This document shows positions 1-43,857 of a stretch of DNA of 43,857 nucleotides, piece after piece. The position numbers were made by a program, and so were the translations under genes. Origin of the DNA: an uncultured Bacteroidales bacterium (lineage in GTDB: Bacteria > Bacteroidota > Bacteroidia > Bacteroidales > Paludibacteraceae); assembly GCA_902771935.1 (NCBI GenBank), contig CACXYM010000014.1, positions 1 to 43,857 of the forward strand, read 5' to 3'. Under the pieces are notes generated by a model. The model was not told the origin of the DNA. It worked only from the letters and a program-made list of their open reading frames with translations, and ran no database searches. Positions within the stretch are counted from its first letter, which is position 1. Each line of letters opens with the position of its first letter.

Positions 1-2
1 TG

Positions 3-353
3 CCACAAAACAAAGCTGGCGAAGTCGGTTTGACTTACATCTACGGATTAGGTCGTTCAAGCGCAAAGAAAATCCTGGCTGAAGCAGGCGTTGACCCAAG
101 CATCAAAGTGCAGGATTGGACGGATGACCAAGCAGCAAAGATTCGTGAGATCATCGGTGCTAAGTACAAAGTAGAAGGTGACCTCCGCTCTGAAACACAA
201 TTGAACATCAAACGTTTGATGGATATCGGTTGCTACCGTGGTGTACGCCACCGTCTCGGACTCCCCGTGCGTGGACAATCTACCAAAAACAACGCGCGTA
301 CGCGTAAAGGTAAAAAGAAGACCGTTGCTAACAAGAAAAAAGCAACTAAGTAG
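3..353 (+). CDS. rpsM: 30S ribosomal protein S13, 5' end truncated by the window
   Basis: S13 sits in the head of the small subunit and contacts the P-site tRNA and the subunit interface. The frame is open from base 3 and begins with [17 protein letters not shown], which matches S13 from about residue 11, so roughly the first ten residues lie outside the window. The TTG at 30 is an internal Leu codon, not a start. The central helix-turn-helix segment ([10 protein letters not shown]) and the basic tail ([13 protein letters not shown], then Lys-rich) are intact. rpsK follows after 24 nt, the standard alpha-operon order. The product is certain; only the start is missing. Confidence 0.97.
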
Positions 354-377
354 TAATTTAAAAAACATCAAACAATT

Positions 378-767
378 ATGGCAAAGAAAACAGTTGCAGC
401 CAAGAAGCGTGTTGTTAAAATTGACGGCGTAGGACAACTACACGTTATGTCGTCTTTCAACAACGTTATTGTAACTCTTGCAAATGGCGACGGTCAAGTA
501 ATCAGCTGGTCGTCCGCAGGTAAAATGGGCTTCCGTGGCTCAAAGAAAAATACACCCTACGCAGCACAAATGGCTGCCGGTGATTGCGCTAAGGTCGCTT
601 TCGACCTCGGACTGCGTAAAGTAAAAGCATACGTTAAAGGTCCTGGACAAGGACGTGAAAGCGCTATACGCGCATGCGTCGCTGCCGGTATCGATGTAAC
701 CGAGATTATCGACGTTACTCCTATGCCGCATAACGGCTGCCGTCCTCCTAAACGCCGCCGCGTATAA
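378..767 (+). CDS. rpsK: 30S ribosomal protein S11
   Basis: S11 is part of the small-subunit platform near the mRNA exit and the Shine-Dalgarno helix. The 129-residue product has the usual length and the family signatures [22 protein letters not shown] in the N-terminal half, [12 protein letters not shown] in the middle, and the basic C-terminus [13 protein letters not shown]. The ATG at 378 follows the rpsM stop by 24 nt, and rpsD begins 33 nt downstream, so it is part of one transcript. Nothing unusual is seen. Confidence 0.98.
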
Positions 768-800
768 TATTAATGTTTAACTATTTAATGTTTATAAACT

Positions 801-1409
801 ATGGCAAGATATACTGGACCTAAATCACGTATCGCACGTCGTTTCGGTGAACCAATCTTCGGTCCGGACAAAGCGCTCGATAGACGCAAATATGCTCCCG
901 GACAACACGGTGTCAACCGCCGCAAAAAAAGCTCTGAGTATGGTACTCAGCTCGCTGAAAAACAAAAGGCTAAATATACCTATGGCGTTTTGGAGCGTCA
1001 ATTCCGTCTCCTGTTCGCTGAGGCTTCCCGCAAAAAAGGTATTACCGGTGAAATCCTCATCCAACTCCTTGAATGCCGCCTCGACAACATCGTTTACCGC
1101 CTCGGTATCGCTCCTACACGTGCTGCTGCACGTCAGCTCGTTAGCCACCGCCACATCACCGTCGACGGTAAAGTAGTTAACATCCCATCCTTCCAGGTTA
1201 AACCCGGCATGATCGTTGCTGTCCGCGAAAAATCCAAATCCCTCGAGGTTATCGCCGCTTCGCTCGAAGGCTTCAACCATGCTAAATACAACTGGCTCGA
1301 ATGGAATGAGGCTGACAAAGCTGGTAAATTCCTCAATATTCCTCCACGTGAAGAAATTCCGGAGAACATTAAGGAACAATTAATCGTTGAGTTGTACTCT
1401 AAACAATAA
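801..1409 (+). CDS. rpsD: 30S ribosomal protein S4
   Basis: S4 is a primary 16S rRNA-binding protein that nucleates assembly of the small-subunit body. The 202-residue product begins [18 protein letters not shown] and carries an S4 RNA-binding domain around residues 95-160 ([20 protein letters not shown], then [15 protein letters not shown]). Length and motifs are typical of the Bacteroidota form, which lacks the N-terminal zinc cysteines. It lies between rpsK and rpoA; only 8 nt separate it from rpoA, which supports co-transcription and perhaps translational coupling. Confidence 0.98.
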
Positions 1410-1417
1410 TTAAATTC

Positions 1418-2410
1418 ATGGCAATATTAAATTTTATCAAACCTGACAAGGTGATAATGGTTCAATCGGATGGCAGAAAGGCTACTTTCGAGTTCCGTCC
1501 TCTCGAACCCGGTTACGGAATTACAGTTGGTAACGCTATTCGTCGTGTACTCTTGAGCTCACTCGAGGGCTATGCCATCTGCTCAATTAAAATCAGTGGT
1601 ATTGATCATGAATTTGCTACCATTCCTGGTGTCATCACTGATGTAACCAACCTTATCCTCAACCTCAAACAGGTCCGTTTCCTCCACAAAGAGGGCGTTG
1701 AAGAAGAGACCGAAACCGTTAAGGTACACATCAAGAAAGCTTCTTCTTTCTTGGCAGGTGACCTCAACCCCGTTCTCCAAAACTTCGAGGTGTTGAATCC
1801 CGAACTCCTGCTGGCTGAACTCGACGAGTCTGCTGACTTCGAGATCGAAATCAACATCAACAAGGGACGCGGCTATGTGCCTTCTGACGAGAACCAGCGC
1901 GCCGATGACGCTATCGGTACACTCGCTATCGACTCTATCTATACGCCAATTCGCCTCGTCAAATACGCTATCGACGCTTACCGTGTCGGACAACGTACTG
2001 ACTACGAGAAACTGACCCTCGAGATTGAAACCGATGGCTCTATCGCTCCGAAAGATGCCCTCACAGAGGCCGCTAAAATCCTTATCTATCACTTTATGCT
2101 CTTCTCAGATGAGCGTATCGTACTCGAAGAGGAAACGCTCAAACGCGAAAACGGACTCGACGAAGAGATCCTTCGCATGCGTCAGCTGCTCAACCAACGA
2201 CTCCAAGATATGGACCTCTCAGTCCGCGCACTCAACTGCCTCAAAGCTGCTGAAGTGGAGACTCTCGGAGAACTGGTTAAGTACCATCGCAACGACCTGC
2301 TCAAGTTCCGTAACTTCGGTAAGAAGTCGCTCACCGAACTTGACGAACTGCTCGAACGCAACGGTCTGGCTTTTGGTATGGATATATCAAGGTATAAACT
2401 TAATGACTAA
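1418..2410 (+). CDS. rpoA: DNA-directed RNA polymerase subunit alpha
   Basis: Alpha dimerises to seed assembly of core RNA polymerase, and its C-terminal domain contacts upstream promoter DNA and activators. The 330-residue product has the N-terminal assembly domain ([22 protein letters not shown] near residues 30-50) and a C-terminal helix-hairpin-helix domain at about 250-320 ([20 protein letters not shown], then [14 protein letters not shown]). It is full length. The start ATG is 8 nt after the rpsD stop, and rplQ begins 11 nt after its stop. This is the classic alpha-operon position. Confidence 0.99.
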
Positions 2411-2421
2411 TTAACAAAACA

Positions 2422-2922
2422 ATGAGACATAACAAAAAATTTAATCATCTTAGCCGTAAAGCTGCTCACCGTAGTGCGATGTTGTCCAACATGGCTTGCT
2501 CGTTGATCCAACACAAGCGCATCTCTACAACGCTCGCTAAGGCTAAGGCGCTGCGCATATATGTAGAGCCGCTGCTCACACGCGCTAAAGAGGACACAAC
2601 GGCTAACCGCCGTCTCGTCTTCAGCGAACTCAAACAAAAAGAAGTGGTAACCGAACTCTTCCAAAACGTAGCTGAGAAAATAGCTAACCGTCCGGGTGGT
2701 TATACACGTATCCTCCGTACCGGTTTCCGTCTTGGTGATGCTGCTGAGATGTGTATCATCGAACTCGTTGACTACAACGAGAACATGCTCAAAGAGACCA
2801 AGAAAGCTGCTAAGAAAGCTACACGCCGTGGTGGTAAGAAAGCCGCTGCTGAAGAGGTCGCTGCTCAACCCGCTGCTGCCGAGGCTCCAGCTGAGGCTCC
2901 TGCTGAAGAAAAAGCAGAGTAA
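2422..2922 (+). CDS. rplQ: 50S ribosomal protein L17 with Ala/Glu-rich tail
   Basis: L17 binds 23S rRNA near the exit-tunnel side of the large subunit. The N-terminal ~115 residues form the L17 core ([20 protein letters not shown], then [19 protein letters not shown]). Residues from about 125 to 166 form a low-complexity Lys-, then Ala/Glu/Pro-rich extension (for example [14 protein letters not shown]), making it longer than the ~120-130-residue proteobacterial form; such tails are usual in Bacteroidota. It is the last gene of the operon and is followed by a perfect terminator hairpin at 2941-2974. Confidence 0.97.
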
Positions 2923-2940
2923 GTTCGCTCTAAACATCTC

Positions 2941-2974
2941 AAAAAGGGTGGGGACACACGTTCTCACCCTTTTT
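2941..2974 (+). terminator. Intrinsic terminator of the alpha operon
   Basis: A perfect 10-bp stem AAAAAGGGTG (2941-2950) / CACCCTTTTT (2965-2974) with a 14-nt loop lies 18 nt after the rplQ stop. The A-tract/T-tract symmetry could also stop transcription on the opposite strand. Confidence 0.9.
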
Positions 2975-2975
2975 C

Positions 2976-3003
2976 GTTAAACATTAAACATTAAACATTA
3001 AAC
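2976..3003. repeat. Four heptamers of (A/G)TTAAAC
   Basis: GTTAAAC at 2976-2982 is followed by three exact ATTAAAC units to 3003, directly after the rplQ terminator. It is one of several 7-bp tandem arrays in the window (see 5104, 6897, 37483, 38241). No function is apparent. Confidence 0.85.
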
Positions 3004-3005
3004 GA

Positions 3006-3097
3006 ACTGCCATTTTGGCAGTCCAACCCCTTTGGCACACTTCTTGAAGAACCACTTACGGCCGCCTAGTAATCTAGTCGTCTAGTAATCTGGTAAT
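3006..3097. repeat. Short hairpin and four octamers of CTAGTAAT upstream of htpG
   Basis: ACTGCCA (3006-3012) and TGGCAGT (3016-3022) form a tight hairpin with a TTT loop. At 3066-3097 four octamers follow: CTAGTAAT, CTAGTCGT, CTAGTAAT, CTGGTAAT. This occupies most of the rplQ-htpG gap. I found no clear TAnnTTTG promoter before htpG, so where its transcription starts is open. Confidence 0.6.
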
Positions 3098-3113
3098 CTA
3101 AAAACATAATAAT

Positions 3114-5093
3114 ATGAGCAAAGGAAACATTGGGGTAACATCAAATAACATTTTCCCCGTAATCAAAAAATTCTTATACTCCGACCACGAGATTTTTCTC
3201 CGTGAGTTAATCAGTAACGCAGTCGATGCAACGCAGAAACTCAAAACCCTCGCCTCCGTAGGTGACTTCAAGGGCGAGCTTGGTGACTTAACCGTCCGCG
3301 TGCTGATTGATAAGGACAAGAAGACCTTGACCGTTCGCGACCGCGGTATCGGTATGACGGCGGATGAGGTCAATAAGTACATCAACGAGATAGCTTTCTC
3401 CGGCGCAGAGGAGTTCGTCAATAAGTACAAAGACAAGGCGGAAGCGATTATCGGTCACTTCGGTCTCGGCTTCTATTCAGCCTTTATGGTGGCTAAGAAA
3501 GTGGAAATCTTCACGCTCAGTTACGCCGAGGATGCCAAGGCTGTTCATTGGTCGTGCGAGGGAACGCCCGAGTACAACATGGAAGATACCATCAAGGCTG
3601 ACCGCGGTACCGACATCGTCCTCCACATTGACGACGAGTTCACTCAGTATCTCGAGGACGCTACCATCGAGAACCTCCTGCGTAAGTATTGTAAGTTCCT
3701 GCCCGTTGAGATAGCATTTGGCAAGAAGAAAGACTGGAAGGACGGCAAGCAGGTTGAACTCGATGAGGATAATATCATCAACGACGTCAATCCGGCGTGG
3801 ACGCGCAAACCGACAGAGCTCACCGACGAGGACTACGATAAGTTCTACCACGAACTCTATCCTATGCAGATGGAGGAGCCCCTCTTCCATATCCACCTCA
3901 ACGTCGATTATCCGTTCCACCTGACCGGAATACTCTATTTCCCGAAGATTAAGAACAACCTCGACGTCCATCGCAATAAGATTCAGCTCTATTGCAACCA
4001 GGTCTATGTCACCGACGAAGTCGAGAACATCGTTCCCGAATACCTCACGCTCCTGCACGGCGTCATCGACAGCCCGGATATACCGCTGAATGTCAGCCGT
4101 TCCTACCTGCAGTCCGATAATAACGTCAAGAAAATCAGCGGCTACATCACCAAGAAAGTGGCTGACAAATTGGCAGAACTCTTCAAAGCAGACCGCGAGA
4201 ACTTCGAGAAGAAGTGGGACGACGTAAAGATGTTCATTCAGTTTGGTATGCTTACCGACGAGAAGTTCTACGAGAAAGCCATCAGCTTTGCACTCCTCAA
4301 GAACCTCGACGGCAAGTACTTCACCCTCGATGAGTATAAGGCGAAGGTCAAAGAGGCGCAGACCGACAAGGACGGTAACCTCGTTCTCCTCTATGCCCAA
4401 GACCCCGACGCCTCCTATTCGTATATCCAGCGCGCGAAAGAGAAAGGTTATGACGTCCTCCTTATGAACGGCGAACTCGACGTCCACGCCATGTCGCAGT
4501 TCGAGCAGAAAGCTGAAGACTATAAACTCCGTTTCGTCCGCGTGGACTCCGATATCATTGAGAATATCATCAAGAAAGAGGAAGCGGCAAAGGACAACTA
4601 TAATGCCGAGCAGAAAGAGGGACTTCGTAAAGCGTTTGAGTCTATCTTGCCGGAAGGTGAGAAACTCAAGTACACCGTGACCTGCGAGGCAGCATCCGCG
4701 GACGCGTTACCTGTCTTCATCACGCAGAATGAGTTCATGCGTCGTATGAAAGACATGGCAGCGCACCAGCAGGGCTTGTCGTTCTACGGACAGATGCCGG
4801 ACAGCTACACCTTGGTTCTGAACACCAACCACCCGCTCATCCAAGACCTCATCGCCAAGATGACATCCGAAGAAGTAGAAGAGGTGGTGGATAAACCAGC
4901 CGAAGGCGATAAACAAGGCGGAGCCGATAAACAAGCCGAAGGCGTTCAAACGACGGTCAAAAAGACCGTCTATAAACTGTCGAACGAAGACGAACGCCTG
5001 CATCAGTTAACCGATATCGCGCTCTTAGCCTCCGGTTTGCTGAAGGGCGAGGCCCTTGCCAAGTTCGTCAACCGCTCCGTCGAACTCCTCTAA
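3114..5093 (+). CDS. htpG: Molecular chaperone HtpG (Hsp90)
   Basis: HtpG is the cytoplasmic bacterial Hsp90, an ATP-driven dimeric chaperone for client protein remodelling. The N-terminal GHKL ATPase is clear: E31, N35 and D38 in ELISNAVDAT, the DRGIGM loop at 76-81, and the lid motif GHFGLGFYS at 114-122. The middle domain includes the conserved arginine region NVSRSYLQSD. The C-terminal dimerisation domain carries a Lys/Gly/Asp/Ala-rich insertion around residues 590-615, encoded by a short direct repeat near 4897-4944. At 659 residues it is somewhat longer than the E. coli protein (624). It stands alone between the ribosomal operon and the TPR gene. Confidence 0.98.
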   Translation: MSKGNIGVTSNNIFPVIKKFLYSDHEIFLRELISNAVDATQKLKTLASVGDFKGELGDLTVRVLIDKDKKTLTVRDRGIGMTADEVNKYINEIAFSGAEEFVNKYKDKAEAIIGHFGLGFYSAFMVAKKVEIFTLSYAEDAKAVHWSCEGTPEYNMEDTIKADRGTDIVLHIDDEFTQYLEDATIENLLRKYCKFLPVEIAFGKKKDWKDGKQVELDEDNIINDVNPAWTRKPTELTDEDYDKFYHELYPMQMEEPLFHIHLNVDYPFHLTGILYFPKIKNNLDVHRNKIQLYCNQVYVTDEVENIVPEYLTLLHGVIDSPDIPLNVSRSYLQSDNNVKKISGYITKKVADKLAELFKADRENFEKKWDDVKMFIQFGMLTDEKFYEKAISFALLKNLDGKYFTLDEYKAKVKEAQTDKDGNLVLLYAQDPDASYSYIQRAKEKGYDVLLMNGELDVHAMSQFEQKAEDYKLRFVRVDSDIIENIIKKEEAAKDNYNAEQKEGLRKAFESILPEGEKLKYTVTCEAASADALPVFITQNEFMRRMKDMAAHQQGLSFYGQMPDSYTLVLNTNHPLIQDLIAKMTSEEVEEVVDKPAEGDKQGGADKQAEGVQTTVKKTVYKLSNEDERLHQLTDIALLASGLLKGEALAKFVNRSVELL

Positions 5094-5103
5094 TCTCACC
5101 ATT

Positions 5104-5138
5104 CTTTCGACTTTCGACTTTCGACTTTCGACTTTCGA
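5104..5138. repeat. Five heptamers of CTTTCGA
   Basis: Five exact tandem copies of CTTTCGA fill 5104-5138, just after the htpG stop and just before a terminator hairpin. A shorter version (CTTTCGA CTTTTGA) sits at 6897-6910 in the same position relative to an almost identical hairpin, so array and hairpin appear to be one module. Confidence 0.9.
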
Positions 5139-5141
5139 CTA

Positions 5142-5177
5142 AAAAAGTGCAGCTTTTTCACGAAAGTTGCACTTTTT
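5142..5177 (+). terminator. Terminator of htpG, fused to the next promoter
   Basis: AAAAAGTGCA (5142-5151) pairs with TGCACTTTTT (5168-5177). The T-tract runs into ATTTG, whose TTTG is the -33 box of the next promoter. The 6914-6949 element has nearly the same stem. Confidence 0.85.
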
Positions 5178-5178
5178 A

Positions 5179-5210
5179 TTTGTGTACCTCACAAAAAAAG
5201 CGTATCTTTG
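5179..5210 (+). promoter_or_regulatory. Bacteroidota-type promoter for the TPR gene
   Basis: The -33 box TTTG (5179-5182) and the -7 box TATCTTTG (5203-5210) are separated by 20 bp, matching the TTTG/TAnnTTTG consensus of the primary sigma factor in Bacteroides and relatives. Transcription should begin near 5217, giving a short leader before the ATG at 5233. The promoter rules out any start upstream of 5210. Confidence 0.85.
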
Positions 5211-5232
5211 CACCCGAAATAATTGTACTTCT

Positions 5233-6891
5233 ATGAAACGCTTGTTTTTCTTCCTCTTTGCGACCTTGTTCGCGTGGAGCACTTTCGCTCAGGATAACAT
5301 GTATCTGGCAGAGGATGCCTTTTACAAATCTGAATACGATTCCACCATCTACTACACCTCGTCCGGCCTGCAGGAGAACCCCAAAGACTGTCGGGCGCTC
5401 TTCCTCCGCTCTGCGGCGTATCTGTATAAGGAGGACTACGAATCTGCCTTGGCGGACATCAACAACGCAATCACCTACTGGAAGAAAAAATGTGGCATAT
5501 CGTTGGCCAATTTCTACAGCATGCGTGGCCTTATCTACGAGGACATGAAACAACCTGTCGATGCCTATAACGACTACTGCACTGCCATCAAGAAGGATAA
5601 GAAGAGCGCCCTCGCGTACTCATACAGAGCCAAACTGAACTTCGACCTCAAGCGCTATGCGGAGGCTCGTGAAGACTTCCGCAAGGCCTATTCGCTCGAC
5701 TACACCGAACCACATAATGCGGTCGGAATGGCGGAGTGCTTCTATTATATGGGCGAAGCAGCGAACGCCATTAACATCCTCAAAAACATCACGCACGATT
5801 ATCCAACCGAACCAGACCCGTGGCACAGCCTGGCGCTTGTCTATTACAACACGAACCGGTTCCGCGAGGCTATCGATGCCGAGGCGGAGTACCTTGACCG
5901 CGAGCACGAGAGCCTGAACCTCTTGCTCGATGCGTCGCTAGAGGAATATACCCACGCACTCGATGTGGCAGACAATAAGATGAATAATGCCACCCGCCAC
6001 GAGGATATCTTCTTCTGGCTGGGCGTCCGAGCACGCATCCATCAGGTCAACTCAGTCTTCAACGAGTCGCTCAAAGACCTGCGCCAGATGCAGGAATACC
6101 GCACAGACTCAACGCCTCACCCCTTCATCGAGTTCCAGAGCGCGTACGACTGGTATGCAACCTACCATTACCCCGAGGCTGCAGAGTGTTACTCACGGCT
6201 CATCCGCATCGACGAGAATGAGTTCCCGGCAGAGTACTATTACTACCGCGCTAACTGCTACGAATTCAGCGCGCAGTATGACCTTGCCCTCGCTGATTTT
6301 AACGCCATCATCGAGAAAGAGGTCGGCAATGAGTTCAAGCCTAACGCTTATCTACACCGAGGCATTATCAAAGAGATCCTTCACGATTATCACGGTGCCC
6401 TTGAGGACTATAACTCCGGCTTGCTGCGGGACCTTGGCGCTGTTGACCTGCACCTGTTCCGCGGCCGACTGCTCCTGCTGCAAAAGCACGACACCCTCAA
6501 CGCCAATAATGACTTCAACTTCATCCTTGAGCACGATACCACGTGCGAAGCGTCTGTCCGAGCTTATGCACTTCTTTACTTAGGACGTGACACCGAAGCG
6601 CTCGAGTGGCATGATGGCTGTATGGGGGATGACCCTACGCCCGAAGAGCTTTATACCGCTGCATGCCTCTATGCACGGATGAATAAACCGTTTGAGGCTA
6701 TCAACAGCCTCCTCTCTTCCCTCAATATGGGCTTTAGAGCACTGGATTATCTGGAGCATGACGATGACCTTGACTCGCTCAGAAACCTCGATGAGTACAA
6801 AGAGGCGCTCCAAATGTACCGTGCCCTCAAAGCCTACGAGGATTCCCACTTCCTCCTCGATGACGAAATCCCCGAACCCGACCAAGATTAG
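5233..6891 (+). CDS. Secreted tetratricopeptide-repeat protein
   Basis: The 552-residue product starts at the ATG at 5233; the open frame extends upstream to 5167 but that part overlaps the promoter. Residues 1-20 form a signal peptide (MKRLFFFLFATLFAWSTFAQ, cut before DNMY), so the protein is exported. The rest is helical TPR repeats, for example CRALFLRSAAYLYKEDYESA, SALAYSYRAKLNFDLKRYAE, and AYLHRGIIKEILHDYHGALE, spread over about residues 30-540. No catalytic motif is seen. TPR scaffolds usually mediate protein-protein contacts; a periplasmic or outer-membrane role is inferred. It is a single-gene unit bounded by its own promoter and terminator. Confidence 0.85.
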   Translation: MKRLFFFLFATLFAWSTFAQDNMYLAEDAFYKSEYDSTIYYTSSGLQENPKDCRALFLRSAAYLYKEDYESALADINNAITYWKKKCGISLANFYSMRGLIYEDMKQPVDAYNDYCTAIKKDKKSALAYSYRAKLNFDLKRYAEAREDFRKAYSLDYTEPHNAVGMAECFYYMGEAANAINILKNITHDYPTEPDPWHSLALVYYNTNRFREAIDAEAEYLDREHESLNLLLDASLEEYTHALDVADNKMNNATRHEDIFFWLGVRARIHQVNSVFNESLKDLRQMQEYRTDSTPHPFIEFQSAYDWYATYHYPEAAECYSRLIRIDENEFPAEYYYYRANCYEFSAQYDLALADFNAIIEKEVGNEFKPNAYLHRGIIKEILHDYHGALEDYNSGLLRDLGAVDLHLFRGRLLLLQKHDTLNANNDFNFILEHDTTCEASVRAYALLYLGRDTEALEWHDGCMGDDPTPEELYTAACLYARMNKPFEAINSLLSSLNMGFRALDYLEHDDDLDSLRNLDEYKEALQMYRALKAYEDSHFLLDDEIPEPDQD

Positions 6892-6896
6892 AAATC

Positions 6897-6910
6897 CTTT
6901 CGACTTTTGA
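6897..6910. repeat. Two heptamers, CTTTCGA CTTTTGA
   Basis: This shorter copy of the 5104-5138 array lies immediately before a matching terminator hairpin. Confidence 0.7.
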
Positions 6911-6913
6911 CTA

Positions 6914-6949
6914 AAAAAGTGCAGGTTTTTTACGAAATCTGCACTTTTT
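6914..6949 (+). terminator. Terminator of the TPR gene, near copy of the one at 5142
   Basis: AAAAAGTGCAG (6914-6924) pairs with CTGCACTTTTT (6939-6949), an 11-bp stem. Loop and flanks (CTAAAAAAGTGCAG, TACGAAA, CACTTTTTATTTG) closely match 5139-5182. Confidence 0.88.
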
Positions 6950-6950
6950 A

Positions 6951-6982
6951 TTTGCATATATGCAAAAAATGTTGTACCTTTG
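6951..6982 (+). promoter_or_regulatory. Bacteroidota-type promoter for the 7035-15809 operon
   Basis: TTTG (6951-6954) and TACCTTTG (6975-6982) with a 20-bp spacer. The -33 box directly abuts the T-tract of the preceding terminator. The predicted start is near 6989, about 45 nt before the ATG. A very similar promoter (TTTG, TGTTG, TACCTTTG) occurs at 34379-34410. Confidence 0.87.
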
Positions 6983-7034
6983 CCCCCGAATTCGAAAAAC
7001 TGAGTTGATAATCAATTAAAAAACTTTATACTTT

Positions 7035-10000
7035 ATGAGACATTTAAAACTATTCTCATTCATCCTAGTATTGAGCATATTAGGATCACTCCCTGCGTTT
7101 GCAACGGATGTTGTTGTGACATTGGACAATATTGGTGCAGGCTTAGGTTCTACGGCAAACACAACAACGGAAACAACGGACATCACCGCTACTGGTACAA
7201 CTGATTCGTACACATTGAATTATTATCAATGTAAGAAACAGGGGAATGCTATATTCTTAACTAAAAGCGTTAGTCCTTACATTTCTAACAAAACAGCAAT
7301 GCCAGGAAATATTAAGTCTGTTGAAGTCTTTATAAATTCTGGAGCATCGGGAAAGACAACTTATGATTGTGCATTTAGTACAAAGGAGGTGAAAAGTGCT
7401 ACTTCTGGCGTTGGTGCAGTGAATATAACAGGAGGAAATAGTAATATATTCTCTAATCTAAAGCAAGATGGTTCAATTAATGTCGAAGGTAAATATTTCT
7501 GCATTACGTTGGGTAATGCCAATAATGGTCAAGTACTCAAATTAGTCATCACATGTGACGGATCCGGAGGTGATACTCCAGCACCAACCCTCTCCTCTCT
7601 ATCTATCTCAGGAGATTTGACGACCAAAGCTTATGAGATCGGAGAAGACTTAGATTACGCAGGTTTAACGGTTACAGGTACATATAGCGATTCGAGTACG
7701 GAAGATGTAACGAGTGATGTTACATGGAGCTTTTCTCCCGATCTCGCTGTGGGAACTACATCATATACCGTTACAGCTTCAATTGGTAGTATTTCTGCAA
7801 ATAAGACTATAACAGGAGTCTCCGTTACCCCTGCGCTGCCTAAATCTACTTTGATTTTCACAGCAAAATGCAATGGTTCAGGAACTGCTGATGATGGAGC
7901 GATTTGGGCTGTGACTTCAGATGCTGCTGAGTCTACTTTTGATAATACAAAAGGTATCCACTATGGTACTGGTAGTGCTAAAGTTTCGTACCTTAGGATT
8001 GAAACAGATGATATTGCAGGAACCATCGCGAAAGTTGTAGTGAATACAAGTGGCGCAAGCGGAACAAGTGCTATTGTTTCTGTTGCAGTGGATGGAACAG
8101 CATTTGAGATATATGGTGATAAGACTTCTGCTTCTATTGTTTCTAATGCTTACGATTACACTTTTACGGGCTCAGCATCTGGAACTATACTGGTAGCTAT
8201 AACGCAAACATCTGACAAAAAAGCTATCTACTGCAAGTCGATTATTGTTTACTATACCGCTGCACCTCAAAAGGAATCTGCCGGATTGGCATATGAGACA
8301 TCGGACTATCTGGTAAAACTTGGAGACGCTTTTGCTAAACCGACGCTTACTAATCCGCACTCTCTTGCGATAACTTATCAAAGCGATAATACGGATGTAG
8401 TAGATGTCGCAACAAATGGCGATGTAACGATTAAGGCAGTGGGCAAAGCTCTTATTACTGCATCATCTGAAGAGACAGATACATACAAAGCAGGTTCTGC
8501 ATCCTACACAGTCTATGTGGTAGCTCACGAGGGAACAGCTGAAGATCCTTATACAGTAGCTGATGCGCACGTCGTCATTGACAAAGTGGGCGAAACGGGA
8601 ATAGCTGATAAATATACAACAGGTATTGTTAGCAAGATAGTAACTGCTTTCAATCCAACGTATGGCAACATTACCTATGACATCTCAACTGACGGAACAA
8701 CCGAATCCGCTCAATTGCGTGCTTACCGAGGCTTCAACAAGGATGGTGCGTGGTTTACTTCCGAGGATGATGTCTTGGTTGGTGATGAGGTCGTTGTTAA
8801 AGGATTGCTTAAAAAGTATAACACTACTTATGAGTTCGATGCTGGAAACGAACTTGTTTCTCTCAACCGAAACAAAGCAACAGCCGGTTTGGCATATGCA
8901 GTAACCGCAATAGAGAAGAATATTGGCGATGCAGCATTTATTAATCCATTAACCAACCCGAACAATTTGACGGTAACTTATAGCAGTAGCGATGAGAATG
9001 TCGCAACTGTTAATGCTAATGGAGAAGTAACTGTTAAAGGCATAGGTGCAACTGCTATCAAGGCATCTTTTGCAGGAAATGCTTCTTATCTGGCACAAGA
9101 AGTTTCGTTTACATTGAGTGTTGATGATCCATCGCTGACCAAAGTGACATTTGATGCAACGATTGATAAAACCACAGAAAATACTGAGTTATCACTTACG
9201 AAGAATGGATTGACAATCGCAATTACGTCAGGAGATGGACGTTTCAACAATAGTACCGACTACCGCATTTATAAAAATGCTGTGTTTACCATTTCTTGTG
9301 CATCTGGTAATATTAAGAGAATAGATTTCACCTGCACTTCGTCAAACCCAATTACCGGCTTTGCTGATGCAACAGGACTTGATAAGGAAAAAAACATATG
9401 GACAGGAGATGCTACTTCGATTGAATTAACCGCATCTAACAAACAAGTGCAAATACCTAAATTGGTTGTGTATTACGAGGTGGATACTCGTTCAGAGGCT
9501 GGTTTAGAATATGCAGATACTGACGTTGAAAAACATGTAGGCGACGAAGCATTTATCAATACGCTGACCAACCCGAATAGTGTGGCTGTAACTTATGAGA
9601 GCAGCGATACAGACGTAGCAGAGGTGGCTAATGACGGAACCGTAACAATCAAAGCAGAAGGTACTGCTACTATTACCGCTTCTTTCGCAGGGGATGCAAC
9701 TTATAAACCTGCAAGCGTTTCGTACGAGCTTACCATCGAGGAGGCTGGCTTGGATAAGGTAACGTTTGATGCTACTATCGACTATGCCGCAGATGAAAGT
9801 ACATTGACTTTGTCTAAAGGTGGATTTACACTAACATTCACAGGCGGAGCAATGAATAATAAAGCAAATTACCGCTTGTATAAGAACCAAACGATGACTT
9901 TGTCGTCTGCTGATTACCTTATCAAGAAGATAGAATTTACCTGTACTAATGATAAACCAATTAGCGGTTTTGCAGATGCAACGGGTTTGGATAAGGCAAA

Positions 10001-12533
10001 TAATCAATGGACAGGTGAAACTAACAAGGTTGAACTGACTGCTTCTAATGAGCAGGTTCGTATAGAGAAACTGGTTGTTCACTATGTCGAGGATACACGT
10101 GCGGCTTCCGGTTTAGAATGGAGCACCGATGCAATAGTGATGATGGAAGGTGAAACCTTTACTCCGGCAAACCTTATTAATCCTAATAACATTGCAGCAA
10201 GTGAGATTACCATTGAGAGTGATAATACCGATTTGGCAACTGTAAGTGAAGGTGTTGTATCTCTTGTGGAGAATGTTATCGGTAATGCAACTATCACGGC
10301 TAAGTTTGCCGGAAATGCTACCTACAAACCAGCTGAATTCTCATACACCATTACGGTAAATGATCCGACTCCGTTAATTATCACTGATCCTGCTTCTTCT
10401 CTTAATTTCGGTTCCACGCCACAAGACGTAGCTGTTGAAGATAAGAATATTGAAGTAACGCTTCAAAATGTAGCGGCTGCAACGGTAACTATCACTGGAG
10501 ATGGTGCTGCCGCATTTAGTGCAAGTCCAATGACTTTGACAGCAAGTGGAACAATTGTTGTTTCAGCTAATCCGGCTAATATCGGTACGTTCAATGCAAC
10601 GTTGACTATTAGTGACAATACAGGCGCAGCGAAAGATAAAGAGATCAGTCTCTCATTGAAAGTTTTAGACCCGGCAGACGTAGAGACGCCGGTTAGCACC
10701 GCATCAAGATGGGTAGTAGCAGAAGCTGCTGATATTAAAGACGGACTTGAGATGCTGATTACCGGTGTGAAGAGTGAAGGAACCTACGCAATGGGTTCAC
10801 AAGCCAACAACAATCGTACAGCTGTTGAGGCTTCCATTTCTGAAGGCGTTCTTACTCCCGGTGAAGGAACGATGTCCTTCATTCTTGAAGCACAAGGCGA
10901 AGGTAAGTATGCACTCCGTACTTCGAACGGTAAGTATCTTTACGCCGCTTCTTCTTCCTCGAACTATTTGAAGACAGAGGATGAGTTAGACGATAAAGGT
11001 AACGGCTTGTGGACTATTACGTACGAAAATAATGAGTGGTCGATTGTAGCTCAAGGTGATCATACACGAAATATAATGCGCTTCAATGAAAGTAGCATCA
11101 TCTTCTCATGTTACTCTAGTGGGCAAAAAGCAATAAAACTCTATAAGAAAGCGCCGGTTGCACCTGAAGTTGTAGATGTAACAGGTAGTGAAGCAGTCTC
11201 CAATATTCCGGAAGGATCAGATGTAACGGTTGAAGATGGTGGTGAGTTGACAGTTGATACAAAGAATACCTTTGCAAAACTCATCGTTAAAGAAGGCGGT
11301 AAAGTGACGCTGTCCAATAAGCAACTCACCGTAACCGGTGCATTCACTATCGAGACATCAATGGGTAGCGGTAAGTCCGGCGAACTGCGCGGCGTGAGTG
11401 GAAGTAACTTCGCTGTAACCGGTGAGGCATATATCGACATCACTCTCGGCGACAATGGTAATGCGGACAAATGGCACGCATTCACCGTTCCTTTCCCGGT
11501 TGACGCTCTCAACGGTATCTTCGACCTTGACGGCAACAAACTCATCAACGAGACCAACTATGCTATCATGGATTACCACGGCGACATCCGCGCCGAAGGT
11601 AAGTACGGCTGGAAGAAATTCCGCGGCGCACTCGTTCCGGGTACCTTCTACCTTATGACAGTCGATGGCGCACGCACTACCTACCGCATGAAGATGAAAG
11701 CCGGCTCAACCATTGTGGCTGGCAACAGCAAGGCTGTCTATAAGTACGCTCCTTCCGGTGAAGGTCAATCTACTGATGCCGGCTGGAACGGTATCGGTAA
11801 CCCGACACTCGCTTACGGAAAAGTAGCTGCGGCTGTCCAAGTGTTCGATCCGGTTAATTATGTATATGTGACGAAGGATCCAAATAGCTGCAACTTCATC
11901 GTCGGTACTCCGTTCTTCTATCAAGCGGCTGCTGATGGCTCTATCGAGATGCAGAGCGCTAATGCAAGTGCATACTACGCTCCGATTCGTAAGGCAGTGA
12001 AAACCACGGAACAAATAAAGGTATCCCTTGCTAACGAGAACTATACCGATAACCTCTTCATCTCTGCAAGCGAAGATGCTACCAATAACTACCAAGTCGG
12101 TAAGGACCTCGTTAAGATGACCATGACCAATACTCCTATCGTACCGCAGATATTCGGTGTGGCATATAAGACCCAACTGTCTATGGTTCACGCTCCGCTC
12201 GTTGGCGACCGTGCTACCTATACACTCAATCTCTACGCTCCGGCTGACGGCGAATATACCATCTCTGCTCAGCAGACCGAAGATGCTATCGTTTATCTCA
12301 CCTACGAAGGTAGCCCAGTATGGAACATCACCGCCGGCGAATACAACTGCGACCTGCAGAAAGGTAACAACAGCGGATTCGGACTCATGCTCGTCAGACG
12401 CGCTCCGCAAGTCACAACCGACATTGAAGGCGCTACCCAATCACAATACGGTGTACGCAAACTGCTTATCAACGGACAACTGCTCATCGAGAAAGATGGC
12501 AAACTCTTCAACGTAACCGGTGAGAGATTGTAA
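7035..12533 (+). CDS. Large modular secreted surface protein with Ig-like repeats
   Basis: The 1832-residue product has a signal peptide at about 1-23 (MRHLKLFSFILVLSILGSLPAFA). Modules in order, positions approximate: N-terminal unknown 24-180; a Big_3-type Ig-like domain 186-265; a beta-sandwich unit 272-405; four Big_2-like Ig repeats at 415-496, 616-696, 819-900 and 1023-1109 (hallmark GL.(Y/W) and SxxxDVAxVxxxGxVTIK); an OB-fold-like domain 497-612; two near-identical units at 699-816 and 904-1021 (VTFDATID, GFADATGLDK); a choice-of-anchor D/BACON-like stretch 1113-1213; a domain with NNNRTA and LYAASSSSNYLKT at 1222-1373; then a long beta-rich region with WHAFTVPFPV and GWNGIGNPTL. The last ~30 residues (LLINGQLLIEKDGK, then FNVTGERL) form a short tail shared with four other products here. 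Adhesive or glycan-binding surface function is inferred; no enzyme motif is seen. Confidence 0.85.
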   Translation: MRHLKLFSFILVLSILGSLPAFATDVVVTLDNIGAGLGSTANTTTETTDITATGTTDSYTLNYYQCKKQGNAIFLTKSVSPYISNKTAMPGNIKSVEVFINSGASGKTTYDCAFSTKEVKSATSGVGAVNITGGNSNIFSNLKQDGSINVEGKYFCITLGNANNGQVLKLVITCDGSGGDTPAPTLSSLSISGDLTTKAYEIGEDLDYAGLTVTGTYSDSSTEDVTSDVTWSFSPDLAVGTTSYTVTASIGSISANKTITGVSVTPALPKSTLIFTAKCNGSGTADDGAIWAVTSDAAESTFDNTKGIHYGTGSAKVSYLRIETDDIAGTIAKVVVNTSGASGTSAIVSVAVDGTAFEIYGDKTSASIVSNAYDYTFTGSASGTILVAITQTSDKKAIYCKSIIVYYTAAPQKESAGLAYETSDYLVKLGDAFAKPTLTNPHSLAITYQSDNTDVVDVATNGDVTIKAVGKALITASSEETDTYKAGSASYTVYVVAHEGTAEDPYTVADAHVVIDKVGETGIADKYTTGIVSKIVTAFNPTYGNITYDISTDGTTESAQLRAYRGFNKDGAWFTSEDDVLVGDEVVVKGLLKKYNTTYEFDAGNELVSLNRNKATAGLAYAVTAIEKNIGDAAFINPLTNPNNLTVTYSSSDENVATVNANGEVTVKGIGATAIKASFAGNASYLAQEVSFTLSVDDPSLTKVTFDATIDKTTENTELSLTKNGLTIAITSGDGRFNNSTDYRIYKNAVFTISCASGNIKRIDFTCTSSNPITGFADATGLDKEKNIWTGDATSIELTASNKQVQIPKLVVYYEVDTRSEAGLEYADTDVEKHVGDEAFINTLTNPNSVAVTYESSDTDVAEVANDGTVTIKAEGTATITASFAGDATYKPASVSYELTIEEAGLDKVTFDATIDYAADESTLTLSKGGFTLTFTGGAMNNKANYRLYKNQTMTLSSADYLIKKIEFTCTNDKPISGFADATGLDKANNQWTGETNKVELTASNEQVRIEKLVVHYVEDTRAASGLEWSTDAIVMMEGETFTPANLINPNNIAASEITIESDNTDLATVSEGVVSLVENVIGNATITAKFAGNATYKPAEFSYTITVNDPTPLIITDPASSLNFGSTPQDVAVEDKNIEVTLQNVAAATVTITGDGAAAFSASPMTLTASGTIVVSANPANIGTFNATLTISDNTGAAKDKEISLSLKVLDPADVETPVSTASRWVVAEAADIKDGLEMLITGVKSEGTYAMGSQANNNRTAVEASISEGVLTPGEGTMSFILEAQGEGKYALRTSNGKYLYAASSSSNYLKTEDELDDKGNGLWTITYENNEWSIVAQGDHTRNIMRFNESSIIFSCYSSGQKAIKLYKKAPVAPEVVDVTGSEAVSNIPEGSDVTVEDGGELTVDTKNTFAKLIVKEGGKVTLSNKQLTVTGAFTIETSMGSGKSGELRGVSGSNFAVTGEAYIDITLGDNGNADKWHAFTVPFPVDALNGIFDLDGNKLINETNYAIMDYHGDIRAEGKYGWKKFRGALVPGTFYLMTVDGARTTYRMKMKAGSTIVAGNSKAVYKYAPSGEGQSTDAGWNGIGNPTLAYGKVAAAVQVFDPVNYVYVTKDPNSCNFIVGTPFFYQAAADGSIEMQSANASAYYAPIRKAVKTTEQIKVSLANENYTDNLFISASEDATNNYQVGKDLVKMTMTNTPIVPQIFGVAYKTQLSMVHAPLVGDRATYTLNLYAPADGEYTISAQQTEDAIVYLTYEGSPVWNITAGEYNCDLQKGNNSGFGLMLVRRAPQVTTDIEGATQSQYGVRKLLINGQLLIEKDGKLFNVTGERL

Positions 12534-12570
12534 GATGAAACGATTTAACGAATTAGCAACTGAACGAATT

Positions 12571-12693
12571 ATGAAAAAAGGAACATATATGCAGCCGGTG
12601 ACCGAAGCGGTTACGCTGCAACCCAAACTTCAATTAATGCTTCTTGGTTCAGGTGGTGCTCCCGAACCAGGCACTCCAGTCACCCCCCCATAA
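12571..12693 (+). CDS. Small 40-residue peptide with a GG motif and Pro-rich end
   Basis: This short open frame fills the gap between two large genes. From the ATG at 12571 it encodes MKKGTYMQPVTEAVTLQPKL, then QLMLLGSGGAPEPG and TPVTPP. An in-frame ATG at 12535, one base after the upstream stop, would add 12 residues. The MKKxTYxQPxTExVxL opening resembles small proteins I recall from Bacteroidales genomes, whose function I do not know. The LMLLGSGG stretch looks somewhat like a double-glycine leader followed by a short Pro/Gly peptide, but that reading is speculative. It ends 20 nt before the C10 peptidase gene and would be co-transcribed with it. Confidence 0.6.
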   Translation: MKKGTYMQPVTEAVTLQPKLQLMLLGSGGAPEPGTPVTPP

Positions 12694-12713
12694 GCCTTAA
12701 TAGAAGTCGGATT

Positions 12714-15700
12714 ATGAAAAAGGGAATTATAGTTGGGCTGGCGATTATAGTTGGCTGGCTGTGCGGGAGTAGCGCTCTCGCAGCAGAACGTACCGTCAAC
12801 CAAGTCCAAGCCATCGCCGCTAAACAGTCGCGCGTACTCAAACTCACACCTTCAAAAGAGCGCGCTGCCGAACGCATCGTGGACGTCCGGATTCGTGGAC
12901 AACGACTCTATGCCGTTAACTTCGAGAACAACGAAGGCTTCGTCATCGTCAGCGGTGACGACCGACTCGTGCCCGTCTTAGGCTATAGCGACCAAGGACA
13001 CTTCGACTTCGAGACACTGCCCGATAACGCACGTATATGGCTCGAAGGACTGATGGCGGAAGCTGCAGCATATGCTGCCAAGGGTGAAAATCTTACCTCT
13101 GCTGCCTATGTCGCGAAGGATGACAACGATACGAAGGTGGCAATAGCACCGCTGGTGTCCACCTTATGGGGACAAGGCGAACCGTACAATAACGCTTGCC
13201 CGCTCTACAGCAGCACACGAACGAAAGTGGGATGCGTGGCTACCGCCATGGCGCAGGTCATTAACTACCACATGCAGCACTATAATCAGCCTGCAACAAC
13301 CGCCGCTGAGATGCCATCTTATACCACCTCCAGCCTCAATATTGCCGTTTCCGGTATCCCCGCACAATCAGCCTTACCGGACAAGAGCCTACTCTTAGAT
13401 ACGTATAGCAGTACTGCCACCGACGCACAGAAGAACGCAGTGGCGCAACTCATGCTCTATTGCGGCACGGCGATAAAGATGGACTACGGCACCGGCTCGT
13501 CCAGTGCGCATACGCCAAACGTAGCCCCGGTGTGCCTGACCTATTTCGGCTGCGATGACACAGTGCGCGTAGCCAGTCGATACGATTACACCTATTCGGA
13601 TTGGATAGATCTGCTCTATAATGAGTTAGCTGCAGCTCGCCCTATTGTGCACGGCGGTCACTCCTCCGGTGGCGGGCACGCGTTCATCGTGGACGGCTAC
13701 GACGGCAAAGGCTTATTCCACATCAACTGGGGCTGGAACGGCTCGTCCAACGGATACTTCGCCCTGTCGGCGCTCAATCCCGATGACGCAGGACAGATAG
13801 GTGCCAGCAGTTCGGGCGATGGTTATAATAGCGACCAATTAGCGATTATCGGCTTGGGCTTTACAGGTAGTTCAGGACACGCTAAGCCCATCAGCATGAC
13901 CATGCGCCTCAGGGCTGTCAACGAGCAGAAGGTGGTGTACTCGGCGTATAACTACACAGGCGCTATGCGTAGCTTCGAGAACGGTATTGGCGCAATAGAT
14001 GCAGATGGAACCATCACTCCGGTGGGAACAACTTATACGTCTAATAACCTAAAGGATACTTATGGCTGGGCAAACTCGGAACGACCGGTTGCGAAGAATA
14101 CTGACTATGCTAATATGTCGAAGAAGATTATACCTATCAGTCGCGAGAAAGGTGCTACGACATGGGTCGCAGGGGTGAACTACGAATGGAACTATGTCTT
14201 AGCCGAATACGACGAGAACGGAATCCCAACCCTGACGCTTTTCCCTAACGCTGATCTGCAAGGCGGTGAGATAACCACCAAGTCAAGTAGGTATATCAAC
14301 GAGAAACAAATCATCAACATGCCGCTCACCAACAGCGGAGAGGAGTTCTATGGTACACTCTATCTGTATGCGAGCACAACGAGTACCAAAGATAAACCTG
14401 TCTCTCAGTTAGGCGTGACAGCATTGGCGGGCAGTCAACAACGGCTCGACTTCGAGTGGGAACCCACTACCGCAGGAACATATAACCTATGGATTACTTC
14501 CGACGACAAAGGAACCAAAGTGCTATCTACCGGAACAATCGTTATCCGTGAAGACCCTTTCCTCGCAGATAAGAAAGTAGTGGTGACCAATGTGACATTT
14601 AAGGGCTTAGACAAAGAGTCCTTCACGCTCGACGAGACAACTGGCAAGCGCACGTGGGACGTGTATCACGCAGACTCACTCAAGGGTACGATATCAATTA
14701 AGAGCCTCTCCAATACTGATATTGCCAACTTTTCTCTTAAGGTGCAGTATGAGTATTATGACGAACAAACGGGTCAGGCGTCCGTTCAGTCTACTTCTAC
14801 CTATAATTTAGGCACCTTATATGCGGGCAAAGTGCGAAACCTGACAGTCAATAAGAAAATGCCGACCAATAAGACCTACCGTATTCACCTCATTCAGAAT
14901 AATCCGACACCGGTTGTTGATTTAGACGCGCGCTATGTGATACACCTGCTGTCCCCTAAGAAGTCATTGGAAGACCCAAGTGTGACACTCTCTGCGATAA
15001 CCGACCAACCATACCAAGGCACACCGATTCAACCAACGGTAGTGGTGAAGGACGGCGAGACCGTAATCACCGACGAGTGCGATATCACCTACGCGTCGAA
15101 CACCAACGTCGGCGAAGCCATAGTCACTGTCACTGCCAAAGAGACCAGTTCCTACACGGGCACTATCTTCACAACCTTTAAAATCACAGCAGTGCCGCTC
15201 ACTATCGCTGCACAAAATGCAACAGTGACATTCGGTCTGCCTGCACCAGCTTTTGCTGTAACCTACACCGGCTGGAAAGGTAGCGACGACGCCTCCGTGC
15301 TCAGCGGAGAAATGGTGTATGAATGCGCCTACCAAGCGGGCAGCGACGTAGGAAACTACGCGATTACCCCATCGGGTGTGACCGCGCAAAACTATACTAT
15401 CACCTTTGTCTCCGGCGAACTGATCGTTACGAAAGCCAATGCCCTCGTCATCGCTCCTCCGCAGGCCAAACAAGGACTCGTGGAAACCGGCGAACCGCAA
15501 GAACTTGTGACTGTCGGTGTAGCAGAAGGAGGTACCATGATGTACTCGCTCGATAACAATCATTGGGGAGCCGACCTCCCGACTGCTGTGGATAGCGGTG
15601 ATTACCTCGTGTATTACTTCGTCAACCCCGATAAAAACCATAATCGCAACGATGGCGGAACCGTAGCCGTTACGATTGCTCCTCATCCGGTCACGGGAGT

Positions 15701-15809
15701 ACAAACCGTAGAAGCGACCGCCTTGCCCGACGCTAAGCTCATACGTAACGGCCAACTCATCATCCGCCGCGGTGGAGCAGAGTACTCGATTTTGGGGATT
15801 AGGTTGTAG
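12714..15809 (+). CDS. Secreted C10 (streptopain-family) cysteine peptidase with MBG domain
   Basis: The 1031-residue product has a signal peptide at about 1-23 (MKKGIIVGLAIIVGWLCGSSALA), a Spi-type propeptide at about 25-130 (YAVNFENNEGFVIVSGDDRLVPVLGYS), and the papain-like C10 catalytic domain at about 135-395. The nucleophile is C174 in TKVGCVATAMAQVINY and the catalytic His is H322 in GGGHAFIVDGYD; the N338-W339 pair lies in HINWGWNG. All expected catalytic positions are present. Beta-rich domains follow, including an MBG-type repeat near 820-910 (TVTFGLPAPAFAVTYTGW, then SGELIVTKA). It ends with the short tail KLIRNGQLIIRRGGAEYSIL. It probably acts outside the cell after propeptide removal; substrate unknown. 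It appears to share the promoter at 6951. Confidence 0.9.
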   Translation: MKKGIIVGLAIIVGWLCGSSALAAERTVNQVQAIAAKQSRVLKLTPSKERAAERIVDVRIRGQRLYAVNFENNEGFVIVSGDDRLVPVLGYSDQGHFDFETLPDNARIWLEGLMAEAAAYAAKGENLTSAAYVAKDDNDTKVAIAPLVSTLWGQGEPYNNACPLYSSTRTKVGCVATAMAQVINYHMQHYNQPATTAAEMPSYTTSSLNIAVSGIPAQSALPDKSLLLDTYSSTATDAQKNAVAQLMLYCGTAIKMDYGTGSSSAHTPNVAPVCLTYFGCDDTVRVASRYDYTYSDWIDLLYNELAAARPIVHGGHSSGGGHAFIVDGYDGKGLFHINWGWNGSSNGYFALSALNPDDAGQIGASSSGDGYNSDQLAIIGLGFTGSSGHAKPISMTMRLRAVNEQKVVYSAYNYTGAMRSFENGIGAIDADGTITPVGTTYTSNNLKDTYGWANSERPVAKNTDYANMSKKIIPISREKGATTWVAGVNYEWNYVLAEYDENGIPTLTLFPNADLQGGEITTKSSRYINEKQIINMPLTNSGEEFYGTLYLYASTTSTKDKPVSQLGVTALAGSQQRLDFEWEPTTAGTYNLWITSDDKGTKVLSTGTIVIREDPFLADKKVVVTNVTFKGLDKESFTLDETTGKRTWDVYHADSLKGTISIKSLSNTDIANFSLKVQYEYYDEQTGQASVQSTSTYNLGTLYAGKVRNLTVNKKMPTNKTYRIHLIQNNPTPVVDLDARYVIHLLSPKKSLEDPSVTLSAITDQPYQGTPIQPTVVVKDGETVITDECDITYASNTNVGEAIVTVTAKETSSYTGTIFTTFKITAVPLTIAAQNATVTFGLPAPAFAVTYTGWKGSDDASVLSGEMVYECAYQAGSDVGNYAITPSGVTAQNYTITFVSGELIVTKANALVIAPPQAKQGLVETGEPQELVTVGVAEGGTMMYSLDNNHWGADLPTAVDSGDYLVYYFVNPDKNHNRNDGGTVAVTIAPHPVTGVQTVEATALPDAKLIRNGQLIIRRGGAEYSILGIRL

Positions 15810-15902
15810 CGTTTAGTGTTCATATATTAGTTGTCGTTTTGTTATGAAAAAATAGCAAAATGACTCTTTTTTGTACTTTTTCGTAAAAAAAACGCACAAA
15901 AA

Positions 15903-15934
15903 GTTGCATATTTCAAAAATAAGCTGTAATTTTG
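15903..15934 (+). promoter_or_regulatory. Promoter of the duplicated surface-protein/barrel operon
   Basis: A -7 box TAATTTTG (15927-15934) is preceded 20 bp upstream by GTTG (15903-15906), one mismatch from TTTG. The predicted start is near 15940, with the ATG at 15962. A possible TTG start at 15932 lies inside the -7 box and is rejected. The 15875-15904 segment (ACTTTTT, then AAAAAGT) may be a weak terminator stem for the upstream operon. Confidence 0.75.
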
Positions 15935-15961
15935 CGCGCTATTTTTGGTACAAAAAGGAAT

Positions 15962-18900
15962 ATGTTAGGAAAAACTATACACAGTAAGCCATTACTATCT
16001 CCTGTTTTAACAGTCATTTTTATGTTGTTTGTGCAAACTGTTTTTGCCCAGACTTCTATATCCGTTCCGTATACTTTTAGTTTTGAGGAAGAAGAAAATA
16101 CTGAACTTGAAAATTGGGTATTTAATCCGGGCGTTAGAACGGATACATTGAAAGATCAATGGGTAGTCGGAACTGCAGTCCACAGTGAAGGGCGTCGTGC
16201 TGCGTATATATCGTGCAATAAAGGAGTTGATGCTAACTTTGATGTAACGACCAATATTCAGTATCTGTACCGTGACTTCGTATTACCTGCCGGACAATAT
16301 GATTGTACATTTGATATCCGTTGTATTGGTGCTCCGGAAGCTTTGATCTCTGCCGGTGTAGCTCCTGCTACTGCTATACAAACTGTTGGTGGGCCTACTT
16401 TTGTATATCCGACAAATCTAGAAACGTATATTCCGTCTTCTATGAAACGCGTCAACAATGTGTCGAAGTGGACCAATGTGTCGTTTCAATTTTCTTCTAA
16501 TGGAAGTCGCACATTACGACTATTCTTTATTTGGCAAAATGCTAATCGCGATAGCACAATGTCGGCTATCGGTGCCTGTGTCGATAATATTCAAATTACA
16601 TCTCGTGCTTGTGGAAAACCGCGCTCTATCTATGCTGAATCACGAAATGACTCAGTCATTATTACATGGGAAGGCAGCAGCGAAGAATATGTATTGGAAT
16701 TTCGTAAGTATGGTCGTTCCAAATGGCAAGTGACAACAGGAATACTAGGTAAGCAATATATCCTTGAGGGATTGGAGGAAGGTGCTTATGACTTCCGCGT
16801 ACGCGGTGTTTGTAATGGCACAGATTTCAGCGCATATACCTATCTGAACACGTTTGCGGTTTACTACCCGGAAAACCACTGTATAGACTATGTACATTTG
16901 GAGGATAATCCTAATGTAATTGCTACGTACGGAACGTACTCCAATCCGTACGAACAGGTCGGCGTAGTGGATTTTGGACCTGACGATAAGTTATCTCGCC
17001 ACACAGTGAACTGGGAACCAGATCGTACCGATCCCCGTACCAGAGGTAAACTGCGCGTTGTTCCTGATGGTGCCTTGGCTTCTGTTCGTTTAGGAAACTG
17101 GAGCCTCGGTGCGGAAGCAGAGAGTGTCTCGTATAAATATGTCGTGGACGCAGAGAATGCTGCTATTCTGCTTGTTCGTTATGCGGTTGTACTGGAGGAT
17201 CCGCAACATGATATGAAGAGTCAACCGCGTTTTACATTGGAGATTTTCGGTGAAGATGGAGAATTGATTAGTCCTACTTGCGGATATGCGGATTTCTATG
17301 CAGATGCTTCGCGTGAAGGATGGCATACAGAAGGATCGGGTTACAACCAAGTGACATGGAAAGATTGGACTACTATCGGACTTAATCTGGAAGAACGAGA
17401 TGGCGAAGAACTGACAGTTCGTTTAACAACATACGATTGCGCTTGGTCTGGCCACTATGGCTATGCGTATTTCACGCTCGACTGCGCGGCTGCACGAATT
17501 GTTGGAACAAGCTGCGGTGATGATGCGCAAATGTCTATCTCTGCACCGATCGGCTTCGATTATGAATGGTTTGATAAATATGACAACCCGGTTCCGAGTT
17601 CTAAATTAGCGGATAGCGGTATGACGTTATTAGTTGACGCATCGGACACTACTACGTATCGGTGCCACCTTAGCTACAAAGAGGAACAATCGTGCGGATT
17701 TGACCTCTATTCGTCCGCACGGCCTCGATTCCCTATCGCCGATTTTGATTATAAATACGAACCGGCGAACTGCCAAAACCGTGTGCGTTTTATCAATAAG
17801 AGTCATATTCTAACGAAATATAATAACGTAGAAGAGCATCATTACGACCAGCCATGCGATGAGTATGAGTGGACTTTCGGAGATGTTGGCCAAGGGTCTG
17901 ATAGAAACCCGATATTCATCTTCCCTAACGAAGGTGGAACATATCGCATAACCCTCACTGCTTTGATCGCGGAAGGACGTTGTTCGGATGAAACAGAAAT
18001 GGTAATCACTATTCCTGCTATTAAAGATAAAGCTTTGGTGGTTGATACTGCTATTTGTGAAGGTAGTTATGTGGTGTTTGGCCGCTATTATGCCGGAGTA
18101 GATGGAGTATATACGGATAGCTTCAAAACGGTCGCAGGATGTGATAGTATCGTTTCGCTGCATTTAAAAGTAAATCCTGTTACCAATAAATACGTGGGCG
18201 ATACAACTGTCTGTGCGGAAACACCATTAGTCATTGACGGACAAGCATATAAAGGCCATGAGTCCGGTAAATTCTATCGCTTCTATACGAATGCGTATGG
18301 GTGTGATTCGACGCTATGGATGAACGTGACAGTTATGGACTCCATCCTCCCGGAAGTAACAACACGCGTTCTCGAGGAAAAAGATGCATTCGGAACTATC
18401 TATGTGGATGGTAAAGGTTTCGACTACTACACCGTTAATGGCGGAGAACCGACTTTGGCTGATTCGTTGTATGACCTCGCAGGAGGTACATATGTACTGG
18501 AGTTCTTCAATGACTTCGGGTGCTCTGCTGAGCGTACTGTCCAAATAAGTACCTGCTTACCTGGATGCGTGTTCCAACGCTGGAATAACGTCTTGTCGCT
18601 CAAAGACTCTGCTTTCGTCGACAATGCTGTGGACTATCAGTTCACAGACTTCCAATGGTACAAAGAAGATGTGCCTATTGAAGGAGCTAATAAATCCTAT
18701 CTCTATGTCGAAGAGGGACTTGAAATAGGAGCTCGCTATACATTGCGCATGAAACGTGTTTCTAACGGAGAAGAAGTTGAGACATGCTCATATATTCCTA
18801 AAGCCCTAGAGGAAATGGATAAGGTGGTCGTATATCCGTCACCCGTTCGTGTAGGACAAACGCTCACTGTTAAATCCAATAAAGCCGGTAGTGCTGCTTT

Positions 18901-19048
18901 CGTTAGTATGATTGGCGAAACAGTGCAGACAAACGCCTTCGGACAAGGAACAAGTTCTATCCCAGCTCCTTCTCTAGCAGGGGTATATGTGGTTAAAGTA
19001 ACAATTGACGGCAAAATCCAAACATGCCGAATTACTGTAATAGAGTAG
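15962..19048 (+). CDS. T9SS-tailed surface protein with PKD domain, cassette copy 1
   Basis: From the ATG at 15962 (preceded by AAAAAGGA) the product is 1028 residues. A signal peptide ends at about 30 (FMLFVQTVFAQ, before TSIS). Following are a MAM-like/choice-of-anchor J-type domain (about 35-215), an Fn3-like unit (220-295), a large beta-rich region from CIDYVHL near 307, a PKD-like domain at about 620-680 (YEWTFGD), and two CEGSY...GCDSIVSL-type repeats near 695-790. It ends in a classical T9SS type A sorting tail from about 956 (VVVYPSPVRVGQTLTVKS, GVYVVKV, CRITVIE). It is clearly paralogous to the gene at 20794: CIDY, the ASVRLG strand, WKDWT, YAYFTLDC, CGxDxx, and RFPxAxxxxxxxxxNCQN occur in the same order. 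The barrel gene follows after 12 nt. Confidence 0.88.
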   Translation: MLGKTIHSKPLLSPVLTVIFMLFVQTVFAQTSISVPYTFSFEEEENTELENWVFNPGVRTDTLKDQWVVGTAVHSEGRRAAYISCNKGVDANFDVTTNIQYLYRDFVLPAGQYDCTFDIRCIGAPEALISAGVAPATAIQTVGGPTFVYPTNLETYIPSSMKRVNNVSKWTNVSFQFSSNGSRTLRLFFIWQNANRDSTMSAIGACVDNIQITSRACGKPRSIYAESRNDSVIITWEGSSEEYVLEFRKYGRSKWQVTTGILGKQYILEGLEEGAYDFRVRGVCNGTDFSAYTYLNTFAVYYPENHCIDYVHLEDNPNVIATYGTYSNPYEQVGVVDFGPDDKLSRHTVNWEPDRTDPRTRGKLRVVPDGALASVRLGNWSLGAEAESVSYKYVVDAENAAILLVRYAVVLEDPQHDMKSQPRFTLEIFGEDGELISPTCGYADFYADASREGWHTEGSGYNQVTWKDWTTIGLNLEERDGEELTVRLTTYDCAWSGHYGYAYFTLDCAAARIVGTSCGDDAQMSISAPIGFDYEWFDKYDNPVPSSKLADSGMTLLVDASDTTTYRCHLSYKEEQSCGFDLYSSARPRFPIADFDYKYEPANCQNRVRFINKSHILTKYNNVEEHHYDQPCDEYEWTFGDVGQGSDRNPIFIFPNEGGTYRITLTALIAEGRCSDETEMVITIPAIKDKALVVDTAICEGSYVVFGRYYAGVDGVYTDSFKTVAGCDSIVSLHLKVNPVTNKYVGDTTVCAETPLVIDGQAYKGHESGKFYRFYTNAYGCDSTLWMNVTVMDSILPEVTTRVLEEKDAFGTIYVDGKGFDYYTVNGGEPTLADSLYDLAGGTYVLEFFNDFGCSAERTVQISTCLPGCVFQRWNNVLSLKDSAFVDNAVDYQFTDFQWYKEDVPIEGANKSYLYVEEGLEIGARYTLRMKRVSNGEEVETCSYIPKALEEMDKVVVYPSPVRVGQTLTVKSNKAGSAAFVSMIGETVQTNAFGQGTSSIPAPSLAGVYVVKVTIDGKIQTCRITVIE

Positions 19049-19060
19049 GAGCATATCGTT

Positions 19061-20794
19061 ATGAAACAACTGAGGTTATATTCATTGATATTGTTCCTGC
19101 TCAGCTCTATTATTCTTACGGCAGGAAACAAGGATATCCACCATGTGGCTATGTGGGGTGGCGTTGGCTATTCCGGACTGGTTAATCATTCAGATAACGC
19201 AAAATTCATTGGCGGAGGTGGCGGATTGATAGGTGTCGGATACGAATACCATTGGCAGCAACTCATGCTCAGTGTGGGACCGGAGTTCCGTATCTTCTCA
19301 TCCAGAGATAATGTGACATTCCCCTATACCTATGATGTAAATAGAATAGTGGACGGCGCTGCACAAACCAAACACTATACGTTTGGCCCCGAGTTCCATG
19401 AAAACCATGTGATAGGACAAATAGCATTGCCTGTCTTAATCGGTGCGCAGTTCAACTATGTCTACTTCTTGGCAGGAGTTAAACTTGGATATACCGTATT
19501 AGGCTCGTATAGTCAGAGCGGCACGCTTACTACATCCCTTACGGACGAGATGGCATACGATCCGGAGTGGATTAATATGCCCAACCATGGATTGCTCAGC
19601 GACCAAGACTATTCTTCTAAAGGCAAAAATAACTATGGCTTTGATGCTACGCTCTCTGCTGAGGTGGGTGTTAACTTGAACCCATTCTTGAGTTCTGCAT
19701 GGAACAAGGCAAACGAAAAAGCAGAACGTCCTTGGCGAATGAGAGTAGCCGTCTTCCTTGACTATGGATTAAAGAACCTCTCTGTTTCGGAGAATGCACC
19801 GATGGCGCAGCCTGACGAAAACGAAATGACAACAATTTCGCTCCATCGCTCCGATTGGGCTACATCACGACTCAATAGCTTGTTGGTAGGTGTTAAGTTT
19901 ACAGCACTGTTGCAGATGAATAAGCCTAAAAAAGAGCGTCCTGCACTGCCTAAGGCATTCTTCCATACTTATGACCAACAGACCAATACGGGTCTCGCTG
20001 CTACACAGCTTGTCATTACCTATGACGATCCTAAACGCCGTCCGACTCGCCGTACCACGAACTCCAAGGGTATTACTTACCAAGGTCTTGCACTCGGCCA
20101 TTATACAGTCCAAGCAAGTCATGAGGGATACTACGACACAAAAGCGCTTGATTTTGATCATCAAGAGGAAGGCGATACCTTGCATATAGCACTTAAGCCG
20201 TATCCGCCGTTTACTTATACTGTCCTTGAGGATAGCACAAATAACTTATTGGCTTCTAAGGTTTCGTTTACTCCTCTTAGCGGTGGTGATGTGATTACGG
20301 CTGCAACCGATACAATTGAGACAGCTAACACAATTACTCTGCCATTCGGTAAAATCTTCGTTGTGCGCGTTGAGGCTGCAAACCACTTCGCTGTTGTAGA
20401 TACAATTAAGAACCTAAGTGATACAAAGACATATCATCTTCGTGCGTTCGAGAAGAAGAAACCGATTATCTTGCATAATCTCTTCTTCGCTACTAACGAG
20501 ACTAAGATCCTTCCACAATCTGAACCGGGGCTGCAAGACTTGTACACTATCCTCAACGAGAACCCGAAGATACGTATCCGTATCACTGGTCATACGGATA
20601 ATGTAGGTAACGACCGTGATAACCAAATTCTGTCTGAAGGTCGTGCTCAAAGTGTAAGACAAGAAATGATAGACCGCGGAATCAGCCCGTCACGTATTGA
20701 GGCTGAAGGAAAGGGCGAGACGATGCCTATCGACACCAATGACACCGAGGAAGGACGTCAAAACAACCGCCGCGTAGAGTTTGTAGTATTGTAA
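19061..20794 (+). CDS. Outer-membrane beta-barrel protein with OmpA C-terminal domain
   Basis: The 577-residue product has a signal peptide (about 1-22), then an 8-to-12-strand-like barrel region to about residue 290 (GGGGLIGVGYEYHWQQLMLSV, PVLIGAQFNYVYFLAGVKLG, RLNSLLVGVKFTALLQM). Next comes a carboxypeptidase-regulatory/CNA-B-like segment at about 305-375 (TRRTTNSKGITYQGLALGHY) and a linker. The OmpA-like peptidoglycan-binding domain covers about 465-577 (ILHNLFFATNETKILP, GHTDNVGNDRDNQILSEGRA with G510-N514, and NNRRVEFVVL). Barrel plus OmpA domain implies an outer-membrane protein tethered to the wall. Its stop TAA overlaps the next ATG by one base (TAATG), so translation is coupled. Partner function with the adjacent T9SS substrates is inferred. 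Confidence 0.87.
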   Translation: MKQLRLYSLILFLLSSIILTAGNKDIHHVAMWGGVGYSGLVNHSDNAKFIGGGGGLIGVGYEYHWQQLMLSVGPEFRIFSSRDNVTFPYTYDVNRIVDGAAQTKHYTFGPEFHENHVIGQIALPVLIGAQFNYVYFLAGVKLGYTVLGSYSQSGTLTTSLTDEMAYDPEWINMPNHGLLSDQDYSSKGKNNYGFDATLSAEVGVNLNPFLSSAWNKANEKAERPWRMRVAVFLDYGLKNLSVSENAPMAQPDENEMTTISLHRSDWATSRLNSLLVGVKFTALLQMNKPKKERPALPKAFFHTYDQQTNTGLAATQLVITYDDPKRRPTRRTTNSKGITYQGLALGHYTVQASHEGYYDTKALDFDHQEEGDTLHIALKPYPPFTYTVLEDSTNNLLASKVSFTPLSGGDVITAATDTIETANTITLPFGKIFVVRVEAANHFAVVDTIKNLSDTKTYHLRAFEKKKPIILHNLFFATNETKILPQSEPGLQDLYTILNENPKIRIRITGHTDNVGNDRDNQILSEGRAQSVRQEMIDRGISPSRIEAEGKGETMPIDTNDTEEGRQNNRRVEFVVL

Positions 20795-23781
20795 TGAGTT
20801 ATAGTAAATACATATTATCCTTTGTACTCTTTGCTTTGTCCCTTTGCTCTTTGAAAGCACAGGTTATCTATAAATGCGACTTTGAAGATGAGGCGGAGCG
20901 TAATCAGTGGGTGCTTAATACCGGAAATCAAGGACCAAAATGTGATAATAAATGGTTCATCGGCGAAGCAGGCAACCATGCGCCGGATGCTCAATACGGA
21001 TTGTTCATTTCTTCTGACGGAATAGAACCTGTTTATAGCGCCAACCGAACGATGTTCGTCGTTTCGTATCGGGAACTGACAATTCCTGCGGGAGATTATG
21101 ATTTCTTTTTTGATTGGCGCTGCAGTGGCAAACGTACAGGTGAAGAAGGTTTCTATATCCTCTGGGTACCGGTTTCAGAAACTACCAATTCGAATATGGC
21201 GACAGCGGATCTACCTGCTTGGGCAAAAGATGAAAACTACCAATTGGCGGGTTGTTTCTATGGCGCTACTTCTTGGGATATTGGTCATATAGAATGGACG
21301 TTAGAGGAAGAACAAACACGCAAACTCGTGTTCGTCTGGTATAGCACACGTGGAGGTGCTGCTAACCCTTCGGCTTGTATAGACAATATTGAAATCGTGA
21401 CAAAAGGAAGTTGTCCTCTCCCATCCAATTTCAAGACCAAAATTAATAATGATGCCAGCGCAACGATTGAGTGGAGTAAGAACGGAGCTACGGTGTTTGA
21501 TATGCGATCATACGACTATCAAACAGGTGAATGGCATGCTGAGACCGATTTGACACTACCGCGTGTTACCTTATATAATCTTTCCGAAGGATTCCATGAC
21601 GTATATGTTCGTACACACTGCTCGGATGGGGAGGGCGTAGGTCAGTATGTTAAATATAGTTTCTTTATGTTCCATAAAGGAGAACGTTGTATAGATTACT
21701 TGGATCTGACAACAGCCACATGTCGTGTTGGTGATAAAACAAATCCGTTAGGAAAACCACAAGTTGTGGATTATGGCTATGCTGATTATGCGAATTCTTT
21801 GCATACGCTCCATTATGTTCCTGGTGAAAAAGATCCTTATACGGATGGAACATTAAACACGAAACCGGATGACGCTATAGCTTCTGTACGATTAGGACGA
21901 TATGCTCCTACTTTTGGCGCAGCATGCGAATATAAATACAAAGTGCCGGATGGGGACAAGGCGATTCTCAAAGTGAAGTATGCTGTTGTCTTACCTGCTC
22001 CGCACGAACCGCAGGATAACCCAACTTTCAAACTCGAAATCCTGGCGAATAATATGGCCTTAGAGCATGGGTGCGGTTTGGTGAACTTTATCGCTTCACC
22101 ATCTACTACCAGTGGCTGGAAATCTACTACATACGGTGGCGAACTGATAACGTGGAAAGACTGGACTGAAACAGCTGTCAACCTCCGTGATTATGTAGGT
22201 AAAACAATTACAATCCGACTAATGATTACGGGATGCCAAATGGAAGCACATGGTGCCTATGCTTATTTCACGCTTGATTGTGAATCAGGCGAAATGTCTG
22301 GGCTAAACTGCGGAGAGGATAATCCAACGACTACATTTACCGCTCCTTCAGGATTTAAATATGAATGGTATTTACCGAAAAAACCTGGTGAAATACTATC
22401 ACGAAATCAAACATTTACCATCGACCCGATGGATACGTGTACGTACTATGTGGATGTGATTTCTCAAGCTAATAGCAAATGTTATTATACATTGGAAGCT
22501 TGCGGTATTCCGCGTTTCCCTGTCGCAGAAGCACAGGCTTCTTCACGCGTAGTTAATTGCCAAAACGAGGTAACCTTCCATAATACATCTGGTGTTTATT
22601 ATAAAAACCAAGTAAATGAGCAAGAATATACGCACAATGAAGGAGTCGATCACGTATTATGGGATTTTGGTGATGGAACACAATCTACTTTGGCCGATGA
22701 ATATATAACCCATATTTATCCGGATACGGGAGGAGTTTATATAGCTACCTTATATGCTTATCTTAACGGAAACGATTCTGTATGCCGCGCCATGAAGCAG
22801 ATACGTATTGAACTCAAAGACGTCGGCTTGCCTGAACGTGAAGAACATCTTTCTGTCGGCTCTATGTATGGTGGTAAGGTTTATTGGAATGAGTATCAGT
22901 TTGATACGCTCTATACCAAGGATGGATGCGAGGAATTGGTGCATGTGTATATCCATGAACGTTATTTTGAACAAAAGGATACAATGTGTCAAGGCGGTTC
23001 GTATAAAGTGGGAGATCAGGTGTTCACACAAACAGGAACATACGTCGTTAATCTAAAGAATAAATGGAATTTAGATAGTATTGTAACGCTGTATCTTGAT
23101 GTAGAACCTAATCTCATTGTCACATTGCCTGATACCATATCAGTTTGTGGGGATGCTTCTGTAGTAATCTTCCCTATGGAAGTAAAAGAAGGTCGTCTTG
23201 ATAATGTTTATGTAAAATTCTTGTCATATGCGGTAACGGCTGGTTTTGATGAAGAATATAAATTCTCTCCAAACGAAGAGAAAGTAGTGGAACTACCGCA
23301 AGACATAGTTCCTGGATATTATCAAGCAGTGCTCCGGTTCGGTACACCGCGATGTCCTGCGCCGGACGTTCCTGTCGTATTACAAGTGCTCTATCCGTCC
23401 TCTATTATAGCCCAAAAAGAAGGTATCATCGCTCTGCTCAATGATCGTTATAATGGTGGTTATAAATTCGATGCCTATACTTGGTATAGAAATGGACAAC
23501 GTATAGATGGTGCAACAGAATCATATCTTATCGTAGGTAAATCTGACCTTGACGCAGAATATAATGCTGTATTGACCCGTTCGTCAGACGGAGTGACAAT
23601 AGCAACATGCCCGATTATTTATAATGGAGGTGTACAAGCAATAGAAAACACGTGGAGTCCAACGTATGGAGAATGGATTCTGTACGACATAATGGGACGC
23701 AAAGTAAAACATCCTATGCCGGGTGTATATGTCGGTTTAAATCCCACAACGCATAAAACAGCTAAAATCGTGATAAGATGA
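20794..23781 (+). CDS. T9SS-type surface protein with PKD domain, cassette copy 2
   Basis: The 995-residue product has a signal peptide at 1-22 (MSYSKYILSFVLFALSLCSLKA). It parallels the 15962 product along its length: an N-terminal MAM-like domain, an Fn3-like unit, a CIDYLDL-initiated beta region from about 298, YAYFTLDC, CGEDNPTTTFTAPSGFKYEWY, RFPVAEAQ and NCQNEVTFHN, then a PKD domain at about 615-675 (WDFGDGTQSTLADEYITHIY). One NLDSIVTLYLDV-type repeat follows. The tail is shorter and more divergent than a standard T9SS type A tail but keeps YDIMGRKV, PGVYVGL and a final KIVIR. Start and stop both overlap their neighbours (TAATG upstream, ATGA downstream), placing it firmly in the operon. 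Confidence 0.86.
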   Translation: MSYSKYILSFVLFALSLCSLKAQVIYKCDFEDEAERNQWVLNTGNQGPKCDNKWFIGEAGNHAPDAQYGLFISSDGIEPVYSANRTMFVVSYRELTIPAGDYDFFFDWRCSGKRTGEEGFYILWVPVSETTNSNMATADLPAWAKDENYQLAGCFYGATSWDIGHIEWTLEEEQTRKLVFVWYSTRGGAANPSACIDNIEIVTKGSCPLPSNFKTKINNDASATIEWSKNGATVFDMRSYDYQTGEWHAETDLTLPRVTLYNLSEGFHDVYVRTHCSDGEGVGQYVKYSFFMFHKGERCIDYLDLTTATCRVGDKTNPLGKPQVVDYGYADYANSLHTLHYVPGEKDPYTDGTLNTKPDDAIASVRLGRYAPTFGAACEYKYKVPDGDKAILKVKYAVVLPAPHEPQDNPTFKLEILANNMALEHGCGLVNFIASPSTTSGWKSTTYGGELITWKDWTETAVNLRDYVGKTITIRLMITGCQMEAHGAYAYFTLDCESGEMSGLNCGEDNPTTTFTAPSGFKYEWYLPKKPGEILSRNQTFTIDPMDTCTYYVDVISQANSKCYYTLEACGIPRFPVAEAQASSRVVNCQNEVTFHNTSGVYYKNQVNEQEYTHNEGVDHVLWDFGDGTQSTLADEYITHIYPDTGGVYIATLYAYLNGNDSVCRAMKQIRIELKDVGLPEREEHLSVGSMYGGKVYWNEYQFDTLYTKDGCEELVHVYIHERYFEQKDTMCQGGSYKVGDQVFTQTGTYVVNLKNKWNLDSIVTLYLDVEPNLIVTLPDTISVCGDASVVIFPMEVKEGRLDNVYVKFLSYAVTAGFDEEYKFSPNEEKVVELPQDIVPGYYQAVLRFGTPRCPAPDVPVVLQVLYPSSIIAQKEGIIALLNDRYNGGYKFDAYTWYRNGQRIDGATESYLIVGKSDLDAEYNAVLTRSSDGVTIATCPIIYNGGVQAIENTWSPTYGEWILYDIMGRKVKHPMPGVYVGLNPTTHKTAKIVIR

Positions 23782-24701
23782 AAACGCGTATAACGACAAT
23801 ATGTTTATGCTTACTGCTCGTGCTTGGTGCATCAGCAGCGCCGCGTTATAGAAAATCGTCTGTCTCGCATTGGCTCGGATGGAGTATCACCGGCATGGAA
23901 GCAAATGCTTTTGCAGCATCTAGATTGCCAATCGAAATGCTTGCCGGTGGAGGTGGGCAATTCCATCTGCAATATGAGCTCCACAAAGGCGGATTCTTCT
24001 TTAATCTCGGTTTCGGGGCTGATTATATGCTTACCCAATTAGCAATCCCTTCCTATTCCAACGAATTCAAGAGAGTGGACTATACCGGTGAACGAGTGTT
24101 ATATCGCTATTGCTATGCAGATTATAAAGAGCAACAACGTCAAGTGCGCCTTGTCGTGCCTATTCAGTTTGGATACCAATTCGGCGAATGGCTCTATCTT
24201 GGTGTAGGGGCTGCTTTTCGTGTACAACCACTCCTTAATACTTTTAGCACGCGTACGCGTATGTTGACAGAAGGAGAATATGACCGATTTATTCAACCGA
24301 TTCGTAACGCACCGGATTATGGCTATTGGACGGAGGATGAATATAGAGGTTCAGGTAAAGTAAAGTCTGCGACAAACGAAGTGGCTGTAGAGGTAGAAAT
24401 TGGCGCCCGTATTCCTACTCCTGCGAAGTGGTTCAATCTGCGAATAGGTGCGTTTGTCGGGTATGATTTTCCTCTTGGTAGCTTTAAGAGCCGAAACGAG
24501 ACACCTCTTGTCGATTATTCTGCAATTGATGTTAATCCATCTACGCAATCAATCGCTAACCTGCAAGAGAATATTCGTTTCAATAGTATATTGGATGCAA
24601 ATATAGTAAGCGCTTCCGCACAACGTCTTCGTGTCGGATTACGATTGACAATGTTGTTTGATGTAACAACCGAGCGAAAACATTGTATGTGTAATAAGTA
24701 G
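23778..24701 (+). CDS. Outer-membrane beta-barrel protein, cassette copy 2
   Basis: The 307-residue product begins at an ATG overlapping the previous stop (ATGA). A signal peptide ends at about residue 20 (VLGASAAPRY). The rest is a barrel with alternating strands and aromatic girdles (GGGGQFHLQYELHKGGFFFN, VRLVVPIQFGYQFGEWLYLG, VEVEIGARI, RLRVGLRLTMLFDV). The order of motifs matches the barrel half of the 19061 product (GGGG strand, PVLIGAQF vs PIQFGYQF, NYGFDATLSAEVGVNL vs NEVAVEVEIGARI), but the OmpA domain is absent. Paralogy is judged by eye. It may be the outer-membrane partner of the preceding surface protein. Confidence 0.78.
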   Translation: MKTRITTICLCLLLVLGASAAPRYRKSSVSHWLGWSITGMEANAFAASRLPIEMLAGGGGQFHLQYELHKGGFFFNLGFGADYMLTQLAIPSYSNEFKRVDYTGERVLYRYCYADYKEQQRQVRLVVPIQFGYQFGEWLYLGVGAAFRVQPLLNTFSTRTRMLTEGEYDRFIQPIRNAPDYGYWTEDEYRGSGKVKSATNEVAVEVEIGARIPTPAKWFNLRIGAFVGYDFPLGSFKSRNETPLVDYSAIDVNPSTQSIANLQENIRFNSILDANIVSASAQRLRVGLRLTMLFDVTTERKHCMCNK

Positions 24702-24778
24702 TATATATCTATCCGTTGGTAAAAAAAACTCTATTAAGAGAGTCTGTTAATATAATTAAAAATTAAATGTTTAACGTT

Positions 24779-27700
24779 ATGAGAAAAACTTTATTCTCTG
24801 CGCTGCTAATGATTTTTATATCTGTTGCAGCGTTTGCAGCCAAGGAGGATCTCTATGTGCTGCATGCTGATTTTGAGGAAAGTACTTCTTTGCCTGAAGG
24901 CTGGACGATGGAGTCCGTCTTTGGTGACCAATCATGGGTGATTGAGCAAGGCGAAGATTTAATCTATCCCGCAGGATCGGCACAAGGTAAGGGGCGTATT
25001 GCGCTACGGAACACCACAACGCAAACGCAACGTTTTGTAACGCGACTCATCACCCCGGCTATGGATCTGTCGGAACTGACCGCACAACCTATGCTGATTT
25101 TTTCGCATGCTCAACCGCAGCGTGCAGGGGATGTGGATGTGTTACGTGTTTATTATCGTACCGCACTGGACGGTAGATGGGTACAGATTGCTCAGTATGA
25201 CAAAAAAGTCACAAACTGGCAAGCTGATACACTCTATCTTGATGGGTACAACACCAAAACCTATCAGATCGCTTTTGAAGGTGAAGATCGTTTTGGTCGA
25301 GGCATCGTCTTGGATGAAATTATTGTTCGTCCGGATATCGTATGCGAAGATGCGCGTGATATTCGAGTGAACTCACTATCCGGTAAAGATGCTGTGATTG
25401 AATGGGGTGGTAGCTTGGATACTGACTCGTTTGAAGTGGTTGTTTCTAAGGTACAACTGAATTCGGAAGAAGATATCGCAACGGTTAATCCTAAAGATAT
25501 CATTGTTCATACTTTCGTATCCGATTTCCAAATATCCCTTAATAAATTGGAGATTAATACAAAGTATTATATCTATATCAAGGCCTATTGCCCGAGTTTG
25601 GAAGGTCAGTGGGTCGGCGGCTTAATCAAGACGCTCAACAAAGTACAATTGCCGTTCGTAGAGCATTTTGATGCTCCGTATAACAAGGACAATCCTTCTC
25701 AGGCTCCGAACTGGACGTATGGTACGAGCATGCGTGAGGATGACGGTGTGACGATGAGGGCACTTCCATATCTTACCAACTATCGTACGGAGAGTTTGTG
25801 GAAGAACTATTCGCCTAACGCTACTCCTGCCTTAGAATTCGCTGCGGCTATCAATGCGAAGGCTCTCCCGGCTGGAGAGTATGCATACGCTGCTTCGCCG
25901 GAGATAGATATCGACCGCATTCAAGATGCCTACGTGGACTTCTGGGGAACATCCTATCTCTATGATAGAGAATCCACCGAGCATTATGCTTCTGGTATTA
26001 TTGTCGGAGTCATGGACAACCCAGCGGATTATTCGACGTTTGTGCCGGTAGATACATGCTATGCAATCAACAAATACAAGTTTGATTTCTTCCGCGTTAA
26101 GTTTGATAAATATACCGGAAATGGTAAGTATATTGCTCTTGTTGCTGATTTTGACGAGCAATTGCTTTTCTTTGTGGACGAAGTTACTATAGGCTCCCTG
26201 AAAGAAGTTGCTCGACCCGTGGATATCAAGGTTAAAGATTTTACTCCTACTACTATAGTAGTCGAGCCTACGCTCATTAATGCTACATCTTGGAATCTCA
26301 TAGTATCGGATGTAAAAACGGAAAATGTAGATAAACTCAAACCGGCTAACATCCTTGCTAAGTATGAGAACATTCCTATTTCTATTAAGGACACCTTGGT
26401 AGCACTTACCAATATGGAAGGTAAGTGGATTCGCGTTTATGTACAAGCAATTAATGGAGAAAAGAAAAGCGAATGGTCATATGCTCAGAAGTACATGATG
26501 CCAAACTCTTTGGCCTCTACGGCATTACCTAAGACCTGGGATTTTGAGACTAAACCGACCTATAGTTACGAGGAGATTTGGGATTATACCAGTCAAAATC
26601 CCAGTACATCGGGGTACTTGGTAGATGGTATAATCTCGCATGTATTCCACTATGCTGACGGTTATCGAAACGGTTCGACCGAAACCACTGCGCATGGTGG
26701 CAGTTATTCGTATCACCTCAATAAGCGTAATAGTTTTAGCCCATATGCCGTATTCCCGCAATTGGATAGTGTGCAGAACAAAATGTTCACGTTCTTCTAC
26801 AAAGACGGTATGGGTTCCGGTTATTCGCAGCCTTATTATCAAGTAGGTGTCATGACCGACCCGCAAGATACCGCAACGTTTGAACTCATCAAAGAGTATA
26901 ACGATGCTCAAGATGGCACTTGGAGGAAAGGTGAAGTCATCTTCTTGAATTACAAGGGCGACGCACGTTATATTGCTATCCGTTTGGTAGACGGCCCGAA
27001 TACAATTAAGGGCAAAACGGCTTACGGAAATATTGATGATGTCACGATTTCTGCTTTTGACGGTTGCATCAAGCCGCTGAATGTGGAGGCTGTTGCCGAA
27101 GACAGTGCAATCACCATCAAGTGGGATGCAAATGGTATGACCAAATGGGCAGTGGCCGTTTCGGAGAACTGGGAGAACCAGGAGCTCTATATCCGCGATA
27201 CGGTTAATACCAACCAGATTACCATTAAGAATCTGAAGCCTCATACTGTTTATACCTATCAGATCACGACACTGGTGGATGCCAAGAAAGCACCGTCTGA
27301 TATCTTTACGGTAAAGACCCAGTGCACTGCGTATGAGTTGATACCGTATAAGGAGGGCTTCGAGGATGCTCCGACCAATACATCGTTGCCTGAGGTTCCG
27401 AACTGCTGGACGATTCCGCAGATTAAATACTCTTCAAGTAGTTCGTCAGGCGGAAGTTCCACCTATTATTATCCGCACGCATACAATAGTAGCAGTTCCG
27501 CTCATAGTGGAAACATATACTTGCAACTGGGTTATTCGTCTATCAAAGACTCAATGTATGCCGCACTACCTCGTTTGGAGAAAGACCTGAGATTGCTTCA
27601 AATGTCGTTCTTTATCCGTGGTATCAGTTCGTATGTGAACGATACATTGTATGTGGGTGTAATGTCCGACCCGAATGACATCAAGACCTTTGATACCGTA

Positions 27701-30700
27701 TATACCTTCACGGTAACCGGTATGGACTATAAGGAACATATCGTTAACCTGTCTTCGTATGCAGGTCAAGGTAACTATTTGGCTTTCTACAAGCCTTATA
27801 CAAATCACTATTACATGATTGATGATGTAGAAGTGAAAGAATTACCTGAGTGCGAAAAGGTATTTGATATTAAGGTTAAGGGCATTCACGACCGTGGTGC
27901 TATCTTCTCGTGGTATAAGAAAGATGCTACCAAATGGCAATTTGTTGTAGCAACAAAGAAGGACCTGTCCGCAGAGCAACTCGCAGCTCCGGATGCCAGT
28001 ATCGTGATGGATAGCCTCATTGAAGTAAATCCGTTCGCTTTGGATGACGATGTTATTGAGGCAAACAAGCAGTACTACGCATACATCCGTGCCGTCTGCG
28101 ATGGCGCAAATTACGGCGATTGGTCAGCTCCGGCAGCCTTCAAGACCGTTTGTACCGCACGCGGTATTGATGATTTTGGTGGTTCGGGCAAGGTAGAAGA
28201 CTTCTCGCAATCCAGCACAGCTGATTGTTGGAAATTCGGTGACCGCGTAGGTTCCGGAATCCATAATATCCTGAATGGTCACATCCAGCTTATTAATAGT
28301 TCCGCTTCTACCGATGGTGCATATGCTATCGCTCGTAAATTGAGCATCGATAGCCTCCAATATCTGCAAGTGACCTTCGACGCATGGAACAGCACGGCTT
28401 CGTATCCGCTCAATGAGGTAACGGTAGGTATTATCACGAATCCGGAAGATCTCTCCACCTTCGTGCCCCTGGATGTAATCAAATTCAAGATGGCCGCCGA
28501 TGCGGATGATCACGAAGCATATACCGTTCGTTTTAACGAGTATATGGGCGACTACAACGATGAGTACGGCCAGTTCGTAATGTTCATCTCCGAGTCTGGC
28601 GAGAACAGCAACAAGATAGAGTTGGATAATATCTATTTTGACTCCATCTCTGCTTATCTTGAGCCGTTGGATATCTGGTCAGATTCGATAGGCGCCGATG
28701 CTATTAAGATTCATTGGGAGAACACCAAGGCAGACAGTTATGAGTATATCTTCTCTGATAAACTCAGCACGCTGGATGCGGCTACTCCTGTGGCACTGGC
28801 TGCTGATTCGGCTTTGCTTACCGGACTTGGAATGCTCAAGACCTATTATGTAAAGGTTCGCGCTAAATACGGTGAGAACTATAGTAAATGGTCCAACTGG
28901 CGTAAGTTCACGACGGAATGTCCGGCATCCCGTCCTATTCCATGGGCTGAGAACTTCGATAGTTATACATCTGCTTCGTCCAAAAACGCTCCTGAGTGCT
29001 GGGGAGCATTCGGCAGCGATGGTACGGTAGGGGCCGATTGTATCACACCGACTGTTTATTCTTCTGCTAAGAAAGACGGTAAGAACGGATTGTATATCGG
29101 TGGTTCCAAGACCGTTGCTTCTTACACCATACTTCCGCGCTTCGATGCCGACCTGTCTAAGGCAATCCTTGCATTTGAATACAAACTCCATACATATAGT
29201 TCTTATGAGGATTCTCTCTGGATTGGTGTAGCCAAGAATGTTGAAAATCTGGATTCTCTGCTTAACTCTATTACTTGGATTGATCAAATGGTAGAGAAAC
29301 GCACCACTTCTGCTGCGAACGTATGGACGAAGTATCAAAAGAAATTAGAAGGTGCTGGAGATGCTCAATACATCGTCTTGAAAGCAAAATCGACCTACAT
29401 TACCTATTCTACTTCTACCAAGTATGGTTTCTATATTGACAATATGTCCGTAGAGCCGGAGGCAAGTTGTAATAAGCCGGAAGCTCCCGTGGCTGTTCTT
29501 CGTGACTTGAACGGACTAGGCTTCAGCTGGACGGATACGATTGCTTCTAACTGGGATGCTGTAGCACTTCCGAAAGGTGATGCTCCGGATGAGAACACAA
29601 CTCCTGCCGTTACGGTTGATACGACTTATGCGTTCATTTCCGGTTTGCAACCCAAGACGGAATATGACTTGTATGTACGTGCTAACTGCGGTGCTGGTGA
29701 TGTCAGCTACTGGGTTGGTCCGGTTACAATGAAGACTCTTAGCGCTGCCGCTTATCCGTTCTTCACGGACTTTGAGGCAGAGCCGACAGAGATGACTCCG
29801 GGTAATAGCACCAGTTATAAGATCCACGAAGGCTGGGTATCCGGTCTTGGTAAGGGAACCTCTGCATCATACTATCCGTATGTTAAACAAGACCCGACAG
29901 CGGCCACGGCAGTTTATGCAAACTCGTATTATCACGATGAAACTCACTCACGTGCATTGTATTTCCAGGCTAATGGAACTAACGATAGCGCATTCATCGT
30001 TCTTCCTGCTTTGTATGATAACGTAGCTAACGCGGAAGTTAATCTGGATACTGTTCAGGTTCGTTTCCAAGCACGTAAGATGTCTTCCGGTATCGGAACG
30101 AAGGACAAACAGATTCCTAACATCCTGCCTAACGGTGCTATTGTTACGGGTGATCCTTCTTCACGTCATCAAAAAGTGACGAATGCGCGTGTTATCCAAA
30201 TTGGTATAATGAGTAATCCTATGGATTTGAAGAGCTTCCAATTATTGGATGCCTTTGAGTTGGCACCGGTTCTCTCCGCAGCAGATACTATCTATACGGA
30301 CGAAGATCCGCGTGGTAACAGTTGGTGGGAGGAGATTTCTGTACCGCTGGCAGGTGCTAAAGGTAAGTATATTGCTCTCATGTATTCCGCAAGTGCTTCT
30401 AACGATTTTTACATTGACAACTTCTATGTAGAAAAAGCAGTTGGTCTGTATGCTCCGAATGCAGTGAAGGGTGTGGCTTCGTCGAAGAACTCGATTACCA
30501 TTACTTGGACGAATCGTTTCAATGCTCCGAAGGTAGATGTTGGTTATGTGGCAGCCGGAGGCGCTTTGAGCGAATTGACGATTGTTACAACCGACAAAGA
30601 CACGCTGGAGATCACCGGTTTGGATAGCAACAAGCAATATGACTTCTACGTCCGTGCCAACGATGGAGCAGGTAAGACCTCTAATTGGTCCGCCGGAACC

Positions 30701-33700
30701 ATTCTTGCTACGCGTTATGTAGTGAATCTCGCTGATGCTTCATGGGACTTCGATAGAAAGAATAACTACGTATCTCCTAATACTGGTAACTTGTTGCCGC
30801 TTGGCTGGATCGTAGGCAGCAAGTATGCTACGAGCACTTCTTATATTCCGAAGTTGCAGTTCAATACGGTTAATACGACAACGTTGGCTGTTACTACGGC
30901 ATTTGGTCGTCAGAAAGTAGCTCGCAACGGTGCGTTGTATATCCAGTCGTTAGTATCCTCGACTAATAATAGCGATGGTGCGTATGCTATTATGCCGCTG
31001 ATTAACGGTAACCTCGAAGACAAGGAACTGCATTTCTGGGCACGTTTGTGCGGTATGACTATTTCCAGCGGAAATGCAACTTCTGTTACTAGTGCTACAT
31101 ACGCAACAGCGGCTTATCCGCGTGCTATCAAGGTCGGTTATGTAACCGCCCCGGATGATATCGAGTCCTTCGTTGAATTGGCAGATATCCAATTGCCGGC
31201 TTTGAGTAGCAGCTCAGCTAAAGCATCCGAAGATGCGTCCGGTAATGAGTTCTGGAATGAAATCTCTGTTCCGTTGAAGGGTATCGGTGAAGGTAAGTAT
31301 ATTGCATTCCTCTCTGAGTACGGCAACAGCAATGCTATCTATATCGACCAGATCAGTTTCCGTGATGCTGGTAGTGTATGCCACACTCCGAACCGTCTGA
31401 CGCAAGATTCGCTCGGTGCGCATGCTGCTAAATTCTCATGGCAACTCGGTGAAGGTCAATGGGCCATCCTGCTTTCAACGACCAAGAATACGGCGCAAGT
31501 CATCCGTGATACCGTTAACTCTCGTGTATACAGCAATGATACGCTCCTTGCGAATACTTCCTATATCTTCAAGGTTAAGAAAGTATGTAGCGAAACAGAA
31601 GAGAGTGCTGAAGTATCGATTGAGTTCACTACCGATTGTGATCCGTACGACAAGGAGCACGCAACATGGAGCTTCTCGGATAAATTGGTAGACCAGAAAG
31701 CTGGTACCTCGACGGTTAAGATTCCTGAATGCTGGACATCAGCTCTTAATGTAGGAACCTCTTATTCGTACTTCCCGCAAGCAGCTCCGAACACGTTATC
31801 TGTTATCTTGGCAAAGGAAGCTACGAAAGCAACCAGCGATCGTGCTTTGCAGTTCTATACCACAACATCGAACTACAATGCATATGCAGTATTGCCGCCG
31901 CTGGATGTTAATCGTGATAGTACGATCCTCCATTTCTTCGGTCGTGCAGCAAGATTTAATAAGACGTTCAATAGCTCCAACAAGACCTTCTTGAATGCCA
32001 TTAACAATGGTTATCTGCGTAAGTTGGTTGTTGGTACAATGAGCGATCCGAACAATTTAGCGACCTTCGTTGCCGTTGATACCATTTCATATGACCACGT
32101 ATGGTCCGTATTGAGAGAGAGCAACCTGACGCAGGATTCGCTCGACGCCAACAACTATTATTGGCAAGAGTACATCTTGGATCTCAAGAACTACAAGGGT
32201 GGTGAGTATATTGCCTTCTTGGCTCCGAAGCCTGAAGCTACAAGTTACTTCTACATCGATGAACTCTCTATCATGGATGCTGAGACATGTACCGAGATTA
32301 GTTCAGTTACTCTCAGTGATGTCACCAAGACGTCGGCTACTATCAACTGGACCATTCCGCAAGGCGTAGAGAACTTCTACCTCGAGGTAAGTACGGATAA
32401 GGAATTCAAGGATACGACCAAGTTTATTGTTCGTGATACGATTCAAACACTGACCTATACTTTGAATAATCTGAAGCCGGCTACTGAGTACTTCGCTCGC
32501 ATTAAGCATATCTGCTCTGAGCAAAAGCAATCTGAGTTCGCTGAGAAGTCGTTCACTACACTCTATGCAATTCGCTTCACCGAGCAATTCACAGAGCAAC
32601 GTTCGATTCCGGCTAACTGGTCGTTGTATAACTACAAGGATATGCAACCTACCAACACCAATAGCTGGGAGCGCAAATCCAGTCCTGATGATGATAATAT
32701 GTACGGCCCGTACATGTCATCGTATATCATGGGTAGTTGGAAGCGCTGGTTGGCAACTCCGCAGATTGATCTCTCGGATATCGCTGCTGCTGACAGTATC
32801 GCCCTGTCCTTCGACTTGGCGACCACCAACAAGAACCTCGCTCAAGAAGATAGCGTGTTCTTCCTCGTTCTTATCTCTACCGACGGCGGTTTGACCTATC
32901 CGGAAGAGAATAGAACCGTTTGGGGTACCACCGCGGACTGCGATTATCCGTTCAGCGCTATCTCGAATAAGAAGAAAGGTACACGCTGGTTCATTGATCT
33001 GAGCAAGTATAACGGTCAAGTAATCCGCATTATGTTCGGTACAGATGTAACGCAACTAAAAGGTTCGACCGGTTATATCTACCTTGATAACGTTCAACTC
33101 AACTATTACACCAAGTCTGCAAATGAGGCATCAGTATGTCAATGGACTGATTATGCAGACAATGACTTTACTATTGATGCAGATAACCTTAATGTGGGTA
33201 AGACTACGGTGTATGAGAAGTTCACGCAGAATGTCAAAGAAAACGAGAAAGATAAACTGGCTCGTTTGACTCTGACTGTCACTCCGATGGTTGAAGAGTT
33301 TATCAATGCTACTATCTGCGAAGGAACTTCTTATATGGAAAGTAACTTCGAGATTGAAAAACCGAAATCCGGAACTTACCGTCAGAAACTGCAAGGTACT
33401 AATACTTGTGACTCAATTGTTACGTTGAATCTTACTGTACTCAACAAACAGTTTGAGAACGTAGAGAAGACAATCTGCCAGGGTACGTATTTCGAATTCA
33501 ATGGTGAGAAGTATTATACGAATACCATTGTTTCCGATACCTTGACCGGTTCGAACGGTTGTGATAGTATCGTAACGCTCTACCTGACGGTTAATCCGAT
33601 CTTGGTAGGCGAGATGGAAGAGGTATTCCTCTGCCCGGGTGTAACTTACAACTTCTCCGAGAAATATCCGGAGTTGTCTGCAGATGGCATCTATAAAGAT

Positions 33701-34219
33701 ACTATCCAGAATGCGTTAGGTTGCGATAGCGTGATCAGCGTAGAGATTAAGAATGTACCGAATGAGAGTAGGTTCATCCGCGCCGCTATCTGCCAAGGCG
33801 AAGTATACAATGATGGTGTCTTTGCCGGACTCAGCCGCGCTGGAGATTACCCATCAGCTCAGAAGACGATTTATGGCTGTGACTCAATCGTTACGCTACA
33901 CTTGTTGGTAGCACAACCGACGGAACAACAGACATTCGCAATTTCTGACGGAATCGCTACTGAAGACCTGCCGTACGTGCTCAATGATATTGAACTCATT
34001 CCGGTAGGTACTGTAGATGGTATTTACGTACGTACAATCGACCTCGGTTGTGGTGAGGTTACGCTTACTATCTCAGTAGGAGACGCGCAAGGTATTAATA
34101 ACGTCAATGCATCTGGTACTATTGCTCGCAAACTCTTAGTCAACGGTAATCTGTACATCATTTGCAATGATGAATGGTACAATGCCGAAGGTAAGAAAGT
34201 AAGCGATCCACGCAAATAG
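24779..34219 (+). CDS. Giant adhesin-like protein, tandem MAM-like and Fn3-like repeats
   Basis: The product is ~3146 residues from the ATG at 24779; an ATG at 24767 would add MFNV ahead of the signal peptide (MRKTLFSALLMIFISVAAFA). I count about ten MAM-like/choice-of-anchor J units, eight with a recurring strand of the type VG(V/I)M(S/T)(D/N)PxDxxTF (for example VGVMSDPNDIKTF, VGIITNPEDLSTF), each closing with a (F/Y)YIDxxxxE-like strand. Nine Fn3-like units lie between them (for example TSATINWTIP, SLGAHAAKFSWQLG). Near the C-terminus four repeats carry (I/L)CxG...CDS(I/V). The last residues (INNVNAS, LLVNGNLYIICN, WYNAEGKKV) form the short tail shared with neighbours. No enzyme motif is seen; a long adhesive or glycan-binding surface fibre is inferred. 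No clear promoter lies in the 77-nt gap upstream. Confidence 0.85.
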   Translation: MRKTLFSALLMIFISVAAFAAKEDLYVLHADFEESTSLPEGWTMESVFGDQSWVIEQGEDLIYPAGSAQGKGRIALRNTTTQTQRFVTRLITPAMDLSELTAQPMLIFSHAQPQRAGDVDVLRVYYRTALDGRWVQIAQYDKKVTNWQADTLYLDGYNTKTYQIAFEGEDRFGRGIVLDEIIVRPDIVCEDARDIRVNSLSGKDAVIEWGGSLDTDSFEVVVSKVQLNSEEDIATVNPKDIIVHTFVSDFQISLNKLEINTKYYIYIKAYCPSLEGQWVGGLIKTLNKVQLPFVEHFDAPYNKDNPSQAPNWTYGTSMREDDGVTMRALPYLTNYRTESLWKNYSPNATPALEFAAAINAKALPAGEYAYAASPEIDIDRIQDAYVDFWGTSYLYDRESTEHYASGIIVGVMDNPADYSTFVPVDTCYAINKYKFDFFRVKFDKYTGNGKYIALVADFDEQLLFFVDEVTIGSLKEVARPVDIKVKDFTPTTIVVEPTLINATSWNLIVSDVKTENVDKLKPANILAKYENIPISIKDTLVALTNMEGKWIRVYVQAINGEKKSEWSYAQKYMMPNSLASTALPKTWDFETKPTYSYEEIWDYTSQNPSTSGYLVDGIISHVFHYADGYRNGSTETTAHGGSYSYHLNKRNSFSPYAVFPQLDSVQNKMFTFFYKDGMGSGYSQPYYQVGVMTDPQDTATFELIKEYNDAQDGTWRKGEVIFLNYKGDARYIAIRLVDGPNTIKGKTAYGNIDDVTISAFDGCIKPLNVEAVAEDSAITIKWDANGMTKWAVAVSENWENQELYIRDTVNTNQITIKNLKPHTVYTYQITTLVDAKKAPSDIFTVKTQCTAYELIPYKEGFEDAPTNTSLPEVPNCWTIPQIKYSSSSSSGGSSTYYYPHAYNSSSSAHSGNIYLQLGYSSIKDSMYAALPRLEKDLRLLQMSFFIRGISSYVNDTLYVGVMSDPNDIKTFDTVYTFTVTGMDYKEHIVNLSSYAGQGNYLAFYKPYTNHYYMIDDVEVKELPECEKVFDIKVKGIHDRGAIFSWYKKDATKWQFVVATKKDLSAEQLAAPDASIVMDSLIEVNPFALDDDVIEANKQYYAYIRAVCDGANYGDWSAPAAFKTVCTARGIDDFGGSGKVEDFSQSSTADCWKFGDRVGSGIHNILNGHIQLINSSASTDGAYAIARKLSIDSLQYLQVTFDAWNSTASYPLNEVTVGIITNPEDLSTFVPLDVIKFKMAADADDHEAYTVRFNEYMGDYNDEYGQFVMFISESGENSNKIELDNIYFDSISAYLEPLDIWSDSIGADAIKIHWENTKADSYEYIFSDKLSTLDAATPVALAADSALLTGLGMLKTYYVKVRAKYGENYSKWSNWRKFTTECPASRPIPWAENFDSYTSASSKNAPECWGAFGSDGTVGADCITPTVYSSAKKDGKNGLYIGGSKTVASYTILPRFDADLSKAILAFEYKLHTYSSYEDSLWIGVAKNVENLDSLLNSITWIDQMVEKRTTSAANVWTKYQKKLEGAGDAQYIVLKAKSTYITYSTSTKYGFYIDNMSVEPEASCNKPEAPVAVLRDLNGLGFSWTDTIASNWDAVALPKGDAPDENTTPAVTVDTTYAFISGLQPKTEYDLYVRANCGAGDVSYWVGPVTMKTLSAAAYPFFTDFEAEPTEMTPGNSTSYKIHEGWVSGLGKGTSASYYPYVKQDPTAATAVYANSYYHDETHSRALYFQANGTNDSAFIVLPALYDNVANAEVNLDTVQVRFQARKMSSGIGTKDKQIPNILPNGAIVTGDPSSRHQKVTNARVIQIGIMSNPMDLKSFQLLDAFELAPVLSAADTIYTDEDPRGNSWWEEISVPLAGAKGKYIALMYSASASNDFYIDNFYVEKAVGLYAPNAVKGVASSKNSITITWTNRFNAPKVDVGYVAAGGALSELTIVTTDKDTLEITGLDSNKQYDFYVRANDGAGKTSNWSAGTILATRYVVNLADASWDFDRKNNYVSPNTGNLLPLGWIVGSKYATSTSYIPKLQFNTVNTTTLAVTTAFGRQKVARNGALYIQSLVSSTNNSDGAYAIMPLINGNLEDKELHFWARLCGMTISSGNATSVTSATYATAAYPRAIKVGYVTAPDDIESFVELADIQLPALSSSSAKASEDASGNEFWNEISVPLKGIGEGKYIAFLSEYGNSNAIYIDQISFRDAGSVCHTPNRLTQDSLGAHAAKFSWQLGEGQWAILLSTTKNTAQVIRDTVNSRVYSNDTLLANTSYIFKVKKVCSETEESAEVSIEFTTDCDPYDKEHATWSFSDKLVDQKAGTSTVKIPECWTSALNVGTSYSYFPQAAPNTLSVILAKEATKATSDRALQFYTTTSNYNAYAVLPPLDVNRDSTILHFFGRAARFNKTFNSSNKTFLNAINNGYLRKLVVGTMSDPNNLATFVAVDTISYDHVWSVLRESNLTQDSLDANNYYWQEYILDLKNYKGGEYIAFLAPKPEATSYFYIDELSIMDAETCTEISSVTLSDVTKTSATINWTIPQGVENFYLEVSTDKEFKDTTKFIVRDTIQTLTYTLNNLKPATEYFARIKHICSEQKQSEFAEKSFTTLYAIRFTEQFTEQRSIPANWSLYNYKDMQPTNTNSWERKSSPDDDNMYGPYMSSYIMGSWKRWLATPQIDLSDIAAADSIALSFDLATTNKNLAQEDSVFFLVLISTDGGLTYPEENRTVWGTTADCDYPFSAISNKKKGTRWFIDLSKYNGQVIRIMFGTDVTQLKGSTGYIYLDNVQLNYYTKSANEASVCQWTDYADNDFTIDADNLNVGKTTVYEKFTQNVKENEKDKLARLTLTVTPMVEEFINATICEGTSYMESNFEIEKPKSGTYRQKLQGTNTCDSIVTLNLTVLNKQFENVEKTICQGTYFEFNGEKYYTNTIVSDTLTGSNGCDSIVTLYLTVNPILVGEMEEVFLCPGVTYNFSEKYPELSADGIYKDTIQNALGCDSVISVEIKNVPNESRFIRAAICQGEVYNDGVFAGLSRAGDYPSAQKTIYGCDSIVTLHLLVAQPTEQQTFAISDGIATEDLPYVLNDIELIPVGTVDGIYVRTIDLGCGEVTLTISVGDAQGINNVNASGTIARKLLVNGNLYIICNDEWYNAEGKKVSDPRK

Positions 34220-34237
34220 CCTAGATCGTACATAAGG

Positions 34238-34267
34238 AAAAGAATCGCTCTTCGGGGCGATTCTTTT
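34238..34267 (+). terminator. Intrinsic terminator after the giant adhesin gene
   Basis: AAAAGAATCGC (34238-34248) pairs with GCGATTCTTTT (34257-34267) over an 8-nt loop containing TTCGGG, followed by a run of T. Confidence 0.93.
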
Positions 34268-34378
34268 TTTCTACCCCTTTCCTTCCTTTCGCCTATAACC
34301 CTTCGCCATTTGCCCTTACCTCCCTTTCCCCAAAAAACATGTTCTATAACATAAAAAACGAAAAAAAACAACTTTTTA

Positions 34379-34410
34379 TTTGCACGGTCAAAAATAATGT
34401 TGTACCTTTG
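34379..34410 (+). promoter_or_regulatory. Promoter for the 34488 gene
   Basis: TTTG (34379-34382), a 20-bp spacer, and TACCTTTG (34403-34410). The context CTTTTTATTTGCA ... ATGTTGTACCTTTGC closely matches the promoter at 6951-6982. Transcription should start near 34417, leaving a ~70-nt leader. Confidence 0.87.
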
Positions 34411-34487
34411 CAGCGGATTTGAAAATCAATGTTCCGTAAGGACTATAATAAACCAATTTTTACTAACTGCTTAAAATTTTATTTATC

Positions 34488-35342
34488 ATGAAAAAATTAT
34501 TCGTATTTGCTGTCGTGGCTTTAATGTCCGCATCCATGTTTGCTGCAGATGAAATCAATTGCGCGGAGGCAAAAGCTAAAATCGACGCTTCTGACACAAA
34601 AGAGTACACCGTTGTTGGTTATGTTACTGCTATTCAGGAGCCTCTTTCGCCGGTTTATAAATCCCTTTCTATTTGGATGGCTGATGAACCCACTGGTGGT
34701 AAAGTGTTCGAAGTGTATGGATTGAGCTATGACAAACTTAAGATTAGTGTTGATGACATACCGGTTATCGGTGACAAAATCGCTGTTACTGCTACGCTTA
34801 AGAAATACTACGAAACTTATGAAACCGACAAAATTTCTGCCTTCGCTCAAAAGCAAAAATGCGATTGCATTCGCTACACCGAGGCTAACATGACTCCGGT
34901 TAAGTTCAATTCTGTTGCAGAAGCTTATCAATGGGGTTTGGATAACCTTAAAGGCGGCGAATTCTCCATGCAATCATATGAAGTTTCCGGCTATATCGTT
35001 GGTTTCGCAAAGAATGGTGCTTGGAAAGATGGAAAAGCTTCATTCTATTTGAATGATGAAACAGGTGTTAAGAGCAATTTTGAAGCCTATAAAACCGTCA
35101 TCGCCGATCAAGTTGTTGCAGGTGACTATGTAACCGTTTCAGGTTGGCTCCAGAGATACGATGGCGCAGACTTCACTACCATTGAGTTCGTAGGTGGTAA
35201 AGGCGCAAAAACTGAAGAACCGCAAGCTATCAACAACGTCAATGCTGAAGGCGTGAAGGCTATGAAAGTCATCGAAGACGGACAACTCTTCATCATCCGC
35301 AACGGCGTTAAGTACAACGCAGCTGGTGCTATCGTTAAGTAA
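34488..35342 (+). CDS. Small secreted protein with two OB-fold-like domains and short C-terminal tail
   Basis: The 284-residue product has a signal peptide at 1-19 (MKKLFVFAVVALMSASMFA). Two similar domains follow, about 24-125 and 135-245, each with a VxGYV strand, an acidic (W/Y)xxD(E) strand, and a GDxVxVxxxLxxY strand (IGDKIAVTATLKKYYETY; AGDYVTVSGWLQRYDGAD). This pattern resembles DUF6359/OB-fold domains of Bacteroidota surface proteins and the 497-612 domain of the 7035 product. The end (INNVNAEGVKAMKVIEDGQL, then FIIRNGVKYNAAGAIVK) is the short tail. Ligand unknown. The following gene starts 121 nt downstream after a hairpin. Confidence 0.82.
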   Translation: MKKLFVFAVVALMSASMFAADEINCAEAKAKIDASDTKEYTVVGYVTAIQEPLSPVYKSLSIWMADEPTGGKVFEVYGLSYDKLKISVDDIPVIGDKIAVTATLKKYYETYETDKISAFAQKQKCDCIRYTEANMTPVKFNSVAEAYQWGLDNLKGGEFSMQSYEVSGYIVGFAKNGAWKDGKASFYLNDETGVKSNFEAYKTVIADQVVAGDYVTVSGWLQRYDGADFTTIEFVGGKGAKTEEPQAINNVNAEGVKAMKVIEDGQLFIIRNGVKYNAAGAIVK

Positions 35343-35384
35343 TCGTCAGCCTAATGACTAACGGATATCTAACGAATATCTAAC

Positions 35385-35414
35385 ACACATCGGGACTCTC
35401 GAGTCTCGGTGTGT
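35385..35414 (+). terminator. Long hairpin between the two small secreted-protein genes
   Basis: A stem of about 14 bp (35385-35398 with 35401-35414, containing GACTC / GAGTC and two G-T pairs) sits 42 nt after the stop. No T-tract follows (an A-rich run does), so it may be a pause or processing signal instead. Confidence 0.55.
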
Positions 35415-35463
35415 TGTTGAAAAAAAAGACAATAATTACCAATATTAAAAAACTTATCTTATC

Positions 35464-37179
35464 ATGAGAAAATTATTTTCTATTCTTGCTGCAACTCTGT
35501 TCGCAACAACAATGTTCGCCGCAGTACAGGAATTTTCTGTCACAATTACTTCAGCTGCTTTTGTAAGTGGCGGTTATAATCCTAACAACAATGAAAAAAC
35601 ATCCACTGCTGTTGCAACAGCTGATCCTTCAGTGACAATGGATGTAAAATGGATATCAAACAACATATGTTTGGGTACAGGCGATAATGCTGGTAAAATC
35701 CAAGGGAAAGCGGGTTCTGGTACTATTTATAATACCGCATCTTGGGGAAAAGTAAAAAGTATTACCATTAGCGATGCCAGTGGTTCTGGTTATACGTATG
35801 ATATCGGCTCAGATGGAATCTTTAAAATTTCGGCAGGTTCTGGTAAAGCGGCTTATTGCTCCTCTATCGTTATTACATTCGAAGCTGACCCTGCTGCTGC
35901 TTCTCTCCATGCTGACAACATTGAGTTAGGTGACATGCTTGTTGAACCGAACGAGGCTTTCGAGAAAGTTGTTACTATCAACGTAGAAGCTTCTAACCTC
36001 TCTGCTCCTATCGCTTTCTCAACAGAGAGCCCAATGCTTACTTTCGTTACTACAGGTACTCTCCCTGCTACAGGTGGCGAACTCCAAGTGAAAATTAAGG
36101 CTAATCATGGTGACGTTTTGAACGAAACCGTTCTCCTCTCTTCTGGTGAGTTATCAGCAACTGTAACTATCTCAGGTGAGGTATGGGAGAAATACTATAC
36201 CCCGGGTACTGTAGATGTAGAATTCGAAGCTGGTGTGAAAGCACAAGGTGGTGACACAACCTTCGTAAATGGTCAAAAAGCTGTTAAAGTTGGTACAAGT
36301 AATGATCCTGGTACTGCTATCATTACGATCCCTGCAGGTGCAACGAAGCTCTACTTCTTGGCAGCTGCTTGGAGTGGAAAAGCTTGCACTATCACTCTTT
36401 CTGCTTCTGGTATTGACTTCAGCCCGACAACTGCTGACCTCAAAGCTGACGCTGGTATCGCTAATAATTCTCCGTTCTTCACAAAAAGCGGTAACCTGGA
36501 GCAATATCTCGTAGAGCTTGAGCTGAATAATGTAGGTGCAGAGACAGAGATGACCGTTACGGCAACCGGTACCAACAAACGTTTCGTCATCTGGGATGTA
36601 ACTTGCGATAAGGGCGATACTCCTCAACCAGAATCAGAGGCTCTCACTTTCGACTATGGTTATGTAGATAGTGAATACTATGAGGATGATGGCTCTCTTG
36701 ATCTCTTCCTCTTCAAAGACTTCGAAATTAGTGAAACAGGCGCTTTGGTAGGTGATGGAGATATGATTGACTTCGTATTCTATCCTGAAAGTACGACTGC
36801 AACTTCTGGTACCTATACTATCGCGGATGAAACGCTGGATGGCGAGTATTCCAACCTGATGAGAGTCGCTGGTACAGATACAGCAAGAATTTACTTCTCG
36901 TCTGCTTCTTTACAACTCACAGTGACAAATATTGATATCGAGGAGGAAACAGCTACGGTTGAAGTGGTTGCTCTGCTCACCGCTGATGGCACGGGTAAGG
37001 CTTATACCATTAACCAAACACTCGAAATCGGTTACTACCTTCCGGTACAACCTACCGCTATCCAAAGCGCTACCGCTATCAAAGCGGAAGATGTAGTTAT
37101 CAAAGCTATTAAGAATGGTTGCCTCATTCTTGAAGTTAAAGATACTCACTACAACGTAAACGGTGCACGAGTTAAATAA
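35464..37179 (+). CDS. Secreted beta-rich protein with short C-terminal tail
   Basis: The 571-residue product has a signal peptide at 1-19 (MRKLFSILAATLFATTMFA). About residues 24-140 form a beta unit ending in SSIVITFEAD, like the units of the 7035 product that end in KLVVYY. Residues ~145-240 look like a BACON/choice-of-anchor D Ig-type domain (TINVEASNLSAPIAFST). Two more beta regions follow (about 245-385 and 395-530; RFVIWDVTC, SGTYTIADETLDGEYSNL). The end (KAIKNGCLILEVKDTHYNVN, then GARVK) is a variant of the short tail. I see no own promoter; it may be transcribed with the 34488 gene. Function unknown. Confidence 0.8.
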   Translation: MRKLFSILAATLFATTMFAAVQEFSVTITSAAFVSGGYNPNNNEKTSTAVATADPSVTMDVKWISNNICLGTGDNAGKIQGKAGSGTIYNTASWGKVKSITISDASGSGYTYDIGSDGIFKISAGSGKAAYCSSIVITFEADPAAASLHADNIELGDMLVEPNEAFEKVVTINVEASNLSAPIAFSTESPMLTFVTTGTLPATGGELQVKIKANHGDVLNETVLLSSGELSATVTISGEVWEKYYTPGTVDVEFEAGVKAQGGDTTFVNGQKAVKVGTSNDPGTAIITIPAGATKLYFLAAAWSGKACTITLSASGIDFSPTTADLKADAGIANNSPFFTKSGNLEQYLVELELNNVGAETEMTVTATGTNKRFVIWDVTCDKGDTPQPESEALTFDYGYVDSEYYEDDGSLDLFLFKDFEISETGALVGDGDMIDFVFYPESTTATSGTYTIADETLDGEYSNLMRVAGTDTARIYFSSASLQLTVTNIDIEEETATVEVVALLTADGTGKAYTINQTLEIGYYLPVQPTAIQSATAIKAEDVVIKAIKNGCLILEVKDTHYNVNGARVK

Positions 37180-37203
37180 CAAGCATTTTTGATAAAAAAT
37201 GTG

Positions 37204-37239
37204 AAAAAATGACACTTGCATTTGCAGGTGTCATTTTTT
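37204..37239 (+). terminator. Terminator of the 35464 gene with the next -33 box in its loop
   Basis: AAAAAATGACAC (37204-37215) pairs perfectly with GTGTCATTTTTT (37228-37239), a 12-bp stem. The 12-nt loop contains TTTG (37221-37224), used as the -33 box of the hflX promoter. Confidence 0.92.
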
Positions 37240-37252
37240 TTGTGTAATTTTG
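37221..37252 (+). promoter_or_regulatory. hflX promoter embedded in the upstream terminator
   Basis: TTTG (37221-37224) and TAATTTTG (37245-37252), spacing 20 bp. The expected start of transcription, about 6-8 nt after the -7 box, is 37258-37260, directly next to the ATG at 37262. Confidence 0.8.
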
Positions 37253-37261
37253 CAGCCGAAT

Positions 37262-38551
37262 ATGGAGAATGCTGTTTTAGTTGGACTTATAACGCCGCAA
37301 CAACCCGAAGAGCGTACCAATGAATACCTCGACGAATTAGCTTTTCTCGCCGATACAAGAGATATCCAACCCGTTAAACGTTTTGTTCAACGGGTCAACT
37401 CTCCCGATACTAATACCTATGTCGGCTCTGGTAAACTCGAGGAAATAAGACAGTATATTATCGCCAACGAGCAACCAAATGACAAACCGCAAACCACAAA
37501 CCACAAACCACAAATAGACCTTGTCATTTTCGACGACGAGCTATCTCCACGCCAAATACGTAATATAGAGCGCGACCTCAACTGGCGAGATAACCCTAAA
37601 GACCGACGCGAGATTCGCGTCATGGACCGAACCATACTGATCCTTGAAATATTCCTCCAACGCGCTCAAACATCATACGCCAAAACCCAAGTGGAGATGG
37701 CACACCTACAATATATGCTCCCGCGCCTTACGCGTATGTGGAGCCACTTGGATAGACAACGAGGAGGTGGTGGTACAAACCGCGGTACAGGTGAGACACA
37801 GATAGAAGCCGATAAACGTATCATCGGCAGCCGTATAGCGCTTCTGCGAGAAGAACTCAAACGCATTGACCGGCAAATGGCAACACAGAGACAAAACAGA
37901 GGTAAGATGGTGCGTGTTGCTTTAGTCGGTTATACCAACGTCGGCAAATCAACCATCATGAACCTGCTCGCTAAGTCTGAGGTCTTTGCCGAAAATAAAC
38001 TCTTCGCTACACTCGATACCACCGTACGCAAAGTGACCATTGAAAACTTGCCATTCCTGCTCTCCGATACCGTGGGATTTATACGCAAACTGCCGCATCA
38101 CCTTGTCGAGTCCTTCAAATCAACACTCGACGAAGTACGCGAAGCCGACCTGCTCATACACGTTGTTGATATCTCACACCCCAACTTCGAAGAACAGTAC
38201 GAAGTCGTCGAACAAACATTGAATGAAGTAATAAATAATAAATCACAAATTACAAATCACAAATCACAAATCGCGGATATTCCGCGTATAGTGGTCTTTA
38301 ATAAGATAGACGCCTTTACGTACACGCCGAAAGAGGAGGACGACTTGACACCAATCAAGCGCGAGAATATCTCACTTGACGAACTGCAACGAACTTGGAT
38401 GGCGAAACTGCAAGACGACTGCATCTTTATCTCCGCTAAAAACAAGGATAATATAGATGCCCTCAAAGCGCTAATGTATGAGCGCATCAAAGCAATACAT
38501 ATACAGCGCTACCCTTATAACGATTTTCTGTTTCAGAATTATGAGGAATGA
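37262..38551 (+). CDS. hflX: Ribosome-associated GTPase HflX with two repeat-encoded loop insertions
   Basis: HflX binds the large ribosomal subunit and rescues or splits stalled ribosomes in a GTP-dependent way. The product from the ATG at 37262 has 429 residues; a TTG at 37250 is inside the -7 box and rejected. The N-terminal HflX domain includes FDDELSPRQIRNIERDL, and the Gly-rich GGGTNRGTGETQIEADKR precedes a coiled helix. The G domain shows G1 GYTNVGKST (223-231), G3 DTVGF (from 269) and G4 NKID (347-350). Two low-complexity loops, KPQTTNHKPQ before VIFDDE and KSQITNHKSQ before IPRIVVFNKID, are encoded by heptamer arrays at 37483 and 38241 and look like insertions relative to the family. 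The mRNA is probably leaderless or nearly so. Confidence 0.95.
   Translation: MENAVLVGLITPQQPEERTNEYLDELAFLADTRDIQPVKRFVQRVNSPDTNTYVGSGKLEEIRQYIIANEQPNDKPQTTNHKPQIDLVIFDDELSPRQIRNIERDLNWRDNPKDRREIRVMDRTILILEIFLQRAQTSYAKTQVEMAHLQYMLPRLTRMWSHLDRQRGGGGTNRGTGETQIEADKRIIGSRIALLREELKRIDRQMATQRQNRGKMVRVALVGYTNVGKSTIMNLLAKSEVFAENKLFATLDTTVRKVTIENLPFLLSDTVGFIRKLPHHLVESFKSTLDEVREADLLIHVVDISHPNFEEQYEVVEQTLNEVINNKSQITNHKSQIADIPRIVVFNKIDAFTYTPKEEDDLTPIKRENISLDELQRTWMAKLQDDCIFISAKNKDNIDALKALMYERIKAIHIQRYPYNDFLFQNYEE
37483..37517. repeat. Heptamer array CAAACCA inside hflX
   Basis: Five heptamers: CAAACCG, CAAACCA (x3), CAAATAG. It lies in-frame in hflX and encodes the KPQTTNHKPQ loop. Confidence 0.9.
38241..38275. 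repeat. Heptamer array AATCACA inside hflX
   Basis: Five heptamers: AATCACA, AATTACA, AATCACA, AATCACA, AATCGCG. In another register the unit is CACAAAT, one base from the CACAAAC unit of the array at 37483. It encodes KSQITNHKSQ between G3 and G4. Confidence 0.9.
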
Positions 38552-38625
38552 GGCAATACTCTATCAGTGAATGCGGTGAACGAATTGATGATAACTAAAA
38601 TATTAACCCTTAATATCTAACTCTT

Positions 38626-40401
38626 ATGAATGAAGAACTTCAAAAAGTAATGGCGGCAGCAGAGGTCTGGACCCGCGAGCCATATGACGCTGAAACACGC
38701 GCACAAGTGAAAAAAATGATGGAAGCTGAGGACAAAACAGAACTCATCGACGCTTTCTATCGTACACTCGAATTCGGAACCGGCGGACTACGCGGTATCA
38801 TGGGACCCGGTACCAACCGAATGAATAAGTACATCGTGGCACAAGCAACTCAAGGCTATGCCAATTACCTGCTCAAAGTAGCTAAACAAAACGGCTTCAA
38901 AACACTCAAACCCAATACACCGGTTAGCGTAGTGGTCGGTCACGATTGCCGTAATAACGGACGCCTCTTCGCGGAAACAGTTGCCGACGTCTTCGCTGCC
39001 AATGGTATCAAAGTGTATCTCTTTGAGTCGCTCCGCCCAACTCCCGAGGTTTCATTCGCCATCCGTCACCTCTCTTGCCAAGGCGGTGTGAACGTTACTG
39101 CTTCACATAACCCCAAAGAGTACAACGGATACAAAGCTTACTGGGAGGATGGCTCACAAGTCCTTATGCCGCACGACAAAGGTATCATCGACGAAGTCAA
39201 CAAAGTAACAATGGCTGACGTTAAGTTTGGTGGTTCCAAAGACCTCATCGAGATTATCGGTGGCGAAATGGACTATGACTTCATGGAGGCTGTTAAAACC
39301 GTCATGATTGACCAAGACTCTATCCTGCGTCAGAAAGACCTCAATATCGTTTATACACCTATGCACGGTGCAGGACGACAAATCGTTCCGATGTGCTTAC
39401 GCTCATGGGGATTCCAGAATATCCATGTCGTTCCGGAGCAAATGGTTATTGACGGCAACTTCTCGACCGTTCAATCACCGAACCCCGAAAACCCTGAGGC
39501 TATGACGATGGGTATAGCACTCGGTACCAAACTCGGCGCTGACCTCGTAATCGCTTCCGACCCCGATGCCGACCGTATCGCTATCGTTTGCCGTAACGAC
39601 AAAGGAGAGTGGGTAATCATCAACGGTAACCAGACCAATATCATGTACAACTACTACATCATCAATAACATGAAACGTCTGGGCAAACTCCGTCCCGATA
39701 TGTATATCGTTAAAACCATCGTTACATCCGAACTCATCCGTAAGATCGCTGACCGCCAAGGTGTTACCCTTACCGACGAATACACCGGCTTTAAGTGGAT
39801 CGCTAACCGTATCCGCGAATGGGAAGGTACGCATACCTTCATCGGTGGCGGCGAAGAGTCTTTCGGCTACATGGCATACGACAAAGTGCGCGATAAATGC
39901 TCACCTTCGGCTATCTGCCTCATCTGCGAAATTGCTGCCTACGCAAAAGATAACGGTATGACACTCTATGAGTACCTCATGAATATCTATATGGAATACG
40001 GCTTCCAACGTGAAACTACTATCAACGTCGTTCGCCCTGGTAAAACCGGAGCTGAGGAAATAGCACAAATGATGGTTAACTACCGCACCAACCCGATTAC
40101 CGAAATCGCCGGCGAGAAAGTAATCCGCACCAAGGACTTCCAAGAACTCGTTGAGCGCAACCTCGTCAACGGCAAATGGGAAGAGAAACCAATCGTTATG
40201 GCACTCGGTGCTAAATCCAACGTACTACAATACTTCACCGAAGGCGGACTCAAAGTCTCCGTACGTCCTTCAGGTACCGAACCGAAAATCAAATTCTACT
40301 TTGAGATACCTGCTGAGATGAAGACTCCGGCTGACTACGAGGCTGCTACCGCTGCCGCTGAAGCCCGCGTTCCGGCTATCAAAGCTTCACTCGGAATATA
40401 A
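38626..40401 (+). CDS. Phosphohexomutase (phosphoglucomutase/phosphomannomutase family)
   Basis: Alpha-D-phosphohexomutases interconvert sugar 1- and 6-phosphates through an active-site phosphoserine. The 591-residue product has all four loops: the catalytic serine S160 in TASHNPKEYNGYKAYW, the metal loop DPDADR (312-317), the sugar loop GGGEESFG (E410, E411, S412), and the phosphate-binding RPSGTEPK (from R547). Length and the YNGYK motif fit the PgcA/PGM2-like branch used by Bacteroidota for glucose or mannose phosphate conversion; the exact substrate cannot be set from sequence. It follows hflX by 74 nt with no obvious promoter, and ends at a strong terminator. Confidence 0.94.
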   Translation: MNEELQKVMAAAEVWTREPYDAETRAQVKKMMEAEDKTELIDAFYRTLEFGTGGLRGIMGPGTNRMNKYIVAQATQGYANYLLKVAKQNGFKTLKPNTPVSVVVGHDCRNNGRLFAETVADVFAANGIKVYLFESLRPTPEVSFAIRHLSCQGGVNVTASHNPKEYNGYKAYWEDGSQVLMPHDKGIIDEVNKVTMADVKFGGSKDLIEIIGGEMDYDFMEAVKTVMIDQDSILRQKDLNIVYTPMHGAGRQIVPMCLRSWGFQNIHVVPEQMVIDGNFSTVQSPNPENPEAMTMGIALGTKLGADLVIASDPDADRIAIVCRNDKGEWVIINGNQTNIMYNYYIINNMKRLGKLRPDMYIVKTIVTSELIRKIADRQGVTLTDEYTGFKWIANRIREWEGTHTFIGGGEESFGYMAYDKVRDKCSPSAICLICEIAAYAKDNGMTLYEYLMNIYMEYGFQRETTINVVRPGKTGAEEIAQMMVNYRTNPITEIAGEKVIRTKDFQELVERNLVNGKWEEKPIVMALGAKSNVLQYFTEGGLKVSVRPSGTEPKIKFYFEIPAEMKTPADYEAATAAAEARVPAIKASLGI

Positions 40402-40419
40402 TCCGTGTTAAATAATGTT

Positions 40420-40453
40420 AAAAATGGGCACCTCTCCGGAGGTGTTCATTTTT
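40420..40453 (+). terminator. Intrinsic terminator of the phosphohexomutase gene
   Basis: A 15-bp stem, AAAAATGGGCACCTC (40420-40434) with GAGGTGTTCATTTTT (40439-40453), including two G-T pairs and a TCCG loop, followed by CTC. Confidence 0.93.
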
Positions 40454-40633
40454 CTCAAGATTGAACATCGAAATCCGAACCTATAAACTGCCTGACTATT
40501 GCGAGATTTTTGCGAGACCTTGTACTGACCCTGACACGACGCGTTTTTCTCCATTTTTTGAAGCCCTTTTGCTCTCCGTATTTGGCATAATTTATAAAAA
40601 AAAAGAAAAAAAAGCATTTTTTTGCTCAAATAT
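40454..40633. other. Non-coding stretch between terminator and tRNA promoter
   Basis: No gene is seen. It has a short direct repeat (TTGCGAGA, about 40499 and 40508) and becomes very A/T-rich from about 40550, with long A and T runs (AAAAAAAAGCATTTTTTT near 40611-40624) that could be an A/T-rich upstream element for the tRNA promoter. Confidence 0.4.
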
Positions 40634-40664
40634 TTTGTCAGTTCAAAAAAAAGCAGTACTTTTG
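40634..40664 (+). promoter_or_regulatory. Promoter of the tRNA-tuf cluster
   Basis: TTTG (40634-40637), a 19-bp spacer, TACTTTTG (40657-40664). The predicted start is near 40671, about 30 nt before tRNA-Thr. The long A/T tracts just upstream fit a strong, growth-related promoter. Confidence 0.83.
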
Positions 40665-40701
40665 CACCCGCTTTCGAGTTGAAGACTGACGAAATGCGCT
40701 T

Positions 40702-40773
40702 GCCGCTATGGCTCAATGGTAGAGCAACGCACTTGTAATGCGTAGGTTGTTGGTTCGATTCCGACTAGCGGCT
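40702..40773 (+). tRNA. tRNA-Thr (anticodon TGT)
   Basis: Acceptor GCCGCTA (40702-40708) pairs with TAGCGGC (40766-40772), discriminator T. The anticodon stem ACGCA/TGCGT encloses the loop CTTGTAA with TGT at 40734-40736. The T-loop is GGTTCGATTCC. The 3' CCA is not encoded. Confidence 0.96.
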
Positions 40774-40812
40774 CAAAAACGAACATTGAAATAATGTTAT
40801 AAAATGCCAAAC

Positions 40813-40841
40813 CCGTCAAGAAAGTTTACTTTCGAAGACGG
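40813..40841. repeat. Spacer stem-loop A (GAAAG-TTTA-CTTTC)
   Basis: CCGTC (40813-40817) pairs with GACGG (40837-40841) around an apical GAAAG TTTA CTTTC hairpin (40820-40833). The apical part matches the stem-loops at 41043 and 42634, while the lower stem differs. Confidence 0.65.
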
Positions 40842-40847
40842 TGAGGA

Positions 40848-40908
40848 GGAAGTGCGAGGCGCTCTATTTCCAAGCTTGTCGCGGAAATCTTCTAGCCGAG
40901 CCACTTCC
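40848..40908. repeat. GGAAGTG...CACTTCC bracket before tRNA-Tyr
   Basis: GAGGAGGAAGTGCGA begins at about 40843, and CCACTTCCGACGAA ends at 40914, just before the tRNA. The termini are an inverted repeat (GGAAGTG 40848-40854, CACTTCC 40902-40908). The same frame with a different interior precedes tRNA-Trp (42759-42814). Confidence 0.65.
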
Positions 40909-40915
40909 GACGAAG

Positions 40916-40998
40916 GGGTGTGTTCCAGAGTGGCCAAATGGGGCAGACTGTAAATCTGCTGTCTTTCGACTTCGGTGGTTCGAATCCATCCGCACCCA
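40916..40998 (+). tRNA. tRNA-Tyr (anticodon GTA)
   Basis: Class II tRNA, 83 nt. Acceptor GGGTGTG (40916-40922) pairs with CGCACCC (40991-40997) with one G-T pair; discriminator A. The anticodon stem GCAGA/TCTGC encloses CTGTAAA with GTA at 40950-40952. A long variable arm (TGTCTTTCGACTTCGG region) precedes the T-arm GGTTCGAATCC. CCA is not encoded. Confidence 0.95.
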
Positions 40999-41042
40999 CA
41001 ATAACTGACGCGGAGTCATAATCTCGCGGAAGGTTTGCGCGA

Positions 41043-41073
41043 GGCGAGTGAAAGTTCACTTTTACAGTTCGCC
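41043..41073. repeat. Spacer stem-loop B
   Basis: GGCGAG TGAAAG TTCA CTTTTA CAG TTCGCC. The ~60 nt around it (41031-41090) align with 42619-42680 at roughly three quarters identity by eye. Confidence 0.7.
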
Positions 41074-41088
41074 GATGCCAAAGCTCCC

Positions 41089-41112
41089 GCCGATTGGCGA
41101 CCGTCAATCGGC
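41089..41112 (+). other. Hairpin overlapping the 5' end of tRNA-Gly
   Basis: GCCGATTG (41089-41096) pairs with CAATCGGC (41105-41112) over an 8-nt loop. The 3' arm includes the first two bases of tRNA-Gly, so in the precursor it competes with the acceptor stem. Confidence 0.6.
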
Positions 41113-41183
41113 GGAAATAGCTCAGTCGATAGAGCACTAGCCTTCCAAGCTGGGGGTCGCGGGTTTGAGTCCCGTTTTCCGCT
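41111..41183 (+). tRNA. tRNA-Gly (anticodon TCC)
   Basis: Acceptor GCGGAAA (41111-41117) pairs with TTTCCGC (41176-41182), discriminator T. Anticodon stem CTAGC/GCTGG with one G-T pair, loop CTTCCAA, TCC at 41144-41146. T-arm CGGGTTTGAGTCCCG. CCA is not encoded. Confidence 0.95.
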
Positions 41184-41215
41184 CAAACATGCTTATATTC
41201 TCGTATAACGAGACT

Positions 41216-41287
<72 letters not shown>

Positions 41288-41292
41288 CAGAT

Positions 41293-41309
41293 GGTCTTTA
41301 GACCTATTT
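41293..41309 (+). terminator. Possible weak terminator or pause hairpin between tRNA-Thr and tuf
   Basis: GGTC TTTA GACC (41293-41304) is followed by TATTTTTATT. The 4-bp stem is short, so partial read-through into tuf is likely. A second stem, ACACGCG (41318-41324) with CGCGTGT (41341-41347), follows, and a 16-bp palindrome (TTATTAACGTTAATAA) lies at 41387-41402. Confidence 0.4.
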
Positions 41310-41417
41310 TTATTATCACACGCGCGAGGAATACTATGTCCGCGTGTCTTGTGGTGAGCAATAAGATAACAATAAATAATTTTTTATTATTAACGTTAAT
41401 AAACAAATTCTAGAATT

Positions 41418-42605
41418 ATGGCAAAAGAGAAATTTGACCGCTCGAAACCGCACGTAAACATCGGTACTATTGGTCACGTTGACCATGGTAAAACTACCCT
41501 GACCGCTGCTATCACTACCGTGTTGGCTAAGAAAGGTCTTTCTGAGGTTCGTTCCTTCGATTCTATCGATAACGCACCCGAAGAGAAAGAGCGTGGTATC
41601 ACTATCAACACCGCGCACGTTGAGTATCAAACCGCTAACCGCCACTACGCACACGTAGACTGCCCGGGCCACGCTGACTATGTAAAGAACATGGTAACTG
41701 GTGCTGCTCAGATGGACGGTGCTATCATCGTAGTTGCTGCAACTGATGGTCCTATGCCTCAGACACGTGAGCACATCCTGCTCGCTCGCCAAGTGAACGT
41801 TCCACGTCTCGTTGTTTTCATGAACAAATGCGACATGGTTGACGATCCTGAAATGCTTGACCTCGTTGAAATGGAAATGCGTGAGCTCCTGTCGTTCTAT
41901 GAGTTCGACGGTGACAACACCCCGGTTATCCGTGGTTCCGCTCTTGGTGCTTTGAACGGTGTTCCTGAATGGGAAGACAAGATTATGGAACTCATGGACG
42001 CTGTTGATACATGGATCCAACTGCCTCCACGTGCCGTTGATAAACCTTTCTTGATGCCTGTTGAGGACGTATTCTCTATCACAGGTCGTGGTACCGTTGC
42101 TACCGGTCGTATCGAAACTGGTGTCATCAAAGTTGGTGACGAGGTACAAATCGAAGGACTTGGCGCAGATGGTAAGAAATCCGTTGTAACCGGCGTGGAA
42201 ATGTTCCGCAAACTCCTTGACCAAGGTGAAGCTGGTGATAACGTAGGTCTGCTCCTCCGCGGTATCGACAAAGACGAAGTTAAACGTGGTATGGTTATTA
42301 CCCACCCGGGTTGCGTTAAACCTCACGAAGAGTTCAAGGCTTCTGTTTATATCTTGAAGAAAGAAGAAGGTGGCCGTCACACTCCGTTCCACAACCACTA
42401 TCGTCCTCAGTTCTACATCCGTACCATGGACGTTACCGGCGAAATCACTCTGCCGGAAGGAACTGAAATGGTTATGCCTGGCGATAACCTCGAAATCCAA
42501 GTTAAGCTCATCTATCCGGTAGCTTGCTCTGAGGGTCTTCGCTTCGCTATCCGTGAAGGTGGCCGTACCGTAGGTTCTGGCCAAATCACCAAAATCCTTG
42601 ACTAA
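41418..42605 (+). CDS. tuf: Elongation factor Tu
   Basis: EF-Tu delivers aminoacyl-tRNA to the ribosomal A site as a GTP complex. The 395-residue product has the family length. G1 is GHVDHGKTT (19-27), G3 is DCPGHADY, G4 is NKCD in [10 protein letters not shown]; the switch [14 protein letters not shown] is intact. Domains 2 and 3 are complete, ending SGQITKILD. The ATG at 41418 follows an A/T-rich leader of 130 nt after tRNA-Thr. The tRNA-Thr-Tyr-Gly-Thr-tuf order is the classic arrangement, and tRNA-Trp, secE and nusG follow. Confidence 0.99.
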
Positions 42606-42633
42606 TTAGTTAGGATACGGAAGTCTTGTGCAA

Positions 42634-42664
42634 GGCGAGTGAAAGTTTACTTTCACAACTCGCC
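42634..42664. repeat. Spacer stem-loop C
   Basis: GGCGAGTGAAAG (42634-42645), TTTA, CTTTCA, CAA, CTCGCC (42659-42664). It is enclosed by GCAAGGC (42630-42636) and GCCTTGC (42673-42679), which offer an alternative pairing. Related to stem-loops at 40813 and 41043. Confidence 0.7.
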
Positions 42665-42690
42665 GAAGCCAAGCCTTGCGGAAAAATGCT

Positions 42691-42752
42691 CGAGGCATCG
42701 AGCCTCGGCAAATCCTCTGCCAAATCAACGAGCGCACTTGCTCGTTGATTTG
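42691..42752. other. Two strong hairpins after tuf
   Basis: CGAGGC (42691-42696) pairs with GCCTCG (42702-42707). Then a perfect 13-bp stem pairs 42721-42733 (CAAATCAACGAGC) with 42740-42752 (GCTCGTTGATTTG), loop GCACTT. Neither is followed by a clear T-tract, so attenuation or RNA processing between tuf and tRNA-Trp is as plausible as termination. Confidence 0.65.
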
Positions 42753-42758
42753 AGAGGA

Positions 42759-42814
42759 GGAAGCGCGACAATCATATTAGTTACGTAGTAACGTAGTCAT
42801 TAATCGCCGCTTCC
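42759..42814. repeat. GGAAGCG...CGCTTCC bracket before tRNA-Trp
   Basis: GAGGAGGAAGCGCGA opens the element and GCCGCTTCCGACGAA closes it, abutting the tRNA. The ends match the element before tRNA-Tyr with compensating T/C and A/G changes; the interior differs and contains GTTACGTAGTAAC. Confidence 0.65.
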
Positions 42815-42819
42815 GACGA

Positions 42820-42890
42820 ACGGAAGTCCTCCAATGGTAGGAGAGCGGTCTCCAAAACCGTTAATGTGGGTTCGATTCCTGCCTTCCGTG
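42820..42890 (+). tRNA. tRNA-Trp (anticodon CCA)
   Basis: Acceptor ACGGAAG (42820-42826) pairs with CTTCCGT (42883-42889), discriminator G. Anticodon stem GCGGT/ACCGT, loop CTCCAAA, CCA at 42852-42854. T-stem GTGGG/CCTGC has two G-T pairs. Its place between tuf and secE is usual for Bacteroidota. Confidence 0.94.
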
Positions 42891-42985
42891 CTGTTACAAA
42901 ATAGCTTCCATTCTGACTTTGACAACCATCAAAGCCGGAATGTTGGTGTGAGATAAAGAAACTAAAGAATAAAAAATCTACATAT

Positions 42986-43174
42986 ATGAAATTGGTAGAC
43001 AATATCAAGGAATCGTACAACGAATTAGTCCACAAAGTCAGTTGGCCCACAACTAAAGAACTGAGCCAAAGTGCAGTACTCGTGCTGGTAGCTTCCATTA
43101 TTCTGGCACTCGTCGTTTGGCTTATGGACTGGTGCTTCGAGAGTATCATGACCTTTGTTTACGGCCTCTTCTAA
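42986..43174 (+). CDS. secE: Preprotein translocase subunit SecE
   Basis: SecE clamps and stabilises SecY in the inner-membrane Sec channel. The 62-residue product is the short single-span form: an amphipathic N-terminal helix with the conserved KVSWPTTKEL motif (about 18-27) and one transmembrane helix at about 31-52 (VLVLVASIILALVVWLMDW). It lies between tRNA-Trp and nusG, as in most bacteria. Confidence 0.96.
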   Translation: MKLVDNIKESYNELVHKVSWPTTKELSQSAVLVLVASIILALVVWLMDWCFESIMTFVYGLF

Positions 43175-43183
43175 GCGAGATGT

Positions 43184-43211
43184 TAATTATCCATTATTAA
43201 TTATTCATTCT
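43184..43211. repeat. Two imperfect 14-mers before nusG
   Basis: TAATTATCCATTAT (43184-43197) and TAATTATTCATTCT (43198-43211) stand in tandem in the secE-nusG gap. The 14-bp period is twice seven. Confidence 0.5.
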
Positions 43212-43215
43212 TAGT

Positions 43216-43767
43216 ATGGCTGAAAACAATTTTAAATGGTACGTGCTCCGCGCTATCAGCGGTAAAGAGAACAAAGTCAAAGAGTACATCGAAAGTGCAC
43301 TCATCACTTCTTCTTTATTCAAAGAGTACGTCTCTCAAGTATTGATTCCTACCGAAAAAGTGGTCGCACTGCGTAACGGTAAACGCACTATCAAAGAGCG
43401 CAATATGCTTCCGGGCTATGTGCTCGTGGAGTGCAATCTTACCGACGAGTGCTACCCTCTCCTGCGTAACATCCCTAATGTACTCGGATTCCTTAGTGAC
43501 GGTAAGGCTTCCACGAAACCGGCACCTGTATCACAAACGGAAATCAACAAAATCGTCGGCTCTGTCGAAGATTCGGCCGCTAATGTGACACTCGAGGAAT
43601 CGTACGTCATCGGTGAAAAAGTGAAAGTCACCAACGGTGCTTTCAGCGGATTCAACGGCGTAGTAAGCGAAATTATGCAGGATAAACACAAACTCAAAGT
43701 CATCGTTACGATCTTCGATCGCCAAACACCGCTTGAGCTTGGGTTTAACGATGTAGAGAAAGAGTAG
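43216..43767 (+). CDS. nusG: Transcription termination/antitermination factor NusG
   Basis: NusG binds the RNA polymerase clamp and modulates pausing, Rho-dependent termination and coupling to the ribosome. The 183-residue product starts FKWYVLRAISGKENKVKEYI (the NGN domain) with LPGYVLVECNL near residues 63-73, and ends with a KOW domain (VIGEKVKVTNGAFSGFNGVV, about 133-152). It is complete. Ribosomal protein L11 would be expected next but lies outside the window. Confidence 0.97.
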   Translation: MAENNFKWYVLRAISGKENKVKEYIESALITSSLFKEYVSQVLIPTEKVVALRNGKRTIKERNMLPGYVLVECNLTDECYPLLRNIPNVLGFLSDGKASTKPAPVSQTEINKIVGSVEDSAANVTLEESYVIGEKVKVTNGAFSGFNGVVSEIMQDKHKLKVIVTIFDRQTPLELGFNDVEKE

Positions 43768-43857
43768 AAGGCATTGTTACGGGCCGCTTGACTACTCGAT
43801 AGTTATTAACCCGCGAGAGTTACTTCGTAACGCTAACATCGCAAAACTATTACAAAT
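43768..43857. other. Non-coding end of window downstream of nusG
   Basis: No gene is seen. A small GTTAC TTC GTAAC hairpin lies at 43819-43831. The same GTTAC/GTAAC pair occurs in the spacer before tRNA-Trp (near 42780-42792). Confidence 0.35.

What the first reader, a model, noticed from the sequence alone, without database searches (positions are those of the whole stretch)
15962..24701. Tandem duplicated cassette: T9SS surface protein plus outer-membrane barrel, in one coupled operon
Seen: four genes with gaps of 12, -1 and -4 nt. Genes 1 and 3 are paralogous along their length (CIDY, ASVRLG, WKDWT, YAYFTLDC, RFP, NCQN, PKD in the same order), and genes 2 and 4 share barrel motifs in the same order (GGGG strand, PV/PI-FG strand, C-terminal RL.VG strand). 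Established knowledge: in gliding Flavobacterium, the T9SS substrate SprB depends on the adjacent outer-membrane protein SprF. Inference: each surface protein has a dedicated barrel that secretes, caps or anchors it, and the pair was duplicated. I do not recognise these barrels as SprF/PorP family, so this may be an undescribed substrate-barrel pairing.
Basis: partly seen in the sequence, partly recalled or inferred. Interest (0 to 1): 0.72.

Follow-up and report, generated by a model that had tools for sequence, protein, structure and literature searches.

The report
Surface proteins paired with membrane anchors
A gut bacterium carries a conserved four-gene set in which two secreted surface proteins are each paired with a small outer-membrane barrel, and the two barrels appear to be fastened inside the cell in two different ways, one to the cell wall and one probably to a moving secretion ring.

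Summary
The four coupled genes are real (gaps 12, -1, -4). Genes 1 and 3 are paralogous surface proteins; gene 1 has a type A T9SS tail. Genes 2 and 4 carry homologous barrels (hhalign 99.9%) that match neither PorP/SprF nor PorG models. Gene 4 models as an 8-stranded barrel.

Gene 2 continues into an OmpA domain; gene 4 ends in a twin-cysteine tail (CMC), as SprF and PorG do. Among 114 dereplicated relatives, 70 of 81 barrels without OmpA have this tail and 0 of 33 with OmpA do. The host has its own PorG, and its PorK keeps the reactive cysteine.

The order surface protein / OmpA barrel / surface protein / Cys barrel recurs in 19 of 77 related loci. In barrel-only surveys of order and phylum, 42 of 45 upstream neighbours have type A tails, against 2 of 100 control ORFs.

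Best reading: each barrel is a dedicated anchor for its neighbour's product, held by the cell wall (OmpA) or by a disulfide to the PorK/GldK ring (Cys). The pairing is well supported; contact and disulfide are inferred. A new variant of the SprB-SprF kind.

The parts
15962..19048 (+). gene 1: 1028-aa surface protein; PKD-like domain, C-terminal type A T9SS sorting domain
   Evidence: ORF; TIGR04183 28.1 bits, cut-off 23; aligned with the corresponding genes of 4 other genomes' cassettes
19061..20794 (+). gene 2: 577-aa protein = outer-membrane barrel + carboxypeptidase-regulatory-like stretch (weak) + OmpA domain; no cysteine
   Evidence: barrel homologous to gene 4
19061..19933 (+). barrel domain of gene 2
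   Evidence: barrel profile match, G000:C14:19061-19933 (the profile contains this sequence)
20483..20770 (+). OmpA (peptidoglycan-binding type) domain of gene 2, residues 475-570
   Evidence: PF00691 E 3.9e-22, full length 1-98/98
20794..23781 (+). gene 3: 995-aa surface protein, paralogue of gene 1; predicted string of beta-sandwich domains
   Evidence: model pLDDT 82.4, pTM 0.54, Foldseek to Ig/FnIII-type proteins; no family model for the tail
23778..24701 (+). gene 4: 307-aa outer-membrane barrel with twin-cysteine tail
24684..24692 (+). Cys303-Met-Cys305 motif of gene 4
   Evidence: both Cys invariant in the 5 aligned gene 4 orthologues
24767..34219 (+). neighbour, possible fifth member: 3150-aa FnIII/MAM surface protein 65 nt downstream; a long ORF follows gene 4 in all 4 other cassettes compared

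Best explanation
Each barrel is the dedicated outer-membrane partner of the T9SS-exported surface protein encoded next to it. The surface protein crosses the outer membrane through the T9SS and is then held at the surface by the barrel (inferred). The barrel's periplasmic end decides what it is tied to. The gene 2 type grips the cell wall through its OmpA domain, making a static mount (domain shown, binding inferred). The gene 4 type forms a disulfide through its twin-cysteine tail with the conserved cysteine of PorK/GldK, as SprF and PorG do, tying it to the motor-driven ring or track (motif and target cysteine shown, bond inferred). In this operon and its orthologues, two surface proteins and one barrel of each kind go together; elsewhere single pairs are common.
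For: Linkage: 42 of 45 upstream neighbours of barrels found by barrel alone (27 order loci from 16 families, 18 phylum loci, 17 of them from one genus) match TIGR04183, and 34 of 47 in the host family, against 2 of 100 non-neighbour ORFs of the same regions. Of 90 measured gaps 53 lie between -40 and +20 nt, 12 of them the 1- or 4-nt overlap. Cassette: 19 of 77 loci found by the surface proteins hold the order S-O-S-c. Either/or tails: 70 of 81 against 0 of 33, with the first Cys 10-11 residues after the last-strand pentapeptide in 54 of 66 measured. By parsimony tail type changes 16 times on a 156-barrel tree. Target: host PorK Cys329 aligns with Cys356 of a solved PorK chain (9mzu_A, 491 aa, taken to be P. 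gingivalis), the PorG-reactive residue (legend in PMC12635249). Precedent: SprF and PorG C-tail cysteines bond GldK; the static pair of Flavobacterium johnsoniae is encoded with a PorE homologue, and PorE binds peptidoglycan.
Against: No direct evidence of any barrel-surface protein contact or of a disulfide; no complex could be modelled. The tails next to these barrels are type A, which known work assigns to PorV and then to release or lipopolysaccharide attachment, so a further barrel anchor is not required. The either/or count is not independent: within the host family OmpA and Cys labels need only 2 changes on the tree. Outside that family the Cys tail is nearly absent (0 of 18 phylum loci, 1 of 27 order loci), although the pairing is there. 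The only phylum locus outside one genus (L213) has no T9SS tail upstream. 28 of 77 loci hold the surface proteins with no barrel, and 14 of 69 host-family barrels showed no long neighbour by my rule. The pairing of one OmpA with one Cys barrel is not general: 10 of 17 host-family regions with an OmpA barrel hold no other barrel.
Confidence: 0.5

Rival explanations
1. The barrels are true T9SS carriers, replacing PorV or PorP/SprF: they dock on the Sov/SprA translocon and pull their own substrate out.
For: Gene order substrate then barrel is the same as for type B substrates and their PorP/SprF carriers; overlapping genes fit a strict pair.
Against: Known carriers are described as 14-stranded FadL-type barrels; gene 4 models as an 8-stranded, OmpA-size barrel. 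Linked tails are the type that PorV handles.
Confidence: 0.15
2. The twin cysteines have another partner or none: barrels form disulfide-linked oligomers with other outer-membrane proteins, or the pair only closes a small loop.
For: Liu et al. note disulfide-linked OmpA oligomers in other Bacteroidota. The proteins of genes 1 and 3 hold 25 cysteines each.
Against: Position and CxC/CxxC form resemble the tails of SprF and PorG, and the host's own PorG ends in CKYC plus two residues. Gene 2 has no cysteine, so the two barrels cannot be bonded to each other.
Confidence: 0.2
3. The unit is a fixing device for the secretion ring: the OmpA barrel holds the wall, the Cys barrel holds the PorKN ring, and the surface proteins cap them, as proposed for PorE-PorP-PG1035.
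For: Among loci found by the surface proteins, 39 of 40 with an OmpA barrel also have one without. Gorasia et al. propose such a role for PorE-PorP.
Against: In barrel-found host-family regions the two kinds are mostly apart: 42 of 48 Cys barrels lie in regions without an OmpA barrel, and 10 of 17 regions with an OmpA barrel hold no other. This genome has three intact Cys barrels away from any OmpA barrel seen, plus one interrupted.
Confidence: 0.07
4. Co-transcription only: an unrelated outer-membrane protein happens to share an operon with a surface protein.
For: No physical contact has been shown; 28 of 77 loci have the surface proteins without barrels.
Against: Recurrence in 16 families of the order and one genus of another family with a control of 2 of 100.
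Confidence: 0.05

Closest known systems
SprB-SprF and other type B substrate / PorP-SprF pairs (Flavobacterium johnsoniae)
   Same: Long surface protein with its outer-membrane barrel gene directly downstream; SprF has a periplasmic Cys-x-Cys tail that bonds GldK; a static pair is encoded with a PorE homologue, mobile ones are not (PMC12635249, PMC12618676, PMC9143113, sections read)
   Different: Here the barrel models as 8-stranded, matches no PorP/SprF model, sits with type A tails, and the OmpA domain is fused to the barrel instead of being on a separate PorE
PorG
   Same: Predicted 8-stranded outer-membrane barrel with cysteine C-tail that bonds PorK/GldK
   Different: The host has a separate PorG gene next to bamA (L206); no sequence similarity found; PorG is a core secretion part, not known to be paired with a surface protein
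PorE-PorP-PG1035 complex
   Same: Surface protein, barrel and OmpA-type wall binding in one system
   Different: PorE is a lipoprotein with TPR and propeller domains, PorP is 14-stranded; gene 2 puts barrel and OmpA domain in one chain and has no cysteine for a lipid anchor
OMP_b-brl_2 / OmpA-type two-domain porins
   Same: 8-stranded barrel fold (modelled for gene 4), with C-terminal OmpA domain in gene 2
   Different: Pfam match weak and under cut-off (gene 2, 18.5 bits of 27); these barrels are tied to T9SS surface proteins

Membership tests
PorP/SprF | matches TIGR03519 / PF11751 | tested here: not met
   PF11751 not among the Pfam matches of genes 2 and 4; the gene 2 barrel and gene 4 match no NCBIfam family at E up to 10; 27 relatives none; the host's PorP gives 205 bits in the same library; hhalign to host PorP 0.5%
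PorP/SprF | 14-stranded FadL-type barrel | tested here: not met
   gene 4 model pLDDT 90.8; strands read as 8; best structural matches span 28-296 and are 8-stranded barrels; gene 2 was not modelled
PorP/SprF | gene next to a type B (TIGR04131) substrate | tested here: not met
   TIGR04131 is not among the 15 families matched by 45 upstream neighbours; TIGR04183 is, 42 of 45
PorP/SprF (SprF branch) | twin-cysteine periplasmic C-tail | tested here: met
   gene 4 Cys303, Cys305; not in gene 2
PorG | matches NF052316 | tested here: not met
   gene 2 barrel and gene 4 no match at E up to 10; 27 relatives none at E up to 0.01; the host PorG matches, E 1.3e-27, 96.9 bits, itself under the cut-off of 130
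PorG | 8-stranded barrel with cysteine C-tail | tested here: met
   gene 4 only
PorG | sequence homology to PorG | tested here: inconclusive
   hhalign 0.3% and 0.8% against one PorG sequence; no PorG alignment was available
PorG | required for all T9SS export | not testable with these tools
   needs mutants
PorE | C-terminal OmpA domain | tested here: met
   gene 2 PF00691 E 3.9e-22
PorE | lipoprotein with TPR and beta-propeller domains | tested here: not met
   gene 2 begins with a barrel and has no cysteine; best NF052230 stretch is residues 456-557, the OmpA part
T9SS type A substrate | TIGR04183 tail in gene 1 | tested here: met
   28.1 bits, cut-off 23; Pfam's PF18962 gives 15.5 bits, under its cut-off of 27
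T9SS type A substrate | TIGR04183 tail in gene 3 | tested here: inconclusive
   no match; orthologue L060 has a longer tail by eye
OMP_b-brl_2 (PF13568) | score over Pfam cut-off | tested here: inconclusive
   gene 2 18.5 of 27 bits, gene 4 none; 2 of 27 relatives at E <= 0.01

The most novel reading that the evidence does not exclude
Paludibacteraceae gut bacteria carry a second, separately evolved class of track-borne adhesin carriers: 8-stranded barrels with SprF/PorG-type twin-cysteine tails, bonded to PorK/GldK, carry T9SS adhesins along a GldJ-GldK-GldN track, while sister barrels with OmpA domains hold partner adhesins still. This genome has a GldJ homologue (TIGR03524, 340 bits, cut-off 458), and GldJ lies within a few kilobases of barrel loci in 4 of 60 host-family regions and 4 of 77 surface-protein loci, though not in this genome or two others checked.
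Probability: 0.18. Interest if true: 0.85.

Novelty: new variant of a known kind. Interest (0 to 1): 0.62.

Why it matters
The papers I read tie dedicated barrels to type B T9SS substrates. If these pairs work as proposed, many type A surface proteins of Bacteroidales, and some in another family of the class, also have their own anchor, and the choice between wall anchoring and ring or track anchoring can be read from the barrel's tail. It would add a barrel family to the short list of proteins (SprF, PorG) shown to be bonded to the PorK/GldK ring, and it makes the question testable with cysteine changes in one gene.

Tried and rejected
Considered and rejected: the barrels as PorP/SprF (no match, wrong strand number); as PorG copies (separate PorG found next to bamA); a recent local duplication (tree); a disulfide between gene 2 and gene 4 (gene 2 has no cysteine); a fixed one-OmpA-one-Cys complex as the general unit (10 of 17 host-family regions with an OmpA barrel hold no other barrel). 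The PF19573 (DUF6089) model as PorG, recalled from memory: no hit in the host and no control rang, so nothing is concluded. A Flavobacterium collinsii paper listed looked relevant by title but, from its abstract and passages, concerns other genes.

Led nowhere: PDB sequence search with gene 4 orthologues (none); PHROGs (none); Foldseek of gene 3 gave only generic Ig/FnIII-type matches. PorG or any other T9SS carrier did not appear among the fold matches shown for gene 4, which excludes nothing. GldJ next to the cassette was looked for in this genome and two others and not found. In the listings and passages of nine paper searches I saw no description of 8-stranded barrels paired with type A substrates, nor of twin-cysteine tails beyond SprF and PorG; these were capped listings, and most subscription papers and preprints are not held.

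Limits of counts: the phylum and order surveys scored only 5 candidates per genome, so 15 of 394 and 42 of 393 genomes (own included) are lower bounds. Loci were given for 30 of the 42 order genomes; I used 27 (leaving out the own genome and two of its genus; one of the 27 is another genus of the host family). All 18 non-own phylum loci were used, 17 from one genus, two of them near-copies. The 60 host-family regions are the best-scoring listed matches, not a random draw, and some of the same loci are among the 77. Gene calls are mechanical, stop to stop, so gaps depend on the start taken; the control ORFs (100 of 210 drawn at random) will include some that are not genes. On the 156-row tree two order barrels (L240, L243) were labelled OmpA by length alone; both trees are quick ones.
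Full report
What is there. The window lies in a 2.06 Mb draft genome in 46 contigs. Its closest named matches, by the surface proteins, are Paludibacteraceae and other Bacteroidales metagenome-assembled genomes, many with titles naming ruminants or other animals. That the host family is Paludibacteraceae is inferred, for instance from a contig of the same length in both collections under that name (L060 and L134). Gene 1 carries a type A T9SS tail over the NCBIfam cut-off, though not over Pfam's; gene 3 matches no tail model. Gene 2 is a barrel followed by a carboxypeptidase-regulatory-like stretch (PF13620 E 0.013, under cut-off) and a full OmpA domain (PF00691 E 3.9e-22). Gene 4 is a barrel that ends KHCMCNK.

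Paralogues in the same genome. Seven barrels are found, six of them strong because the profile was made from them, and one weak. All seven stand beside an ORF that I read as a surface protein: this cassette twice; a 2435-aa protein overlapping its barrel by 1-4 nt, depending on the start; a 2878-aa protein 26 nt after its barrel; and three places on contig C3, with partners of 556 aa, of 1789 aa, and one cut by the contig end. Four of the ten TIGR04183 matches in the genome are among these partners, so three partners, gene 3 included, are not matched by that model.

Recurrence. With the 6-row barrel profile, 95 of 150 genomes of the family, in 27 of 33 genera, have a match. I fetched 60 regions around the best listed matches; they hold 69 barrel ORFs, of which 17 carry OmpA, 48 a twin-cysteine tail and 4 neither. 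Of these 69, 47 have an upstream same-strand ORF of 300 aa or more within 300 nt, and 34 of the 47 match TIGR04183; the 13 others include short-tailed orthologues, barrels themselves and one release factor. A further 8 have a long ORF directly downstream, and 14 have neither, some of them at contig ends. Farther out, 42 of 393 genomes of the order and 15 of 394 of the phylum matched, counts that include the own genome and are lower bounds. Of the 27 order loci (16 families) and 18 phylum loci examined, 42 of 45 upstream neighbours match TIGR04183. Seventeen of the 18 phylum loci come from one genus of another family in the class; the eighteenth (L213) has no T9SS tail upstream. In a control of 100 non-neighbour ORFs drawn from 210 in the same regions, 2 match. 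So the linkage is not chance and not limited to the host family.

Either OmpA or twin cysteine. After dereplication at 70% identity, 114 barrels of the host family and the surface-protein loci were classed. Of 81 without OmpA, 70 end in a cysteine pair (41 C-x-C, 28 C-x-x-C, one not resolved), 2 have a single Cys and 9 none; of 33 with OmpA, none has the pair and 2 have a single Cys. Of the 11 exceptions two run off a contig, one has an interrupted frame (L018), one is a weak homologue (L019), six are small barrels of the second cassette type, and L071 is unexplained. In 54 of 66 measured cases the first Cys lies 10-11 residues after the conserved pentapeptide of the last strand. These counts are not independent: on a tree of 112 barrels OmpA and Cys need only two changes. 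On a wider quick tree of 156, tail type (OmpA, Cys, plain) needs 16 changes by parsimony, so tails have been exchanged repeatedly over the order and phylum. Against a universal rule, the Cys tail is absent from all 18 phylum loci and present in 1 of 27 order loci; there the barrels are plain or carry OmpA.

The cassette. I searched named genomes with the surface proteins only and got 77 loci. Writing S for the surface protein, O for an OmpA barrel, c for a Cys barrel and b for a plain one, the order S-O-S-c is found in 19 of 77 (13 exact, five within longer clusters, one with O and S fused in one frame), and b-O-S-S or c-O-S-S in 19. Of these 77, 40 have an OmpA barrel and 39 of the 40 also have a barrel without one; the exception is a 6.7 kb contig. 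In 28 of 77 only surface proteins are seen. The barrel-found host-family regions look different: of 17 with an OmpA barrel, 10 hold no other barrel, and 42 of 48 Cys barrels lie in regions without an OmpA barrel. So the pair of one surface protein and one barrel is the general unit, and the four-gene set is a special case. In the five genomes aligned in full, gene 2 orthologues keep the OmpA domain and gene 4 orthologues keep both cysteines.

How it may work. Liu et al. (PMC12635249; abstract, several Results sections, part of the Discussion and passages read) showed that the C-tail Cys-x-Cys of SprF, and that of the 8-stranded PorG, bond a single invariant cysteine of GldK, Cys343, and that the PorG-reactive residue of P. 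gingivalis PorK is Cys356. The host PorK Cys329 aligns with Cys356 of a solved 491-aa PorK chain (position counted by me from the printed alignment; the chain's organism is assumed). Paillat et al. (PMC12618676; abstract, Introduction, Discussion read) and Gorasia et al. (PMC9143113; abstract, Discussion read) describe type B substrates with PorP/SprF barrels and propose that they are static when linked to the wall-binding PorE, mobile when not. The window shows both options side by side in another barrel family: a barrel with its own OmpA domain, and a barrel with a SprF/PorG-type tail. I therefore propose a dedicated anchor per surface protein, tied to the wall in one case and to the PorK/GldK ring in the other. 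Shown: homology, linkage, order, tails, target cysteine. Inferred: contact of barrel and surface protein, peptidoglycan binding, the disulfide, and any movement.

Open points. Type A tails are known to use PorV and are then cleaved or released, so the barrel is more likely a later anchor than the carrier, but this was not tested. A GldJ homologue is present in this genome, below the model's cut-off, so a track rather than a closed ring is possible; GldJ lies within a few kilobases of barrels or of the cassette in 8 fetched loci, probably two ancestral arrangements, and not in this genome or two others checked. Whether these bacteria glide is unknown.

Verdict. The barrel family is not covered by the curated family models I searched. 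I rate it a new variant of a known kind, of good interest, with the disulfide step the part most in need of an experiment.

Noticed in passing
L118:1096-2712 (minus), G000:C2: A GldJ homologue (TIGR03524 340 bits, cut-off 458) in a gut Bacteroidales genome; its neighbours look by eye like folP and a diadenylate cyclase. Hints at a gliding-type track.
   Followed up: partly
L125, L128, L129, L132 (5' part); L079, L094, L099, L116: gldJ lies near the barrel loci: order gldJ-gcvH(by eye)-S-O-S-c read in L125, GldJ at a similar distance upstream in the other three; in the second group a CxxC barrel stands about 1.4 to 2.2 kb upstream of gldJ on the same strand.
   Followed up: partly
L018:608-1544: A further barrel of the genome has an interrupted reading frame; its cysteine tail is seen in another frame. 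Described only.
   Followed up: no
L124:6150-11015: In one relative the OmpA barrel and the following surface protein lie in one open frame of 1622 codons; real fusion or sequence error.
   Followed up: no
L017:752-1627: A second, divergent PorP/SprF-family gene (72 bits, cut-off 90.55) near the 2435-aa surface protein and its Cys barrel on contig C1.
   Followed up: no
window:24767-34219: A 3150-aa FnIII/MAM protein follows the cassette; its end resembles by eye the short T9SS tails reported in Prevotella intermedia (PMC11969387, passages read).
   Followed up: partly
window:12714-15809: A secreted protein whose GCVATAMAQ stretch recalls C10 cysteine peptidases (recalled, not tested), also with a short-type tail by eye.
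   Followed up: no
L144, L145, L151, L153, L164, L171, L172, L174, L182, L184: Candidatus Aphodosoma intestinipullorum contigs hold many copies of the surface protein family, often in tandem, with no barrel beside them by my profile.
   Followed up: no
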